Assembly (NCBI GenBank): GCA_028818695.1
Contig: JAPPNK010000002.1
Span: 1-64,000, forward strand
DNA: 64,000 bases
Reading direction: 5' to 3'
Source: Candidatus Poribacteria bacterium
GTDB lineage: Bacteria > Poribacteria > WGA-4E > GCA-2687025
Part shown: piece after piece, positions 1 to 64,000 of the stretch
How positions within the stretch are numbered: the stretch's first letter is position 1
How the letters are laid out: each line of letters begins with the position of its first letter
Position numbers and translations under genes: made by a program
The notes under the pieces: model-generated
Databases searched by the model: none
What the model was told of the DNA's origin: nothing
What the model saw: only the letters and a program-made list of their open reading frames with translations

Positions 1-69
1 ATCCAGAGGCGCCGCAGAAACCGTCTGCGTTCGCCCAGGCGAATGTCCCAACTAAAGCGCTAAGGTCAG
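1..69 (+). repeat. MITE-like element copy A, right part only
   Basis: The window opens inside a copy of an intergenic element seen again near 3.1, 11.1, 14.7, 48.0 and 62.8 kb. It holds the outer part of the GCGGGAAT hairpin, the conserved core and the end AAGCGCTAAGGTCAG. The left part lies before position 1. The next 57 bases (70-126) have no gene and resemble the 3' flank of the broken paralog at 11.0 kb. Confidence 0.75.
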
Positions 70-126
70 AGCGTCCGACCTTCCGCCTTAAGTTGGGGCA
101 TGTCGGCGGACGGGGACGCCGCTTCA

Positions 127-1461
127 TCATTTCTGCGACTTCCCATACAGCCCCTTCCCGCCTGGATTCCGCCTAGCTTCAGAAAACATCGCGAAAGCCG
201 CCACAAACATCGCGAAAGCCGCTAGAGACATCGCTATCGCGCAAAGGTAGCCTTCCGCAGCTTTCCCTGCAGAAAAAAATTGCCAGACAGCCCCAAAGGA
301 AACCGCCGCCCCGATCGTCAGAAGGACGAAGCAGTGTCTGATATTCGAAGCGCGCTCGGAAGGCGTCTGCCAGTCCTGTATATTTGGAAAGTGCAGTTTG
401 ACCAACTCGTCTGCCGAGAAATTCATATGCTCATACCAAAACTGCGCGCTCTGTTGGGAAAGAACTTGAGCGGTCATCTTGACAGCTTCATGATTCTTTT
501 TTTCCGCCATCCTCTTCATGCGCCCCAGCTCCTGCCGATTCAACGCGTCAGTTGCTGACGCTTTCTTTTCCTCTTTCAACCGCAAGTGGAGCGCATCCCA
601 CAACAACCGATAACGCGCCGAGCGCGCGTCCGCCATCAGGGGAGAATCGCCCTCAATCGGCTCCAACTCAAACAGCTCCGATAGAAACGCCTCTTTAGGC
701 GTGGAATCTCGATGCTGAAACCAAAACTCCGCATCCTTTCTTTTGAGATCGTACAACAGATAAGGCTTTATAATGACCGATCGATAGACGTACATCCGCC
801 TCCAGTCGGCGGACAGCTCCCGCATAATGCGGCAGCGCGTTTCGCGCGCCGAGGCAATGATCGCAGGCTCGCCTGAAAGCGGAGCAAGATCAAGCTCTTG
901 CTCCAGTATCGCCATACGCCCTTCCCTCAGCTCCGGCAGCAGCGCCTCTTCAGGCGTGGAATCTCGATGTTGAAACCAGAACTCCGCGTCCTTTCTTGCG
1001 AGATCGCGCAACAGACCAGGCTTCACAACGGCTGCTTGATAAGCGTACATCTGCTCCCTGTTGGCGGACAGCTCCCTCATAATGCGGTAGCGCGTTTTGC
1101 GCGCGTCCGCCGTCAAGGGAGAATCGCCCTCAATCGGCTCCAACTCAAACAGCGCCGATAGAAACGCCTCTTCAGGCGTGGAATCTCGATGTTGAAACCA
1201 GAACTCCGCGTCCTTTCTTGCGAGATCGCGCAACAGACCTGGCTTCGTAACGGCAGATAGATCAGCGTACGTCCGCCTCCAGTCGGCGGACAACTCCTCC
1301 ATAATGCGGATGCGCGCTTCGCGGACTGCGCCAACGACTGCAGGTTCGCCTGAAAACGGAACAAGTCCAAGCTCCTGCTCCCGTATCGCCATGCGCCCTT
1401 CTCTGTGCGTCTGCTCAGGGATTTTTTCAACGTCGCGTATAATTTGATCGTCGTCGCGCAT
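127..1461 (-). CDS. Internally repeated protein with two C-terminal membrane segments
   Basis: I do not recognise this 444-residue protein. It has three near-identical repeats of about 75-85 residues, each with a core reading KDAEFWFQHRDSTPEEA preceded by RYRIMRELSA and KPGLLRDL. A fourth, degenerate copy (QFWYEHMNFSADELVKL) follows near residue 345. A charged linker precedes it, and two hydrophobic helices close the protein (about 378-425). It would sit in the membrane with the repeats on one side. The start is the ATG whose following residues (MRDDDQIIRDVEKIPEQ) are matched by a broken paralog at 10041, which also shares the 3' flank. The repeats are highly similar at DNA level, so copy-number change by recombination is likely. 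Function unknown. Confidence 0.75.
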   Translation of the reverse strand: MRDDDQIIRDVEKIPEQTHREGRMAIREQELGLVPFSGEPAVVGAVREARIRIMEELSADWRRTYADLSAVTKPGLLRDLARKDAEFWFQHRDSTPEEAFLSALFELEPIEGDSPLTADARKTRYRIMRELSANREQMYAYQAAVVKPGLLRDLARKDAEFWFQHRDSTPEEALLPELREGRMAILEQELDLAPLSGEPAIIASARETRCRIMRELSADWRRMYVYRSVIIKPYLLYDLKRKDAEFWFQHRDSTPKEAFLSELFELEPIEGDSPLMADARSARYRLLWDALHLRLKEEKKASATDALNRQELGRMKRMAEKKNHEAVKMTAQVLSQQSAQFWYEHMNFSADELVKLHFPNIQDWQTPSERASNIRHCFVLLTIGAAVSFGAVWQFFSAGKAAEGYLCAIAMSLAAFAMFVAAFAMFSEARRNPGGKGLYGKSQK

Positions 1462-1503
1462 ACGATGTCCTTTGAGCCGCCTTCGTCCGCGCCCCGCTTG
1501 AGA

Positions 1504-1878
1504 TCAAGCCTTCTCTAGCGCCTCCTCAGCCCGCGTCATGACAACATCGATCATCCGCTCGTCAACGCCCAGCGGAGCTGTCAGCCGCGTTTCCACCTCC
1601 GGATACAACGCCGCCGCCGCCCGCGTCATGCGCGGTATGTCGCTCTGCGAATGCCGCCCTGGCGACAAAAAATACGGATGCACCACAACCCGCTCCGCCC
1701 CTTGCGACACGCACGCCTCAAACGCCTGCTCCAACGTCGGCTCCGCCAGCTCCATATGCGCCGCCTCAACAATGTCATAGACGCCGCGCGCCCGCGCCCG
1801 TTCGGCGACCGTCTCAAGCATCTCATTCGCCGCGCTCCGCTTGCTCCCATGATCGATCAGTATCAACGCCGTTCGCAT
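1504..1878 (-). CDS. CbiX/SirB-family sirohydrochlorin chelatase-like protein
   Basis: At 124 residues this has the size of the single-domain CbiXS class, which inserts cobalt or iron into sirohydrochlorin for cobalamin or siroheme. The metal-site histidine lies in LIDHGSKR (His10), and the second cluster in VVVHPYFLSPGRHSQSD supplies His67 and His76. The fold is the soluble half-chelatase type, which works as a dimer. No other tetrapyrrole gene lies nearby: the next gene upstream is an oxidoreductase on the same strand 24 bases away. Cobalt or iron specificity cannot be read from the sequence, so no symbol is given. Confidence 0.85.
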   Translation of the reverse strand: MRTALILIDHGSKRSAANEMLETVAERARARGVYDIVEAAHMELAEPTLEQAFEACVSQGAERVVVHPYFLSPGRHSQSDIPRMTRAAAALYPEVETRLTAPLGVDERMIDVVMTRAEEALEKA

Positions 1879-1902
1879 GTTTGCTCCGTTCCTTTCGTTT
1901 GG

Positions 1903-2922
1903 TTAAAGCCGCAGCAGCCGCCCTGTCTGAATCGACTCGATCTCTTTCCAGCAAAGAGCGAGCGAATCGCGCGCCGAACGCCCCGACAGAAGCGTCGGCT
2001 CCGCGTCGTTCACAATGCAATCGATGGCGTACTGAATCTCCTGTGCGAACCCGTCCGTTTCAGGCGGGCTGATCTGTTCTACCCCTTCGTCTGTGATGAC
2101 CTTAACGACAGGCGGGTCCCAAGAGGAGTTGTGCGCGACAGTCGCATCCTCAAAGTAAAGCTCGTACCCATGCTCAAAGGGGCGCCCGCGCTTTGCGATC
2201 GCTCCGCTCTGGCAGGAAATCGACAGCCCGCGCTCCTCGTAGAGATACTGCGTCGAGACATACTGCGCATACCGCCCCCGCGCCAAGACGCCCGTCGAGA
2301 AGACGGCGTCCGGCATCCCGATCAGGTAGTTTAGAAAATCGGCGTCATGGATATGCAGGTCGATGCCGGGTCCGCCCGACTTGTCCAGCCCTTCAAGCCA
2401 GCTGTCGCTCCAGTCTGGCGCCGAGATGATGCGTTTGAAGTTGCCGCCAATCAGTTTCCCATGCTTTCCGCTTTCAATCGCCTCCTTTAAGTAGGCAAAC
2501 TGGGGCCAAAAGCGCAGCACCTGCCCGACGAGAAACTTTTTGCCGGACGCTTCAGCCGCCCGCGTCATTTCGTCCGCGTCGGCGAGCTCAACCGCAATCG
2601 GCTTTTCCAACAGAACATGCTTCCCCGCCTGGAACGCTGCGATCGCGACCTCTTTATGGAGCGCAGTCGGCAGACAGATGTCGACCAGATCGATGTCGGG
2701 ATCGGCAAGCATGTCGCGGTAGTCCCGGTATTTTTTAATGTTGGAAAGGTCGACGTTTCCGCCCCGCCCGCCGAAGTTTCCCTGTATGCCGCTCCAGTCC
2801 CCGGCAAGTTTTGTCTCGCTGCGCGTGCAGATCGCCGTCGCCTTTCCGCCGCTGACCGTCTGCGCAGCTTCCCAGTGCGTCTTACCCATGAACCCGATGC
2901 CGATTATCCCGATCCGTACCAT
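1903..2922 (-). CDS. Gfo/Idh/MocA family oxidoreductase
   Basis: A 339-residue cytosolic NAD(P)-dependent oxidoreductase of the glucose-fructose oxidoreductase / inositol dehydrogenase family. The N-terminal Rossmann fold shows GIGFMG at residues 8-13. The EKP signature is at 106-108 (VLLEKPIAVE). The C-terminal substrate domain contains GGPGIDLHIHDADFLNYL, the usual position of the catalytic Asp/His pair. Members oxidise or reduce sugars, inositols and amino sugars; the substrate here is unknown. It is followed on the same strand by the CbiX-like gene. Four more members of this family lie in the window. Confidence 0.9.
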   Translation of the reverse strand: MVRIGIIGIGFMGKTHWEAAQTVSGGKATAICTRSETKLAGDWSGIQGNFGGRGGNVDLSNIKKYRDYRDMLADPDIDLVDICLPTALHKEVAIAAFQAGKHVLLEKPIAVELADADEMTRAAEASGKKFLVGQVLRFWPQFAYLKEAIESGKHGKLIGGNFKRIISAPDWSDSWLEGLDKSGGPGIDLHIHDADFLNYLIGMPDAVFSTGVLARGRYAQYVSTQYLYEERGLSISCQSGAIAKRGRPFEHGYELYFEDATVAHNSSWDPPVVKVITDEGVEQISPPETDGFAQEIQYAIDCIVNDAEPTLLSGRSARDSLALCWKEIESIQTGRLLRL

Positions 2923-3055
2923 CGCCCCGCCTTCCGCCTAGCCCAATTCTGCGTCTTTTGCGCTTCATGATATGATACCGCATTTATACCCCCTTTCACA
3001 TGCGCAGTTCCCGCATGGCGGTCAGGTTGACGATGCCTTTTTCCCATCAGTAAAG

Positions 3056-3190
3056 GGTTTGTTCGTTCTATTTATGGGAAAAGGCGGCGCCAACCAGGCC
3101 GTCATTCCCGCGCAAGCGGGAATCCAGAGGCGCCGCAGAAACCGTCCACGTTCGCCCAGACGAGTGTCCCCACTAAAGCGCTAAGGTCAG
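3056..3190 (+). repeat. MITE-like element copy B, left end lost
   Basis: It reads TTCGTTCTATTTATGGGAAAAGGC, then the CGTCATTCCCGC...GCGGGAATCCAG hairpin, the GCCGCAGAAACCGTCC core and the end AAGCGCTAAGGTCAG. The outer left terminus is missing or scrambled. It lies in the 337-base gap between the oxidoreductase and the Rieske gene, directly upstream of a likely promoter; nothing else is seen in that gap. Confidence 0.75.
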
Positions 3191-3200
3191 AGAACGGCAG

Positions 3201-3229
3201 TTGCAATTAAACCGCATCCGACATATCAT
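3201..3229 (+). promoter_or_regulatory. Likely sigma70-type promoter for the Rieske gene
   Basis: TTGCAA (3201-3206) and TATCAT (3224-3229) are separated by 17 bases, 31 bases before the ATG at 3260. They begin 11 bases after the end of repeat copy B. The start itself has a GAAAGG-like ribosome site at good distance. Confidence 0.5.
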
Positions 3230-3259
3230 GTATGCGTATGAAAGTGAGAAAGGCGAACA

Positions 3260-5092
3260 ATGAGCTCCAATATCCATTACGACGCCCCCGATTCATTTTT
3301 TGCAATTGACGAATCCGCCGTCGCCGAGCTGGACGAAGAGCTGACCTACCACCCGCTCTGCCGCGCCGACGAATTTGAAGAGGGCGAGGGCAAACCGTTC
3401 CATGTGGACGGCTTCCATATCGCCGTCTTTCGATACGCCGACAATTACTACGCTGTCGACAACCGCTGCCCGCATATGGGGTATCCCATGTCGGAGGGCA
3501 GCGTGCGGGACGGCGTTCTCATCTGCCACTGGCACCACTGGGAATTCGACCTGCGCACCGGCGGTTGCTTCCTCTCCTTTGGCGACGACCTAAAAGCGTT
3601 TCCCATCAAGGTTGAAGACGGCATGGTCTCCGTCGGGCTGTCGAGCGGGGAAAAGGAAGCGGCGCGCAAACGGCTCATCCACCGCGGAAAACGGCAGCTG
3701 GTTCAGGGACTCAAAGACCGCAGCCCGTTTCTGATTGCGAAGGCGGTTGCGGCTCTGCGCGACGCCGGCGCCTCCGCCAAAGAGATCATCCACCAGGGCC
3801 TCTACTACGGCGCCAACAAAACAAACGACGGCTGGTCATCCGGCGTCGCCATACTCGCCATCGCCGCGAATATGTGGGACGACATCGACCCTGCCGACCA
3901 GAACCTGTTCTTGGTGCATGGTTTGACCCAGACGAGCCGCCGCACAACAGGAAGCTCGCGCCGTCCCCGTTCTCCTTTCCCCAGAACCAATAATGAACAT
4001 GAGAAAAAGCAGCTGTTCCGATGGTTCCGATACTTCATCCGCAAGCGGGATGTCGGCGCGGCGGAGCGCATTTTAATCACCATCTTTGACCGCGGATACT
4101 CCAAAGAGGAGATCGCCCATTTTGTGTATTCCGCCGCAACCGACTACTATTTCACAGGCGACGGGCATGCGCTCGACTTTGCGAACAAATGCTTCGAATC
4201 GCTGCATTATCTGGACTGGGCGGGCGCGCAGGAGATTCTGCGCCCCATTGTCGTCGATCTCGCCCGGCGGACGCGGCATGAGGAGACCTCGCGCTGGGCG
4301 GACGCCGTCCCTGTTCTGAGAAACGTCTTCGGGCGCCTGGATGAGATTTGGAAGGAAAATCAAGCGAACCGCGCCGATCTGGACATACCCGCATTCGCGC
4401 AGCGGATGCTCCAAGACGACTTCCGCGAAATCGTCAGCGAGGTTGAGGAAAAGCTGCGCGAAGGAGTGGAGCCGGCCGACATCTGCAGAGCGATGACCTA
4501 CGCGGGAGCCGTCCGCATCGTCCGTTTCCACCTGAAGAACGAAGGCGACTGGCACGATGTCGCTAACCTGTACTCATACGCCCATGCGCTCTACCGCGCG
4601 TTCCATGACGCTCCAAGCAAAGAGCTGTTGCGCGGCGTCTTCCACGGCGCGGTCTATTTGACGATGCTGCGCTGGTTGAACATGCCCTCCGCGCGCGTCC
4701 CGAGGCGGGACCAGCGGCTCGATGAAACCTTTGAAAACTCCAAGCAGATGTTAGACCGTCTGCAGGAGTTTGCCGATTTCCAAAAGGTCCTGGACGCTGA
4801 AATTCTTGTGAGCCAGTATCTGGAAGAGGGGCGGGATGTCGGAGCCTTGAAGCGCGCCCTGGCGCATATCACGCTGCGGGAGGACGCTGAACTTCACATG
4901 TTCCAGGTTCTGGAGGTCGCGTTCCGACACTACGACCTCGCGGAGACCTTTGAAGAAAAGCGAACGCATCTGCTGGCGGCGACGCGCTATATCGCCGCTC
5001 AAAAGGCGATGAAGAACATTCTCTGGTCGACCGAAAACGCGGAACGGCTGCAGCGGGGCGAATTGTTGAGCGAGCGGAACGACGATGAATAA
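3260..5092 (+). CDS. Rieske [2Fe-2S] protein with a long helical C-terminal domain
   Basis: In this 610-residue protein, residues 30-130 form a Rieske domain. Box I is CPHMG (Cys70, His72) and box II is CHWHHWEFD (Cys89, His92). The boxes lack the extra cysteine pair of respiratory Rieske proteins, so this is the soluble oxygenase/ferredoxin type. The remaining 450 or so residues are mostly helical, with no motif that I know. No catalytic mononuclear-iron motif of ring-hydroxylating oxygenases is evident, so calling it an oxygenase is not justified. It is the first gene of a rightward run; the glycosyl-phosphate transferase follows after 35 bases. Confidence 0.8.
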   Translation: MSSNIHYDAPDSFFAIDESAVAELDEELTYHPLCRADEFEEGEGKPFHVDGFHIAVFRYADNYYAVDNRCPHMGYPMSEGSVRDGVLICHWHHWEFDLRTGGCFLSFGDDLKAFPIKVEDGMVSVGLSSGEKEAARKRLIHRGKRQLVQGLKDRSPFLIAKAVAALRDAGASAKEIIHQGLYYGANKTNDGWSSGVAILAIAANMWDDIDPADQNLFLVHGLTQTSRRTTGSSRRPRSPFPRTNNEHEKKQLFRWFRYFIRKRDVGAAERILITIFDRGYSKEEIAHFVYSAATDYYFTGDGHALDFANKCFESLHYLDWAGAQEILRPIVVDLARRTRHEETSRWADAVPVLRNVFGRLDEIWKENQANRADLDIPAFAQRMLQDDFREIVSEVEEKLREGVEPADICRAMTYAGAVRIVRFHLKNEGDWHDVANLYSYAHALYRAFHDAPSKELLRGVFHGAVYLTMLRWLNMPSARVPRRDQRLDETFENSKQMLDRLQEFADFQKVLDAEILVSQYLEEGRDVGALKRALAHITLREDAELHMFQVLEVAFRHYDLAETFEEKRTHLLAATRYIAAQKAMKNILWSTENAERLQRGELLSERNDDE

Positions 5093-5127
5093 AGGTCTCT
5101 TGAACACATGAACAGCCGCTGACCGCG

Positions 5128-6150
5128 ATGCTGACAATCGCCGCCACCACGGGAATCATCGCGCTGACGGCTAGCTGGGCCGCTCTGAAGCTCGCGCGTC
5201 GAATGGGCTGGTTTGCGCAGAAGAACTCGCGCACAATCCACCGCCTGCCGACGCCGCAGCTGGGCGGGGTTGCTGTCGCAGCGGCGTTCATCATTGGAAC
5301 GGCCGCATACGGCGTCTATGCGGGCGGATTTTCCGTCTTTCTGATCGGTCTCATGGTCGGCTTTGCGTTGATGACAGCTGTCGGCTTGATTGACGACGCG
5401 CGCGGTCTAGCCCCTTGGCAGAAACTGGCGGGTCAAGCTGCGGCCGCCGCGGTCATCGCCGCCGCGCAGGGAGGATTCGCCCTGCCGGAGCCAATCTCCC
5501 GCGCGTTGCCCGCCTTCATTGAAACGCCGCTTCAGTACAGCTTGGCGCTGTTCTGGATCGTCGGCGCGACGAACGCTTTGAATCTGATTGACGGCGCGGA
5601 CGGCCTTGCGTCGGGAGCGGCGTTGGCGGCGGCGGCTGCGCTGGCGGCCGCCGCGGGCGTCTCGAATATGGGCGCCGAAGCGTTCGTCGCCGTTCTGCTG
5701 TTTGCCGGCGTCCTTGGCTTCTTGCCGTTCAATCTGCCGACCGCGAAAATGTTTCTGGGAGACGCCGGGGCGCTCTCCATCGGCTGCGCGCTCGGCGCGA
5801 TCGCGTTGAAAGTATGCTTTCAGCAAACGGAGAACATGGCTCTCTACATCTTTCCGCTCACCGCGCTGAGCCTCCCGATCTTCGACACGGCAGCGGCGAT
5901 TGTTCGGCGGCGCGGACGATGGGCGAAGGCGGACAAGTCGCATATTCACCACCGTCTCTTCAAGCTCGGCTGGTCGCCCGCCAAGACGGCAGGGTCGCTC
6001 GCGCTTTCGAGCGCCGTATTCGCAGCCGCAGGGGCGGCGGCGGCGCGCCTCCAAAGCGCTCCCTTAGCGCTCGCCGCGGCCGCGGTCAGCTTCGGCTTCT
6101 GGCTGTTTCTCTACCATGCCCCAAGACGAAAATCGAGACCCGCGCGTTAA
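5128..6150 (+). CDS. Glycosyl-phosphate transferase of the MraY/WecA (GT4) family
   Basis: A 340-residue integral membrane protein with about ten hydrophobic segments. It would transfer a sugar-1-phosphate onto undecaprenyl phosphate, the first step of a surface glycan. Family landmarks appear in order: VGLIDDARGL (Asp89-Asp90), the NALNLIDGADGLASG loop near 150, FLGDAGALSIG near 210, and a cytosolic HIHHRLFKLGWS motif near 272, which is the HIHH signature of WecA-like rather than MraY enzymes. The next gene, a glycosyltransferase, begins at or before its stop, so the two are translationally linked. Confidence 0.9.
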   Translation: MLTIAATTGIIALTASWAALKLARRMGWFAQKNSRTIHRLPTPQLGGVAVAAAFIIGTAAYGVYAGGFSVFLIGLMVGFALMTAVGLIDDARGLAPWQKLAGQAAAAAVIAAAQGGFALPEPISRALPAFIETPLQYSLALFWIVGATNALNLIDGADGLASGAALAAAAALAAAAGVSNMGAEAFVAVLLFAGVLGFLPFNLPTAKMFLGDAGALSIGCALGAIALKVCFQQTENMALYIFPLTALSLPIFDTAAAIVRRRGRWAKADKSHIHHRLFKLGWSPAKTAGSLALSSAVFAAAGAAAARLQSAPLALAAAAVSFGFWLFLYHAPRRKSRPAR

Positions 6151-6151
6151 C

Positions 6152-7333
6152 ATGAAACGCATCCGAGCGCTGCGCATCATCACACGTTATATCAAAGGCG
6201 GAGCCGACCGAAACGTATTCCACTCCATCAACGCGCTCTTAAAAACAGGCAGGTATGAGATCGACCTCATCGCCGGGCGCGATTCAGACCGCGACTTTCT
6301 CAAACAATTCAACAATGTGCGCATACATCTGCTCGACAGTCTCGTGCGCGACATCTCTCCGATGAACGACCTGAAGGCGCTCTGGCAGATCTACCGCATC
6401 GTCAAACAAAATCGATACCGCATTGTGCATACGCACACCGCAAAGGCAGGTTTTCTCGGCAGAATCGCCGCGCAGAAGGCGAACGCGCCTTGCGTCATCC
6501 ACGGCGTCCATGGCGTCACGTTCCATCCAAACCTCCCATGGATGCGCAACCAGCTCTACATGGCGCTGGAGCGCTGGGCGGGAAGGCGCACCGACTGCTT
6601 CGTCTCCGTCGGCAAGGAGCTGACGCAGGTCTATCTTGAAGCGGGCGTCGGACGGCCGGAGCAATACCGCCTCATACGCAGCGGCATGGAGCTGGAGCGA
6701 TTCATTGAAGCGGGGCAAAACCAAGCGCAGATACGTTCCGAAATGCGCCGAAGTCTAGGCTTTGAGAACGACCACATCCTCATCGGCCTTGTCGGGAGGC
6801 TTGAACCGCCGAAAGGCTGCCATGCGTTTCTAGACGCCGCGGCAAAGCTGTCGCAGACCCGCCCCAACGCGCGCTTCTTGGTTGTCGGCGACGGGTCGCT
6901 GCGCGGACAGCTCCAGGAACGCGCGAGACGAAACGGCTTACACAAAACGACCCGCTTCGCCGGCTACCGCAACGACATCCATCATGTCATGGCTTCTTTA
7001 GACGCCCTCGCCATCTGCTCAACGATAGAGGGTCTGCCGCAGGTCGCCGTTCAAGCGGCGGCGGTCGGAATACCGATTGCGGCGTTCCGCGCAGTGGGCG
7101 TCTCGGAGGCGGTGAAGGACGGCGTCAACGGCTACACCGTCGAAATCGGCGACACAGAGGCGTTAACCGAAAGGCTCTCGGAGATCGCAGCCGACCTGGA
7201 AACGGCTCGAAAGATGGGCTTAAAAGGACGCAAAATCGTCGGCAGCGAATGGACAATCGCCTGCCAGCAAGCGAAGACGGTGGAGCTGTATGAAGAGATG
7301 GAGCGTCGGTTCCTCGCCGCAGATGACACATAA
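6152..7333 (+). CDS. GT4-family glycosyltransferase
   Basis: A 393-residue GT-B fold glycosyltransferase, probably adding a sugar to the lipid-linked intermediate made by the preceding enzyme. The N-terminal domain has the donor-side glycine motif TRYIKGGADRNV and the HTHTAKAGFLGRI stretch. The C-terminal domain has LVGRLEPPKGCHAF, FLVVGDGSLRGQL and STIEGLPQVAVQAAAVGIP, the E-x7-E nucleotide-sugar region of group 1 transferases. I took the ATG at 6152, which gives a normal N-terminus; an in-frame ATG at 6116 would add 12 residues and overlap the previous gene. It overlaps the next gene by 11 bases. Confidence 0.9.
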   Translation: MKRIRALRIITRYIKGGADRNVFHSINALLKTGRYEIDLIAGRDSDRDFLKQFNNVRIHLLDSLVRDISPMNDLKALWQIYRIVKQNRYRIVHTHTAKAGFLGRIAAQKANAPCVIHGVHGVTFHPNLPWMRNQLYMALERWAGRRTDCFVSVGKELTQVYLEAGVGRPEQYRLIRSGMELERFIEAGQNQAQIRSEMRRSLGFENDHILIGLVGRLEPPKGCHAFLDAAAKLSQTRPNARFLVVGDGSLRGQLQERARRNGLHKTTRFAGYRNDIHHVMASLDALAICSTIEGLPQVAVQAAAVGIPIAAFRAVGVSEAVKDGVNGYTVEIGDTEALTERLSEIAADLETARKMGLKGRKIVGSEWTIACQQAKTVELYEEMERRFLAADDT

Positions 7334-8834
7334 AACGCTGTCTCTTTTTCTAGTCGGATGGTCGCTCCTGAACGCCGCCCCGCCGGCGAATGCCCGCCCT
7401 CTCCCGCTCAAGGAGAACGCATGGCGGCTGCTGCGGTCCGCGTCCGTTCTGCAGCCCGAACTCCGCATGTTCATTCAGCCGCAGTTTGAGGAGGCGTTTC
7501 TCAACATCAACCCGATAGGAGACAGCGCCCGCGCCGAACAAATCCGCCAATACCAACGCCGCTTTAAAGAGCCGAACCGCGGCGTTGTTTCGGTTAAAAC
7601 AAAACAGGCAGACCTGTTCGCCGACATCGGCCTCCAAACGGACGCCCTCGTCCGAGACGGCGACGGCGGAGGAAAGCGGCTAGCCGTCCTTTCGCTGCGC
7701 GCGTTAGCAGGCGCCGACTTCCAAAACGGATGGACGGCCGCCTTCGAGATCGACTCCCGCATAGAGCGGGGCGACGCCGACATCAGCCCCTACCTCCATG
7801 AAAACGACACGGGCAGATACGCCTCGTCGCGTACGCCAAACGTCTTACGCTCCGATCTCAGCTGGCGGCGCGGCGTGTTTCGGCTAACCATCGGGCGGCA
7901 GGAGGCAAACTGGGGTCCAGGGTTGCGGCATGGCTTAATTTTGTCAAAGAACGCCGGACCTGCGCCGACGCTCAAAGGCGAGGCGCTGATCGGCAAGGCG
8001 CGTTTCACGGCGCTGATCGCGTCTCTCATCGGACCTGAAACGGAGGGCGGAAGCCGCGCGCCAAAATACCTAGCGGCGCATCGCGTCGAGTTTTCCCCCG
8101 CGCCATGGCTGACAGCGGCCGTCTCCGAATCGGTCGTTTGGATCAACCAGTTCGACCTGAAATATCTGAATCCGCTGGACATTTTTTATTTAGACACAGA
8201 GCCTGTCCATCCTGACAACCGGAACTTAGGCATCGAGTTGAGCGTTTTTCCCGCGCGGAATCTGCAGCTATACGCCGAAGCGCTGATAGACGATTTTCAG
8301 CCGCAGGAGGGAGCCTCCGCCTTCAAGTCATGGGGAACGAAAGGCGGCGCGCGAATCGGGGCGTTCTGGACGGAGCCGTTTCAGCTGAAAAACGCGGACG
8401 TCTGGGCGGAGACGCTCTTCATCAACCAGTACGCCTACACCCACAAACGCGCGGGAGCCGAATACGCCCACCGCGGCTTGCATCTAGGGCATCCCGCCGG
8501 GCCGGATGTTTTGGAGACGGCCGTCCGCGCCTCGTACTGGTGGACGGCGCGCGTCAAGAGCGAGGCGGAATGGACCCGCGCGCGAAAAGGAGAAGGCTCC
8601 CTCTTGAAGCCGCATGACCCGAAAGGTCCAAGCGAATGGGGATCTGCGGGAAAACTGCTGTCAGGCGTCATCGAAACGGCAAACCGATGGACCGCCGCGC
8701 TAGAATACAGCGTCGTCGAAGGTTTTTTTGCGCGGCTGGCGTTCAGCGGCGTCCATCGTCAAAACGCAGACCATACGCCTCAAAAACGCGCCCATTCAAC
8801 GCAGGCGCGCCTTGTCTTGGGCTATAATAATTGA
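7323..8834 (+). CDS. Wzi-like capsule assembly outer membrane protein
   Basis: A 503-residue exported protein. From the ATG at 7323 the first 25 or so residues form a signal peptide (LSLFLVGWSLLNAAPPANA); an earlier in-frame ATG at 7290 would bury it. The body has alternating beta-strand character, with GRQEANWGPGLRHGLILS, which resembles the conserved GRQ-x-x-WGPG stretch of the Wzi family (outer membrane barrels that hold capsule on the cell surface). It starts inside the stop region of the glycosyltransferase, so it belongs to the same operon. The match rests on that motif and on overall barrel character. Confidence 0.75.
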   Translation: MTHKTLSLFLVGWSLLNAAPPANARPLPLKENAWRLLRSASVLQPELRMFIQPQFEEAFLNINPIGDSARAEQIRQYQRRFKEPNRGVVSVKTKQADLFADIGLQTDALVRDGDGGGKRLAVLSLRALAGADFQNGWTAAFEIDSRIERGDADISPYLHENDTGRYASSRTPNVLRSDLSWRRGVFRLTIGRQEANWGPGLRHGLILSKNAGPAPTLKGEALIGKARFTALIASLIGPETEGGSRAPKYLAAHRVEFSPAPWLTAAVSESVVWINQFDLKYLNPLDIFYLDTEPVHPDNRNLGIELSVFPARNLQLYAEALIDDFQPQEGASAFKSWGTKGGARIGAFWTEPFQLKNADVWAETLFINQYAYTHKRAGAEYAHRGLHLGHPAGPDVLETAVRASYWWTARVKSEAEWTRARKGEGSLLKPHDPKGPSEWGSAGKLLSGVIETANRWTAALEYSVVEGFFARLAFSGVHRQNADHTPQKRAHSTQARLVLGYNN

Positions 8835-8866
8835 CTGCAGCGTTGTTTTAAGGGAGCCTGTTCGAT

Positions 8867-9853
8867 ATGCGAAAATCGACCTACGAACCTGAATGCGTTC
8901 TCATCACAGGGGGGGCGGGCTTTATCGGCTCCCACACCGCCGAGAGGCTGCTGTCGGATGGACGCGCCGTTGTGATTGTGGACAACTTTGACCCGTTCTA
9001 TTCAGAAAAGCAAAAATACGCAAACCTGCGGGCGATCCAGAAGCGCGGCAAGATCGAGTTTTACGAGGCGGACATCCGCGACAAAAATCAGATCGAAAAG
9101 GCGTTCCGCGAACAGCCTATCGACGCGGTGATTCACATGGCGGCGCGTCCTGGACCGCGGCCGTCGGTCGGGAACGCGCGGGAATACCACGATATCAACG
9201 TTGTCGGGACGCTCAACATGTTGGAGTTGTCTGCGCAGGCGGGCGTCGGCAACTTCATCTTCGCCGGCTCCTCCTCTGTGTACACCGACATGCCGACGCC
9301 GTTCCATGAGAGCGCGCCCGCCGACCGACCCTATTCCCCCTACGCCGCCACGAAACGCGCCTGCGAGATGCTCGCCTTCACCTACTCGCGCCTCTACAGC
9401 CTTCCCGTCGCGAGCCTCCGCTTTTTCACCGTTTACGGGCCAAGGTTGCGCCCCGACCTGATGATCCACAAATTCACGCGGCTCATCGACTCTGGGCAGA
9501 CGCTTCCGATATACGGGGACGGCTCCGCCCAGCGCGACTACACCTACATTGACGACATCGTCTCAGGCGTCGCCGCGGCGCTCTCCTCCCCGTCGCCGTT
9601 TGAGATCTACAACCTCGGCAACTCTAAAACGATTCCGCTCATGCGCGTCGTCCGCCTGCTAGAGCGGCTCATCGGAAAAAAGGCGAATTGCCGTTTTTTG
9701 CCGGTCAACCCAAGCGACGCCCCCATCACCTACGCCGACATCGGCAAGGCAAAAGCCGCTCTCGGCTACAACCCGACCACCTCCATAGAAGTGGGCTTAG
9801 AGCATTTTGTAAAATGGTACCGCCAAAGCGCCCGCCAACCCGACCCAAAATGA
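8867..9853 (+). CDS. NAD-dependent sugar-nucleotide epimerase/dehydratase
   Basis: A 328-residue extended short-chain dehydrogenase. GGAGFIGSH binds NAD at residues 15-23. The catalytic Ser lies in AGSSSVYTD and the Tyr-Lys pair in YSPYAATKRACE. The RPGPRPSVGNAREYHDINVVGTLNML stretch and the later FTVYGPRLRPDL and YGDGSAQRDYTYIDD motifs are typical of UDP-glucuronate/UDP-glucose 4-epimerase relatives. It would supply a nucleotide sugar for the surrounding polysaccharide genes. An AAGGGAG ribosome site precedes the ATG. Exact substrate not determinable. Confidence 0.88.
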   Translation: MRKSTYEPECVLITGGAGFIGSHTAERLLSDGRAVVIVDNFDPFYSEKQKYANLRAIQKRGKIEFYEADIRDKNQIEKAFREQPIDAVIHMAARPGPRPSVGNAREYHDINVVGTLNMLELSAQAGVGNFIFAGSSSVYTDMPTPFHESAPADRPYSPYAATKRACEMLAFTYSRLYSLPVASLRFFTVYGPRLRPDLMIHKFTRLIDSGQTLPIYGDGSAQRDYTYIDDIVSGVAAALSSPSPFEIYNLGNSKTIPLMRVVRLLERLIGKKANCRFLPVNPSDAPITYADIGKAKAALGYNPTTSIEVGLEHFVKWYRQSARQPDPK

Positions 9854-10040
9854 GCGCGAGTCCCAAACCTGTCTGCGCGACATCTGCTTGAACAGCTCAT
9901 CGGCGCCAACCCCACATATCGTAATTTTAATTGAGGGCTTCTGGTATATTTTATTGGAGCGCAGTGGGCAGTTTGACCGCTTGTTTGGCATGGGTGAAAG
10001 ATGGAATTGGAAAGCCGCAGAAGCGAAGGGAGGACGGCCG

Positions 10041-10997
10041 ATGCGCGATGACGATAGAATCATGCGCGACGTTGAAAAAATCCCTGAGCAGACGCACAGA
10101 AAGGGGCGCGTGGCGATACTTGAGCGGAAACTTGGACTTGTTCCGCTTTCAGGCTATCCCTCAATCGTTGGAGCTGCCCGCGAAGCGCGCTACCGCATCA
10201 TGGGGGAGCTGTCCGCCGAATGGAGCCGAAGATACGCCAATCGATCGGCCGTTATGAAGCCTGGTCTGTTGGACGCTCTCAAAAGAAAGGAGGCGGAGTT
10301 CTGGTTTCAACATCGAGATTCCACGCCTGAACAAGCGTTTCTGTCGGAGCTGTTTGAGTTAAAACCGATTGCGGGCGATTCTCCCTTGACGGCGGACGCG
10401 CGCTTGGCGCGCTATCGCATTATGGGGGAGCTGTCCGCCGAATGGAGGCGGAAGTACGCCAAACGATCAGCCGTTATGAAGCCTGGTCTGTTGCGCGATC
10501 TCGCAAGAAAGGAGGCGGAGTTCTGGTTTCAACATCGAGATTCCACGCCTGAATAGGCGTTTCTGTCGGAGCTGTTTGAGTTGAAACCGATCTCTGGCGA
10601 TTCTCCTTTGATGGCGGACGCGCGCTCGGCTCGGTACCGGCTGTTGTCGGAGCTGTTTAAGTTGCGGTTGAAAACAGAAGCTGTGCAGATGGCGGGGCAG
10701 GTCCTTTCCCCAAAAAGCCCGCAATTTTGGTATGAACATATGAACTTTTCGGCAGACGAGTTGATCGAACTGCACTTTCCGGATATACAGAATTGGCAAA
10801 CGCCTTCAGAACGTTCCGCACGCGATGAGATTATAGCAAGCGGCTACGTGTGGCTTGTTTTAGCGGCAGTTTTTTTCTGGTCCTTTCTGGATACGATAAA
10901 GGAGGATCCCAATGATGCTGGCTGCTTCTTGGCACTGTCTGTGATGCTTCTGGCGGTGGCTCTAATGGCATTTTTTTCTGGGAAGTCGAAGAAATGA
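10041..10997 (+). pseudogene. Paralog of the 127-1461 repeat membrane protein, broken by an in-frame TAG
   Basis: Starting at an ATG with an AGGGAGG ribosome site, the translation begins MRDDDRIMRDVEKIPEQTH, almost the same as the gene at 127-1461. It holds two copies of the FWFQHRDSTPE repeat and the degenerate FWYEHMNFSADELIEL copy, then two C-terminal membrane helices (YVWLVLAAVFFWSF and LALSVMLLAVALMAFF). At 10554-10556 the Glu codon expected after STPE reads TAG, and the frame continues unbroken on the other side to 10997. Without the stop it would be 318 residues. The 3' flank after the stop (gaagcggcg...) also matches the other copy. A gene with one nonsense mutation fits best; readthrough is possible but unsupported. 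Confidence 0.75.
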
Positions 10998-11060
10998 TGA
11001 AGCGGCGCCCTAGCCTTCTGATATGTCCCAACGCAAGCGTCTACCTCCAGACGCTATGAG

Positions 11061-11220
11061 CTTTTAGGGCTTGTTGGGACATGTTGGCGGGTGAATGCAG
11101 GCGGTTTTTGCGCCGCTTCTGGATTCCCGCTTGCGCGGGAATGACGGTTTGGCTGGCGATGCCTTTTCCCATAAATAGAGCATCATTCGTTCAAATGTCC
11201 AACTTAAGGGGCCGGGTCAG
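11061..11220 (-). repeat. MITE-like element copy C, diverged
   Basis: Reverse orientation relative to copy A: TTGTTGGGACATG, the GCCGC core, the GGATTCCCGCTTGCGCGGGAATGACGG hairpin, CCTTTTCCCATAAATAGAG, and TTCAAATGTCCAACTTAAGG ending in GGTCAG. It fills most of the 300-base gap between the broken membrane-protein gene and the small gene at 11298. Confidence 0.75.
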
Positions 11221-11297
11221 AAAATATTCGGTTGACATTCAGGGGTTCCGTTCCATGAGAGATTGATCAATAAAAGCGCCGTTGGAAAGGCGGTAAC

Positions 11298-11738
11298 ATG
11301 TCAATTTCAGATCGACCTCAAAAACCAGAGACGCGAGAGTTCGATACGATCCGCGTCAAGAAAATCGAACTTGTGAGCGATCAGGACCAAGTCATCGCAG
11401 AGATTCGCTCCGACGATCACGGCAGAGCCATCATTGAGCTCCGCGATGAAAAAGGGCTGCCCAAAGTCAAGTTGGCAATGCGCGACGACAACAATGGGAT
11501 GGTTCAGGTCTCCAACTCCGACGGCATACAATCCGCTGTCATGGGCGGCGGGGACAAGAACAGAGGCTATGTTGCCGTTCATACCCCCGACGGCAAAAAA
11601 GCAACCGTGATCGGGGCGGATGAAAAGAGGGGAAACTACATTGCCCTGCAGCAAGTCGGAAGCAATAAGAGCGTCGTACTTCGCGGCGAAATCTGGAGGG
11701 ATCCAGTTGACGCCGACTCGGGAGACGATGACAAATAA
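11298..11738 (+). CDS. Small beta-rich repeat protein, unknown function
   Basis: A 146-residue protein with no recognised family. After a charged N-terminus it is a run of short, glycine- and aspartate-turned strands: DQDQVIAEIRSDDHGRAIIE, EKGLPKVKLAMRDDNNGMVQ, DGIQSAVMGGGDKNRGYVAV, DGKKATVIGADEKRGNYIAL. The roughly 20-residue period suggests a stacked beta structure. No signal peptide or membrane segment is seen. It ends 6 bases before the flippase start, so the two are co-translated and may act together in surface glycan export. Confidence 0.65.
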   Translation: MSISDRPQKPETREFDTIRVKKIELVSDQDQVIAEIRSDDHGRAIIELRDEKGLPKVKLAMRDDNNGMVQVSNSDGIQSAVMGGGDKNRGYVAVHTPDGKKATVIGADEKRGNYIALQQVGSNKSVVLRGEIWRDPVDADSGDDDK

Positions 11739-11744
11739 GCCTCC

Positions 11745-13034
11745 ATGAAGCGGGGAGGCAGACTTCCCATCGGCAGAAGGAGCGCCGGCGCGCTTGCCCT
11801 GCGCGTCATGAGCCTCGCCTCATTTTACGCGATGCACATTCTCATCGCGCAAAAAATAGGGCGCGATGAATACGGCCTTTTCGCCGCCGCCTTCGCCGCC
11901 GCCAGTCTCATAGCCGCCGTCGGCTCCTTGGGCCTCCCCGCTGCGGCGGAGCGGTTCACCGCGCAGTATGTTGAGCGGCAAAAACCGAGCCTGCTCATCG
12001 GCCTCGTCGCCCGTTCACAGCTGTTAACGTGCGCATTCGCCCTCGCCGCCGGCGTCTTGACATTCGCCGCGGCGTCGCTCCCTTTTTTAGAAACCCGCCC
12101 CGCTCTGCGCGTCAGCCTCCAGATGTCCGCCTTCATTGCTCCTGTTGCCGCGCTTTTACGCCTGCAGCGGCGCGCCTATGTCGGCTTAGAGCGCGTCAAA
12201 ACCAGCTTCGTCGGCGAAACGATCGCCTGGCCGGCGCTGACGGCGGGCGCCATTTTCGCGGTGCCGCTCGCTTTCAAAGCCGTTCACACCATGCCATGGC
12301 TCTGCGGGGCGGGCTTCCTCATCGCCCTATTTCAATGGAAAAGCTTGCGCTCTTTGACCCGCCGACTCATCGGAAAAGCGCGTCCTGAATATGAGACGCG
12401 GACATGGCTGCGCGTCGCGGCGCCCTCCGCTCTCGGCGCGGCGAGCCAGATCGTTATGCAGCGCGCCGGCATCTTCGCCGCAATCTATCTGCTGGGCGAA
12501 GGCAGCGCAGGGCTGTACGGCGCCGCCCAGCGCATCGCAAGCCTCATTGCGCTCATGTTATACGCTGTTCGTTCGGTCGCCGCGCCGATGTTCGCCTCGT
12601 CGTTTTACGGCGGCAAGATCGACCAGTTTCGCCATGCCGCGCTTCGGTCGATGGCATGGTCGTTTGCGGGGGCGGTTCCGTTTGCGGCGGCTGGTCTGCT
12701 TTTTCCTGAATTTTTAATGGGCATGTTCGGCGGCGAATTCCGCGGCGGAGCCGTCATCGTCCGCATTCTCGTCCTCGGACAGCTGGTGAACGCGGCGACC
12801 GGCCCCGTCGGCACGGCGCTTCAGATGACCGGCAATGAACGCGCCTACGCCGCCGCCCAAACCGTCTTCGCCGCGCTGAACCTGGGGGCATGCGCCGCCG
12901 CCGCAACACATTTCGACCTGATTGGAATCGCCGTCGCCGCTTCATGCGGCAGAGCGGCGCTAAACGCATGGCTTTTTTTAAAAATGCGCCGAATCTGGAC
13001 TAAGCCGACAGCGGCGGATCGCCCAGACGATTGA
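11745..13034 (+). CDS. Polysaccharide flippase-like membrane protein (Wzx/MATE superfamily)
   Basis: A 429-residue integral membrane protein with about twelve hydrophobic segments and the pattern of oligosaccharide flippases: RRSAGALALRVMSLASFYAMH at the N-terminus, a KIGRDEYGLFAAAFAAASLI stretch typical of the first helices, and AAPSALGAASQIVMQRAGIFAAIYLLG starting the second half. It would move lipid-linked saccharide across the inner membrane, completing the local set of transferase, glycosyltransferase, flippase and Wzi-like protein. A polymerase is not present. Its 3' end overlaps the convergent PhyH gene by 35 bases. Confidence 0.82.
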   Translation: MKRGGRLPIGRRSAGALALRVMSLASFYAMHILIAQKIGRDEYGLFAAAFAAASLIAAVGSLGLPAAAERFTAQYVERQKPSLLIGLVARSQLLTCAFALAAGVLTFAAASLPFLETRPALRVSLQMSAFIAPVAALLRLQRRAYVGLERVKTSFVGETIAWPALTAGAIFAVPLAFKAVHTMPWLCGAGFLIALFQWKSLRSLTRRLIGKARPEYETRTWLRVAAPSALGAASQIVMQRAGIFAAIYLLGEGSAGLYGAAQRIASLIALMLYAVRSVAAPMFASSFYGGKIDQFRHAALRSMAWSFAGAVPFAAAGLLFPEFLMGMFGGEFRGGAVIVRILVLGQLVNAATGPVGTALQMTGNERAYAAAQTVFAALNLGACAAAATHFDLIGIAVAASCGRAALNAWLFLKMRRIWTKPTAADRPDD

Positions 13035-13752
13035 CGCCCGCCCGATCCTCTCCGCTGACCAGTATGTTGTAATGACCGCGAAAAAGGCGGCGGCTTTCCA
13101 CGCGCACAAACGGAACCGTCACCCGAACCGCAAGACCGAGCCGCCGTTGATCCGACCGGTTCGGCTCCGACTGATGGAGCGTCCGCTCCGTAAACAGAAA
13201 AAACTGCCCAGGGCGCAGCTCCATCGGCTCCGCCCGCTCCGCTTCCACATACGCAGGATCCGCCATCTCTCCAAACTGCATCTCCCGCTCCGCCCTCACA
13301 TGCGGAACGGAAGCCTTGTGCGACCCAGGTATGAGCCGAACGCATGAGGTTTCCAGCGTCGCCTCGTCAATGGCGATCCAGGCGCTGATATTGACGGGCG
13401 GTTCAATCGGCCAGTAGTTCATGTCCTGATGCCACGGAATCTCCTTTGCCCCAGGCTCCTTCTGAAAAAAGTTTGACCGCCACAGCAGCAGGTCGGGTCC
13501 GTACACGCCCGCCATGCGCCCTATCACCGCTGGATGCGCGCACAGATCGTACACGACGCGCTTGTCTAAATGGCGCGACTGATGGACGTTGCTCGGCAGA
13601 TGCGGCGACCCTTTCGACAAAACGGACGCTTCCAGCTCGCCCCGTATGTCTCTCATCTCCGCGGCGGAGCAGAGCTCAAACGGGCCGAGGAACCCGTCCC
13701 GCCGAAACTGCTCCGCCTGCTCTGCCGTCAGCGCATGACTCTCAACCGGCAT
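13000..13752 (-). CDS. Phytanoyl-CoA dioxygenase family (PhyH) protein
   Basis: A 250-residue Fe(II)/2-oxoglutarate-dependent oxygenase. The facial-triad motif is PWHQDMNYW (His108, Asp110), and the distal His is most likely in TERTLHQSEPN (His193). LIPGSHK and the 2-oxoglutarate-binding Arg region (DQRRLGLAVRVT) follow the family pattern. Substrates of bacterial members are mostly unknown. It lies 28 bases downstream of a sugar isomerase-like gene on the same strand, which suggests a joint role in breakdown of an organic substrate. Confidence 0.88.
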   Translation of the reverse strand: MPVESHALTAEQAEQFRRDGFLGPFELCSAAEMRDIRGELEASVLSKGSPHLPSNVHQSRHLDKRVVYDLCAHPAVIGRMAGVYGPDLLLWRSNFFQKEPGAKEIPWHQDMNYWPIEPPVNISAWIAIDEATLETSCVRLIPGSHKASVPHVRAEREMQFGEMADPAYVEAERAEPMELRPGQFFLFTERTLHQSEPNRSDQRRLGLAVRVTVPFVRVESRRLFRGHYNILVSGEDRAGVNRLGDPPLSA

Positions 13753-13779
13753 CTCCGCCTCCGTCCGTCAGTTGTCCCG

Positions 13780-14580
13780 TCAATTATCGAAGTGCGGCGA
13801 GAGCGCGTCGTAAGTGCGCTGCGCTATATCGTCCACCTCTTCCAGGCTCATTTCGCGCATCCCGACGATCTCGACGGCGACATGCTCCAGATTGGTCGTA
13901 TTCATTTCTTTGGCGATGTCAGCCAAGGAGAGGGCGCCTCCGCCCGGAACCTGCGTCTCGACCGATCCGATTCCGCGCTCTCGGCTCAAGGTGTCTCGGA
14001 TGCGGAATGTGGCGATGTGCGGTTTCAGTTGACGCAGCGATTCGACCGGGTCCTCTTCCTCCGGCGTCCGCCAGATATGGCTCGCGTCCCAGTTGAGTCC
14101 GACAGCGTCGCTCTGTATCTCTTTCATGAAGCGGAGAGCGGTCTTCGTGTTGTAAACGCTTCCGCCGACATGCGGTTTGACGCTGATTTTGACCCCTGCC
14201 GCTTCGGCGTATTCGCCGAGGGCGCCGATGCCGTCGACAGCCGCTTTGAAGTCGTCCTCGTTGTCGGATCTGCCCGTCGGACCGGAGGCGATGGCGGGGG
14301 CGCGCAGCGCGGCGGCAATGTCGATGAGCCGCTTGCACCGGTCGGGGTTGCCGAGGCTCCCGCTGGCGCCAATCGACTCGATAGCAAGCCCGTTCTGGTC
14401 TAACATGGCGCGGATTGCGACGATCTCAGCGTTCAATACATCCGTCTCAAGATGAGGGGCCATTCCTCCGAGCGCGCACAATTCAACCGATTTGTATCCG
14501 ATCTTTGAAATCCGCTGCAACGCCGTGTTGAGCGACTGCCCCCCGTAAAGAATTGTGCTGCATCCAAGTTTGAGCGCCAT
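13780..14580 (-). CDS. Sugar phosphate isomerase/epimerase-like (xylose isomerase-like TIM barrel)
   Basis: From the ATG at 14580 this is 266 residues, beginning MALKLGCSTILYGGQSLN with a GAAAGGA ribosome site; further upstream starts would only lengthen the N-terminus. AP-endonuclease-2-like TIM-barrel landmarks include SKIGYKSVELCA, SIGASGSLGNPDRCKRLIDI, VKISVKPHVGGSVYNT, GLNWDASHIW and HVAVEIVGM. These supply the Glu, His and Asp metal ligands of the family. Substrate unknown. It forms a two-gene unit with the PhyH gene downstream. Confidence 0.85.
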   Translation of the reverse strand: MALKLGCSTILYGGQSLNTALQRISKIGYKSVELCALGGMAPHLETDVLNAEIVAIRAMLDQNGLAIESIGASGSLGNPDRCKRLIDIAAALRAPAIASGPTGRSDNEDDFKAAVDGIGALGEYAEAAGVKISVKPHVGGSVYNTKTALRFMKEIQSDAVGLNWDASHIWRTPEEEDPVESLRQLKPHIATFRIRDTLSRERGIGSVETQVPGGGALSLADIAKEMNTTNLEHVAVEIVGMREMSLEEVDDIAQRTYDALSPHFDN

Positions 14581-14657
14581 CAAATACATCCTTTCGTCAG
14601 TTATGTAAGCCCGCAAAGTGTAAACGCCCTCCGCCCCCGTGTCAACCGTCTCATTTC

Positions 14658-14824
14658 CGAGCTCATGCGTAAAGTTGGGACATTTGAACGAACGATCGCT
14701 CTATTGATGGGAAAAAGGCGTCGCCAACCAGGCCGTCATTCCCGCGAAAGCGGGAATCTAGAGGCGTCGCAGAAACCGTCCGCGTTCGCCAGACGGAATG
14801 TCCCAACTAAAGCGCTAAGGTCAG
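14658..14824 (+). repeat. MITE-like element copy D, most compact
   Basis: About 167 bases. The left end CTCATGCGTAAAGTTGGGAC is followed by TTTGAACGAACG, GATGGGAAAAAGGCG, the CGTCATTCCCGCGAAAGCGGGAAT hairpin and the GTCGCAGAAACCGTCCGCG core, ending in AAGCGCTAAGGTCAG. The two ends are imperfect inverted repeats sharing GTTGGGACATT. A loose copy of one terminus (ATGTCCCAACCTTAGGCATG) follows at 14863-14887. Confidence 0.8.
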
Positions 14825-14962
14825 TTTCATTTGACCTCGTCCCTTGATTTAGGATAATGATGATGTCCCAACCTTAGGCATGAGGTCGGAATGCATGTTT
14901 TGATTGACGCCCCGGATTTGCGTATCATAATCATGGCGAGGCGTCCGCCGCGTCAATTTTTC

Positions 14963-14990
14963 TTGCAATATGGGCGCAAGGGGCTATAGA
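14963..14990 (+). promoter_or_regulatory. Likely sigma70-type promoter for accD-topA
   Basis: TTGCAA (14963-14968) and TATAGA (14985-14990) are 16 bases apart, 29 bases before the accD ATG. A GAGAG ribosome site precedes the start. Confidence 0.45.
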
Positions 14991-15019
14991 CTATGGACGC
15001 TTGACCTGCGAGAGAAAAA

Positions 15020-15787
15020 ATGAACGAACCGTTTGTTTGTCATCAATGCGGCGCTGAAATGGAGGCAGACCTGTTCGCCCGCCATTTCAAAGTTTGCCCT
15101 GAATGCGGCGCGCATTATCCGCTCAAGGCGGACGAGCGCATTGACCTCTTGACAGACGAAGGCTCTTTTGTGGAGTACGACGCCGATCTCTACTCGGTCG
15201 ACTTTCTAGAATTTCCGCGCTACCGAGAGCGTCTCAAAACCTACCGCGAGCGCACCGGCATGCCCTCCGAGATGATGTCTGGACTAGCCCGAATCGGCGG
15301 CAATGAAGTCTCCATCGCCGTGACAGACATGCATTTCATCATGGGAAGCATGGGATCGGTCGTCGGGGAAAAGATCGCGCGCTGTTTTGAGCGGGCGGTG
15401 GAGCGGCGTTTGCCGGTTGTGATCGTTTCAGGCTCCGGCGCCGGCGCTCGAATGGACGAAGGAACGGTCGCGCTCATGCAGATGGCAAAAACGAGCGCCG
15501 CCGTTCAACAGCATGACAACGAGGGCTTGCTGTATATTTCCGCGGTGACGAATCCGACCATGGGCGGCGCCGCGGCGAGCTTTGTTCTTCTTGGGCATAT
15601 CGTCATTGCCGAGCCGGGGGCGATGATCGGTTTCGCCGGTCCCCGCGCCAGAGCCGCTATCGGCGAAGAGATGCCCCCCGAACTGCAATCGGCAGAAGCT
15701 CTTCTCGCAAACGGCATGATCGATAAGGTCGTTCCGCGCCGCCGGTTGCGCCAATCCTTGATTCAGCTGCTAGAATACACAACCTGA
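15020..15787 (+). CDS. accD: Acetyl-CoA carboxylase carboxyltransferase subunit beta
   Basis: A 255-residue AccD, the zinc-containing half of the carboxyltransferase that moves a carboxyl group from biotin to acetyl-CoA to make malonyl-CoA. The N-terminal zinc ribbon uses Cys7, Cys10, Cys26 and Cys29. The crotonase-fold part shows GSGAGARMDEGTVALMQMAK, SAVTNPTMGGAAASFVLLG, and IGFAGPRARAAIGEEMP. It is slightly shorter than common AccD proteins because both termini are trimmed, not because the core is damaged. accA is not next to it; topA follows after 35 bases. Confidence 0.95.
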   Translation: MNEPFVCHQCGAEMEADLFARHFKVCPECGAHYPLKADERIDLLTDEGSFVEYDADLYSVDFLEFPRYRERLKTYRERTGMPSEMMSGLARIGGNEVSIAVTDMHFIMGSMGSVVGEKIARCFERAVERRLPVVIVSGSGAGARMDEGTVALMQMAKTSAAVQQHDNEGLLYISAVTNPTMGGAAASFVLLGHIVIAEPGAMIGFAGPRARAAIGEEMPPELQSAEALLANGMIDKVVPRRRLRQSLIQLLEYTT

Positions 15788-15822
15788 ACCGAACCCGTTG
15801 CCAAAGGAGATAGAAACCGTCT

Positions 15823-17991
15823 ATGCCAAAAACGCTGGTGATTGTGGAGTCCTCCGCGAAAGCCTCCACCATCGAAAAAACGCTGGGAAACGATTACGTC
15901 GTCCGCGCCTCCAATGGGCATGTCTGGGACCTGCCCCGTTCCAAAGAGTCGGTCGATACCGAGAACAATTTTGAGCCGTCCTATGAGATCATCCAGGGGA
16001 AAAAGAAGGTTCTCAATTCGCTCGTCGCCGCCGCAAAAAAGGTGGACGAGGTGATTCTCGCGCCCGACCCCGACCGCGAAGGCGAAGCGATCAGCTGGCA
16101 CCTTGCGCAGTCGCTGGAGCCGGCAAAGAAACCGATACGGCGCATCACCTTCAACGAAATCACCCCCAACGCGATACGCGCCGCAATGCAAAAACCGCGC
16201 CAGATCGACGAGGATCTGGTGGAGGCGCAGCAGGCGCGCCGCGTCCTAGACAGGCTGGTCGGATACCGCATCAGCCCGCTGTTGTGGCGCGGCTTGCGTC
16301 CAGGTCTCTCCGCCGGTCGCGTTCAGTCGGTCGCGGTGCGCATCATTTTAGAACGCGAAGAGGAAATTCGCGCGTTTGAACCTGAAGAGTACTGGACAAT
16401 CTACGCGCATCTCAAAACGGACGCCGGGGACGAGTTCACCGCCCGCCTGTACCGCATCGGCGACGAAAAGCCGACCTTTGGAACCTACGGGTTCGGCATT
16501 GACGAGGCGCGCGCCCAAGAGATCTGCAGCGACGCCAAAAAGCGGCCGTTCATCGTCGACTCGGTCAAAATGCGGCAGCAGCGCCAGTCGCCGAAAGCGC
16601 CGTTCATCACCAGCTCGCTTCAGCAGGACGCGAGCAACAAGTTGCGTTTTCAGGCGCGCAGGACAATGTCGGTCGCGCAGTCGCTGTATGAGGGGATCGA
16701 TATCGGAACGGAGAAGATCGGTCTCATCACCTATCTGCGAACCGATTCGACGCGCGTCTCGGCGGACGCTGTTAAAGAGGCGCGCGCCTATATCGAGGAT
16801 CGATTCGGCAAGGAGTATGTCCCCGCCAAGCCGCCCGTTTATAAATCGAAAAAGCGCGCCCAGGACGCCCATGAGGCGATTCGCCCCACCTCCACGCTGC
16901 GAACCCCCGACTCGGTCAAGCAGCATCTGAGCGCCGATCAGTTCAAGCTCTACGACCTGATCTGGCGGCGTTTTGTGGCGAGTCAGATGGAGCGCGCCGT
17001 TCTGGACATCACGACCATCGACATCAAGGCGGGCGGGTATCTTTTCCGCACAACAGGCTCGATTCTGCGTTTTCCCGGCTTTCGCGCGGTGTATATGGAG
17101 TCGGAAGAGAACGCGCAGAACGGGGATCGCCAACCGCTGCCGGATGTGAAAAAAGATGATCGGCTGAATCTCAAAAAGATGGACCCGAAGCAGAGCTTTA
17201 CCGAGCCGCCGCCGAGATACAGCGAAGCGACGCTGGTAAAGGAGCTGGAGGAGCGCGGCATCGGACGCCCCAGCACCTACGCCCAGATCATCTCCACCAT
17301 CCTGAGCCGTAGCCGCAACTATGTTGTCAAGGAGAATGGACGGTTCAAACCGACCGATGTCGGCGAGCTGGTCACGCGCATGCTGATGAGCAGCTTTCCC
17401 AACATCCTTGACCCTGAATTCACCGCAAAAATGGAAAACGAGCTGGACGAGGTCGAAGAAGGAAAGCGCAACTGGGTCGCCATGATGCGCAGTTTCTACG
17501 ACCCGTTCACCAAAGCGCTTGAAGGCGCGGCTGACAAGATGTACGACGAACGGAAGCGGCTCGAAGAGGTCACGGAAATCGAGTGCGCGGAATGCTCCAA
17601 ACCGCTCATCATTAAATGGGGCAAGTACGGGAAGTTTCTGGGATGCTCCGGCTATCCCGACTGTACCCACACCCAGCCGCTGAACGGCAAAGGGACCGGC
17701 CCGGAGCCTGTCGCGCCGTGTCCCAAGTGCGAAAAAAATCAGATTGTGGAGCGGCGCAGCCGGCGCGGGCGCATCTTCTACGGCTGCAACGGCTACCCTG
17801 AGTGCGAGTTCGCCGTCTGGGACCCGCCCGTTCTAGGAAAGCCATGCCCAGAATGCGACGCCCCGTTTTTGACCCTCCGCAAGACGAAAACGCGCCAATA
17901 CTACCTCTGCTACCGCCGGGATGAATGCGGCTACCGCGCCGACCCGACGCCCGTCGCGGCGCAAGACGACGAGCAAAACGTGGAATACTGA
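15823..17991 (+). CDS. topA: DNA topoisomerase I (type IA)
   Basis: At 722 residues, this enzyme relaxes negative supercoils. The TOPRIM domain starts at residue 3 (LVIVESSAKASTI, Glu9), with the acidic triad in PDPDREGEA (82-86). The catalytic tyrosine is Tyr304 in LITYLRTDSTRVS. The C-terminus carries three four-cysteine zinc ribbons: CAECSKPL...GCSGYPDC, CPKCEKNQ...GCNGYPEC and CPECDAPF...CYRRDEC. The gene follows accD and is itself followed one base after its stop by an oxidoreductase start, so the three probably share a transcript. Confidence 0.97.
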   Translation: MPKTLVIVESSAKASTIEKTLGNDYVVRASNGHVWDLPRSKESVDTENNFEPSYEIIQGKKKVLNSLVAAAKKVDEVILAPDPDREGEAISWHLAQSLEPAKKPIRRITFNEITPNAIRAAMQKPRQIDEDLVEAQQARRVLDRLVGYRISPLLWRGLRPGLSAGRVQSVAVRIILEREEEIRAFEPEEYWTIYAHLKTDAGDEFTARLYRIGDEKPTFGTYGFGIDEARAQEICSDAKKRPFIVDSVKMRQQRQSPKAPFITSSLQQDASNKLRFQARRTMSVAQSLYEGIDIGTEKIGLITYLRTDSTRVSADAVKEARAYIEDRFGKEYVPAKPPVYKSKKRAQDAHEAIRPTSTLRTPDSVKQHLSADQFKLYDLIWRRFVASQMERAVLDITTIDIKAGGYLFRTTGSILRFPGFRAVYMESEENAQNGDRQPLPDVKKDDRLNLKKMDPKQSFTEPPPRYSEATLVKELEERGIGRPSTYAQIISTILSRSRNYVVKENGRFKPTDVGELVTRMLMSSFPNILDPEFTAKMENELDEVEEGKRNWVAMMRSFYDPFTKALEGAADKMYDERKRLEEVTEIECAECSKPLIIKWGKYGKFLGCSGYPDCTHTQPLNGKGTGPEPVAPCPKCEKNQIVERRSRRGRIFYGCNGYPECEFAVWDPPVLGKPCPECDAPFLTLRKTKTRQYYLCYRRDECGYRADPTPVAAQDDEQNVEY

Positions 17992-17992
17992 T

Positions 17993-18994
17993 ATGCCGCT
18001 TCGAACCGCGCTCTTAGAAGTAAACCACTGGCATACGGGAATGTACGCCGAGGCGTTAAAAAACCTCGGCGTTCCTGTCGCCGCCGTGAGCGATGCGGAC
18101 ATTCATCGAGCGCGGGAATGGGCGGATCAAATCGGATGCCGCGCCTACGACTGCCCGCAGGAGCTTCTCGACAAGGAGCAGGTCGATTTCGTCTTTGCCC
18201 TTGCCCCGCATCATCGTATGTTGGCGCTTGCGTCCATGCTGGCGAAGCGCGCGCAGCCCTTTTCCATGGAAAAGCCGATGGCGTTGAAGGCGGAGCGTCT
18301 TGCCGAGCTTGTGGAGCCGATAGAGCGCGCCGGCATGTTTGCGGGAGTCGCCTTCGTCCGCAGGCTGAGCGGGTACGGAAAGGCTCTGCTGGACAGGCGC
18401 GAACAGATCGGCGCCGTCGGCCATTTTCAGGGCAGGTTCATCGGCGGACCGATGCAGCGGTATGTGGAGGACGGCTGCCCGTGGATGCTGGACAAGCGGG
18501 AGGCGGGCGGCGGATGCATGATGAACTTCGGGACGCACTTCTTCGACCTTTTCATTGAAATGACGGGCGAAAGGGTTGATCTCGTCTTCTGTCAAACAAG
18601 CCGCCGTCTGCATGGCGCCTCCGCAGAAGATTTTTCAAGCGTACTCTTAAAAACAGAATCGGGCGCCCTGGCGACGCTAGAGTCTGGCTACCTCCTCCCA
18701 GGCGAACCGAAAGAAAACATGATCTCCGTCAGCGGCGCAAACGCCTACGCCGGCAACGAAGGCGCCCGCTGGGGAGAAAAACCGGTCATCGCGTATAGAA
18801 ACGGCAAAACGGAGCGAATAACCGACCCTGAGCCGAACTACGCCGACTACACAGCCGACGTTCTCCGCCGATTCCAAGCCGATGAAAAACCGCTCGCCGA
18901 CATCCGCGCCATGACCCGCGTCCTAGCATGCGTCAACGCGGCGTATGAATCGGACGAAACGGGGAAGCCGGCGCAGCCGTCTTGCTGGATATGA
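17993..18994 (+). CDS. Divergent Gfo/Idh/MocA family oxidoreductase
   Basis: A 333-residue protein from the ATG one base after the topA stop. The EKP signature is present (FSMEKPMALK), as is the C-terminal GGGCMMNFGTHFFDLF region, where a Gly-rich turn and a His sit at the active site. The usual GxGxxG at the N-terminus is not recognisable: the first turn reads EVNHWHTGMY. Nucleotide binding may therefore be altered or use a different loop. Longer starts would lie inside topA. Substrate unknown. Confidence 0.8.
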   Translation: MPLRTALLEVNHWHTGMYAEALKNLGVPVAAVSDADIHRAREWADQIGCRAYDCPQELLDKEQVDFVFALAPHHRMLALASMLAKRAQPFSMEKPMALKAERLAELVEPIERAGMFAGVAFVRRLSGYGKALLDRREQIGAVGHFQGRFIGGPMQRYVEDGCPWMLDKREAGGGCMMNFGTHFFDLFIEMTGERVDLVFCQTSRRLHGASAEDFSSVLLKTESGALATLESGYLLPGEPKENMISVSGANAYAGNEGARWGEKPVIAYRNGKTERITDPEPNYADYTADVLRRFQADEKPLADIRAMTRVLACVNAAYESDETGKPAQPSCWI

Positions 18995-19057
18995 GTAAAC
19001 GCGCAAGCGAGAGAAAACGTTCAAACATACACACGCGCAGATCATAGAGGTATCCCG

Positions 19058-20251
19058 TTGAAAAGCCACATCCGATTTGTCTTGACGCCATTGCTAACAG
19101 CCGCTCTCCTATGCTTCGGCGCCGTTCAAGAGGCGTTTGCCGGAGCCGGACGCCAAGCCGCGCTCTTTCTAGACTACCCGCATCGAAGCGTCCGCGCCGC
19201 CGGCCTCGCCGACACCTTTGTCACCGTCGACAACGACCCAGGATCGTCGTTGTGGAACCCCGCCGGATTGAGCGCCATCCAGAAGACGACCGTCCTGATC
19301 GGGTACAACTCCCATAGCCAAGCTTTTGGAGCGGCGGGCGAGGGGCTGTATTACGCTGTCGGCGCCCTCTCAACGCCTCTCGGAAACGGCGTCTTGAACG
19401 CGACGCTCCAGCTGAACGGACAGGGAACCATCGACTACACAACCGACTCTCCCGACGTCCTGGATGTTGTGAACCTCGGCACCAACTGGGTGTTCAGCGC
19501 CTCCTATGCCGAGGCGTTGTCGGACAACCTGCGCGCCGGCCTCACCGGCAAGATCATCCGGCAGGTTCTGGGCGCGGGGCTTGAAGGCGGGGGGCACTCC
19601 TCCACCTCCTACGCTTTAGACGCCGGCGTTCAATGGGACCTTCTGAACGACCGGCTCACAACGGCGGCTTCCATCTTGAATTACGGCACGCGCGTTCAGT
19701 TTAAGGACGCGAATCAAAGCGACCCCCTTCCTCGAAAATTTCGCGCGGGCGCCTCTGTCCTGGCAATCAACATGCCGGGCGAATTTGAGATGCGCGTCAG
19801 CGGCGAAATCGCCGCCGCCATCGACGCCTTATCGCAGAACCGCGAAGCGGAAGATTTCGTCCAAACCGTCGATGAGCGAATGGAAGATGGAGCGAACGAC
19901 GCAAACTCCAAATATGCGGGCCGTTCAAGAGCCGACATTGAGGATGAGCTGATTCGTCAGCGCGGCATCGGCATCCACGCTTTTGGATGGGAGCGGCTGG
20001 AACGCTCCTTCGGAGTGGAGGCGGTCGTCGCGCAGATCTTGGCGGTGAGAGCGGGACTCAAATGGCATGACGAAGGGATTGAAGTCGGCTCTCAGCTGGA
20101 CATCATGGACAGGGCGGCGTTCGGATTTGGGGTCAATCTGGAGGCGGCGACAGAGCTTCCAATCGTTGTGGATTACGCAAACGGGCTTTGGGGTCAGGGC
20201 GGTCCGACGCGGGAGCGCATCCACAGCTTCTCTCTTTCGGTCGGCTTATAA
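19058..20251 (+). CDS. PorV/UPF0164-like outer membrane beta-barrel protein
   Basis: A 397-residue exported protein beginning at a TTG with an AGAGG ribosome site. A signal peptide (LLTAALLCFGAVQEAFA) is followed by the N-terminal hallmark of the PorV/PorQ/UPF0164 barrels: short helix, AAGLADTFVTVDNDPGSSLW, NPAGLSAIQKT. A repeated strand pattern runs to the end, with an acidic insert near 255-300. PorV is the outer membrane shuttle of type IX secretion in Bacteroidota; relatives occur widely outside it, so the role here is inferred. It is 26 bases upstream of a DUF5683-like gene. Confidence 0.72.
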   Translation: MKSHIRFVLTPLLTAALLCFGAVQEAFAGAGRQAALFLDYPHRSVRAAGLADTFVTVDNDPGSSLWNPAGLSAIQKTTVLIGYNSHSQAFGAAGEGLYYAVGALSTPLGNGVLNATLQLNGQGTIDYTTDSPDVLDVVNLGTNWVFSASYAEALSDNLRAGLTGKIIRQVLGAGLEGGGHSSTSYALDAGVQWDLLNDRLTTAASILNYGTRVQFKDANQSDPLPRKFRAGASVLAINMPGEFEMRVSGEIAAAIDALSQNREAEDFVQTVDERMEDGANDANSKYAGRSRADIEDELIRQRGIGIHAFGWERLERSFGVEAVVAQILAVRAGLKWHDEGIEVGSQLDIMDRAAFGFGVNLEAATELPIVVDYANGLWGQGGPTRERIHSFSLSVGL

Positions 20252-20277
20252 GCGTTTTATAAAGTTCAAGGAATCGC

Positions 20278-20946
20278 ATGATGGGGCGAATCGCTGTCGT
20301 TCTTCTGTTCTGTATGCTGGCTGCGCCGGCAAGCGTCCGCGCCGCTGAAGCGGCAAACCTGCCTGAATCGGACGCCGCGTACCTCGCGCCGGCGTCCAAA
20401 TCTCCCGACCGCGCCTTTTTATATTCGGCGCTCCTCCCAGGCGCGGGACAGCTCTACGCCGACGCAGACCGCGGTTTTCTATATCTAGCGGCAGAGGCGG
20501 CGCTCCTGACAGGCTACGCTATAACCCGCCGTTCCGCCCAGCAGATGCGGGACGACTACTACAACCTAGTCCGCGCCGGCGTCACCTTCGACGGCCCAGG
20601 CTCCACCGACAGCTGGAACGAAGAAGATTTTGAGCATGCGACCGATTTCAACACATGGGACAACATCTACGTCAACGACGGCGGAACGCCCATTGAGCGC
20701 GTCGGGGCGTATTCATGGCGCGACCTATCCGAAGCCTCCCCCGATTCTCAGCTGCGCAAGGCGGCTTTAGAAAAACGGCTGGAAAGCAACGGCCGCTTTA
20801 GAGACGCGCGCGCTCTGCTGGGGGCTTTGCTTTTCAACCACCTGATTAGCGCCGTTGACGCGCGCTTCGCCGCCCGCAGCGACTCTTTTTCCGCCGGCGT
20901 CCGCCTAGACGGTTCCCCGTCTCTGACTTTCCGCGCCTCCTTTTAA
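20278..20946 (+). CDS. DUF5683-like envelope protein
   Basis: A 222-residue protein with a signal peptide (MMGRIAVVLLFCMLAAPASVRA). The hallmark is ALLPGAGQLYADADRGFLYLAAEAALLTGYA, a Pro-Gly-x-Gly-Gln turn next to hydrophobic helices. A relative with VLPGWGQFTIGEPLQGSFFGAA lies at 25150. Family members are often near outer membrane protein genes; their function is not established. An AAGGA ribosome site precedes the start and the PorV-like gene is just upstream, so they likely form one operon. Confidence 0.7.
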   Translation: MMGRIAVVLLFCMLAAPASVRAAEAANLPESDAAYLAPASKSPDRAFLYSALLPGAGQLYADADRGFLYLAAEAALLTGYAITRRSAQQMRDDYYNLVRAGVTFDGPGSTDSWNEEDFEHATDFNTWDNIYVNDGGTPIERVGAYSWRDLSEASPDSQLRKAALEKRLESNGRFRDARALLGALLFNHLISAVDARFAARSDSFSAGVRLDGSPSLTFRASF

Positions 20947-21239
20947 GCGCGCTTCGCCGCCCCTTCGCCCGCATCTAGTCATTCCCGCGCAAGCGGGAAT
21001 CCAGAGGTGCCGGCTGTCGTTTGTCTGAACTAGGATTTTCAGGATTGGAAAGATGGACAAGATATGCCGCGAAACCCCTATAAAGAGGAAGAAACGCGAC
21101 CAGAAATCCCCTAGCCCTCCCTTTCAAGGGGGGAAGAAACGCGACCATACTTAAGCGTCAACGTCAGGGTTCGCCCTCTTGATCCATGGAGCAAAATAAA
21201 GCATCCTATGCGCGAAACGAAACTCAAAGGGAGCCGCCC
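20947..21239. other. Intergenic stretch with hairpin repeats
   Basis: No gene is seen. It contains the isolated hairpin core of the MITE-like element (CATTCCCGCGCAAGCGGGAAT, 20978-21007), and a CTGAACTAGGATTTTCAGGA stretch of a kind I have seen repeated in other bacterial genomes. A direct repeat of GGAAGAAACGCGACCA (21087-21102 and 21132-21147) flanks a small CCCTT/AAGGG hairpin. An upstream ATG at 21186 opens the next reading frame but lacks a ribosome site. Confidence 0.55.
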
Positions 21240-21956
21240 ATGTTTAGACAAATCAACGCCGCTCTAGACGACTACATCGGCTTAGGTGCGCAGGCAACTG
21301 ACCTTCTCAACGACCGCATGCAAGATTGCTTCCGCGCCTGCGGCATTGGGCGCGCCGCTCTCTTGGCCACGTCCAATAACATACTTTTCACTGTTCGGGG
21401 CGAACTGAAAGCGGGGGACCATAAGCCGCCTCGAGGCGTCAAGCTGAAACAGACCGCCTTTGAAGTCCGGCTCAACAAACTGCAGTACGAAGGCGCCGGG
21501 TACGATCTGCTGGACGAAATACTCCAACATTATGAAATGGAGGGGGACGGAGCCTATGTCTGGATCGTCCCGGACGGGTATATGGCGTCGCTGTCCGATG
21601 TCGAAAAAGTCTGGGAGGCGGAAGGCGGCGGCTATTTTTCACATGAGTCGATGTGCGTCCTAAACACCTCCGACAAGCCGACCCGCTGCCGCTTGGAAGC
21701 GTTTTTTGAAGACACAAGCATTGCGCCTGTCTCGGTCGAGTTTGTCGTTGAGGCGAAGCAGTCGCTCCACTACCGCATCGATAAACTGAAACGGGAGGAC
21801 GGGAGCGATCTGATACCGAAAGACGCCCCCGTCAGCTACAAGATCACTAGCTTTGACAAACGGGTCGTCGTGCAGGGTTCCCGCATCCTGACATCGGGGC
21901 GCAGCTCCGAGTTTGGAAGCTTTGGAACCGTCGTTGCATGGACGCCCGCCAACTAG
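21240..21956 (+). CDS. ASRT-domain protein (sensory rhodopsin transducer family) with an extra N-terminal domain
   Basis: A 238-residue protein. Residues 104-238 match the Anabaena sensory rhodopsin transducer family in order: AYVWIVPDGYM, GGYFSHESMCVLNTSDKP, RLEAFFEDTSIAPVSVEFVV, HYRIDKLK, LIPKDAPVSYKI, and VVVQGSRI. Canonical members of about 125 residues form beta-sandwich tetramers; many occur far from rhodopsins, near carbohydrate genes. The first 100 residues are unrelated to that family and not recognised. Start chosen at the ATG with an AAAGGGAG ribosome site. The sialidase begins 10 bases later, so they are co-translated. No rhodopsin gene is present. Confidence 0.72.
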   Translation: MFRQINAALDDYIGLGAQATDLLNDRMQDCFRACGIGRAALLATSNNILFTVRGELKAGDHKPPRGVKLKQTAFEVRLNKLQYEGAGYDLLDEILQHYEMEGDGAYVWIVPDGYMASLSDVEKVWEAEGGGYFSHESMCVLNTSDKPTRCRLEAFFEDTSIAPVSVEFVVEAKQSLHYRIDKLKREDGSDLIPKDAPVSYKITSFDKRVVVQGSRILTSGRSSEFGSFGTVVAWTPAN

Positions 21957-21965
21957 GAGAGCAGC

Positions 21966-23045
21966 ATGGACGCCCCGATAGAGCAGCCCCGCGGATTTTC
22001 AATTCCTCTCGTGGACCTCGACGCTCAAACGGAGCGGCAGGTCATCATTGACCGAGAGCCTGGACAGTACCTCGGCCATCCAACAACAGCCCTCCTAGGC
22101 GACGGCAGAACGATCATCGTCGTCTATCCAAAAGGGCATGGGCGCGGAGCGGTCGTCATGAAACGCAGCGAAGACGGCGGACTCACATGGAGCGAACGGC
22201 TGCCGACGCCAAAAAATTGGGAAACCTCCCAGGAAGTGCCGACGCTCTACCGCGTTCCAGACCCGTCCACAGGCGGAATGCGTCTCATCATGTTTTCAGG
22301 CTTATACCCGATCAAGATCGCCTCGTCCGACGACGACGGAGAAACCTGGACGCCGCTTGAGCCGATCGGCGACTTCGGCGGCATCGTCGCTATGGGCGAT
22401 GTGGTCCCGCTCAAAGATGGAACCCTCATGGCGATGTTCCATGACGACGGCCGCTACCTCAACCCACAGAAGCGCGGGTCGGGCTTCACCGTCTATAAAA
22501 CGCTCTCCAGCGACGGCGGACGAACATGGGGCGATCCGATCCCTGTGACGAGACATCCCCAGGCGCATCTATGCGAGCCGGGGGCTGTTCGTTCGCCGGA
22601 CGGCAATCAGATTGCGGTTCTGTTTCGGGAAAACAGCCGAACGCGCAACTCGTTCATCATCTTCACCGAGGATGAGGGAAAGACATGGACGGAGCCTGCG
22701 GAACTCCCAGGCGCGTTGACGGGAGACCGGCATGTGTGCCGCTACGCGCCGGACGGACGCCTGCTCATTCAGTTCCGCGACACAACCCATGAAAGCCCAA
22801 CCAAAGGCGACTGGGCGGGATGGGTCGGAACCTACGAGGATTTGCTCTATCAGCGGGAGGGGCAGTACCGCATCCGCTTGATGGACAACACGCGCGGAGC
22901 CGACTGCGCCTATCCCGCTGTGGAGCTGTTGCCGGACGGAACGTTCGTGTCCGTCACCTACGGCCACTGGACGGAGGGCGAAAGCCCGTATATCGCCTCC
23001 GTCCGCTTCAAGTTAGAGGAACTGGACGCGCTTGCTGACCCGTAG
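21966..23045 (+). CDS. Sialidase-like BNR-repeat glycoside hydrolase
   Basis: A 359-residue six-bladed propeller. Four Asp-boxes (S/T-x-D-x-G-x-x-W) are seen: SEDGGLTW (68-75), SDDDGETW (121-128), SSDGGRTW (181-188) and TEDEGKTW (234-241). HLCEPGAV supplies a candidate acidic active-site residue, and RGADCAYPAVELLPDGTFV follows the sialidase pattern. No signal peptide is visible, so it may act in the cytosol on imported sugars. It could be any exo-alpha-sialidase-like hydrolase. It is coupled to the ASRT gene. Its last 100 or so bases are duplicated at 23683. Confidence 0.82.
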   Translation: MDAPIEQPRGFSIPLVDLDAQTERQVIIDREPGQYLGHPTTALLGDGRTIIVVYPKGHGRGAVVMKRSEDGGLTWSERLPTPKNWETSQEVPTLYRVPDPSTGGMRLIMFSGLYPIKIASSDDDGETWTPLEPIGDFGGIVAMGDVVPLKDGTLMAMFHDDGRYLNPQKRGSGFTVYKTLSSDGGRTWGDPIPVTRHPQAHLCEPGAVRSPDGNQIAVLFRENSRTRNSFIIFTEDEGKTWTEPAELPGALTGDRHVCRYAPDGRLLIQFRDTTHESPTKGDWAGWVGTYEDLLYQREGQYRIRLMDNTRGADCAYPAVELLPDGTFVSVTYGHWTEGESPYIASVRFKLEELDALADP

Positions 23046-23048
23046 AGT

Positions 23049-23627
23049 TTACGGGTTGGCGGCGCGTATCTCATCGCTTGTGAAGCCGTAGTCTTCCCAT
23101 GTGACGATGCGCCACTCCGGCTCATTCGTGTCAGGATTGACGCGCTGTTCGAAGGTGAAGACGCTGTCGCCTTCGGCGTAAGCGCCCGTAAAGCCGCCCT
23201 CAAGCGTGCCTTCCGTGACGGTCAGCTGAAGGCGGTAATGGTTCCGCGCTTCGTATTGCGTTTTGTCGTCGTTCAACGGCGCGATTTCCGGCGGTTCCGA
23301 GATCTCAATCTCAATGTCTTGGTACTTGTTGAAGACATAAATCGCCGCTTCCCGCTCCTGAACGATGTCGTCAAAGACGATGTCGTCTTCAATTTTGTCG
23401 GTGCCGCGGTCGGCCGAGTATTGAAATCCAATATCCCAATACGCCGACATGTAGAGATCGACATCCTCGGTCATGTACCCGCGCTGCCATTTCTCACGCA
23501 GCAACCTGTTGATCTCGTTCAGAACAGGATCCTGAGGATACGGCGGTTCCACATCCCCGCAACCGGCGAACAAGAGAGCTCCGCAGAGCAGGGAAACCAA
23601 GCCAGACCGAACCAGTACGTTTTTCAT
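23049..23627 (-). CDS. Lipoprotein, tandem copy 1
   Basis: A 192-residue lipoprotein: the signal peptide ends in the lipobox LFAGC (Cys23). The mature part starts with a helical VLNEINRLLREKWQRGYMTED stretch, followed by DVDLYMSAYWDIGFQYSAD and strands rich in acidic residues (IEIEISEPPEIAPLND, QLTVTEGTLEGGF, FTFEQRVN, EWRIVTWEDYGF). The order of helices and strands resembles the NTF2/SnoaL-like fold, but this is an impression only. Its stop lies 4 bases from the convergent sialidase stop. It is very similar to the copy at 23793. Confidence 0.75.
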   Translation of the reverse strand: MKNVLVRSGLVSLLCGALLFAGCGDVEPPYPQDPVLNEINRLLREKWQRGYMTEDVDLYMSAYWDIGFQYSADRGTDKIEDDIVFDDIVQEREAAIYVFNKYQDIEIEISEPPEIAPLNDDKTQYEARNHYRLQLTVTEGTLEGGFTGAYAEGDSVFTFEQRVNPDTNEPEWRIVTWEDYGFTSDEIRAANP

Positions 23628-23682
23628 TTCGTCAATCCTTCCCGTGTGCGTTGAGAACGCTGCCCCGCTCCTATACCTATGC

Positions 23683-23790
23683 GGAACGTTCGCGTCCGTC
23701 GCCTACGGCCGCTGGACGGAGGGCGAAAGCCCGTATATCGCCTCCGTCCGCTTCAAGTTAGAGGAACTGGACGCGTTTGCGAATCCATGG
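23683..23790 (+). pseudogene. Duplicated 3' tail of the sialidase gene
   Basis: In frame it reads TFASVAYGRWTEGESPYIAS and onward to LEELDAFANP, matching the sialidase C-terminus (TFVSVTYGHWTEGESPYIAS ... LEELDALADP) with few changes. It lacks any upstream part and the original stop codon is lost. It was carried along by the 745 bp duplication. Confidence 0.88.
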
Positions 23791-23792
23791 GT

Positions 23793-24371
23793 TTACGGGT
23801 TGGCGGCGCGTATCTCATCGATCGTGAAGCCGTAGTCTTCCCATGTGACGATGCGCCATTCCAGCTCGTTTGTGTCTGGGTTGGTACGCTGTTCGAAGGT
23901 GAAGACGCTGTCGCCTTCGGCGTAAGCGCCCGTGAAGCCGTCCTCAAGCGTCCCTTCCGTGACGGTCAGCTGAAGGCGGTAATGGTTCCTCGCTTCGTAT
24001 TGCGTTTTGTCGTCGTTCAACGCCGCAATTTCCGGCGGTTCCGAGATCTCAATCTCAATGTCTTGGAACCTGTTGAAGACGCGGATGGCGGCTTCCCGCT
24101 CCTGAACGATGTCGTCAAAGATGACGTCGTCTTCAATTTGGTCGGTGCCAAGATCTGCCGAGTATTGAAATCCAATGGCCCAAAACGCCGACATGTAAAG
24201 ATCGACATCCTCGGTCATGTAACCGCGCTGCCATTTTTCGCGCAGCACCTTGTTGATCTCGTTCAGAACAGGATCCTCATCGATCGGTTTTTCCACATCC
24301 CCGCAGCCGGCGGACAAGAGAGCTCCGCAGAGCAGGGAAACCAAGCCAGACCGAACCAGTACGTTTTTCAT
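23793..24371 (-). CDS. Lipoprotein, tandem copy 2
   Basis: 192 residues and the same length as copy 1, with lipobox LLSAGC. Differences are few and mostly conservative (for example VEKPIDEDP for VEPPYPQDP, and FNRFQDIEIE for FNKYQDIEIE), and the reading frame is intact. This suggests that both copies are kept under selection rather than decaying. Both likely sit on the periplasmic side of a membrane. An intergenic stretch of 210 bases to the next gene (24372-24581) shows no further feature. Confidence 0.75.
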   Translation of the reverse strand: MKNVLVRSGLVSLLCGALLSAGCGDVEKPIDEDPVLNEINKVLREKWQRGYMTEDVDLYMSAFWAIGFQYSADLGTDQIEDDVIFDDIVQEREAAIRVFNRFQDIEIEISEPPEIAALNDDKTQYEARNHYRLQLTVTEGTLEDGFTGAYAEGDSVFTFEQRTNPDTNELEWRIVTWEDYGFTIDEIRAANP

Positions 24372-24581
24372 TTCGTCAATCCTTTCCGTATGCGTGGAGG
24401 ACGCTGCCTCGCTTCCATGACGCTGTTTCCATTTTGCAGTTGACAGTTTCTTTTTGGAACCTGAGTCCGCTCATTAAGAAAACGATCGCATCCCTCCGCT
24501 TATGATTCATCCATGTCTTAATGCGCTGGGTTGAGAAGAAACGATCCGCGCTGATTTCGAGGCGCGTTGGCGATTTTTCAT

Positions 24582-25142
24582 CTACTCTACGTCCTCAGAC
24601 GAATCGCTGAAATCATAATATTCTACAATGCGCCATTCCAACTGGCTCGTTTCAGGATTCAAACGCTCTTCAAAAACAAACTGGTTTTCGCCCGAACCTT
24701 TCACGTTGGGAGATATGCCTTCCAAAGTACCGAACTGCGCTTCTCCAAAGAACTCATACCGGCTTCGCGCCTCATACCGCGTATACTCGTCGTTCAAGGA
24801 GAGAGCCGAGGACGGGAATTCTATATCTATCTCCAAACGATATCGATTGAAGAGGCGAATCATCGCTTCCCGCTCCTGCGCAATGTCGTCAAAAATGATA
24901 TCGTCATCGGGATGCGGCGTTCCGCGATCGGAGACATAGACAAAACCGTCCGCCCAGTAAGACGACATGTAAAGATCAATGTCCTCGGTCATGATGCCTT
25001 TCAGCCAGCGCTCTTGCAGAACGTCGTTGATGGCGGCGAGCGCGAGCGAATCCGGCGACCACGGAGCGATGGCTCGCTTGCGCTCGCCGCAACCGAGAGC
25101 GCAAAGAACGCTCAATAGCAGAGCCGCAGCGCCGCGCCGCAT
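24582..25142 (-). CDS. Lipoprotein, divergent third paralog
   Basis: 186 residues from the ATG at 25142, which puts a signal peptide at the start (MRRGAAALLLSVLCALGC, Cys18 as lipid anchor). An earlier in-frame start at 25178 would bury it. The body aligns with the two tandem lipoproteins: AINDVLQERWLKGIMTEDID, LYMSSYWADGFVYVSDRGT, IIFDDIAQEREAMIRLFNRY, ending with EWRIVEYYDFSD. It lies 7 bases after the stop of the DUF5683-like gene, so the two are co-translated. Confidence 0.72.
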   Translation of the reverse strand: MRRGAAALLLSVLCALGCGERKRAIAPWSPDSLALAAINDVLQERWLKGIMTEDIDLYMSSYWADGFVYVSDRGTPHPDDDIIFDDIAQEREAMIRLFNRYRLEIDIEFPSSALSLNDEYTRYEARSRYEFFGEAQFGTLEGISPNVKGSGENQFVFEERLNPETSQLEWRIVEYYDFSDSSEDVE

Positions 25143-25149
25143 ATGCGCA

Positions 25150-25674
25150 TTAAAATCGGAACTGGAATGCTCCCGCAATGCCTTCCTCAGCCGAAAAGAT
25201 CGTAAAATCGTTCATCTGTTCACTCTCCTTCATGACGCGCTTTCCCATAACTTCAGCGTTATGAATGTTCGCGTCAATATAGGCGTCAATCAACCCGTAC
25301 GCCCAAACGCCAATTCCCGCAAAGAGAAAAAATTGGCTGATCTTGTACCGCTCATTCGCGCGTTCATAGACCGCCTCCGCGGTGGGCGAAGTGATCCCAT
25401 GGTTCCGTATCGCCGGCAGATAATCGTTGTCGTAAATATCCTTAAAGTTCGAGCGGGCGACCCACCATCCAGCGAACAGCCCAATCGTGGCAGCCCCAAA
25501 AAAGGACCCTTGCAACGGCTCCCCGATGGTAAACTGCCCCCACCCTGGCAAGACTGCCGAACGCGCCATCGCGCTATACGGATGAACAAGCCGCAGATCA
25601 GCCTCGCCCTCCTCAGCAAACGCAAACGTCGACATAAAGCAGCACACAAGCAAAACAGCGGCGACGCGTCTCAA
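25150..25674 (-). CDS. DUF5683-like envelope protein
   Basis: 174 residues if started at the TTG at 25674, which has a GGGAG ribosome site 9 bases away and opens directly on a signal peptide (MRRVAAVLLVCCFMSTFAFA). An ATG at 25782 overlaps the WD40 stop by ATGA but would add 36 basic residues before the signal. The core AVLPGWGQFTIGEPLQGSFFGAATIGLFAGWW matches the DUF5683-like protein at 20278. Two more hydrophobic helices follow. Function unknown. Confidence 0.68.
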   Translation of the reverse strand: MRRVAAVLLVCCFMSTFAFAEEGEADLRLVHPYSAMARSAVLPGWGQFTIGEPLQGSFFGAATIGLFAGWWVARSNFKDIYDNDYLPAIRNHGITSPTAEAVYERANERYKISQFFLFAGIGVWAYGLIDAYIDANIHNAEVMGKRVMKESEQMNDFTIFSAEEGIAGAFQFRF

Positions 25675-25778
25675 CGGCTCATACTCCCAACGTCTCTGAT
25701 ATTCATACCGCTCAGTGTAACGCCTCCTCTGCAGCCTGTCAACCCTTTTCCTTTGGAATAATCTTCCTGAACAACCGC

Positions 25779-28112
25779 TCATTTCGACAGAACCATGCGC
25801 CGCGTCTCTGAAAAGCTGCCCGCTTCGATTCTGACATAATAGACGCCGCTAGCTGCCGGCGCGCCAAGAGCGTCCCTGCCGTCCCAGTACGCCGCTTTGC
25901 CTTTAGCGCGGTAGGAGCCTGCCGCCAATTCGCCCAGCTCCATGCGCTTGACCGTTCGACCCGCCGAGTTGTAGATCGCGATCGTAACAGAGCTTTCTTG
26001 GGCTAAATCGAATGGGATCCATGTTTCAGGGTTGAACGGGTTCGGATAATTCGGCAGAAGCGCATTCTTCAATAAAAGAGGCGAATCCTCCCGCTTGATG
26101 TCCGACCACTGTATCGGCAGATCCTCAACGCCCCACAATAAAACGCGCCCGTCTTTTCCTCCGCTCACAAGCGACCTGCTGTCGGGAGAAAACGCAACTG
26201 AGTTCACATATCCGACATGCCCCCTCAACGTCTTTGTCAGCGCAAACGTCTCGGCGCTCCAAACCCGTACCGTTCCGTCGTCGCCGGCGCTGGCGATATG
26301 CCGGCCGTCAGGCGAATACGCCACAGTGCGAACAGCGCCCTCATGCCCGACCATCTTCCCTCTCAACGCGCCGTTCTCCGCGCTCCAGACGCGTACCGAG
26401 TCTTCCCCTCCAACCGCTATCGACCTTCCGTCCGGCGACAACGCCAACGCATGAACAGACCCGATCCCTTTCACCGTTCGAAGAACCTCTCTTTTCTCCA
26501 CATCCCAAAGATGGACGCTCCCCCCTCCCCCAGCGGCGGCTAAAACGCTTCCGTCTCGTGAAAACGACAGTTCAGAAGCCCATCCGCTAGGAGCCGTGAG
26601 CGCCTCCGCCGCCTCACCCGTTGAGATGTCCAAAAAGCGCACGATCCCTTTTTTATAGGTCGTGTTGTTGAAGGCAAGCGTCTTTCCGTCAGGAGTATAG
26701 GCAAACGAACTCGGAGAGTAGCCTTTCAATTCCGCGACCGGCTCCCCCGTCTCTGCGTCCCATACGCCGATCGCGTACTTCTCGCTGACGCCGGCGACGG
26801 TCCGCCCGTCCGGCGAAAACGCGGACGGTCCTGGATAGGCTCTGACGCTCCTTTTCTCCTCCCCGGTCGAAACATCCCAAATGTGAATGCCGCTGCTCGT
26901 AGAATACCCGTCAACGCTAGAAGTGGCGACACACCGCCCATCCGGCGAAAACGAAACGGATCGAATCGGGGAGCTTCCCGGTATCTTGTATTCAGCCTGC
27001 TTTTGCGCCTCAACGTCCCAATAATGAAACGGAGCGTCGGCGGTCAGGTAAGGAGAATAACCCGCCAACCGACCATTCGACGCGAATAAAAGTATCGATG
27101 TTTCTGGATTCTCAACAGCCGCCAACTGCTCGTTTTTCTCCAGATCCCAAACCTGAATCGTCATTGTACGATTCCATACATCTCTTTTAAAGGCTGCGAT
27201 GGTTCGGCTGTCCGGCGAAAAATCGGCAAAGCCGAAGCCGTCGGGCATCTCCATCAACGCTTCGCCCGTACTCAAATCCCATATGCAACTTTTCTCTCCG
27301 CTTCTTCCCGCGACAGCGCTTCCATCAGGCGCAAACTCCGCATACGTCAAACCTTCCCCAATGACGCGCAGGCGCTCTCTCGCCGCCGCATCCCAAACAT
27401 AAACCGACGCAACCCGTTCACTATGTATACCCGTATAGTTGACGCTTGCAATCAACCGGTTGTCAGGCAAAAACGCAATCCGATACCGAGATGGATAAAG
27501 CAAATGGTCCCGCGCATCGACAGGCGTATTAAACCGAGTTTTTAACTGCGCCGTTTCCACATCCCAAACATAAACGGCTTCCTTTCCCGCGCCGGCGAGG
27601 AGCCGCCCGTCATGTGAAAAAACCAGCGACCGAATCTGTTCGCTGCCCGGCTCAACCGCCGCCAGCGCCTCCCCCGTTTCCACATCCCAGACGTATATCC
27701 GTTCACCCCATTTGCTTGCGGCAACCGTTCGATTGTCCGGCGAGAAAGCGATGACTCCGTAATAGCTGATCTCGTTCGAAACAGGCGCCATCTTCCCTGT
27801 TTCCACATCCCAAATGCGGGCGATGTAAAAACTAGAGGAGACAAGGTATCGGTCGTCCGCCCAAAACTTCAACCAATCCACCTCATTTTGATACGCTCCG
27901 AGCGTTGAGACCAGCTCCCCCGTTTCAGCGCTCCATAGACTGACCAATCCGTTCGTGTCGCCTGTGGCAAGCAGCTTCCCGTCAGAAGACAACGCCGCTC
28001 TCCAAACGGTTCCTGGGGGCTGCCCAACAAGCTTCTGCGCCGCCCCCTTTTCAATCGACAGCCAAAATACCGCCAACGCCGCCAAAACCGACACCGCAGC
28101 CCGTCTCATCAT
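25779..28112 (-). CDS. Exported WD40 protein 1 with YPNPFNP C-terminal sorting domain
   Basis: 777 residues. The signal peptide (MMRRAAVSVLAALAVFWLSI, ending near GAAQ) is followed by about fourteen WD40-type blades, many with FSPDGR turns and a VWDVETG strand, enough for two propellers. The last 98 or so residues start with LLKNALLPNYPNPFNPETW and end SGVYYVRIEAGSFSETRRMV. This matches the FlgD-like or type IX (type A) sorting domains that direct proteins out of the cell. Blades near the C-terminus are very close to those of protein 4. It is the last of the four; the ribosome site is GAAAGGAG. Confidence 0.85.
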   Translation of the reverse strand: MMRRAAVSVLAALAVFWLSIEKGAAQKLVGQPPGTVWRAALSSDGKLLATGDTNGLVSLWSAETGELVSTLGAYQNEVDWLKFWADDRYLVSSSFYIARIWDVETGKMAPVSNEISYYGVIAFSPDNRTVAASKWGERIYVWDVETGEALAAVEPGSEQIRSLVFSHDGRLLAGAGKEAVYVWDVETAQLKTRFNTPVDARDHLLYPSRYRIAFLPDNRLIASVNYTGIHSERVASVYVWDAAARERLRVIGEGLTYAEFAPDGSAVAGRSGEKSCIWDLSTGEALMEMPDGFGFADFSPDSRTIAAFKRDVWNRTMTIQVWDLEKNEQLAAVENPETSILLFASNGRLAGYSPYLTADAPFHYWDVEAQKQAEYKIPGSSPIRSVSFSPDGRCVATSSVDGYSTSSGIHIWDVSTGEEKRSVRAYPGPSAFSPDGRTVAGVSEKYAIGVWDAETGEPVAELKGYSPSSFAYTPDGKTLAFNNTTYKKGIVRFLDISTGEAAEALTAPSGWASELSFSRDGSVLAAAGGGGSVHLWDVEKREVLRTVKGIGSVHALALSPDGRSIAVGGEDSVRVWSAENGALRGKMVGHEGAVRTVAYSPDGRHIASAGDDGTVRVWSAETFALTKTLRGHVGYVNSVAFSPDSRSLVSGGKDGRVLLWGVEDLPIQWSDIKREDSPLLLKNALLPNYPNPFNPETWIPFDLAQESSVTIAIYNSAGRTVKRMELGELAAGSYRAKGKAAYWDGRDALGAPAASGVYYVRIEAGSFSETRRMVLSK

Positions 28113-28124
28113 CCGATCTCCTTT

Positions 28125-30458
28125 CTATTTCAACAGAACCATGCGCCGCGTTTCCGAAAAGCTGCCCGCTTCGATTCTGACAAAATAGACGCCGCTAGCC
28201 GCCGGCGCGCCGAGAGCGTCCTTGCCGTCCCAGTACGCCGCTTTGCCTTTAGCGCGGTAGGAACCTGCCGGCAATTCGCCCAGCTCCATGCGCCTGACCG
28301 TTTGACCGGCCGAATTGTAGATCGCGATCGTCACGGAGCTTTCTTGGGCTAAATCGAACGGGATCCATGTTTCAGGGTTGAACGGATTCGGATAATTCGG
28401 CAGAAGCGCATTTTTCAAAATAAGAGGCGAATTTGGCCGCTTCGCGTCTGACCATAGAATAGGCAGATCGTCAAACCTCCAAAGCAGAACGCGCCCGTCC
28501 TTTCCTCCGCTCACAAGCGAACGGCTGTCGGGAGAAAACGCAACCGAGCTCACATAACCGGCATGCCCCCTCAACGTTCTTTTTAGTTGAAATGTCTCGG
28601 CGCTCCAGATGCGTATCGCCCCGTCTCCGCCTGCGACAGCGATAAGCGCCCCGTCAGGCGAATACGCAGCGGAGCCAACGGCTCCCTCATGCCCTTTCAG
28701 CTCCGCCCGCAGCGCCCCGCTTGACACATCCCAGAGACGCGCAACCGAGTCCTCTCCGCCGGTCAAGAGCGTTTTGCTGTCCGGCGAGAAGGCAAGCGCC
28801 TCCACATTTGTTCCATCCGCAAACGTTCGAATCAAATCGCCCGATTCGGAATTCCACAAAAACGCTGCGTCGTATCTCCCGACCGCCAGCATACTCCCGT
28901 CCGGCGAATACGCGAGCAAAGAAGCGCCCCGCTGATCGCCTTTCAGCTCCGCAGACACCCTGCCCAAATCGATTCGCCATATATAAACGCCTTTGCGTTG
29001 AGAATTGGGATTGATGAACGCTATCGATCTGCCGTCCGGCGAAAAAGTGAACAACGACGATCTGTATTCCGGCAATTCCGCTGTAAGTTCCCCCGTCTCG
29101 ACATTCCTGATCTGTATAGCCTCGTTGGATACAAGAGCGGCGACGGATTGACCATCCGGCGAAAAAGCCGCCTGTTCCCCATAAATCCAGTAATTCGCCT
29201 TCTCCTGACCCGTTAAAAGATCCCAAATCCGAAGCGAGCTGTCCCCAGACCAAACGCGCCGAGGCGAGCTGACGACAGAGCGGCCGTCAGGAGAAAGAGA
29301 AACCGACGCAATCGGCGTGTTGTTTGCAGGCGCCTCCCCCTTCATCTCTCCCGTCTCTATGTCCCAGACGCGCGTTTTGGTGGAGTGATAACCGTCAAAA
29401 GTTGTTGAAGAGGCGGCCGTCCGCCCGTCCGGCGACAGCGCTGTCTGGTATAAGCTCCCGTGAAACGTCGAGACGATCCGCCCCGTCTCCGCATCCCAGA
29501 TTTGTCCCTCATTCGAATCGAAGCCGACGATCAACTTGCTGCTGTCTTCTGAGAAGTAAGGCCGATCGTACGTATTCGACAGCCTTCGCTTTGCCCTTAG
29601 AATCCTCCCCGTTTCCAGTTCCCACAGGGTAACGATTTGGCTGCCGTTCACGCTCAACAGCTTTCGTCCGTCGGGAGAGAATGCGGCTTGACTAAAATCG
29701 CCGCCAAAGGACGATCTCATCATCCCTGTTTCCAAATCCCATACCTCTGCCGTTCCGGTTCCGTCGCCATACTTATTTTTGAAGCGAGCGCGCGCAATCG
29801 AGAGGTTGTCGGGAAGAAACGCAATGCGGTACCCAGACGGAAAAGTCAAACTGCCTAACATCCGTCCAGGTATGCTGATCTGATGCTTCACCCGCAGCGT
29901 TTCAGCGTTCCATATATAAATGCCGTCTTCCCAAGAGCCGGCAATCAGCAGCCCATCATGCGAATAAACCAGCGAATCAAGATGAACGTCGACATTCTCC
30001 AACTCCCCCTTCCTCTCCCCCGACAGAAAGTCCCAGACGCTCACAACGCTGTATTCGTCGCTGACGGCGAGCGTCCTCCGGTCTGGCGACAGGGCGACAT
30101 AGTAACAAATGCCCAATTGATCGGAAATCGGGAGACGCTCGCCTGTCTTCAAGTCATGCGCCTGCAGCCTGTAAAAGCTGGAGTTGAGAAGATAGCGGCT
30201 CCCGGGCCAAAAGCGCATCCAGTCCACCTCCGAAATATTGCCGTCCAGCGTCCGTATGGGCGTTCCTGTTGAGTAGTCCCAGAGCTGTATCGTCCCGCCG
30301 TTCCCGCCGCTCGCAAGCGTCTTTCCATCCGGCGACAACGCCAACGAAGCGACAGCTCCTGGATGCCGCCCAATAACCTTCTGCGCAAAGCCGTCCTCAA
30401 CCGACAGCCAAAATGCCGCCAACGCCGCCAAAACCAACACCGCAGCCCGTCTCATCAT
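28125..30458 (-). CDS. Exported WD40 protein 2 with YPNPFNP C-terminal sorting domain
   Basis: 777 residues with the same plan: signal peptide (MMRRAAVLVLAALAAFWLSV), two likely propellers (AYSPDG, VWDLETG, LWDVSSGALRAELKGHEGAV), and the 98-residue C-terminal domain. Blade sequences between about 60 and 550 are the most different of the set, while the signal peptide and the C-terminal domain are almost those of protein 1. It is separated from protein 1 by 12 bases. The start has AAAAAGGAG. The role is presumably cell-surface binding; no catalytic motif is visible. Confidence 0.85.
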   Translation of the reverse strand: MMRRAAVLVLAALAAFWLSVEDGFAQKVIGRHPGAVASLALSPDGKTLASGGNGGTIQLWDYSTGTPIRTLDGNISEVDWMRFWPGSRYLLNSSFYRLQAHDLKTGERLPISDQLGICYYVALSPDRRTLAVSDEYSVVSVWDFLSGERKGELENVDVHLDSLVYSHDGLLIAGSWEDGIYIWNAETLRVKHQISIPGRMLGSLTFPSGYRIAFLPDNLSIARARFKNKYGDGTGTAEVWDLETGMMRSSFGGDFSQAAFSPDGRKLLSVNGSQIVTLWELETGRILRAKRRLSNTYDRPYFSEDSSKLIVGFDSNEGQIWDAETGRIVSTFHGSLYQTALSPDGRTAASSTTFDGYHSTKTRVWDIETGEMKGEAPANNTPIASVSLSPDGRSVVSSPRRVWSGDSSLRIWDLLTGQEKANYWIYGEQAAFSPDGQSVAALVSNEAIQIRNVETGELTAELPEYRSSLFTFSPDGRSIAFINPNSQRKGVYIWRIDLGRVSAELKGDQRGASLLAYSPDGSMLAVGRYDAAFLWNSESGDLIRTFADGTNVEALAFSPDSKTLLTGGEDSVARLWDVSSGALRAELKGHEGAVGSAAYSPDGALIAVAGGDGAIRIWSAETFQLKRTLRGHAGYVSSVAFSPDSRSLVSGGKDGRVLLWRFDDLPILWSDAKRPNSPLILKNALLPNYPNPFNPETWIPFDLAQESSVTIAIYNSAGQTVRRMELGELPAGSYRAKGKAAYWDGKDALGAPAASGVYFVRIEAGSFSETRRMVLLK

Positions 30459-30475
30459 GCGATCTCCTTTTTATT

Positions 30476-30515
30476 TCAACAAAACCGTCCTGCGCGTTGA
30501 CGCTCAACGCTTGCC
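30476..30515 (-). pseudogene. Stub of a fifth WD40 gene (last codons only)
   Basis: Upstream of protein 2 the minus strand reads the codons for STRRTVLLK and a stop, then an AAAAAGGAGATCGC ribosome site and ATGATG. That is the same junction seen between proteins 1 and 2. No WD40 coding sequence precedes the stub, so most of a former copy appears deleted. The rest of the 199-base gap holds the 31 bp tandem repeat and nothing else. Confidence 0.6.
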
Positions 30516-30577
30516 CAGCAAAATCAGCGCCAAGCCAGAAGCCCGTTAACGACCGCCTTGCCGCAAAAACCAGCTCA

Positions 30578-30650
30578 GAAAACGTACGTTATGGTACGCT
30601 TCCCTGACGAAAACGTACGTTATGGTACGCCTCCTTGACGAAAACGTACG
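30578..30650. repeat. 31 bp tandem repeat, 2.4 copies
   Basis: GAAAACGTACGTTATGGTAC recurs at 30578 and 30609, with a third partial copy (GAAAACGTACG) at 30640. Each full unit contains the interrupted palindrome CGTAC-6-GTACG. It lies upstream of WD40 protein 2 and could be an operator or a replication-slippage repeat. Confidence 0.85.
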
Positions 30651-30657
30651 CCCTGCG

Positions 30658-32994
30658 TCATTTCAAAAGAACCATCCGCCGCGTCTCCGTATAACCGCCC
30701 GCCTCAATCCGCGCAAAATAAACGCCGCTGGCGGCGGGCGCGCCAAGATCGTTTCGTCCGTCCCAGTACGCCGCTTTGCCTTTAGCGCGGTAGGAACCTG
30801 CCGCCAATTCGCCCATCTCCATGCGCCTGACCGTTCGACCCGCCGAGTTGTAGATCGCGATCGTCACGGAGCTTTCTTGGGCTAGATCGAACGGTATCCA
30901 TGTTTCAGGATTGAACGGGTTCGGGTAATTCGGCAGAAGCGCGTTCTTCAAAAAAAGAGGCGAATTCGGACGCTTGATGTCCGACCACTGTATCGGCAGA
31001 TCCTCAACGCTCCACAATAAAACGCGCCCATCCTTCCCTCCGCTGATGAACGACCGCCCGTCAGGAGAAAAAACAACCGAGCTCACATATCCGACATGTC
31101 CCGTCAGCGCATTTTTCAGCTCATATGTGTCAGCGCTCCATAGGCGTAGGTAGCTGTCGTCGCCGGCGCTGGCGATGTAGCGTCCGTCCGGCGAGTAGGC
31201 GACGGCGCGAATCTCGCCTTCATGCCCGCGCAGCTTCGCCTGCAGCGCGCCGTTCTCGACGCTCCATACTCGAAGAATCGAATCCTTGCAGCCGGCCGCG
31301 GCGAAATTGCCGTCCGCCGACAACGCCAGCGAGTCGATCGGCGAGCTAGAGGTCAAAGTACGGATCCGCTCGCGCGTTTCGACGTCCCAGAAATGAATAT
31401 CGGAGCCGTCGCCTTCAGCGGCGAGCGTCAACCCGTCGCCCGAAATTGCCAGCTCGGATAAATAATCGCTGGGTGAATGGAACGCCTCGACCGTCTCGCC
31501 TGTCGTCACGTTCACATAGCGTACGATACCGTCTCCGTGAAAAGATTGAGTGAAAGCAAGGTTCGTTCCGTCCGGTGTGAAAAGGAACGATCGCGGCGTG
31601 CGGCCGTTCAGTTCCATGACGGTCTCGCCCGTTTCCGCGTCCCATACGGCGATTCCTTTGTGGAGGCCGACGCCCGCGATATAGCGTCCGTTCGGCGAGT
31701 ACACGATCGGGCCGGGTTCAGCTTTGAAGTTGATCTTTTCTTCCCCTGTTGAGACATCCCAGACGCGAACGGCATCGTCCGTTAACCATCCATTGTTGTG
31801 CGAGCTGGCAGCGGAGCGCCCGTCCGGCGAAAACGAAACCGAGCGAATGCCGGTACTGGCATGAACAAAGAAGGTACGCTTCTCTTGAGTCTCCATATCC
31901 CAACTATCGATGGCAGTGTCTTCGCGCCTTACCGCCTTTTCCGCCAGCAGCCGCCCATTTGACGACAACAGAAGACGGTACCAGTACGCGCCGTCGTAGG
32001 TTGCAACCCGTTGCTTTGTTTTCACATTCCAGACGTGAAGCGGAGTCGTTCTGTTCTGAATGTCCCATCCAAGGGCTGCGATCATCCGCCCGTCTGTAGA
32101 GAAGACTGGGTATTGTAAACCTTCAGGCAATTCCATCCAGAGCGCCCCTGTTTCCAGATCCCATAGGCGAATTGTTCCGGCGTATTCCTCCTTGACAAAT
32201 CTGCTGTCCGGCGAGAAAGAGGCGTTGATTAGGTTTTCGCTAAAGGCGAGCCGGCGCTCTCCCGTTTCTACATCCCACACATGTACGGTTGAGGTTTTTT
32301 TCCCGGAGACGCCGCGGCGGCTCAGGCTCGCGATGGATCGGTCGTCGGGCAGGAACGCAATGCGGTAATTGGACGGGCGGGGAATTGCGGAGTGATCATC
32401 GGTCGGCGTTTTTATATAGGTTTTCAACTCGCCCGTTTGCAAATCCCAGATATAAACGCCTTCCGCGCCGGCGCCGGCAACGAGAAGCCCGTTATGAGAA
32501 AACACAAGCGCCGTCAGCTGCTCGCTGACAGCCTCCAGCTCCCCCTTCATCTTCGCTGTCTCCACATCCCATATCTGTACAGCGCTTTCCCATTTCCAGG
32601 CGGCGATCGTCCTGTTGTCCGGCGAAAAAGCGGAGACAAAGGAGCCTGCCAACTGATGCGAAACAGCCTTCATTTTTCCCGTCTTAACGTCCCATATCCG
32701 CGGATCGCGAAAATTGGACGCGACAAGATAGCGGTTTCTTGCCCAAAACCGCGTCCAGTACACCTCCCACCTAAACGCCCCCAGCGAATGGATCATGCGC
32801 CCTGTTTGAGCGTCCCAAAGCCGCACAAGCCCATTTGTGTCGCCTGTCGCAAGCAGTTTCCCGTCAGACGACAACGCTGTTCGCTCAATAGTTCCAGGAT
32901 GCCGCCCAACAACTCTCTGCGCCTCCCCTTCGTCAACCAAGAGAAGCCAACATGCCAAACATGCCAACGCCAAACACGCCCCGCGCTTCATCAT
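30658..32994 (-). CDS. Exported WD40 protein 3 with YPNPFNP C-terminal sorting domain
   Basis: 778 residues from the ATG at 32994, preceded by AAAGGA; a further ATG at 33009 overlaps the stop of protein 4 but only adds five residues before the signal peptide (MMKRGACLALACLACWLLLV). Two sets of WD40 blades follow (WDVETAKMKGELEAVSEQL, LWDLETGALWMELPEG, VWSVENGALQAKLRGHEGEI). The C-terminal domain is diverged near its end (YFARIEAGGYTETRRM). Proteins 3 and 4 are likely co-translated. Confidence 0.85.
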   Translation of the reverse strand: MMKRGACLALACLACWLLLVDEGEAQRVVGRHPGTIERTALSSDGKLLATGDTNGLVRLWDAQTGRMIHSLGAFRWEVYWTRFWARNRYLVASNFRDPRIWDVKTGKMKAVSHQLAGSFVSAFSPDNRTIAAWKWESAVQIWDVETAKMKGELEAVSEQLTALVFSHNGLLVAGAGAEGVYIWDLQTGELKTYIKTPTDDHSAIPRPSNYRIAFLPDDRSIASLSRRGVSGKKTSTVHVWDVETGERRLAFSENLINASFSPDSRFVKEEYAGTIRLWDLETGALWMELPEGLQYPVFSTDGRMIAALGWDIQNRTTPLHVWNVKTKQRVATYDGAYWYRLLLSSNGRLLAEKAVRREDTAIDSWDMETQEKRTFFVHASTGIRSVSFSPDGRSAASSHNNGWLTDDAVRVWDVSTGEEKINFKAEPGPIVYSPNGRYIAGVGLHKGIAVWDAETGETVMELNGRTPRSFLFTPDGTNLAFTQSFHGDGIVRYVNVTTGETVEAFHSPSDYLSELAISGDGLTLAAEGDGSDIHFWDVETRERIRTLTSSSPIDSLALSADGNFAAAGCKDSILRVWSVENGALQAKLRGHEGEIRAVAYSPDGRYIASAGDDSYLRLWSADTYELKNALTGHVGYVSSVVFSPDGRSFISGGKDGRVLLWSVEDLPIQWSDIKRPNSPLFLKNALLPNYPNPFNPETWIPFDLAQESSVTIAIYNSAGRTVRRMEMGELAAGSYRAKGKAAYWDGRNDLGAPAASGVYFARIEAGGYTETRRMVLLK

Positions 32995-33005
32995 CCCGTA
33001 TCCTT

Positions 33006-35345
33006 TCATTTCAAAAGAACCATCCGCCGCGTCTCTGAAAAGCTGCCCGCTTCGATTCTGACAAAATAGACGCCGCTAGCCGCCGGCGCGCCGAGAGCGT
33101 CCCTGCCGTCCCAGTACGCCGCTTTGCCTTTAGCGCGGTAGGAACCCGCCGCCAATTCGTCCAGCTCCATGCGCCTGACCGTTTGACCCGTCGAGTTGTA
33201 GATCGCGATCGTCACGGCGCTTCGTTGCGCTAAATCGAACGGGATCCAAGTTTCAGGGTTGAACGGATTTGGGTAATTCGGCAGAAGCGCGTTCTTCAAA
33301 ATAAGAGGCGAATTTGGCCGCTTCGCGTCAGACCATAGAATAGGCAGATTGTCAAACCTCCAAAACAGAACGCGCCCGTCCTTTCCTCCGCTCACAAGCG
33401 AACGGCTGTCGGGGGAAAACGCAACCGCGTTCACCCATCCAACATGCCCCCTCAATGTCTTCTTCAGCTGAAACGTCTTTGCGCTCCAAATCCGTACCGT
33501 TCCGTCCTCCCCCGCGCTGGCGATATGCTGTCCGTCAGGCGAATACGCCAAAGCATGAACAGCGCCCTCATGGCCAATCATCTTCCCTCTCAACGCGCCG
33601 TTCTTCGCGCTCCAGACGCGCACAATCGAATCCTCTCCTCCAACCGCTATGGATCCTCCGCTCGGCGACAACGCCAGCGCATAAACAGACCCGACCCCTT
33701 CCACCGTTTGAAGAATCTCCCTCGTCTCCACATCCCAAAGATGGACGCTCCCCCTGCTCCCAGCGGCAGCTAAAACGCTTCCGTCTCGAGAAAACGACAG
33801 ATCATAAACCCATCCGCTAGGAGCCGTGAGCGCTGCCGCCGCCTTCCCCGTTGAGATGTCCAAGAAATGCACGATGCCCCCTTGATTGACCGCATTGTTG
33901 TTGAAGGCAATCGTCTTTCCGTCAGGAGAATAGGCAAGCGAACTCGGAGAGTAACTTTTCAATTCCACGACCTGTTCCCCCGTCTCCGCGTCCCATACAA
34001 GGATCGTGTCATCATAGTTGACGCCGGCGATGGTCCGCCCGTCCGGCGAAAACACGGAAGGTTCAGAATAGGCTCTGATATGCCGCTTCTCCTCTCCGGT
34101 TGAAACATCCCAAATGCGAATGGCGTAGTCCGTGAGCCATATATAGCTGCACGAGCTGGCGACAGAGCGCCCGTCCGGCGAAAACGACAACGACATAATC
34201 TCCGAACTTCCCGGAACTAAGAATTGGGCGGTCTTCCGCCCCTGAATATCGAAACGAGTGAACTCTGCCTCCCGAAACGTTATGCCCACCGTCGCCGTCA
34301 ACAGACTATTCGACGACAAGTAAGTATGGTACTTGTTGCCGCTCTCTATGACCGACGCCAGAGCTCTTGCCTCCATGTCCCAAATTTGAATCGTCCTCGT
34401 ATCGCTTTCCCTGTTGTGTCTTGAAACGGCCATGAATCGGCTGTCAGGCGAGAAAACCGGTCGGTCAAAACCCTCCTCAAACGCTGTCAACTCCTCCCCC
34501 GTTCTCAGGTCCCAAAGACCGAACTTCCCCCCGCTGCGCGCCGCCAGCGCGCTTCCGTCCGGCGCAAACCTGGCTCCCGTGAGATTCCCCCCAAACTCAA
34601 GCTGATTTTGCCCAGTTTCCGCATCCCAAACATGGACAGCCGCAATATTCTGTTGGTCGTACTTTGTATGGCTAAGGCTGGCGATAGAGCGGTTGTCAGG
34701 AAGGAACGCAATGCGGTAATCATGCGGATACAATATCCCCCTATCCAGCGAGTCGACCGGCGTTGCGAAGCGCGTTTTCAACTCCCCTGTCGCCGCGTCC
34801 CAAATATAAACCCCCTCATCCCCGGCTCCGGCGATAAGCCGCCCGTCATGCGAAAAAACAAGCGATTCCATCTCCTCGCTGACAGCCTCCAGCTCCCGCT
34901 TCAGCTCTCCCGTTTCCACATCCCAAAGCTGTATTGGGCTGTTCCATTTCTTGGCGGCAACCGTCTGCCCGTTGGGAGAAAAAGCGAACGTACTGATCTT
35001 GTTCAATTCGCGCGAAACTGCCTTCAGCTCCCCCGACGCCGCATCCCAAATGCGGATATCTGAAAAACTACGCCCAACAAGATACCGGCTGCCCATCTTG
35101 AACCCCAGCCAGTCCACTTCCTGACGAAACTCCGCCATCGAATGAATTATCTGTCCGGTTCGAGCGTCTAAAAGCCGCACAATCCCATTCGTATCTCCCG
35201 TTGCAAGCAGCTCCCCGTCAGAAGACAACGCCGCCCGCATGACAGACCCAGGATGCCGCCCAACAACTTTCTGCGCCTCCCCCTCGTCAACCAAGAACGA
35301 AAAACATGCCAAACACGCCAAAATACAGAACGCCGACCGCCTCAT
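33006..35345 (-). CDS. Exported WD40 protein 4 with YPNPFNP C-terminal sorting domain
   Basis: A 779-residue protein, first gene of the array. The signal peptide (MRRSAFCILACLACFSFLV) precedes two propellers. Blades in the last third (GWVYDLSFSRDGSVLAAAG, SVHLWDVETREILQTVEGVG, IVRVWSAKNGALRGKMIGHE) are close to protein 1, so these two share the most recent ancestry or have exchanged DNA. The C-terminal domain reads DLAQRSAVTIAIYNSTGQ where others read DLAQESSVTIAIYNSAG. The 149 bases upstream show no other gene. Confidence 0.85.
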   Translation of the reverse strand: MRRSAFCILACLACFSFLVDEGEAQKVVGRHPGSVMRAALSSDGELLATGDTNGIVRLLDARTGQIIHSMAEFRQEVDWLGFKMGSRYLVGRSFSDIRIWDAASGELKAVSRELNKISTFAFSPNGQTVAAKKWNSPIQLWDVETGELKRELEAVSEEMESLVFSHDGRLIAGAGDEGVYIWDAATGELKTRFATPVDSLDRGILYPHDYRIAFLPDNRSIASLSHTKYDQQNIAAVHVWDAETGQNQLEFGGNLTGARFAPDGSALAARSGGKFGLWDLRTGEELTAFEEGFDRPVFSPDSRFMAVSRHNRESDTRTIQIWDMEARALASVIESGNKYHTYLSSNSLLTATVGITFREAEFTRFDIQGRKTAQFLVPGSSEIMSLSFSPDGRSVASSCSYIWLTDYAIRIWDVSTGEEKRHIRAYSEPSVFSPDGRTIAGVNYDDTILVWDAETGEQVVELKSYSPSSLAYSPDGKTIAFNNNAVNQGGIVHFLDISTGKAAAALTAPSGWVYDLSFSRDGSVLAAAGSRGSVHLWDVETREILQTVEGVGSVYALALSPSGGSIAVGGEDSIVRVWSAKNGALRGKMIGHEGAVHALAYSPDGQHIASAGEDGTVRIWSAKTFQLKKTLRGHVGWVNAVAFSPDSRSLVSGGKDGRVLFWRFDNLPILWSDAKRPNSPLILKNALLPNYPNPFNPETWIPFDLAQRSAVTIAIYNSTGQTVRRMELDELAAGSYRAKGKAAYWDGRDALGAPAASGVYFVRIEAGSFSETRRMVLLK

Positions 35346-35494
35346 GATCCAAACTCCTTCCAGACCTATTCAGGAACGTTACGCAAAAAAGGCGCCAACA
35401 ATGCAGACTGATATTGTTCAAATTGGGAAGGCGAGCGGGAGCCGCTGTCCAAATTATGAACAGGGCTGTGTCAAAAATGGACAGGAGACAGGGT

Positions 35495-35752
35495 TTATTC
35501 GCCTAAGAGAGCGTTGATGGCGCGGGCGAGCGCGGCGTCCTTCTCCGTCACGGCGTCCGCGTCATGCGTCCATAACGAAAAAACGGTTGTGCGGTACACA
35601 TTCAAAATTTCAGGGTGGTGATCCATCCGCTCCGCCTCGTAACCGACAGCGTTGATCAAGAGCAAAGCGGACTTAAAATCCCGCGTCTTCACCTCCCGAA
35701 CGAGCCGCCCGTCTTTCATCTCCCAGCCGGGAACGTTCCATTTTTCCGCCAT
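35495..35752 (-). CDS. Pterin-4a-carbinolamine dehydratase
   Basis: 85 residues, close to the usual 90-105. It dehydrates 4a-hydroxytetrahydrobiopterin formed by aromatic amino acid hydroxylases. The active-site signature is RMDHHPEILNVYRTTVFSLW (His45, His46), followed by THDADAVTEKD. No aromatic amino acid hydroxylase lies in the window, so it may serve a monooxygenase elsewhere or a Moco-related pterin. Divergent from the methyltransferase to its right. Confidence 0.92.
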   Translation of the reverse strand: MAEKWNVPGWEMKDGRLVREVKTRDFKSALLLINAVGYEAERMDHHPEILNVYRTTVFSLWTHDADAVTEKDAALARAINALLGE

Positions 35753-35826
35753 TTTCGGTTATCCTTTCCATGTTCATTCAACTTCAGAGCAGTCGGCGCC
35801 AATGTCAAAACGAACCCGCCCCGCCC

Positions 35827-37329
35827 ATGATTAACCAAAAACAAAAACGGCTCGGAGCGGTCTATACGCCGCGACGCATCGTCGACATGATACTGGACGG
35901 GGCGGGGCTTGCCAACGCTGAAACGCTCGCAAACGCGCGCATCTGCGACCCTGCATGCGGCGACGGAGCCTTTTTGACCGCCGCGGCGGAACGCGCTCTC
36001 AACCTCCTCCCCAAAAAGGACGCCCTCCGTACGCTGCGCCGACTCACAGGCTGCGACATCAACCCCGCCGCTGTCAACGAATGCCGAGTCCAACTGGACG
36101 CCCTGCTCAAAAAACGGCATCCCAAAGAGAATGTCAACTGGCGACTGCGCGTCTGCAACGCCTTCAACCGGTCGGAGCTGCAAAACGAATGGGGGCGTTT
36201 CACGCATGTCGTCGGAAACCCGCCTTACATCCGCATTCAGCGGCTCGAAGAAGAGGGGCGGGGTCTCATCGACGGACAATGGAAAACGATGCGCGGGGCG
36301 TACGACTCCTATCTGCTCTTCTTTGAGCTCGGGCTGGAACTGCTGCGCGAGGGCGGAACGCTCGCCTATATCGCGCCGTCCAGCTGGCTCCGCTCGCGGG
36401 CGGGGCGCAACCTGCGCGCCATGCTCGCCCAGTCGCACGCCGTGACGCGCCTCATCGACTTTCAGGACGAGCAGGCGTTTGAGGGCGTCTCCACCTACAC
36501 CGCCGTCGCCTTTATCCAAAAAGGGGGCGAAACGCGCCGCATCCCCGTCCATCTCGGCGGCGGAACGCTCGCCTATATCGACATCGACAAGGCAGACCTG
36601 TTCCGCCCATGGACGGCGCTGACGCCCAAAGACAAAGCGCGCATGGAAACCCTAAAGCAGCGCGGACCGCAGCTCGGAAGCGTCGCGGACATCCATGTCG
36701 GCATACAGACGCTCGCCGACAGCGTCTTCATCCTGCCGATAGAACCGAACGCAACGGCGCCGACAGGACGCGCCGCATGCCGAACGCAGAACGAAACCTT
36801 GACGCTCGAACGCTGGATTCTGCGCCCGATTGTGAAAGCGTCCGTCATGAAAAACGGCGAAGACCCCGTCCAGCGCGCCCTCATCTATCCATACGACCCT
36901 GAAGGCCGCCTGCTCCCTGAAACGCGCATCGCCGAAAAAGCGCCCGCCGCATACGCCTGGCTCAAACGGAACAAGGAGCGGCTGCTCAACCGAGACAAAG
37001 GCAAAACAGACCCAGAACGCTGGCATGCCTTCGGACGCAGCGTCTCGATCCTGACCGCGTTCGGCGGCAAAATACTCACCTCCGCCATGAACCGCCGACC
37101 GAATTTCCAAATCTGCGCCAACCCGAACGCCGCCTTCTACTCAGGCTACTGCGTCAAACCGAAAGCGGCTGTCGATACCCGCCGCCTGATCAATGTCCTC
37201 AACTCCGACGACATGGAGTTCTACATACGGCGAATCGGGCAGCCGTACCAGAACGGCTGGATGTCCTACGCCAAATCGTATATCCAAACCTTCCCCGTCC
37301 CATGGAGCCTCATACGCCATGAACGATAA
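35827..37329 (+). CDS. Gamma-class N6-adenine DNA methyltransferase (TaqI-like)
   Basis: 500 residues from the ATG at 35827 (a further ATG at 35770 gives 519). Motif X appears as GAVYTPRRIVDMIL, motif I as DPACGDGAF (41-49), the acidic residue after it in GCDINP, and motif IV as NPPY (131-134). The order X-I-IV with a long C-terminal part (about 230-500) is the gamma class, where the C-terminal half recognises DNA. It would methylate adenine in a specific site using S-adenosylmethionine. It could be a lone methyltransferase or part of a restriction system with the nuclease-like gene at 39315. Confidence 0.85.
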   Translation: MINQKQKRLGAVYTPRRIVDMILDGAGLANAETLANARICDPACGDGAFLTAAAERALNLLPKKDALRTLRRLTGCDINPAAVNECRVQLDALLKKRHPKENVNWRLRVCNAFNRSELQNEWGRFTHVVGNPPYIRIQRLEEEGRGLIDGQWKTMRGAYDSYLLFFELGLELLREGGTLAYIAPSSWLRSRAGRNLRAMLAQSHAVTRLIDFQDEQAFEGVSTYTAVAFIQKGGETRRIPVHLGGGTLAYIDIDKADLFRPWTALTPKDKARMETLKQRGPQLGSVADIHVGIQTLADSVFILPIEPNATAPTGRAACRTQNETLTLERWILRPIVKASVMKNGEDPVQRALIYPYDPEGRLLPETRIAEKAPAAYAWLKRNKERLLNRDKGKTDPERWHAFGRSVSILTAFGGKILTSAMNRRPNFQICANPNAAFYSGYCVKPKAAVDTRRLINVLNSDDMEFYIRRIGQPYQNGWMSYAKSYIQTFPVPWSLIRHER

Positions 37330-38200
37330 ACGCCCCCGGCGATTTCCCCTTTACGGCGTTCTCGGACTAGCGCTCATTGTCGCCGCCCAAGCATGCGCCG
37401 CCTTCGACCATTACAACCCCGACGCCTCCGCCTTCGCCCGCCGCGTTAGCCGCCATGCGACCGCCGTCTGCTGGTGGGGGTATCTCCTGTTCGTCGACGC
37501 ATGGATACGGCGCATGAAGGGCGAATCGCTCCTGACGACGCGGCGCGCCGAGTTTGCCGTCATGCTGCCGCTCTCCGTCCTGTTCTGGGTCCTGTTTGAG
37601 TTTTACAACTTCCATCTCATCAACTGGCGGTACGAGGGGCTTTCGCCTCTTCAATGGGAGCGGATCATCGGGTCGACGGCGGCGTTTGCGACCGTCCTGC
37701 CCGGCGTCCTGCTGACAAGCGAATGGCTGGACGCAAAGGGCGTCTTCCGCAACCTGAAAATCGAACCGCTGCGGGTGGACGGACGGCTCACATTCGGGCT
37801 GATCCTGTTCGGGACCGCATGCGCCGTCGTGCCGCTCATGCTGCCGCAAGCGTGGGCGAAGTACGCCTTCGCGCCGGTCTGGATCGCGTATGCGTTCATG
37901 CTGGACCCCATCAACCGCGCGAACGGGGCGCCCTCCCTGCTCGCCGATTTTGAGCGCGGACATCTGGGAAAGGCGGCGTCCCTCTTTGCGGCAGGGCTGC
38001 TCTGCGGCTTCTGGTGGGAGTCTTGGAACTGGTTTGCGGCGGCGAAATGGAAATACCAAGTGCCGTTCACGCCCGGCGTCTCCATCTTTGAGATGCCGAT
38101 GGCAGGCTTTTTAGGCTTCGCGCCGTTTGCATGGGAGCTGTATGCGATGTACCACTTTGCGCGGACGATCGGCCGCTCATCCCAGCGCGGGATTAACTGA
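37319..38200 (+). CDS. Polytopic membrane protein, tryptophan-rich, unknown function
   Basis: 293 residues from the ATG at 37319, which overlaps the methyltransferase stop by 11 bases. Eight or so hydrophobic helices, with conserved-looking aromatic turns (TAVCWWGYLLFVDAWIRR, FEFYNFHLINWRYEG, CGFWWESWNWFAAAKWKY, EMPMAGFLGFAPFAWELY). Proteins with these turns are common in uncultured bacteria, but I know of no assigned function. Close coupling to the methyltransferase may be chance. Confidence 0.75.
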   Translation: MNDKRPRRFPLYGVLGLALIVAAQACAAFDHYNPDASAFARRVSRHATAVCWWGYLLFVDAWIRRMKGESLLTTRRAEFAVMLPLSVLFWVLFEFYNFHLINWRYEGLSPLQWERIIGSTAAFATVLPGVLLTSEWLDAKGVFRNLKIEPLRVDGRLTFGLILFGTACAVVPLMLPQAWAKYAFAPVWIAYAFMLDPINRANGAPSLLADFERGHLGKAASLFAAGLLCGFWWESWNWFAAAKWKYQVPFTPGVSIFEMPMAGFLGFAPFAWELYAMYHFARTIGRSSQRGIN

Positions 38201-38435
38201 TTTTTTCATCGTCTTCGTTTTTGAGCCTTTGAAGCTCGAATTCTTGATCTCCCCTTATGAGCTTATATTTCATGAACATTATAGCAAGACCAAACAATAA
38301 AAGTATGGCAATACCAAGTAATAAAATCAGTGATCCCCATCGGGACATTTCTTGATTTTTTTCTTGTCCAAAGGCGGTCACTGTTGTCGCGAGGAATATC
38401 AGCGCAGAGATCGTAAATGTGTAGAACATGTGCAT
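38193..38435 (-). CDS. Small two-helix membrane protein
   Basis: 80 residues: an N-terminal hydrophobic segment resembling a signal peptide (FYTFTISALIFLATTVTAFG), then a longer membrane helix (WGSLILLLGIAILLLFGLAI) and a charged tail (ELQRLKNEDDEKIS). It overlaps the preceding membrane protein convergently by 8 bases. The region from here to about 39.3 kb is visibly more AT-rich than its neighbours, which suggests transfer. Function unknown. Confidence 0.55.
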   Translation of the reverse strand: MHMFYTFTISALIFLATTVTAFGQEKNQEMSRWGSLILLLGIAILLLFGLAIMFMKYKLIRGDQEFELQRLKNEDDEKIS

Positions 38436-38472
38436 TGCCTTTTGTTGCTGTTGGTCGGGACGTTTTGGTTGA

Positions 38473-39147
38473 TCAATTTTTTTGTTTGATTCGGTGTGTT
38501 TTTATGAAGTCGTGTTTCGAGGGGTCAAACGCTTTCACGTGTTGCCAGCCGTAATGTGGCGGCGGAAAGTTTCGGGGTGAGCTGTCGGCGTCATATGGGT
38601 GTTTGAGCAACCATCTCCATGATTTGCTCCATAGCGCAGGCATGTACGCAAAATCGTTGTCATTACACATGATGCGGGTTGCGTAAATCAATGCTCTGTG
38701 AGTGCCGTCGTCGATGTAAAGTTTGGCCTTCCGAAGCGTAGGGTCTCTGTTGATCTCGTCTTGCTCGTCTCGAAGGCTGCTGACCAGCAAAGGTCCCATG
38801 TAGACGAGGTCGAACTTGTCATTAATCTTTGGAAATTTTGTGAAGAAATTAGAGGGTCTGGTCCTTCTTTCTGGCTGGGCTTTTGCGGCTTCACTCAGTC
38901 GCTGGAAGATCTTCGTAGAATCGTCTCCGTATTCGCGGATCAGTCGTTCAGCCACTTTACGAAGTGTGCGGGGTTTGCCTTCTGGCGCAAGCATTTGATA
39001 AAGTTCACCTGCCACCGGATCACAGGGTTCGTCAGCGCTTTCATTCCAGTAACCAGGCATTCCCAACCAGATAAGATTGTCCAGGTAGGCATTTTTATCG
39101 CTGATGATGATCAAATGTGCTTTCTCGATGTTGTTGCGATCTGTCAT
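38473..39147 (-). CDS. Hypothetical protein with a ParB/sulfiredoxin-like DGTHRA motif
   Basis: 224 residues from the ATG at 39147, with a GGAG ribosome site. The N-terminus includes HLIIISDKNAYLDNLIWL; the middle is helical (TLRKVAERLIREYGDDSTKI). Near 160-175, KLYIDDGTHRALIYATRIM resembles the DG-H/N-HR loop of ParB-type nuclease/CTPase and sulfiredoxin domains. The rest shows no family hallmark, so this is a weak clue. AT-rich like its neighbour; part of a probable accessory block. Confidence 0.6.
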   Translation of the reverse strand: MTDRNNIEKAHLIIISDKNAYLDNLIWLGMPGYWNESADEPCDPVAGELYQMLAPEGKPRTLRKVAERLIREYGDDSTKIFQRLSEAAKAQPERRTRPSNFFTKFPKINDKFDLVYMGPLLVSSLRDEQDEINRDPTLRKAKLYIDDGTHRALIYATRIMCNDNDFAYMPALWSKSWRWLLKHPYDADSSPRNFPPPHYGWQHVKAFDPSKHDFIKTHRIKQKN

Positions 39148-39314
39148 GATTGACTCCAATGTTTTTTGTACGGCTCAATGGCCCTTTCGTTCGAGGCTGA
39201 ACCAACACGCCCATGACGCTCTTGAGACGTCCGAACTCTTCCGTCAAGATGTTTTTCGAATTAAATCGTGGTCGGCTTTGACTCGCTCGTAGATACGGTC
39301 AGCTTGCCGACTAG

Positions 39315-40163
39315 ATGCAGCCGCAACAGCGTTCAGATATACTTAAAAGCATGAACAATGCGAATATCAACAGCCCTGAAATCGTCACGACGCCGACCTT
39401 CGAGTGGCTCGCCGCAAAGACGATCCACTGCCGCAACGAGCTGCTCATTGGAAGCCCGTATGTGACGGACGCTCTATTGGAACTCTCGCGGCTTGCGCCT
39501 AAGGGAGTGTCCAAACGGCTCGTCACCCGAACGAAAATGGGCGATTTTAAAATGGGCATGTCCAGCCTAGACGCGATTTGCGCATTTGCCGAGGAGGGCG
39601 CTCGCGTCTATTCGCTCAACAATCTCCATGCCAAAATCTATGTGTTTGACGAATCGACCGCGCTTGTCACGTCCGCAAACGCGACGCAAGCGGGTCTGCG
39701 CAGCAACTTAGAATGCGGGCTTGCGACCAGCGACGCATACATCGCGCGCCAGCTTTCCCTAGAGCTCATGAGCGGATTTAACAACGCGGATCCGCCCCGT
39801 AGAATGAAACTGAATGAGCTTCAAGATATGCGGAATCCGCTAGGCGCAGTGAGCGTTGAGATGCCGGAAACGGAAGATGAAAGCGAAGCGGAACCGGTCA
39901 TATCGGCGCCCGACAGCGAGGCGTTTTTGAATTCGTTTACAGGGTGGAATCAGATCGCGCTGCGCGGCGCTTTGTCGTTCAGCGGACGCGAATTTGAAAC
40001 GTCTGAATTGTATCAGGCGTGCAGGGCGGACGCGAAACGCAAATATCCGACGAACAAGAATCCGAACGCAAAGCTCAGGCAACAGCTGCAGTTCCTGCGC
40101 GACATGGGGCTGATTGAGTTTGTAGAAGGCAAAAAAGGCTGGTACCGCTTACTTGTGAAGTGA
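39315..40163 (+). CDS. Phospholipase-D-fold nuclease-like protein with DpnI-like winged helix
   Basis: 282 residues (alternative ATG at 39351). One HKD-type motif is seen: LHAKIYVFDESTALVTSAN, with His105, Lys107, Asp112, Ser120 and Asn122, followed by Glu133 in RSNLECGL. A single HKD half-site means a dimer would be needed, as in BfiI-type restriction enzymes. Residues 225-282 (ELYQACRADAKRKYP, KLRQQLQFLRDMGLIEFVE, KGWYRLL) match the C-terminal winged helix of DpnI and Dam-replacing proteins, which read DNA. This combination suggests a DNA-cutting enzyme next to a methyltransferase. Confidence 0.72.
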   Translation: MQPQQRSDILKSMNNANINSPEIVTTPTFEWLAAKTIHCRNELLIGSPYVTDALLELSRLAPKGVSKRLVTRTKMGDFKMGMSSLDAICAFAEEGARVYSLNNLHAKIYVFDESTALVTSANATQAGLRSNLECGLATSDAYIARQLSLELMSGFNNADPPRRMKLNELQDMRNPLGAVSVEMPETEDESEAEPVISAPDSEAFLNSFTGWNQIALRGALSFSGREFETSELYQACRADAKRKYPTNKNPNAKLRQQLQFLRDMGLIEFVEGKKGWYRLLVK

Positions 40164-40658
40164 CGTCCTCTCCATATGCCGTCGGATTTCAGCCAGCTCC
40201 GCTTGCGCGTTGCGCCAAAACTCTGTCGGTCGGGCGATCTCCTCCGCTAGCTCTTGATACGGCTCCGTTCCCGGTTCCGCGTTGCGCCAATAAGCCTCGT
40301 TCATCATCGTCTGATCAATCGCATTCACGACGTCGGCTCCCGTGAGGATGCGCTCTACGGCGTCCATGACAAGCTCAACGTCCGGCTCCTCTTCATGCCA
40401 TGTGACGTTGAACAGCGCCTCTTCAAATTTGGATTGGTCGGTTTCTAGATACTGATTGGCGAGAATCAGCGTTTCCATGTCGGGTGGAAATTCGCGGAAC
40501 AGAGAGCAGCCGCGATTGAAATACGCCGCGATGCTAGCGACGCATTTTGGACTTTCAGACGTCGGCTGTTCTCTTGGGGTGAGGTCGGCGGTGTGGTCGT
40601 AGGCGTCTGGGTTCCGCTTGATGAATTCCAGCACGGTTTGGAGGCGGGCTAGGTTCAA
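40149..40658 (-). CDS. Hypothetical helical protein
   Basis: 169 residues, acidic and helical, with no signal peptide or known motif (LARLQTVLEFIKRNPDAYDH, NRGCSLFREFPPDMETLILA, DAVERILTGADVVNAID). It converges on and overlaps the nuclease-like gene by 15 bases. It could be an immunity or accessory partner of the restriction-like block, but this rests on position only. Confidence 0.55.
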   Translation of the reverse strand: MNLARLQTVLEFIKRNPDAYDHTADLTPREQPTSESPKCVASIAAYFNRGCSLFREFPPDMETLILANQYLETDQSKFEEALFNVTWHEEEPDVELVMDAVERILTGADVVNAIDQTMMNEAYWRNAEPGTEPYQELAEEIARPTEFWRNAQAELAEIRRHMERTSLHK

Positions 40659-40743
40659 TCGTTGCTTCCTTTCGCAGGTTTAGAAACACGCGATCTTATC
40701 ACATATCTGCTTCGACCAGCCATGGACACGCCAACGGAAAACG

Positions 40744-42150
40744 TCAACCCGAAAAAAGCGACAGCCCCCCAATCAGGCTCATCCGCCGTTCCGTCGTGAA
40801 GTGGGAGGGTCTCGTGAACCCTTCCCCCGTCCGCCCCGCCACCGACATCGCCAAGAACCCAGGACCCCCGATGCCCCCGCACACAAACGACGGCGCGTTC
40901 GCCACCAAGATGCCGACCTGCATCGCCCGCGCGTATTCGCCGACCCTGTCCATCCGCGCCGTGTGGATCATGGCGGTATGTCCGCGCCCGCCTTCTATCT
41001 GAACGCAGACCTGAACCGCCTCCTCAAACGAACGGACGCGCACAATCGGCACAATCGGCGTCAAAAACTCCTCCATCGCCAGGACATGATCAGCCGACGT
41101 CTCCGCAAGCACAGCCAGGTCGTCCGACGACCCTCGAACGCCCGCCGCCTCCAGCAGAACGGACGCATTCTGCCCAATCATCTCAGGGCAATGTTTTCCT
41201 TCTTCCGTCAAGACGGCGCTCATCAGCCTTGTCAGCTCGTTGGGGCGCAGCAGCCGTCCGCCTTGCCGCGTCATCTGGCGCAGCAGCTCGTCCGCCGCCG
41301 ATTCCACGACGACGCATGCTTTTTCGCCGATGCAGAGCAGGTTGTTGTCGAACGAGGCGCCTTCGATGACGGCGCGCGCCGCGTTTTCCAGGTTTGCCGT
41401 TTCGTCCACGAGCGCGGTCGGGTTGCCGGGTCCTGCCGCCCATGTTTTTTTGCCCGACTCCAAGACGGCGCGCACGACGCCCCCTCCGCCCGTCGCGCAG
41501 ACAGCGTCCACATCCGCATGCTTCATGAGCGCGGACGCATGGCGCAGGGACGGCTCGGCGACCGCCGTCAACAGGTTCGGCGGCCCTCCCGCAGAAACGA
41601 TCGCCTCGTTCAGATACGCCATCGTTTTAAGGCAGCAGTTCGCCGCTCTCGGATGCGGACTGAAGACGACGGCGTTTCCGCCCGCGAGCATGATGATCGC
41701 GTTGTTGATGATGGTGGAGGTCGGGTTGGTCGTCGGGGTGATTGCGTTGATGAGACCGATGGGGGCGCGCTCCACAATCAGGACGCCGTGTTCGTCCGTT
41801 TCCGCCTGCGCTTGTATCTCTTCGACGCCTGGGCTGAGGTCGGCGGCGCCTTCGTTCTTTGTCCGTTTATGTTCGGCGCGCCCCATTTTCGTTTCGGCGA
41901 CAGCCATGTCGGCGAGCTCTTGGGCGCGTTCGCGTCCAACCTGACGCATCGCCTCGACGACGCGCTTGCGCAGCTCCATGCCGCTTTGGGCGTATGTTTT
42001 CTGCGCCTGGCGCGCCGCCTCCACCGCCTCGTCGGGCGTCTCAAAAATGCCCGTTCCCGCCGGGCGCGCGGCAGCCGGCGCCGCGGGCTTCTCCTGCGTC
42101 AGCTCGCGCACCACCCTTTCGGCTATCTCCCGTATCTTCGCTTCATCCAT
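40744..42150 (-). CDS. CoA-acylating aldehyde dehydrogenase of a bacterial microcompartment (EutE/PduP type)
   Basis: 468 residues. The N-terminus is an amphipathic helix (MDEAKIREIAERVVRELTQE) and a Pro/Ala linker, the form of a microcompartment targeting peptide. The catalytic domain has NAITPTTNPTSTIINNAI, AVCATGGGGVV, the GPGNPTALVD loop and the active Cys273 in SFDNNLLCIGEKACVV. It would oxidise an aldehyde to an acyl-CoA with NAD+ and CoA inside the shell. The ribosome site is AGGGAGG. It lies downstream of the shell protein and aldolase in one run. Confidence 0.9.
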   Translation of the reverse strand: MDEAKIREIAERVVRELTQEKPAAPAAARPAGTGIFETPDEAVEAARQAQKTYAQSGMELRKRVVEAMRQVGRERAQELADMAVAETKMGRAEHKRTKNEGAADLSPGVEEIQAQAETDEHGVLIVERAPIGLINAITPTTNPTSTIINNAIIMLAGGNAVVFSPHPRAANCCLKTMAYLNEAIVSAGGPPNLLTAVAEPSLRHASALMKHADVDAVCATGGGGVVRAVLESGKKTWAAGPGNPTALVDETANLENAARAVIEGASFDNNLLCIGEKACVVVESAADELLRQMTRQGGRLLRPNELTRLMSAVLTEEGKHCPEMIGQNASVLLEAAGVRGSSDDLAVLAETSADHVLAMEEFLTPIVPIVRVRSFEEAVQVCVQIEGGRGHTAMIHTARMDRVGEYARAMQVGILVANAPSFVCGGIGGPGFLAMSVAGRTGEGFTRPSHFTTERRMSLIGGLSLFSG

Positions 42151-42277
42151 CGCCGCCTGCGCCTCCCTCTTTAAAACGACGCCCGCCCGACCCTATCGAT
42201 AGAAAACGCCCTGCGGCTGCGGACTTGAACAGCTCTCTAGTCCGCCTTCATTTGCGGCGCTCTATGGGCGAAACAGC

Positions 42278-42580
42278 CTACTCTTCCGACGAAGCCGCTC
42301 CGCCGCGCGCGATTGGAAGTACCGCCTCCGTTTCGGCATGCGGACGCGGGATCACATGCACCGAGACGAGCTCGCCGACGGAGCGCGCCGATTCCGCCCC
42401 CGCTTCGGTCGCCGCTTTCACGGCGCCGACATCGCCGCGCACCAGCACGGTCACAAGCCCGCCGCCCACCTTCTCCATTCCGACGATGTTCACATTCGCC
42501 GCTTTCACCATGGCGTCCGCCGCTTCGACGGCTCCCACCAGTCCGCGCGTTTCAACCAGTCCCAACGCTTCGCCTGCCAT
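42278..42580 (-). CDS. BMC-H shell protein (hexameric microcompartment shell subunit)
   Basis: 100 residues, a single BMC domain: [60 protein letters not shown], and [16 protein letters not shown], with a short acidic tail. This is the PduA/EutM/CcmK type whose hexamers tile the shell; VGGG lies at the pore position. A strong AAAAGGAG ribosome site precedes the start. Only one shell gene is in the window: no pentamer (BMC-P) or trimer (BMC-T) gene is seen here, so more shell genes must lie elsewhere. 127 bases separate it from the dehydrogenase with no other feature. Confidence 0.95.
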
Positions 42581-42629
42581 ATTCGCCGCTCCTTTTTCTG
42601 TTTATTTGGAAACCTGTTCATAGCCGCGC

Positions 42630-43430
42630 CTATGAGGACGACGCAGCCCGCTCCTCCAACACCTCCGCCGCCACTCTCGCAATCAAAGCGGTCAACCGCT
42701 CCTCGCTTATCTCTTCCGTTTCCCCTGTGGACGCCGCCTGATTCGCCTCTTGAATGCGCGGGTTCACATCGCACAGCGGAACGCGCGACCCCAGCCCCAG
42801 CCGCTCGCGCAGCTCCAGCAGCTCCTGCGCGTCCTGGTTCGTCAGCTCCTTGACGCCGCCCAGCGTTTTTGCAACCCATGTGATATGCGCCGTATGCTCC
42901 AGCGTCTCCATCTTGTAGTAGGCGTCCATTGGGCTGCCGCCGACCGTCACCGCGCCATGATTCGCCAGCAAAATCGCGTCGCAACTTTCAATGAGATGGT
43001 CGATCGACTGGGGAAGTTTCTCGCCCCCCGGCGTCGCATACGGCGCCAGCGGAATGCATCCAAACGAGACGATCGTCTCCGGCAGCGTCAGCTCATCCAG
43101 CGCAAGCCCCGCCAACGCAAACCCGGTCGCTTTAGGCGGATGCGCATGCGCGACCGCGTGGACGTCCGGCCGCCGCTGATAGCAATGCAAATGAAGCCGT
43201 ATCTCCGACGACGGGCGCAGATACCCCTCCAGCTGCTCTCCCTGCGCGTTCAGCTTACAGATCATGTCCGGGCTGATGGAGCCTTTGCTAACGCCGGTCG
43301 GCGTCGCCAGAATATCCCCGTTTTTCAGCCGCGCCGTGATGTTCCCGTCGTTGGAGGCGACCATATTCCGGGCGTATAAACGCCGCCCCGCCTCGCAAAT
43401 TTCCTCCCGCAACCGCTTCTCGTCAGACAT
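42630..43430 (-). CDS. Class II aldolase with microcompartment targeting tail (fuculose-phosphate aldolase-like)
   Basis: 266 residues from the ATG at 43430. The core has the AraD/FucA signatures: MVASNDGNITARL, TPTGVSKG, PSSEIRLHL (with the acidic catalytic Glu), VAHAHPPKATGFA giving two zinc-ligand His residues, and ILLANHGAVTVG with the third. A zinc enzyme that splits fuculose- or rhamnulose-1-phosphate to dihydroxyacetone phosphate and lactaldehyde would fit. After the catalytic domain a linker leads to an amphipathic helix (SEERLTALIARVAAEVLEER), the form of a targeting peptide. The shell gene follows after 49 bases. Confidence 0.88.
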   Translation of the reverse strand: MSDEKRLREEICEAGRRLYARNMVASNDGNITARLKNGDILATPTGVSKGSISPDMICKLNAQGEQLEGYLRPSSEIRLHLHCYQRRPDVHAVAHAHPPKATGFALAGLALDELTLPETIVSFGCIPLAPYATPGGEKLPQSIDHLIESCDAILLANHGAVTVGGSPMDAYYKMETLEHTAHITWVAKTLGGVKELTNQDAQELLELRERLGLGSRVPLCDVNPRIQEANQAASTGETEEISEERLTALIARVAAEVLEERAASSS

Positions 43431-43493
43431 CAATACCGCCCCCTGAACCGCGTTTAGACCGCGCCATTAATGTAGCGCTTTCCCCCCTGCGAT

Positions 43494-44372
43494 TCAATAC
43501 GAAGCCTCCATGCGGACGGCTCCCCTGTCGAACGCGGCGATTGTCAGGTCGAATTTTCGCCAGTAGTATTGCAGCTCCGCCGAACTCCACCCTTCATACA
43601 CCCAGTCCCAGCTGAAGCGGTTGAAATGCGGCAGCAGGGAGCCTTCCGTCACAGGTTTGGAAGCCGCCTGGTACCGGTAATCGACCGAGAGGCGCATGCG
43701 TTCGCCTGTCTGGTTCGGCAAGCTTTTATGAACCGCTTGACTGTGGAAAAAGATTGCGTCGCCCGTTTCAAAGCCGCCGGCGCGCCATTCGCCGTCGATC
43801 GCCTCCTCGTTGACGCCGACGCCGCCGGCGCCGCGCATCGGCCGGACAGGATACACGCCGCCCCGGTGCGATCCGGCTAAAACGGCGATTCCGCCCAGCT
43901 CCATCGGGCAGTCGCCGAGCGGTATCCATGCCGTCCACACATCCGGCGTCCCCTGTATATGCACAAAATCCTGATGGGGCGGCGTCGCGGGAGAAGACGG
44001 AAACATGATGCGCCCAATGTTCCGCGGATGAACCAGCGGCTCCTCCCCAAACAACGTTCTCAACATCTCCAGTATCGGCGGGCTGTGCGCCAGCGCGTGA
44101 AACGCCTCCATCCGCTGAAACTCGTCAAAGACGGGCCAGTATTCAGTCATCCCCTCTACGCGCGCCTCCTGCGTCGAGAGCAGGTTCTCCGCGTCCGCCC
44201 CCTCGTTGAGCCACCCATGCCTTTCCAAGATGTCCACAAACGCTCCCCGCAGTTGCGACACATCCCCCCGCGGAACGAGCCGCCGAAAAAACAGATACCC
44301 GTCCCGCTCCGCCCGTTCCCGCAGCAGCTCGGCAGAATTCAGCAGCTCTGTTGAATCCTCAAACGGTTTCAT
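43494..44372 (-). CDS. Phytanoyl-CoA dioxygenase family (PhyH) protein
   Basis: 292 residues from the ATG at 44372, which shares ATGA with the stop of the oxidoreductase upstream and has a GGGGG ribosome site. Iron ligands: TPPHQDFVHIQG (His133, Asp135) and DAIFFHSQAVHKSLPNQ for the distal His. A conserved AVLAGSHRGG and a 2-oxoglutarate-binding region RMRLSVDYRYQ follow. Likely hydroxylates a small organic substrate with Fe(II), oxygen and 2-oxoglutarate. The overlap with the Gfo/Idh/MocA gene indicates a shared pathway. Confidence 0.88.
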   Translation of the reverse strand: MKPFEDSTELLNSAELLRERAERDGYLFFRRLVPRGDVSQLRGAFVDILERHGWLNEGADAENLLSTQEARVEGMTEYWPVFDEFQRMEAFHALAHSPPILEMLRTLFGEEPLVHPRNIGRIMFPSSPATPPHQDFVHIQGTPDVWTAWIPLGDCPMELGGIAVLAGSHRGGVYPVRPMRGAGGVGVNEEAIDGEWRAGGFETGDAIFFHSQAVHKSLPNQTGERMRLSVDYRYQAASKPVTEGSLLPHFNRFSWDWVYEGWSSAELQYYWRKFDLTIAAFDRGAVRMEASY

Positions 44373-45556
44373 CGCAGCCCCCAATGCCGGTTGATCGGTC
44401 TCTGGTACGTCTCTATTTTCCCTGAAACGACGTCTTCAAATTGGACGACCTCGCCAATCGCAGCCGACTCGTAGATCGCCTCGCAGATCGCCTTGGCGCG
44501 CAAACCGAGCTCGGCGGGAATCTCCGGCGGGCGGTTGTTTTCGATGGCGTCAACGAAGTCGTAACATTCCAACGTCACTCCGTCCTCTATGCCGTGCGGA
44601 AAGAGGCGCGCCGTCTCTTCTTCGGACAGGCTCGCCTTATACTCCTGAACAATCTGAGCCATCGGTATTTCGGTTCCGTCCTTCAAGACGACCTTAGCGT
44701 TCGGAAACGGGCCATGGAAGATATCCCCCCCGTCCACCAGCGCGCCTTCCGACCCGTAATAGACCACATTTTTAAAGGAATGGCCGGGCGCGGAGTAGGC
44801 GTTCGCCCAGTGGCCGATGACGCCGCTTTTGAAGTTGATCGTCGCCGTCCATGTGTCCTCATGGGCGCTCTGAAGCCGCTTGCCGTCCTTGTTGACCTTC
44901 CGGTCTTCAATCTGCTCCACGCGCGCATAGACCGTTTCAGGGTCGCCGAACAGATACCGTATCGTGTCCGCATAGTGCGCCCCTGAGTCCATCACCATGC
45001 CCCCGCCGCCGAGGTTCAGATCGTACCGCCAGCGCCACGGATCGTCGGGGCTGTGCGCCTGCCAGCTGGCTTGCTGCGAGAAGAAGATGCGCGGCTCGCC
45101 GATCATTCCCTTGTCGATGAGCCATTTAGACGCGCGTCGGCTCGGCTCTCGGCGAATCTGCTCCGCGGTCGCGGCGATCTTTTTGTTGCGCGCCGCCGCT
45201 TCGATGATCGCATGCGTCGCCTTAACCGTGACTCCGATCGGCTTCTCAACCATGACATTTACGCCGGCGTTCAGCGCCTTCACGGCGTTCACATGGTGGT
45301 AGCCATGCGGCGAACAGATGTCGATGCCGTCCAGGTCTTCCTTCTCCAGCATCTGGTCAATGTCTTCATAGACGTTCGGCTCCTTGCCGGTCGCTTCTTT
45401 TGCCGTTTGCGCGAACCGTTCCGCGCCAGCCCGCACAGGGTCGCACATGGCGGCAAGTTCCGCCTTGCCTGGCTCTATGCTGTGTATCCGCAGATAGGCG
45501 TTCAGATGCCCTGTCGCCATTCCTCCGCAGCCCGCAATCGCAATCCGAATAGCCAT
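44369..45556 (-). CDS. Gfo/Idh/MocA family oxidoreductase
   Basis: 395 residues from the ATG at 45556 with a TTGGAG ribosome site; an earlier ATG at 45589 adds a basic segment. The dinucleotide fold has AGCGGMATGHLNAYLR, a GxGxxA variant. EKP is in VMVEKPIGVTVKATHA. The substrate domain has LGGGGMVMDSGAHYADTIRYL. The C-terminal part is longer than in the other members of this window. The gene overlaps the next (PhyH) by four bases; an S9 peptidase lies 127 bases upstream. Substrate unknown. Confidence 0.9.
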   Translation of the reverse strand: MAIRIAIAGCGGMATGHLNAYLRIHSIEPGKAELAAMCDPVRAGAERFAQTAKEATGKEPNVYEDIDQMLEKEDLDGIDICSPHGYHHVNAVKALNAGVNVMVEKPIGVTVKATHAIIEAAARNKKIAATAEQIRREPSRRASKWLIDKGMIGEPRIFFSQQASWQAHSPDDPWRWRYDLNLGGGGMVMDSGAHYADTIRYLFGDPETVYARVEQIEDRKVNKDGKRLQSAHEDTWTATINFKSGVIGHWANAYSAPGHSFKNVVYYGSEGALVDGGDIFHGPFPNAKVVLKDGTEIPMAQIVQEYKASLSEEETARLFPHGIEDGVTLECYDFVDAIENNRPPEIPAELGLRAKAICEAIYESAAIGEVVQFEDVVSGKIETYQRPINRHWGLR

Positions 45557-45683
45557 CCGTTTCTCCAACCGACTTCGTTCAATGCGCATCGATTATGAAT
45601 GAAAAGGAAGGCGCAGGCAAGCTCTCCTCTTGATCAGGTTCCCCTTAATGAGACCTTTGAACGAACAGCGGGAATCTTAAAGA

Positions 45684-47921
45684 TCATTTCTTCCCTCTCC
45701 GCCGCTTCAGATGTCGGTCGAACCACTCAAAGACGCGCCCCCAGTAATCGGCGAGCGCCTCGTTAGACCAGTTGCCTGGGGCGTGGTCGCCTCCTTTGTA
45801 TTTCAACAGCGCCGCCTCTTTTCCAAGATAGGAAAGCCCCTCAAACATCTCTCTCGCCTGCTCAAAAGGAACATAATCCTCTTCTCCATGGATCAGAAGC
45901 AAAGGCGTCTCCACCTTGTCCAGATGAAAAACGGGCGAGCCGTCCACATACCGCTGCGGATGCTCCCATAAAGAGCCGCCCATTCCTCCGTCGCCCGCTT
46001 CAACCCAGCCGCTGCTGCCGGTTAGGAATTTGCTGACGAGGTTGCCGAAAGAGGCGACCGCAACCGCCGCCTTGAACCGCCGCGTCTGCGTTAGAAGAAC
46101 ATTCACCGCGTAGCCGCCAAAACTCGCGCCGATGACCCCAACCCGTTCAGAATCCACCCTAGGCGATGCCGCAGCCGCCTCCACCGCCGGAAGAACGGCG
46201 CTCGAAAACCCTTTGTACGGCTCCATCTGCTCTACAGGAAAGTCGGGCAGCAGGACCGCGTACCCGCGCGACAGATACATGCTCGGATGATCTCCCGATA
46301 TGTCCCGCCCCCATGCAAACTCATCGATATAATGCGAAGGCATGTCGTCTGGATAGACGATGGCGACCAGCGGCGCGGGGTTTTTCTCTGAGGCGTCGGC
46401 CGGGAGCGCGAGAATTCCTTTATACCGCTGTCCGTCCTCCAGCGTCCATTCAATCAGCTCGGTTTTGCCGAATGCCGCCGCCTGCAGACGCGGGTTGATG
46501 TCCGTAATCCGTCTCGGCGATTCAAGCCCGGCGCCTGCGATCCATATGTTCGGCGGCTCCTGCGCGCTCGCGGCGACGTAGATGAAACGATCAGCCTCCT
46601 CTGCCGCGTCTTGACAAAACCTGCCGGCATGAAATGTACGGTTCGCGTCCTTGTACAGCAGCTCCGAGGCGCCGTCCGACAGATTGAACCTGTAAAAGCG
46701 GCTGCCTGATCGTACCACAACCGCGTTGCCGACGGTCCAAGGCGCGTACCCTTCGCTTGGATAAAGAACATCATGAACGTCATGCTCAAACGCTTCCGTC
46801 AAATTCTGAACGGCGCCTCCGTTCAAGGGGACTTTCCACAGCTGCCTTTTCTTTAGACACAGAAGTGCCTCTTCGCCTAACCATAGCGGCGGCTGATAAT
46901 GCCTGCCCAGGTCAAGCTCCGTATTTTCAGTGAGACAGCGTATCTCTCCCGTTTCAACATCAACGACGCGCGCATTCCCCGACGCCAGTTTTCCGCTTCC
47001 GCCTCCCGTTGTCCAGGCAACGTATCGAGAGCCCGGCGACCAGCTCAGCGTGATCCCGTACGCAAACCGTATTCGACGCGCCAGAGGCTTAACGGTTGCC
47101 GCGCCGTTCTCTGCCAGCTTGTTCGGAAGAGAAACGGCGTACAGGTCAAAGATCTGCTGCTGCGCCGCGGGCGTTTCAGAGCCTAAGGCGATCGTAACAG
47201 CGGCGTATTGCCCGTTGGGCGCAATATCGCAGCTCCGAACGTTATACCCCTCCATCAACGGAAGCGCCGCGCCGGTTTCGGCGTTTGCGATCGCCAGCTC
47301 TATGTTTGCCCGCCCCTGTTTCTCCGCTTTAGGCTCTTCAGACGGTATGTCTTGTGGAGCTGGCTCGCTGTCCGCCTCTGCCGAAGTCCAGCCCCACATT
47401 TCCACAATGGAGCTCTCATGCGAGTCGTCGGAAGAGTTCGCGTCCGATTTGACGGGCGGGAGCTGTTCAGACGATACGGTTTTGAAAAGAATGTACCGTC
47501 CGTCGGGCGTCCATTTGGGAACCTCAAACCCAAAGAGCGTCCGAACAGGTTTGGAGTCGACAGCGCGCATTTCGTCCGATTCGCGGTCCCAGATATAGAG
47601 CAGCGGAAAGCCTGCCTTATCCGAGAAAAAGGCGAGCCGCTTGCCGTCAGGAGACCATCTGGGCGCCCAGCTGGAACCCCATCTAGGCGTGAGGTTGCGG
47701 CTTTCGCCTGTTTGCGCGTTTGTGATCCAGACCGTTCCGCGCTCCATCTCATACATGACGCCTGTTTCAGAATAGAGCGAGAAGCCGGCGCTGCCGCCTT
47801 GTTCGCGATTCTGCGTCGTTGTGTTGTAAGCGATCCAGTTTCCGTCGGGCGTGATATGTATCGGAACGCGCGTCGCAAAGCTGCTGAACTGAAGCAGATT
47901 CTCAAAGTGGGAAGACGGCAT
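45684..47921 (-). CDS. S9-family prolyl oligopeptidase/dipeptidyl-peptidase-like enzyme
   Basis: 745 residues. The first two thirds are a beta-propeller with repeated SPDGK- and SPGS-type turns (PRWSPDGKRLAFFSDKAGFP). The C-terminal third is an alpha/beta hydrolase with the catalytic triad Ser600 (GVIGASFGGYAV), Asp682 (HGEEDYVP) and His713 (KGGDHAPGN). No signal peptide is seen, so a cytosolic role in peptide breakdown is likely. An intact member of a common family. Confidence 0.9.
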   Translation of the reverse strand: MPSSHFENLLQFSSFATRVPIHITPDGNWIAYNTTTQNREQGGSAGFSLYSETGVMYEMERGTVWITNAQTGESRNLTPRWGSSWAPRWSPDGKRLAFFSDKAGFPLLYIWDRESDEMRAVDSKPVRTLFGFEVPKWTPDGRYILFKTVSSEQLPPVKSDANSSDDSHESSIVEMWGWTSAEADSEPAPQDIPSEEPKAEKQGRANIELAIANAETGAALPLMEGYNVRSCDIAPNGQYAAVTIALGSETPAAQQQIFDLYAVSLPNKLAENGAATVKPLARRIRFAYGITLSWSPGSRYVAWTTGGGSGKLASGNARVVDVETGEIRCLTENTELDLGRHYQPPLWLGEEALLCLKKRQLWKVPLNGGAVQNLTEAFEHDVHDVLYPSEGYAPWTVGNAVVVRSGSRFYRFNLSDGASELLYKDANRTFHAGRFCQDAAEEADRFIYVAASAQEPPNIWIAGAGLESPRRITDINPRLQAAAFGKTELIEWTLEDGQRYKGILALPADASEKNPAPLVAIVYPDDMPSHYIDEFAWGRDISGDHPSMYLSRGYAVLLPDFPVEQMEPYKGFSSAVLPAVEAAAASPRVDSERVGVIGASFGGYAVNVLLTQTRRFKAAVAVASFGNLVSKFLTGSSGWVEAGDGGMGGSLWEHPQRYVDGSPVFHLDKVETPLLLIHGEEDYVPFEQAREMFEGLSYLGKEAALLKYKGGDHAPGNWSNEALADYWGRVFEWFDRHLKRRRGKK

Positions 47922-47960
47922 TTTTGCCTTTCTAATTTGAAATGCGTCAAGTCGGGTTAT

Positions 47961-48150
47961 CTGACCTTAGCGCTTTAGTTGGGACATTCGCCTGGGCGAA
48001 CGCGGACGGTTTCTGCGGCGCCTCTGGATTCCCTCCCCATTTTCACGGGGACATGGCTTGCGCGGGAATGACGGCCTGGTTGGCGGCGCCTTTTCCCATC
48101 AATAGAGCGATCATTCGTTCAAATGTCCTAACTTTACGCATGAGGTCAGG
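47961..48150 (+). repeat. MITE-like element copy F with target duplication
   Basis: 190 bases. It begins CTGACCTTAGCGCTTTAGTT and ends AACTTTACGCATGAGGTCAG; the 28-base termini match as inverted repeats at about 21 positions. Both sides are flanked by GGGTTAT (47954-47960 and 48151-48157), a 7 bp target duplication. The central hairpin carries an extra CCCC..GGGG stem. It fills most of the 289-base gap between the S9 peptidase and the double MBL gene. Confidence 0.88.
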
Positions 48151-48210
48151 GGTTATACATCATAACCCGCCCTTCCCTTTGCCGTCCACTTTGCGCCAGG
48201 ACCGCGCCGC

Positions 48211-50055
48211 TCAAGAAGTCTCTATATCCAAAATAGCCTCTCGAAACGCCCCTAAATCGCGCCCTCTATGTACAATATGAAACGGTATCGGCGTTCGCTT
48301 GGCGTCGGCGTTCGACGGTATCGTCAAACGAAACGCCGCTCCCCCAACCGACTTCGCCGGCGTACGGATCTCCGCCGCTAAGCCTCCCGCTTTCACGGGA
48401 ACGGCGTCCAGCTCATCCTGAACGCGCCAGCCGGACGGCAGCAGAGGACGAATCTGCGTCGTGGACGCATCCGCCGAGTGGTTTGTGATTTCCACCCGTA
48501 TCGCCGCCGTCTCGCCCGCTTGAACCGTCTGCGCATACGGATCGCAGCGCGCCCAGTGCGGATCCAAGCCGTAATTCGCATGATCCCAAGGCGCGAGCTC
48601 GCCAAACAGCGCCTCCCGCTCGCGCAGAAGAGCGCGCATCGCCTGAAGCTGTCCGCTCGTGAACCGAAACGGCTGCTCAACATGGCAGTTAAAAATATGC
48701 GTCGGCTTGAGCCTGTCCATAAGCGTCAAGCACCGGTCGTATCCGACGCCCTCTCCCAACAGGTTGCGGTTGGCGGCGCAGTAGTCGTCCATCCCAGACG
48801 GCGTGAACGAGTCGCCCGCAAACAGCAGACGCATCCCGCGCCCCTCAACAAGCAGCCCGCCGTGATAGTAGGTCTGCCCTGGGAAGAAGAACGATGTCAT
48901 CCAAAACTCGTTCCAGCGCCAAGACTCCCCGTCCGCAGGCTCATGGTCGACGCGCGCCTCCGCCTCCGACAAACACGGAATGCGCCAAGCTTGCGGACGC
49001 TTCACGACATCCGCGACAACGGGCGAAGCCCAGGTCGGAACGTCAAACCGCCGCTGAAACTCTGGGACGCCGTCCACATGATCGTCATGATAATGTGTGA
49101 TCCAGAAGCCGGTTATTTTGGAAATCTCGCCCGCCTCAATCCATTTTTCAAACGTGTCGACGACGCGCGGCGTCCCGCAGTCCATCACAAACGCCTCCCC
49201 GTTCTCCGACAGGACTGCCCATGTTGTGCCGATCTTCCGCAAAAACGCCGGCGTCTCCAGCGTCTCGCCGAACGGCATATGCCCCTCCGCGCCGTCAAAC
49301 TCGCCAAACACTTCAGGGAAATAATGCCGAACCGCCGACGCCGCGACATACCGGTCATAACACCGCTCAAGCCGCTCCGCCAGGAGATCAACCGCCGCCG
49401 CCGAATCCTCTATCGGCGCGCCGTGCGACGGAACCATCACATCCGGCTTCCATTCAAGAACGCGCCGCAAACTTCCGATCAGCTCATCGCGGGTTCCCAA
49501 GAACCCGTGGTAGTCGGTGAAGAAGGCGAACCGCTTTTGCATGCTATGGACATCCCACACCTGCCCCGGTCCGTAGATCAGATCGCCCGTGAACGCCGCC
49601 CGAACCCCGTCCGCATCTATCAGATAACTCATTCCCCCGTCCGTGTGTCCGGGAGTCGCAACCGCCCAAACGAGCGCGCCGCCCCATTCAACGCAATCCC
49701 CATCCTCCAAGAAGCCGTCCACATGCATCGACTCGGTCAAAAGCGGCGGCGTCGGCCGGTCGTTGTAGAGATGGTACTGCGCTTCGGGTCCTGTCCACCG
49801 TTCAGATGCGTTTTCAAACATTGCGCGCTCGGCGGCGGGGGCGTACACTCTCGGACGGACGGCAAACTCGTCCAGCCCCGCCGTCTGATCCCGATGGCCG
49901 TGCGTGAAAAGAACTCGCTCCGCCGACCCAACCGCTTCAACAACGCCCGACGCGCAGTCGATGAGCAGCGTTTTGCCGCCGCTTTCTTTTTCGTTAAGGA
50001 CGCCGACATTGACGACGCCTTCATAGACCGACAAGTTTTTGCTGATTTTCTGCAT
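48211..50055 (-). CDS. Double metallo-beta-lactamase-fold hydrolase with C-terminal beta domain
   Basis: 614 residues carrying two MBL-fold units. Unit 1 (about 1-260) has LFTHGHRDQTAG, ATPGHTDGGMSYL and VPSHGAP. Unit 2 (about 265-500) has WITHYHDDHVDGVPE, FFPGQTYYHGGLL, LLFAGDSFTPSG and FNCHVEQPF. The last 90 or so residues have Ig-like strands (RVEITNHSADASTTQIRPLL). Both units keep most metal-binding His/Asp residues, though unit 1 reads HGHRD. The substrate cannot be inferred. A strong CGGAGG ribosome site precedes the start; the PhyH gene upstream ends 17 bases away. Confidence 0.82.
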   Translation of the reverse strand: MQKISKNLSVYEGVVNVGVLNEKESGGKTLLIDCASGVVEAVGSAERVLFTHGHRDQTAGLDEFAVRPRVYAPAAERAMFENASERWTGPEAQYHLYNDRPTPPLLTESMHVDGFLEDGDCVEWGGALVWAVATPGHTDGGMSYLIDADGVRAAFTGDLIYGPGQVWDVHSMQKRFAFFTDYHGFLGTRDELIGSLRRVLEWKPDVMVPSHGAPIEDSAAAVDLLAERLERCYDRYVAASAVRHYFPEVFGEFDGAEGHMPFGETLETPAFLRKIGTTWAVLSENGEAFVMDCGTPRVVDTFEKWIEAGEISKITGFWITHYHDDHVDGVPEFQRRFDVPTWASPVVADVVKRPQAWRIPCLSEAEARVDHEPADGESWRWNEFWMTSFFFPGQTYYHGGLLVEGRGMRLLFAGDSFTPSGMDDYCAANRNLLGEGVGYDRCLTLMDRLKPTHIFNCHVEQPFRFTSGQLQAMRALLREREALFGELAPWDHANYGLDPHWARCDPYAQTVQAGETAAIRVEITNHSADASTTQIRPLLPSGWRVQDELDAVPVKAGGLAAEIRTPAKSVGGAAFRLTIPSNADAKRTPIPFHIVHRGRDLGAFREAILDIETS

Positions 50056-50071
50056 CCATGCCTCCGATTCG

Positions 50072-50905
50072 TCAACCGTTTTCGCCGCGGTCCAATTGCG
50101 CCCATTCCGCCTTCGGGCGCCCGCCGCTCCAGTCCCACATCCACCGATCCGTGTACGGCTCCCGCGCTTCGATGCCGAAGATGACGCGCCCTTCAGGTCC
50201 GGCGCGCTCCAGCACCTCCGGCTTCACAATGCGCCCCAGGTCCGCCTCCCCCCGAAGCCATCGCCGCCGCCAAGGCGTCATGACAGCGTACCGCGGCGCG
50301 TCCCCCCGATGCTCAGAGGCTCCATGCCAAGCGCAAATGTTGAAGATCAACACAGACCCGCGCGGAGCCTCAATCGCGCGCGCCAGCGGCGTGTCCCGTA
50401 TCGGCTCCCGCAGCGGATAAAGATGGCTGCCAGGCACAACGCGCGTCGCGCCGTTCTCCTTCGTGTAATCGCTAATGCAAAAGACGACATTGAACCCCAG
50501 CGCATGGCTTGTGATGCGTCTGCCGCCGTCCGCCGCCGCAAGCGGCCGATTCGGTCCCGTGATGGACCCGTCCGCATGAAGCCCCTGCTCCCGCGCTCCC
50601 GGAAAGACGATATGCGCCTGAACGGAACTCAACACCGCGTCCTCGCCCAAAAAATGCCGTATCACCCGCAGAAGCGGGGGCAGCTGGTAAACCCGCTCAA
50701 AAATGCGCGCCTTGTTGAAAAGATTGTAAATCTGCGTCCCATGCGACCCATACGGCGACCCCGGCAGATCCGCCTCCTCATGCATGAGACGCTCCAGCTG
50801 ACGCTCCGCCTCAGCGCACTCCTCCCCGCTCAACAAATTCGGTAAAACGGAATACCCATGCAGCTGAACCCGCTGTATATGTTCCGAGATTTCCTGTTCA
50901 GTCAT
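50072..50905 (-). CDS. Phytanoyl-CoA dioxygenase family (PhyH) protein
   Basis: 277 residues. Ferrous-iron ligands: GLHADGSITGPNR (His110, Asp112) and the distal His in FNICAWHGASEHRG, with RVVPGSHLYPL between. RYAVMTPWRRRW supplies basic residues near the co-substrate site. Less like the other two PhyH proteins of the window than they are to each other by eye. It starts within the stop of the sulfotransferase (ATGA overlap) with AAAGG upstream, so the run of four genes is one transcript. Confidence 0.86.
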   Translation of the reverse strand: MTEQEISEHIQRVQLHGYSVLPNLLSGEECAEAERQLERLMHEEADLPGSPYGSHGTQIYNLFNKARIFERVYQLPPLLRVIRHFLGEDAVLSSVQAHIVFPGAREQGLHADGSITGPNRPLAAADGGRRITSHALGFNVVFCISDYTKENGATRVVPGSHLYPLREPIRDTPLARAIEAPRGSVLIFNICAWHGASEHRGDAPRYAVMTPWRRRWLRGEADLGRIVKPEVLERAGPEGRVIFGIEAREPYTDRWMWDWSGGRPKAEWAQLDRGENG

Positions 50906-51633
50906 TGTTCGCCTTTCAACGCATGCGCATACAGCGCCTCATAATAAGGTCGGCACTCGTCCAGCAGAGCGCGCAGCCTCTCAGGGAACGGCTCCGTCTT
51001 CGGACGGTAAGGCTGAAACCCGCGCGACCGATGCACATTCGCATACCAGTGCGCAGCCCAAACTCCGTCTTCAGGCCGCCCCCCCGTCTCCCAAGCCAGC
51101 ATTCCCTCGTCAAACGGCAGCTCCAGCCGTTCGCACAACTGCTCCAACACGCCGCGCGGATTCAACAGCAACTCGCGCGCCTCCAACACGGGCGGCTCCT
51201 GCCCCAAAGCGCGCAGCTGCTCAAACAGCTCATATTGCGCCCGATACCCTGTATCCACCAGCGCAATCTCTCCCAGAGCCTTCTCCAGCGACGGCAGCAT
51301 ATCGACCGGATCCCGCGTCAACAGCACATTCACAACGGAACCCAGAAACCCGCGCCCCATCTCTATCAGATGATGCGTCATCTGCTTCATAAACAGAACG
51401 GGGCGGGCGCATGGACCGAGTATCAGGCCGCGCGCAACCTTCTCTCCGTCGCATTCCATCGACTCCATCGTTTCTATCTTTAAAGGATGGTCGGCGCCGG
51501 ACGCGCGCAGATAATGCCCGTAAAGCGGCTCGTCCACAACGCGCGTATCCTCCCGCTGCGCGAAAGCGTACATCAACGCCGTTGAGATATTCCGCGGGCC
51601 TGACCAGAGGCAGACGCGTTTCACACTGTCCAA
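50902..51633 (-). CDS. Sulfotransferase-like protein
   Basis: 243 residues starting at a TTG with AGGAG upstream (a GTG at 51624 is an alternative). The 5'-phosphosulfate loop WSGPRNISTALMYAFAQ is at the N-terminus, with the 3'-phosphate site in LLTRDPVDMLPSL. Members of this family transfer sulfate from PAPS to an acceptor, and some are annotated as aminotransferase-like by error. Coupled to the Gfo/Idh/MocA gene upstream and the PhyH gene downstream. The acceptor is unknown. Confidence 0.78.
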   Translation of the reverse strand: MDSVKRVCLWSGPRNISTALMYAFAQREDTRVVDEPLYGHYLRASGADHPLKIETMESMECDGEKVARGLILGPCARPVLFMKQMTHHLIEMGRGFLGSVVNVLLTRDPVDMLPSLEKALGEIALVDTGYRAQYELFEQLRALGQEPPVLEARELLLNPRGVLEQLCERLELPFDEGMLAWETGGRPEDGVWAAHWYANVHRSRGFQPYRPKTEPFPERLRALLDECRPYYEALYAHALKGEQ

Positions 51634-51636
51634 CGT

Positions 51637-52635
51637 TCAGCTCCTCGCCAGCGGAAGAGCGACGCGCGCATTTCCAAGCCGCTGCGATTCTAGAAAGCCG
51701 CAGAAAATCTCGACGACCGCCGCGCCGTCCTCGCCCGTGGAGGCGGGCGCGCCGCCGTTCTCAACAACGCCAATCAGCTCTTGGACGCCTCCCTGAATGC
51801 CGGTCGCGCCGTCGACCGAGGGAGGCTCCATGAAGGTCGACTCCCCGCTCTTAACAAACTCTCCCCGCCTGTCGTTCAAGAGCAGGTATCCGCCGCTCCC
51901 AACAACCTCAATGCGAAACTTCGGATCGGACCCGCGCTTCGTTCCGCCGGCGTAAAAACCGCGAACCCCGTTCTCAAAATGGATGTAGCCGCTGGCGGAC
52001 GGCTCCGTCTTCGGATCATGTCCGCCGTCGCCGGCGTATTCTGTGTAATGCTCGTACCCGTCCTCTAGGTGCGCGAAGACCCAGTCCGGTTTGGAACCGG
52101 CGAACCAGCAGACCGCGTCAATGAGATGCGTTCCGTTCCGAAACAGCATGGCGCGGGAGCCGTTCAGCGTTCCGACCACATACTGGACGGCGCCGATCTC
52201 GCCCCGCTCCCAGACGCGCTCATGCGCGGCGCGCCAGAGCGGCTGCCATCGGCGCGTATGATCGACCGCCAAGACGGTTCCGTTGGCGCGGCATGCCTCC
52301 AGCATTCGATCGGCGTCTTGAACGCTCGTCGCAAGCGGTTTTTCGCAAAACACGCCTCGTACGCCCGCCTCCGCCGCGTCCACGACAATATCGGCATGCC
52401 GGTGGTCAGACGTCGCCACCGTGACAACATCCAGCTTCGCCTCCGCCAGCATTTCCCGATGATCCCCGTACATCTGAAGACGCGGAAAACGCTCTTTCCA
52501 ATGGCTATGAAAAGCGGCGCGCGCGTCCTCAACCAAATCGCACCCCGCCGCCAGCTCTGTCGATTCAAGCCCCGCCGCCCCTGTCGCATGTTGAATCCCG
52601 ATGCCTTTGCATCCGACAACCCCTACGCGAATCAT
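51637..52635 (-). CDS. Gfo/Idh/MocA family oxidoreductase
   Basis: 332 residues. Dinucleotide motif GVVGCKGIGIQHATGA (GxxGxG form), with EKP as CEKPLATSVQDADRM, and AVDHTRRWQPLWRAAHERVW as the usual family helix. The substrate domain has LFRNGTHLIDAVCWFAG, where the His may act in catalysis. It begins the four-gene run oxidoreductase, sulfotransferase, PhyH, double MBL protein. Substrate unknown. Confidence 0.9.
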   Translation of the reverse strand: MIRVGVVGCKGIGIQHATGAAGLESTELAAGCDLVEDARAAFHSHWKERFPRLQMYGDHREMLAEAKLDVVTVATSDHRHADIVVDAAEAGVRGVFCEKPLATSVQDADRMLEACRANGTVLAVDHTRRWQPLWRAAHERVWERGEIGAVQYVVGTLNGSRAMLFRNGTHLIDAVCWFAGSKPDWVFAHLEDGYEHYTEYAGDGGHDPKTEPSASGYIHFENGVRGFYAGGTKRGSDPKFRIEVVGSGGYLLLNDRRGEFVKSGESTFMEPPSVDGATGIQGGVQELIGVVENGGAPASTGEDGAAVVEIFCGFLESQRLGNARVALPLARS

Positions 52636-53089
52636 CGTTCTCTCCCGTCATGCGCTGATACGATCTGTCCGCAACCTGTCCTGGGCAACCCCATCGCCTA
52701 CAGGCGCCGCCCGTCTGCCGTATTCTACACCTTCCGGCCGTTCAGCGCAGTGTGTCAAATTAAGCGCGCAACGTCCAATTTCGGCACACTCCTTCTCGCC
52801 GACCTCCATTTTGGTACGCATGCGTTTCTTACTCTGTTGAGCCTCCCGCCCTGTTTGGTTGAAAGGCTCAGCGCCGTTTGACGATTTTCTAAAAGCGTTG
52901 GGAATCCAGCGCCCATGCGCATTTCAACGCATCCTATACCCATGATCCGCATGCGGCAATCTGAAAAACGGCTCAACGAATTCTCTTTAAGCGTCATCCA
53001 AATCCGCCAGCGCCGCGTTTATTGTAACTGGCACGCTAATTGCTAGCGTTACAGGTGTAAGCATCGTTGCAATGAAGGAGGCGTAGAAA
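52636..53089. other. Gene-free stretch upstream of a small gene
   Basis: 454 bases between divergent genes with no coding frame that looks real. Upstream of the gene at 53090 there is an inverted repeat GTAAC...GTTAC (about 53027-53055), then AAGGAGG. No repeat copy, tRNA or clear terminator is seen; promoters for both flanking genes must lie here. Confidence 0.5.
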
Positions 53090-53335
53090 ATGAAGAGAAC
53101 GCGCCGTCAAGAACAAATCCGACTCGACCTGTTTGACGCTGCCCTGTTGCTGGCGGAAGGGCAAGCCCGCGCCGAAAGCCCGGAGGGACAGCACAGACCA
53201 AACTGGGCAGACTTTATCGAAAATCTGTCGCGCATTTCGAACGATTTCGCGCAGGCAAGAGCCGAAAAGGAACAGCTCCGCATGGCAATCGTTTCCGCGC
53301 CGTCTTCGACCGCGATAGAAATGAGCGCCGACTAA
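53090..53335 (+). CDS. Small helical hypothetical protein
   Basis: 81 residues, charged and helical (RRQEQIRLDLFDAALLLAEG, WADFIENLSRISNDFAQARA), no membrane segment or motif. It is supported by a strong AAGGAGG ribosome site 8 bases before the ATG. It ends 3 bases from the convergent recG stop. Function unknown. Confidence 0.55.
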   Translation: MKRTRRQEQIRLDLFDAALLLAEGQARAESPEGQHRPNWADFIENLSRISNDFAQARAEKEQLRMAIVSAPSSTAIEMSAD

Positions 53336-53337
53336 GA

Positions 53338-55572
53338 TCAGCCGACCGAAGCCAAACGCAGCCGCCCGCCCCATTTGCGCGACAACCAAGCGCGAACGGC
53401 ATCGCAGCCCTGACCCCCAAGGTCAGGGTTCTCATCGATAAAAGCGGCGGCTGCGTCCCGCGCGGCTTTCAACGCCTCGCTGTCGCGCGTCAAATGCGCC
53501 ATCGTCAAATCAGGCAAGCCCGACTGCCGCGTCCCTAACACCTCGCCTGGCCCGCGTATCTCCAGATCCTTCTCGGCAATCTCAAACCCATCTGTCGTCT
53601 GAACCATCGCCTCCAAACGCGCCTGCGACTCGTCCGTCTTCCCCCAGCCGACCAGCGCGCAATACGATTGATGCGGTCCCCGCCCAACGCGCCCCCGCAA
53701 CTGATGCAGCTGCGACAAACCGAACCGATCCGCATGGATGACGATCATGAGTGATGCGTTCGGGACGTCGATGCCGACCTCTATCACCGTCGTTGAAACG
53801 AGAACATGCGTCTCGCCCGATTTGAACTTCTCCATCGCTTCCAGCTTCTCCGCGCCGCTCATGCGCCCATGCAGCAGCCCGACGTTCCAATCCGGCAGCC
53901 GATTAGACAACCGCTGATGCCCATCCACCGCGTCGCGAATATCTCCCATAGCTTCGGAGCTCTCCACAAGCGGATAGACCACATACGCCTGCCGTCCCTT
54001 CTTGAGTTCTTTTATCAAGAGGTTGAAAACGCGCTCAAAGTCGACGCGCGTTTCGTTATACCGCTTTGTCTCAACCGGAAGCCGCCCCGACGGCAATTCA
54101 TCAATCACGCTTTGGGACATATCGCCGTATTTTGTCATCGCCAGCGTGCGCGGAATGGGCGTCGCCGTCATAACAAGCAGCGTATGAGCGCCCGCGACGC
54201 CTTTTTTCATTAAGCGTACCCGCTGGTTGACGCCGAACCGGTGCTGCTCATCCACAATTGCAAGCCCAAGCCGCGCAAACTTCACATCCGGCTCAATGAG
54301 AGCATGCGTCCCGACGCCGACGCCTGCATAACCGGTCTCCAGCGCCGTCAGGGCCGCCCGACGCTCTGCCGCGGGCATTCCGCCTTTTATAAGAACCGTC
54401 TGAATGCCAACCGGCGATAAGAATGCCGACAGCGTCTCGTAATGCTGATGCGCCAGCGCCTCCGTCGGCGCCATGAGCGCGGCTTGATACCCGCTGTCGA
54501 CCGCCCATGCCATCGCCATCGCCGAGACAACCGTCTTGCCGGAGCCGACGTCGCCCTGCAAAAGGCGGTTCATTGGGCTTCGTGAGCGCATTTCCTTCAT
54601 AATATCCCCCAGAGCGCGCCTCTGCGCCTTCGTCAGCTGAAACGGGAGACTATTTAAGAGTGCCAGCGCCTTTTCCCCTTCCGTTGTAAACTTGATGCGT
54701 TTCCGCCTGGTCTCATGCCGCTTCTTCCGCCAAAGCAACCCAAGCTGAAGCAGATAAAATTCCTCAAAAATAATGCGCCGCCGCGCTTGGCGCAGCTCCT
54801 CATGCGAGTCGGGCAGATGAATCTGAAGCGCGGCGCGGGCGCGCCCGACGAGAGAATGTTTCAGGCGCGTCTCCAGTGGAATCGTCTCCGGCATCGCGTC
54901 CGCATATTCCCGCGCAATCTCCGCCATCAAACTGCGCATCGAACGCTGCTGCAACCCGGCGGTCAACTGATACACGGGCGCGATCCGCCCCGTATGAATC
55001 AAATCCGCCTCTTCGTTCGTCAACTTCTCATACTCAAACGTTGTCGTCTCAATCCCCCAGTCCGACCGCTTGAACTTCCCGCTCACAACGACCGGATCGC
55101 CGAGCTTAAGCGATTTTTTCAAATACCCCGCCCGCTTCCCAAACGCGACCAGAGCCGCCCCGTCCGTTCCGTCGTAGATGAAAATCTTTGTGAACGATTG
55201 ACCGGCGCGCGTCGGGATGTCTTTCTTGTCGGCGACCTTGCCATGGATCGTCTCTACCTGACCGGAACGCCCTGCGTCGCAGATCGAAAGCAGCTCGCTC
55301 CGGTCTAGATAAGAGCGCGGGTAATTGTCAAGGCAGTCCCCAATCGTCTTCAAGCCCAGCTTCTCAAGCTGCTTGAGGCGCGACGCGCTCATGCGCCTGA
55401 ACGCCGCGATCGGTCTGTTTATGATGTCAAACTTTGAAGCGGAATGGTCAACGGGTCCATGCGGTCCCCCGTCGTTCGGAGGATTCAAAAACTCAAACGG
55501 GTTCTCCAGCGGCTTCTCTTCGCCGCTTTTTTGCAGCTTGCTCCTTGGGTTATCGAATAGGGATTGTGTCAT
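53338..55572 (-). CDS. recG: ATP-dependent DNA helicase RecG
   Basis: 744 residues, somewhat longer than usual because of an N-terminal extension of about 50. It unwinds stalled forks and Holliday junctions. An oligonucleotide-binding wedge domain (about 90-200) precedes the helicase core: Walker A GDVGSGKT (Lys346), DEQH box (441-444) followed by RFGVNQR, ATPIPRTLA, STTVIEVGIDVPNAS and QLRGRVGRG. It starts on the ATGA overlapping the relA/spoT stop, so synthesis is coupled. Confidence 0.97.
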   Translation of the reverse strand: MTQSLFDNPRSKLQKSGEEKPLENPFEFLNPPNDGGPHGPVDHSASKFDIINRPIAAFRRMSASRLKQLEKLGLKTIGDCLDNYPRSYLDRSELLSICDAGRSGQVETIHGKVADKKDIPTRAGQSFTKIFIYDGTDGAALVAFGKRAGYLKKSLKLGDPVVVSGKFKRSDWGIETTTFEYEKLTNEEADLIHTGRIAPVYQLTAGLQQRSMRSLMAEIAREYADAMPETIPLETRLKHSLVGRARAALQIHLPDSHEELRQARRRIIFEEFYLLQLGLLWRKKRHETRRKRIKFTTEGEKALALLNSLPFQLTKAQRRALGDIMKEMRSRSPMNRLLQGDVGSGKTVVSAMAMAWAVDSGYQAALMAPTEALAHQHYETLSAFLSPVGIQTVLIKGGMPAAERRAALTALETGYAGVGVGTHALIEPDVKFARLGLAIVDEQHRFGVNQRVRLMKKGVAGAHTLLVMTATPIPRTLAMTKYGDMSQSVIDELPSGRLPVETKRYNETRVDFERVFNLLIKELKKGRQAYVVYPLVESSEAMGDIRDAVDGHQRLSNRLPDWNVGLLHGRMSGAEKLEAMEKFKSGETHVLVSTTVIEVGIDVPNASLMIVIHADRFGLSQLHQLRGRVGRGPHQSYCALVGWGKTDESQARLEAMVQTTDGFEIAEKDLEIRGPGEVLGTRQSGLPDLTMAHLTRDSEALKAARDAAAAFIDENPDLGGQGCDAVRAWLSRKWGGRLRLASVG

Positions 55573-57701
55573 CCGTTCTGGCGGACGCGCGCCGCCCGGC
55601 GCACCCCCTTAACCCGCATGATCGCGTCCAAAGCCGCCCGAAGATGCTGCGCGTCGTTCACCTGTATTCGCCAGTAATGCATCGCGGTGAAAGCGTCCGG
55701 CGTCTTCACATGACCCTCATGGATATTGACGCCCATCGCCGCAATCGCCTCGGCGACATCGCGCACCAGCCCCTTCCGATCGTCGCTCTCCACAATAATG
55801 TTGGTCGGATACGATTCGGTGCCGGAAGCTCTCCACTGTATCGGGCGCACCCGTTCGAATTCGCTTGAGATGCGCGGACAATTGCGCAGATGTATCGTCA
55901 CGCCGCGCCCCCGCGTGACATACCCGACAACATCGTCCCCTGGCACGGGGGCGCAGCATTTGGCGATGCGCGTCTCCGTATGCGCGATGCCGTCCAGACG
56001 CGCGTCGATCATCTGCGGCAGGGTCGGTTTGCGCGGCCGCGGCTCTCCCGGCGGAGCCAGCATATGGTAGATGCGCTGCGCAGAAATTTGACGCGATCCG
56101 ACATCCGCCAGCAGCGCCTCTGGAGACGCCGCGCCCAGCTCCTCCGTCAGACGATTCAACGATTCGGGCGTCAAGAGGCTCGCCGACGCCAACTTGCGCT
56201 CATGCAGCTCCGTCTCAATCAGCTGCCGCCCGATGGCGACATTGCGCTCAAACTCCTGCTCCCTCCACCAGCGCTTGATCTTGTTGCGCGCCCTGCCGGT
56301 TTTCACAAAACGGAGCCAGTCGCGCGACGGACGGGCGTCCTGATCCGTTAAAATCTCCACCACGTCGCCGCTGCGCAGCTCCGAACGCAGCGGAACAATG
56401 CGCCCGTTCACCTTTGCGCCGGTCGCCGTCAAACCGACCTCCGTGTGAATCGCAAACGCAAAGTCGATGGGGGTAACGCCGGACGGAAAGCTCTTCAGGT
56501 CGCCGTTCGGCGTGAAGACGAAGATCTCATCGTCGAACAGTTCCTCGCCGATCGTCTGCATAAACTCGCTCGGATTGCGGACGTCGCGTATCTGCTCAAG
56601 CAGCTGTCGGAACCAGGCGAACTGGTCAATGGAGCCGTTCAACGCCCCGCCGCCCATTGAGCCTGATTCTTTATAAAGCCAGTGAGAGGCGATGCCGAAC
56701 TCGCAGACGCGGTGCATCTCGTAGGTGCGTATCTGCACCTCAACCGAACGGGCGCGGTCCATGATCGTCGTATGGAGCGAGCGGTACATGTTCGACTTCG
56801 GCGTCGCGATGTAGTCTTTGAACCGTCCATGTTTCGGCGGCCATTTCGAATGCAGCTGTCCGAGTGCCAGGTAGCAGTCGTTCTTCTCCTTGACCAGCGC
56901 GCGAAATGCGATCAGGTCGTGGATCTCTTCAAACGGAATGCCCCGCATCGTAATTTTTTGATGGATGCTGTAAAAATGCTTTGGGCGCCCGAACACCTGG
57001 CTCCCCTTAATGCCCCCCTCTTCAAGCGTTTGACGAATCTTCTCTCCCATCTCGACAGCGTACGATTCGCGCTCGTCCCGCTTTTCCGCCACCTTTGCAG
57101 CAATCTCGCTGTATTTTTCAGGCTCCAGCGTCTTGAACGACAGGTCCTCCAGCTGGGTGCGGATGCGGTGTATTCCAAGCCGAGCCGCCAAAGGCGCATA
57201 AATGTCGAGCGTCTCCTTGGCGATCCGCTGCTGCTTCATCGCCTCCAAAAAATGTATCGTCTGCATGTTATGCAGCCGGTCTGCCAGCTTCACGATGACG
57301 ACGCGCACATCCCGCGCCATCGCAATGACCATCTTGCGGTAGTTTTCAACCTGCCGCTCCTCATACACCTGAAACGGCAGCGCGCTCAGCTTTGTGACGC
57401 CCTCCACCAAGGACGCAATCTCCGATCCAAAATACCCCGTCAAATGCTCCACATGCACGTTCGTGTCTTCTAAAACATCATGAAGCAGACCGGCGCAGAC
57501 CGTCGGCAAATCCATACGCATTTCGATCAGTATCTTTGCCGCTTCATACGGATGCTCAAAATAGGGGCGTTTGGAACGACGCAGCTGTCCGCGGTGCTTC
57601 TCTTCGGCGTACTCGTACGAAAGACGCAGAAGCGCGGCGTCATCCTCTTCAAGATCCGGCTGGTATTCCCGCATCAGCGTCAACAGCTCTTCAGCGCTCA
57701 T
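55569..57701 (-). CDS. RelA/SpoT-family (p)ppGpp synthetase/hydrolase
   Basis: 710 residues with all usual domains. HD hydrolase: AGLLHDVLEDT (His74-Asp75, Glu78-Asp79), so breakdown of (p)ppGpp should be active. Synthetase: HGRFKDYIATPKSNMYRSLH and the earlier EIHDLIAFRALV. TGS domain: VFTPNGDLKSFPSGVTPIDF. C-terminal regulatory part: CCAPVPGDDVVGYVTRGRG and an ACT domain (ESDDRKGLVRDVAEAIAAMG). It overlaps recJ by 11 bases and recG by 4, forming a repair and stress-response operon. Confidence 0.96.
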   Translation of the reverse strand: MSAEELLTLMREYQPDLEEDDAALLRLSYEYAEEKHRGQLRRSKRPYFEHPYEAAKILIEMRMDLPTVCAGLLHDVLEDTNVHVEHLTGYFGSEIASLVEGVTKLSALPFQVYEERQVENYRKMVIAMARDVRVVIVKLADRLHNMQTIHFLEAMKQQRIAKETLDIYAPLAARLGIHRIRTQLEDLSFKTLEPEKYSEIAAKVAEKRDERESYAVEMGEKIRQTLEEGGIKGSQVFGRPKHFYSIHQKITMRGIPFEEIHDLIAFRALVKEKNDCYLALGQLHSKWPPKHGRFKDYIATPKSNMYRSLHTTIMDRARSVEVQIRTYEMHRVCEFGIASHWLYKESGSMGGGALNGSIDQFAWFRQLLEQIRDVRNPSEFMQTIGEELFDDEIFVFTPNGDLKSFPSGVTPIDFAFAIHTEVGLTATGAKVNGRIVPLRSELRSGDVVEILTDQDARPSRDWLRFVKTGRARNKIKRWWREQEFERNVAIGRQLIETELHERKLASASLLTPESLNRLTEELGAASPEALLADVGSRQISAQRIYHMLAPPGEPRPRKPTLPQMIDARLDGIAHTETRIAKCCAPVPGDDVVGYVTRGRGVTIHLRNCPRISSEFERVRPIQWRASGTESYPTNIIVESDDRKGLVRDVAEAIAAMGVNIHEGHVKTPDAFTAMHYWRIQVNDAQHLRAALDAIMRVKGVRRAARVRQNG

Positions 57702-60354
57702 GGCTCATCCCTTCTCGACGATGCGTCCGCAGCGCCTCATACACATCCTGCGCGGTCGCCTTCGCCCAAAAACGCGACTGAATCTCAAACGCAAGCCGAT
57801 CGACACGGCCCCGCCGATAGGTCGGCGACGCTTCAATATCCTTTCGCCCAACATTCTTCGCCCTGTAACTTCCCCCGTTCGACGCGCCGATCCGCTCGTA
57901 AAGGTCCATCTCCTCAAAGACGCTTTTTGCATGGGGAAATCCAGCCTGCAGCGGTTCTGACAGCGCCTCCACCCAGTCCGTTTCCAGTATCGGCGCCGTT
58001 TGAGACGCCAGCGGCCTGTAGATTTCCCGCAGCGCGCTCTTGTCAGGCCGGGCTAAGGCGTACTGCCGCCGCGCGTGTTCGATATCGTTCTCGTTAAACA
58101 GCAGAACCGCCCTGCGCGTCTCCGCCTCGCTAGGCTCCCCTTTTCCCCACCCGGCAAACAGAGGAGCCGTCTGCAAGAAGAACGTCTCGATGTCCTCCGG
58201 CGGATGACAGAAAAGCGCCGCCCGCAGTGCTTCCCATGCCGAATCCGCCGCCTCCGTCAACGAAACGCACGAAACAACCGCGTCCAGCTCCCCGTTCAAA
58301 AGCCGATCAACCGCTGTCCGCCGTTCCTCCATGCGCGTCTCCCGCGAACAGAACGCGGCGGTATCATGCTCCTTTAAAATTTCCTGCGCCTGCTCCAAAG
58401 CCTCCTTGTCCCGCACATAGACAAGAGCGGCGCCTTCGCGGTTCGTCAACCAGCGCTGAAGATACTCTGCTTTGTTGACGCCCCGCGCGTCCTCCACCCG
58501 CAGCCAGACAGCGCGCGGAGCCGGCGGATAGGTCTTCATATTCATACCCGGCAGCGGAGGCCGTATCTTCCAGTCCTCCGCGGTCAGCTGAACCTTCTTT
58601 CGCCCCTTATACTCGTTGATCTCAACCCGCCCCGCGACATTCACCTCCGCCTTCGGCGTCCGCAGCGGAGTCGCATATTCAGCCCCGCGCCAGCTGACAA
58701 CCCGAACGGTTCGATATCCGTCTGTCAGCTCCGCCGCAAGATGCGCCTTGTCTTTGCCCATCAGAAGCGGTGTTCCCTTCGCCCGAAGACCGCGTACGCC
58801 GACGACGATGGGCGGATTTCCTTCGCCGAACGGCTCCAGCATACTCAGTTCCTCCACTTCTGGAACGGTCAGCGCGTCCAGCGAGAGAACCGCCTCCAGT
58901 TTCAACTTCGGGCGCAAATCCTCCTCGGACAGCCTCGCGCGCGCGATCCTTAAAAACGCTTCGCGCAGGTCTTTCACCTTTTCCCGCTTCACCGTCATGC
59001 CCGCCGCCGCCGCATGTCCGCCGAAGGTCGCCATATGCTCGCGGCACTCCATGAGAGCTTTTTGGACATGAAACTCAGGAATGCTGCGCGCCGATCCGCG
59101 CCCGATCTCTCCGTCGAGCGCAATCAGCGTCGTCGGGCGCCAATACCGCTCCGCCAAGCGCGCCGCCGCAATCCCGACAACGCCCGAATTCCAGCCGTCC
59201 TTCGCGATAAGAATTGCCGCGTCCCGCTTCAGATCCGCATTTTTGCGCAGATACGCTTCAGCGTCCTTGACGACCGCGTCCTGAATCTCGCGCCGCCGCT
59301 GGTTTTTTTCGTTTAAATCTTCCGCAATCTCCCGCGCCCGCTCTTCAGAATCGGCGCGGAGCAGCTCCACCGCCTGATGCGCCGTCTCTAAGCGCCCCGC
59401 AGCGTTCAAGCGCGGACCCAGACGAAAACCGACATCCCCGCTCCGAATCGGCGCGGTTGAATGGATCCCGCTCACGCCGCATAAGGCGCGTATCCCAGGA
59501 CGCCGACGCTCCGACATGACCTCCAAACCCAGCTTTGCAAGAACGCGGTTTTCGCCCGTCAAGTCCGCCACATCCGCGATGGTGCCAAGCGCCGTCAAAT
59601 CCAGCAGGCTGCGCAAAAAGTCGGAGCTCTCCACATCCCCCCCAATGAGCGCATGCGCCAACTTGAACGCCAGTCCGACGCCCGCCAGATGCTCATACGG
59701 GTAGTCATGATCCTGCAATTTAGGATTCACCCGCGCAACCGTATTCAACGGAAGGCGCAGATCGTCCACCGCATGATGGTCAACGACGATCACATCCATG
59801 CCCGGCGCGTCCAGCCCCAGAGAATCCTCCCCGAGCGTGTCAAGACCGAGAGTGTCCTGAACGACGCGCTTCGTCCCAAGCCGCTTCGCTTCGTCTATCC
59901 TGTCTCTGGCGGTGATGCCGCAGTCGACCGTGATGAGCAGGTCTCCGCCGCCCGCTTGGATCTTGTCCACCGCTTCGGCGTTCATGCCGTAGCCTTCGCG
60001 GAATCGGTTTGGAATGTAAAATTCGGGTTCCGCTCCTAGATGCGTCAGCGCGTCCATCAAAAGAGCGACGGAGGTCGCGCCATCGACATCGTAATCCCCG
60101 TACACAACAATCTTTTCGCCCTTGTCGAGAGCGCGCCGAACCCGCTCAACCGCCGCCTCCATACCCGGCAGCCGCATCGGATCATGCAGATGTGAAAAGG
60201 AAGGTTCAAGAAACGCCTGCGCCGCCGACGGCGTATCAATGCCTCGATTCAGAAGCGCCTGCGCCGTCAAGGGAGAGACGCCGGCGTCCACGCTCAACTG
60301 CGCGGCCGCCTTCGCTTGAAACGGCTTCGCCTGCCATATTCGCTGTTGACGCAT
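57691..60354 (-). CDS. recJ: Single-stranded-DNA-specific exonuclease RecJ, long form
   Basis: 887 residues from the ATG at 60354 (GGGG upstream); an ATG at 60402 would add 16. A 5'-3' single-strand exonuclease of the DHH family: DYDVDGATS (87-92), ITVDCGI, DHH (192-194), GPRLNAAGRLET, and the DHHA1 GGHAAAAG motif. Between DCG and DHH sits an insertion of about 25 residues with repeated LGLD units. The last 330 or so residues look like the degenerate helicase-type C-terminal domain known from RecJ of Firmicutes (VYVRDKEALEQAQEIL, ERRTAVDRLLNGELDAVVSC). Confidence 0.94.
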   Translation of the reverse strand: MRQQRIWQAKPFQAKAAAQLSVDAGVSPLTAQALLNRGIDTPSAAQAFLEPSFSHLHDPMRLPGMEAAVERVRRALDKGEKIVVYGDYDVDGATSVALLMDALTHLGAEPEFYIPNRFREGYGMNAEAVDKIQAGGGDLLITVDCGITARDRIDEAKRLGTKRVVQDTLGLDTLGEDSLGLDAPGMDVIVVDHHAVDDLRLPLNTVARVNPKLQDHDYPYEHLAGVGLAFKLAHALIGGDVESSDFLRSLLDLTALGTIADVADLTGENRVLAKLGLEVMSERRRPGIRALCGVSGIHSTAPIRSGDVGFRLGPRLNAAGRLETAHQAVELLRADSEERAREIAEDLNEKNQRRREIQDAVVKDAEAYLRKNADLKRDAAILIAKDGWNSGVVGIAAARLAERYWRPTTLIALDGEIGRGSARSIPEFHVQKALMECREHMATFGGHAAAAGMTVKREKVKDLREAFLRIARARLSEEDLRPKLKLEAVLSLDALTVPEVEELSMLEPFGEGNPPIVVGVRGLRAKGTPLLMGKDKAHLAAELTDGYRTVRVVSWRGAEYATPLRTPKAEVNVAGRVEINEYKGRKKVQLTAEDWKIRPPLPGMNMKTYPPAPRAVWLRVEDARGVNKAEYLQRWLTNREGAALVYVRDKEALEQAQEILKEHDTAAFCSRETRMEERRTAVDRLLNGELDAVVSCVSLTEAADSAWEALRAALFCHPPEDIETFFLQTAPLFAGWGKGEPSEAETRRAVLLFNENDIEHARRQYALARPDKSALREIYRPLASQTAPILETDWVEALSEPLQAGFPHAKSVFEEMDLYERIGASNGGSYRAKNVGRKDIEASPTYRRGRVDRLAFEIQSRFWAKATAQDVYEALRTHRREGMSHER

Positions 60355-60435
60355 GTCGCTGCCCCATCCCAGCGGCGAAGACAGAACGACCGTTCCTGCC
60401 ATGAAGCGTCAATGCGGGCGGCGTCCGATCAAACG

Positions 60436-61473
60436 CTATACGCCCAACGGAATCGCGACGCCGTACTCCGCCGACGTCATCGCCGCGTCGTACACTTTCA
60501 TTAAACGAACCATCTGCTCCGCCGTCACAATCAAATCCGCTTCGCCGCGCAGCGCCTCCGCCACATTTCGATAGTAACCCCGCCAGTTGCCGCGCACAGT
60601 GTCCATCGTGAACTCTTTTCGGACGCCGTCTCGGTTTGACCAGACAACGGCGCGGTCTTTCGGGTCCTCTTCCGCCTCGTCGATTCGCCCCTCTTTCATA
60701 TACGGCTCCTGCGGATCAATGCCCGTCTTGACGAGCGCGCCCGCGTCCCCAAACACCGCAAAACGCGGACGGGCGTACATCGACAGGTTGCCGACTTCGA
60801 CGCGAAAGATGGTTCCGCCCTCAAAGTTCAGATTGACGCGCACATAGCTGCCGATGTCCACATCCCACTTTCGGCTCTGTATCTGGCAGTAAACGCTCTC
60901 CACCTTGCCGGGAACCAACAGCAGCGCTTGATCCATCAGATGCGCGCCCCAGTCGTACAGAATGCCGCCGCTCTCGCTTTTGACGCTGCGCCAGCCGCCG
61001 GGTTTTCCGTAACGCATGATCGCCGATTCGTAGAGATACGGTTCGCCCAGCCAGCCGTCCTGAACCGCCTTCTGAACCGTCAAAAAATCCCAGTCCCAAC
61101 GGCGGTTGTGGAAGACGGAGAAGAGAACGCCGTTGCGCTCCGCCGCGTCCGACAGGTCGATCGTCTCCGCAGCGTTCATGGCGACAATCTTATCCGTCAC
61201 AAGATGCTTGCCCGCGTCCATCGCCGCGACGCCCAGATCGCGGTGCGTGTCATGCGGCGTCGCCAGCACAACCAGATCAATATCGCTGTTGTTCAATACC
61301 GCGTCCATGCTGCCGACCACGTTCACATCGGGATGCTCTTGGCGCGCTCTGGCTTGCCGTTCCTCGTTGCGCGTTGAAATCGTATGCAGCCGAATCCCCT
61401 TCTCAAGCCCTATCAGGTAAGAGTGGAAGGAGCGCCCCGCAAATCCGTAACCGATCACCGCCGCGTTGATCAT
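60436..61473 (-). CDS. Gfo/Idh/MocA family oxidoreductase with changed EKP signature
   Basis: 345 residues. GYGFAG (8-13) binds NAD(P). Where most members have EKP it reads VTDKIVAMN, so the lysine stays but Glu and Pro are lost. HNRRWDWDFLTVQKAV and GGILYDWGAHLMDQALLL mark the substrate domain. It overlaps the helical protein upstream by ATGA, so both come from one message with the Rieske and S18 genes. Substrate unknown. Confidence 0.9.
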   Translation of the reverse strand: MINAAVIGYGFAGRSFHSYLIGLEKGIRLHTISTRNEERQARARQEHPDVNVVGSMDAVLNNSDIDLVVLATPHDTHRDLGVAAMDAGKHLVTDKIVAMNAAETIDLSDAAERNGVLFSVFHNRRWDWDFLTVQKAVQDGWLGEPYLYESAIMRYGKPGGWRSVKSESGGILYDWGAHLMDQALLLVPGKVESVYCQIQSRKWDVDIGSYVRVNLNFEGGTIFRVEVGNLSMYARPRFAVFGDAGALVKTGIDPQEPYMKEGRIDEAEEDPKDRAVVWSNRDGVRKEFTMDTVRGNWRGYYRNVAEALRGEADLIVTAEQMVRLMKVYDAAMTSAEYGVAIPLGV

Positions 61474-61949
61474 ATGTCGCTTCCTGTTTCTGTTCCGTCC
61501 ATATCAACGGAGTCTGTGTCGCCGTCCGTTTCATCCGCCCCGCCGGCTTCATAATCTTCTAACCGTTCGCCTCGGCGGTGCGCCTCGATCTGTTTTTTAA
61601 GGTATTCGCCCTCGTGCCGGTCGTATTCGGTCACATAGCGCGCTTGCTCCAGCGCCTCGTCGTATTGCTGGAGTTCCATATGTATTTTTGCTAGATATTC
61701 GTGCATTTCTCGGAAGAGTCCGTCCCAGTTCTTCTCGCCTTTCATCGCCAGAAGCCGCTCGGCGTCCTCCATCGCCTCAGCGGTGAGTTCGTTCATGGCG
61801 GGCGGATCGCCGGGTCCGTTTTCAGCGTTTTGGGCGTTCTGCTCGCTTTCGCGGCGGAGCTGCGCCACGGCGGCGTCCATCGTTTTATAGACGCGCTCGA
61901 TATTCAAATCTGTCCAACGACGGTACGCCGCCAAAAGACGCTGTATCAT
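61470..61949 (-). CDS. Acidic helical hypothetical protein
   Basis: 159 residues. The N-terminal part is helical (LAAYRRWTDLNIERVYKTMD). The middle has a TPR-like pair of helices (GLFREMHEYLAKIHMELQQY, DEALEQARYVTEYDRHEGEY). The tail is very acidic (GADETDGDTDSVDMDGTE). No signal or membrane segment. It may be a small adaptor; function unknown. Nine bases separate it from the Rieske gene upstream. Confidence 0.65.
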   Translation of the reverse strand: MIQRLLAAYRRWTDLNIERVYKTMDAAVAQLRRESEQNAQNAENGPGDPPAMNELTAEAMEDAERLLAMKGEKNWDGLFREMHEYLAKIHMELQQYDEALEQARYVTEYDRHEGEYLKKQIEAHRRGERLEDYEAGGADETDGDTDSVDMDGTETGSDI

Positions 61950-61958
61950 TGTTGCCGC

Positions 61959-62450
61959 TTACGAGCTGAGCGTCACCTGAATCACATTGCCCGACAGTTC
62001 CGCCGGGAACTGATTGAGCGGTCCTGAATTGACAGCCGGACCGCGCAGCGCCTTCCCGTTCAGGTCAAACCCGGACGAGTGGCAGGGACATCTGAACTCG
62101 GCGTCGTCTGCGCTGTATTTCGTCTTGCACTTTTTGTGCGAGCAGACATTTTCCAGCGCGATCACTTCTGTTTGCGATTTCCGCACAACGAAGAAATCCT
62201 TGCCGCGGTATTTGACATGCTTGACCCCGCCCACCTGCTGCAGTTCGGGCGCGTCGGCCAAAGGCTGTCGGTAGCGCGGAGCCGCCGAATCCACTGCCTG
62301 AGATGAACGGGACGCCCCTGGCGCGGTCCCGACAACGGAAGCGCAGCCCCCTGCGGCGGCCGCAGCCAGAGCTCCGCCCGCCGCCGCGGCGCGCGTCAAG
62401 AATTCGCGCCGTTTCAAGTCGTCCTTGTTCGCGCGTTTTTGATCAGACAT
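61959..62450 (-). CDS. Tat-exported Rieske [2Fe-2S] protein
   Basis: 163 residues from the ATG at 62450 (GGAG upstream). The N-terminus has a twin-arginine signal (KRREFLTRAAAAGG) and a possible lipid-anchored Cys (AAAAGGC). The Rieske fold keeps both boxes with the disulfide cysteines of the respiratory type: CSHKKC and CPCHSSGFD. It would carry electrons on the outer face of the inner membrane, as the subunit of a cytochrome bc-like or related complex. No partner cytochrome gene is adjacent. Confidence 0.88.
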   Translation of the reverse strand: MSDQKRANKDDLKRREFLTRAAAAGGALAAAAAGGCASVVGTAPGASRSSQAVDSAAPRYRQPLADAPELQQVGGVKHVKYRGKDFFVVRKSQTEVIALENVCSHKKCKTKYSADDAEFRCPCHSSGFDLNGKALRGPAVNSGPLNQFPAELSGNVIQVTLSS

Positions 62451-62464
62451 TCTGTTCTCCATTT

Positions 62465-62683
62465 CTATCGTACCGTGAACGGAAGCAGCGCCAGATGGCG
62501 CGCTCGTTTGATCGCCAGTTGCAATTTACGCTGACCCTTCGATGTGAGGTAGGTCGTGCGCCGAGGTCGAATTTTCCCCGTCTCCGTAATATAGTTGCGA
62601 ATCGCCAGCAGATTCTTGTAATCCAACTGCGATTCCAGCTCCTCCACCTGCTCTTTTGTCAAACGCCGATTGCGCCGAACCAT
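62465..62683 (-). CDS. rpsR: 30S ribosomal protein S18
   Basis: 72 residues from the ATG at 62683; TTG codons at 62689 and 62695 are alternatives with the AGAGGG ribosome site closer. The S18 core is clear: [50 protein letters not shown]. It lacks the N-terminal zinc-binding cysteines, so it is the zinc-free form. rpsF and rplI, its common neighbours, are not adjacent. Confidence 0.93.
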
Positions 62684-62766
62684 CTGCAAAATCAAACCCT
62701 CTCAAAAAACGCTGCCATTGTCAACTTAATCATACTCCGCCCGCCCCGTCCTGTCAACAAGTTTTG

Positions 62767-62965
62767 CTGACCTTAGCCCTTTAGTTGGGACATTCGCCTG
62801 GGCGAACGCTGACGGTTTCTGCGGCGCCTCTGGATTCCCTCCCCGTTTTCACGGGGACATGGCTTCACGGGAATGCATGTCCTCGCGAAAGCGGGGAACG
62901 GCCTGGTTGGCTGCGCCTTTTCCCATCAATAGAGCGATCATTCGTTCAAATGTCCCAACTTAACG
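62767..62965 (+). repeat. MITE-like element copy G
   Basis: About 199 bases. It begins CTGACCTTAGCCCTTTAGTT, has the GTTTCTGCGGCGCCTCTGG core, a CCCCGTTTTCACGGGG hairpin with extra arms, CTTTTCCCATCAATAGAGCG, and a decayed right end (AACTTAACGCATGCTGAGC). No clear target duplication. It occupies most of the 364 bases between rpsR and the coiled-coil gene; the rest shows nothing. Confidence 0.82.
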
Positions 62966-63047
62966 CATGCTGAGCAGAAACCTTTCCCTAGCAAACCGCC
63001 ATTCCCGCCCCCGCCCGCGCGGAGAGAACGAGGAAACGGACAGTCGG

Positions 63048-64000
63048 CTAAGGAGCCTCATCCTCCGCCGCGCCGCCTTGCGAGCCGCTCAACGCGCGGT
63101 AGTAGGCGCGTATGAGGCGGCGGAACCGTTCAGGCGTTTCGATCTCGCTCATCTCGCGCATGGCGCCTTCAAACGTCTCGGCGATCTTGTCCCAGTCGTC
63201 CCGCTCCGCGCCTTCCTGACCGCCAAAGACGCGCGACGCCGTGGACCCTTTGCGGTTCTCGCCCTCATGCCGCTTTTCCAGCGACTTTGCGCTCTCCAAC
63301 ATGCGCGTCTCGATGCGCCGCATCCGCTCCAACACCTCGCGGTTCAGCTCGCCCGATTCGATGCGGCTCTGGACATCCTCCATCTCATCCCCGACGCCGC
63401 CGAGCCGCTCCGTCAGTTCGCCGTACCGCTCCATCCGCTGTTCAAGCTGCTCAAACGCCTCCCGTATGAGCGACTGCTCAAACGCAAGCCGCTCCATCGT
63501 CTGCTGCCCGCTCGGCGTCTGCCCCTGTTCGCGCATCATCTGCTCAATCTGCTCCGCAAGGTCGTTCACGTCGCCCTGCCCCTCCGCCAGCTGCTGCAGC
63601 TGGTCAAGCATGCTCTGCGCGCCTGAATTCTGCATCTGCGCGTTCAGCGCGTTCAGCGTTTTCAGCATCGCCAGCGCCGCCGCGTTGACGCGCCCCATCG
63701 TTTCGCGCTGAATCGGAATCGCCCTGTCCAGTTCGTTTTCGGCGAACGCCGCTGAGCTTCTCTCGGCGGCGTACTTCGCGTCCTGCAGCCTCCAGAACAG
63801 CTCAAGCGGTATCTGCGTCTCTTCGGAGCTGAGAGCCTGCAGCTCCTCGGCGACGGCTCCGACCCCCTCGGCAAGCGTCTTTTCGTCCAGAGCCAGGCCG
63901 TTGTATTCGGCGGCGTACGGCCGTATTCGGCGCGCCTCCGCCGCCTGTTCAATCAGCGCTTCCTGATCGCTGGACAGGCTCAGCGTCTGCCGAAGCGCGC
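63048..64000 (-). CDS. Coiled-coil hypothetical protein, N-terminus outside the window
   Basis: The frame is open to the right edge, so about 317 C-terminal residues are seen and the true start lies beyond 64000. The sequence is almost all charged helix: ALRQTLSLSSDQEALIEQAA near the edge, LDQLQQLAEGQGDVNDLAEQ, ERLAFEQSLIREAFEQLEQR, EGAMREMSEIETPERFRRLI, ending SGSQGGAAEDEAP. It resembles the long helical C-terminal part of DUF4175-type envelope proteins, but this is an impression. The internal ATG at 63698 is not the start. Confidence 0.7.
   Translation of the reverse strand, partial: ALRQTLSLSSDQEALIEQAAEARRIRPYAAEYNGLALDEKTLAEGVGAVAEELQALSSEETQIPLELFWRLQDAKYAAERSSAAFAENELDRAIPIQRETMGRVNAAALAMLKTLNALNAQMQNSGAQSMLDQLQQLAEGQGDVNDLAEQIEQMMREQGQTPSGQQTMERLAFEQSLIREAFEQLEQRMERYGELTERLGGVGDEMEDVQSRIESGELNREVLERMRRIETRMLESAKSLEKRHEGENRKGSTASRVFGGQEGAERDDWDKIAETFEGAMREMSEIETPERFRRLIRAYYRALSGSQGGAAEDEAP

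Follow-up and report, generated by a model that had tools for sequence, protein, structure and literature searches.

A PLD-like nuclease joined to a DpnI-like winged helix

The window analysed here, a stretch of 64,000 nucleotides, carries in its ORF listing a 282-aa ORF at 39315-40163 on the plus strand, in which an N-terminal PLD-like nuclease domain is joined to a C-terminal DpnI-like winged helix (wH). The assignment of this PLD-wH gene draws on the ORF itself, the Pfam domains PLDc_2 and DpnI_C, a structural model and three orthologues. Translation may instead start at Met13 (39351), since the alignment with the orthologues opens around residue 22. The PLD-like nuclease domain, delimited from PLDc_2 and structural matches to Nuc, NucT and BfiI, spans residues 22-153 (39378-39773, +), and the winged helix spans residues 208-280 (39936-40154, +). 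The linker between them, residues 154-207 (39774-39935, +), is the least conserved part of the protein in alignment A1, as judged from identity by region, and has the lowest interior pLDDT.

Profile searches of each half placed PLDc_2 at residues 39-148 (E-value 9e-14; 51.9 bits, cut-off 27) and DpnI_C at residues 224-278 (E-value 2.7e-11; 43.9 bits, cut-off 23). Both are above the Pfam gathering score, and therefore neither half is a chance match. A phmmer search of PDB sequences also matched residues 208-278 to DpnI (4esj/4kyw, E-value 3.7e-4). In the window's own genome (G000) the PLD-wH protein is the only DpnI_C protein.

PADLOC matched the first half of the protein to DrmC models (best E-value 3.3e-16) and the second half to mREase_II, a methyl-directed restriction enzyme model (1.4e-7), and the best NCBIfam match of the PLD half was again DrmC (2.9e-13). 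Such matches would suit a DrmC-like (DISARM) PLD nuclease or nicking accessory protein in which the wH serves for general DNA binding only. However, the NCBIfam match, at 49.9 bits, falls below the cut-off of 133 and is confined to the HKD region, DrmC models lack a DpnI_C domain, and no DISARM family was found by Pfam among the adjacent ORFs scanned. Membership of a DISARM system was rejected on the DrmC score and the scanned neighbours, and we consider a DrmC-like role highly improbable.

AlphaFold2 modelling of the window protein with a 22-row alignment gave a mean pLDDT of 92.9 and a pTM of 0.86. In Foldseek searches against the PDB, the top-ranking matches of this model were NucT (E-value 1.1e-7) and Nuc (1byr, E-value 1.6e-7; TM 0.73 by target length), with further matches to DpnI (4kyw, 8.6e-6) and BfiI (2c1l, 1.3e-5). 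Modelled in isolation, the wH reached a pLDDT of 94.9, and its three PDB matches with E < 0.001 were all DpnI chains, the best with an rmsd of 1.6 A over 72 columns and 36% identity. The original prediction had proposed a PLD fold followed by a C-terminal segment like that of DpnI; both the PLD fold and the winged helix are present in the model, and the likeness to DpnI is borne out by the Pfam domain, the phmmer match and the isolated model alike.

The HKD motif, H105-x-K107-x4-D112 (HAKIYVFD), is encoded at 39627-39650, followed by Asn122 (39678-39680) and Glu133 (39711-39713), all on the plus strand. These are the five residues that had been named beforehand as a single HKD-type half-site; all of them are there, and all are invariant between the window protein and the three orthologues in alignment A1. 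The active-site residues of BfiI are H105, K107, N125 and E136 (PMC4081073), to which H105, K107, N122 and E133 of the window protein correspond. With one HKD motif per chain, a complete active site would have to be assembled from a pair of chains, the arrangement seen in Nuc and BfiI.

Methyl-reader residues and possible targets

The helix motif K253-L-R255-Q256-Q257-L-Q259 (40071-40091, +) aligns with K229-I-R231-Q232-Q233-L-Q235 of DpnI in the phmmer alignment and in alignment A3, with all polar residues of the motif identical. The DpnI reader residues K229, R231, Q232 and Q235 are K253, R255, Q256 and Q259 in the window protein, a comparison made at the mutated residues K, R, Q and Q rather than over the full m6A/GATC column set of Figure 1D in PMC11037411. 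Numbering in the DpnI PDB chain appears to be the native numbering plus 3, judging from a chain length of 257 versus 254. Within the DpnI wH, K229 and R231 are required for DNA binding (PMC4117772); the equivalents K197, R199 and Q200 are required in HHPV4I, and DpnI Q235 has been named too (PMC10101028). The motif is common to DpnI-like proteins and most PLD-wH proteins in alignment A3, with exceptions in L004 (KLSEQLQ) and L055 (KVRQILQ).

A protein that keeps the PLD-wH architecture and its dependence on modification might have a different target, whether m6A within another sequence or a base modified in another way. Among wH fusions, the complete 6mA/GATC motif occurs in only about 10%, and the others may recognise different marks (PMC11037411); in HHPV4I, a single wH substitution, K197A, loosens the sequence requirement (PMC10101028). 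In the window protein, the segments flanking the reader helix are unlike those of DpnI, with NKNPNA adjoining the helix versus NxHVxA in the DpnI consensus, and a wing two residues longer than that consensus. In the close orthologue L004 (7977-8807), S and E replace the reader R and Q (KLSEQLQ versus KLRQQLQ), so the reader may be drifting, and this orthologue could have changed or lost its ability to read methylation. Against a different target, the window protein retains every one of the four residues with an established role (K, R, Q and Q), and we regard this alternative as unlikely. The narrower proposal of a PLD-wH subfamily whose reader has moved off G(m6A)TC, in a genome with dozens of methyltransferases, we hold to be rather improbable; if true, such a protein would be a metal-independent nuclease that reads adenine methylation in a context yet to be described, or a different mark.

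Genomic context and distribution

The original prediction had drawn attention to a gamma adenine methyltransferase 2 kb away, and such a gene is present. A predicted gamma-type adenine methyltransferase with motif NPPY (35770-37329, +; Pfam Eco57I 8.9e-25 and N6_Mtase 7.9e-14) ends 1,986 bp upstream of the PLD-wH gene on the same strand. Among solved structures, entries 8cxz and 7lni (BseCI and TaqI) are closest to it in sequence. The proximity and shared strand of a genuine Eco57I/N6_Mtase protein would be in keeping with a conventional type II enzyme that cuts unmethylated sites and has this methyltransferase as its cognate. However, the two genes are separated by three ORFs (37193-38200, +; 38193-38435, -; 38473-39159, -), two of them on the other strand, and none has a Pfam match above cut-off (the first being scanned from 37319). 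Homologues of the methyltransferase with 35-38% identity were found in four of five other genomes of the same family, while no DpnI_C protein was found in any of these five. Moreover, the PLD-wH orthologues in L002 and L004 sit amid housekeeping genes, and no recognisable DNA methyltransferase was seen, mostly by eye, beside PLD-wH in L002, L004, L059, L060 and L061; Pfam gave no match for the 740-aa neighbour in L060. The wH itself belongs to the methyl-reading DpnI type. Because its homologues occur in relatives without the fusion, the methyltransferase is probably not a partner of PLD-wH; its relevance, unlike its presence, found no support, and the type II explanation is very unlikely. The lack of a recognised methyltransferase beside PLD-wH elsewhere fits the published figure for wH fusions, 87% of which have no methyltransferase within three genes (PMC11037411).

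Two further loci of note in the window lie on the minus strand. A bacterial microcompartment locus at 40744-43433 encodes an aldehyde dehydrogenase (PF00171), a BMC shell protein (42278-42580; PF00936, E-value 5.4e-30) and a class II aldolase (42630-43433; PF00596). At 25779-35345 there are four ORFs in succession, each of about 780 aa; WD40-like repeats are present in the one at 33006-35345, whose C terminus bears a YPNPFNPETWIP tail reminiscent of a secretion sorting signal.

The 3.6-Mb genome G000 is exceptionally methyltransferase-rich, with 41 matches to PF01555 (N6_N4_Mtase), two full-length PF02086 (D12) proteins and five Eco57I-type proteins above cut-off. One of the PF02086 proteins belongs to the Dam family (TIGR00571, 212.6 bits versus 114.85). 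It is encoded on contig C21 (L023, 1366-3110), at 1366-2280 (-), and adjoins an EcoRV-like endonuclease at 2277-3110 (-; phmmer to EcoRV, E-value 1.9e-38). M.EcoRV methylates the first A of GATATC. If the Dam-family enzyme shares this target, only one strand of the ApT would carry the methyl group, in contrast to the fully methylated G(m6A)TC site. Some methyltransferases of G000 might methylate GATC and so bring PLD-wH into self-conflict; the scan for GATC-methylating enzymes was at the family level, and family does not give the target sequence. GATC is not avoided in the window (320 sites seen versus 332 expected), which is uninformative for a methyl-dependent enzyme. With its abundance of R-M genes and its pair of a Dam-family methyltransferase and an EcoRV-like endonuclease, G000 offers a natural case in which to ask how an enzyme of this kind would spare its own genome.

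Six more PLD-wH carriers were found in Chloroflexota MAGs, three of which are orthologues. These full-length orthologues (L002, L003 and L004), from Chloroflexota/Dehalococcoidia MAGs, share 43-46% identity with the window protein over the whole of alignment A1 (44-48% in the best tblastn segments) and form one clade with it (support 100/99). Between L002 and L003, dN/dS is about 0.21 overall, 0.16 for the PLD domain and 0.27 for the wH, low values that indicate purifying selection on both domains. Among 400 sampled Chloroflexota genomes, DpnI_C was found in 13, in four of which it is joined to a PLD domain (G098, carrying L002; G157, L052; G155, L054; and G370, L055). In L054 and L055 the PLD domain belongs to a separate clade, a hint, though no proof, of more than one PLD-wH fusion event.

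In the class of the window genome, four of 83 genomes had a DpnI_C match, and in the other three it lay only in ORFs of no more than 132 aa; these ORFs (L056, L057 and L058; 100-132 aa) have no nuclease domain in the same ORF. The patchy distribution and the orthologues in another phylum suggest horizontal transfer of the PLD-wH gene. No relatives were found in IMG/VR scans with the window protein and alignment A1, and a phage collection scan gave one weak match, to the wH only. Plasmid scans returned only Agrobacterium/Rhizobium-type PLD proteins with 27% identity, and the one read out (L020) has a different C-terminus. The IMG/VR, phage and plasmid scans thus gave no evidence of PLD-wH being a mobile-element gene. 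An archaeal (Thermoplasmatota) MAG encodes a DpnI-like protein (L010, 5486-6292) and, at 145-2733 of the same locus, a PLD protein with HAKIYVFD.

Predicted activity and comparison with known systems

The domain composition, the predicted folds and the conserved catalytic and reader residues are features of the window protein itself. Taken together, we consider it likely that the protein is a stand-alone type IV endonuclease of the PLD-wH class, with a wH that reads m6A and a dimeric PLD domain that cuts nearby. By analogy with its relatives, it would be expected to form dimers, to work without metal, to depend on m6A, to cut at a distance and to serve in defence. The C-terminal wH would recognise ApT methylated on both strands, most probably as part of G(m6A)TC or of the looser S(m6A)TS, reading it, like DpnI, without flipping the base, and would hold the N-terminal PLD half-site on the DNA. 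The HKD motifs of two paired chains would then make up a single active site that, like those of Nuc and BfiI, needs no metal, and the DNA would be cut near the methylated site via a covalent histidine intermediate. Such an enzyme would probably serve to restrict DNA entering from Dam-positive hosts or from phages that methylate adenine. A nuclease directed by m6A and independent of metal would have practical use.

The pairing of a PLD domain with a DpnI-type wH had been called unusual in the original prediction, a view that is now outdated: the design, though rare, is a published class of wH-fusion endonucleases, and the window gene is a further example of it. In a search for nucleases fused to the DpnI-type wH, Helbrecht et al. 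(2024) named PLD-wH as one class, with 27 members (PMC11037411). As candidate type IV enzymes that depend on m6A, two of these, Aba4572I from Anaerolineaceae and CbaI from Chloroflexi, were tested in cells; toxicity of CbaI was Dam-dependent, and Aba4572I was toxic in Dam-minus cells upon induction (PMC11037411), so that the m6A dependence of the PLD-wH class is not secure. Neither was purified, and PLD-wH is the one wH-fusion type of which no representative could be purified in that study (PMC11037411). The window gene and its orthologues are additional, sequence-divergent PLD-wH candidates, with catalytic and reader residues intact in the window protein.

Like Aba4572I and CbaI (PMC11037411), the window protein has an N-terminal PLD domain and a C-terminal DpnI-type wH in one chain, and it shows three features of the class, namely a PLD domain with HxK(x4)D, the wH on the same chain and the m6A/GATC reader residues. 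The published enzymes come from Chloroflexota, as do the nearest orthologues of the window protein, and their cognate methyltransferase is usually not adjacent; the window genome differs in lineage, lying outside the sampled Chloroflexota, and the comparison is one of architecture, not of sequence. R.DpnI (4esj, 4kyw) shares with the window protein the wH fold and the reader residues K229/R231/Q232/Q235, but its catalytic domain is of the PD-(D/E)XK type and itself reads G(m6A)TC. The N-terminal half of the window protein is a PLD domain and lacks the PD-(D/E)XK catalytic domain of the DpnI / Dam-replacing family. The type IIS enzymes BfiI and BmrI (2c1l) have, like the window protein, a PLD fold and one HKD half-site per chain with H-x-K, N and E; BfiI, however, relies on a B3-like domain for DNA binding and targets an asymmetric site that is unmethylated, whereas the C-terminus of the window protein is a DpnI-type wH. 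Nuc (1byr) and NucT (6ehi), the best structural matches of its nuclease half, are small secreted or non-specific nucleases that, unlike the window protein, have no DNA reader domain. HHPV4I/HhiV4I, Ahi29725I and SruGXI likewise combine the wH reader with an unrelated nuclease and are m6A-dependent (PMC10101028, PMC11037411), but their catalytic domains are metal-dependent HNH or GIY-YIG domains, in the place of which the window protein has a PLD domain.
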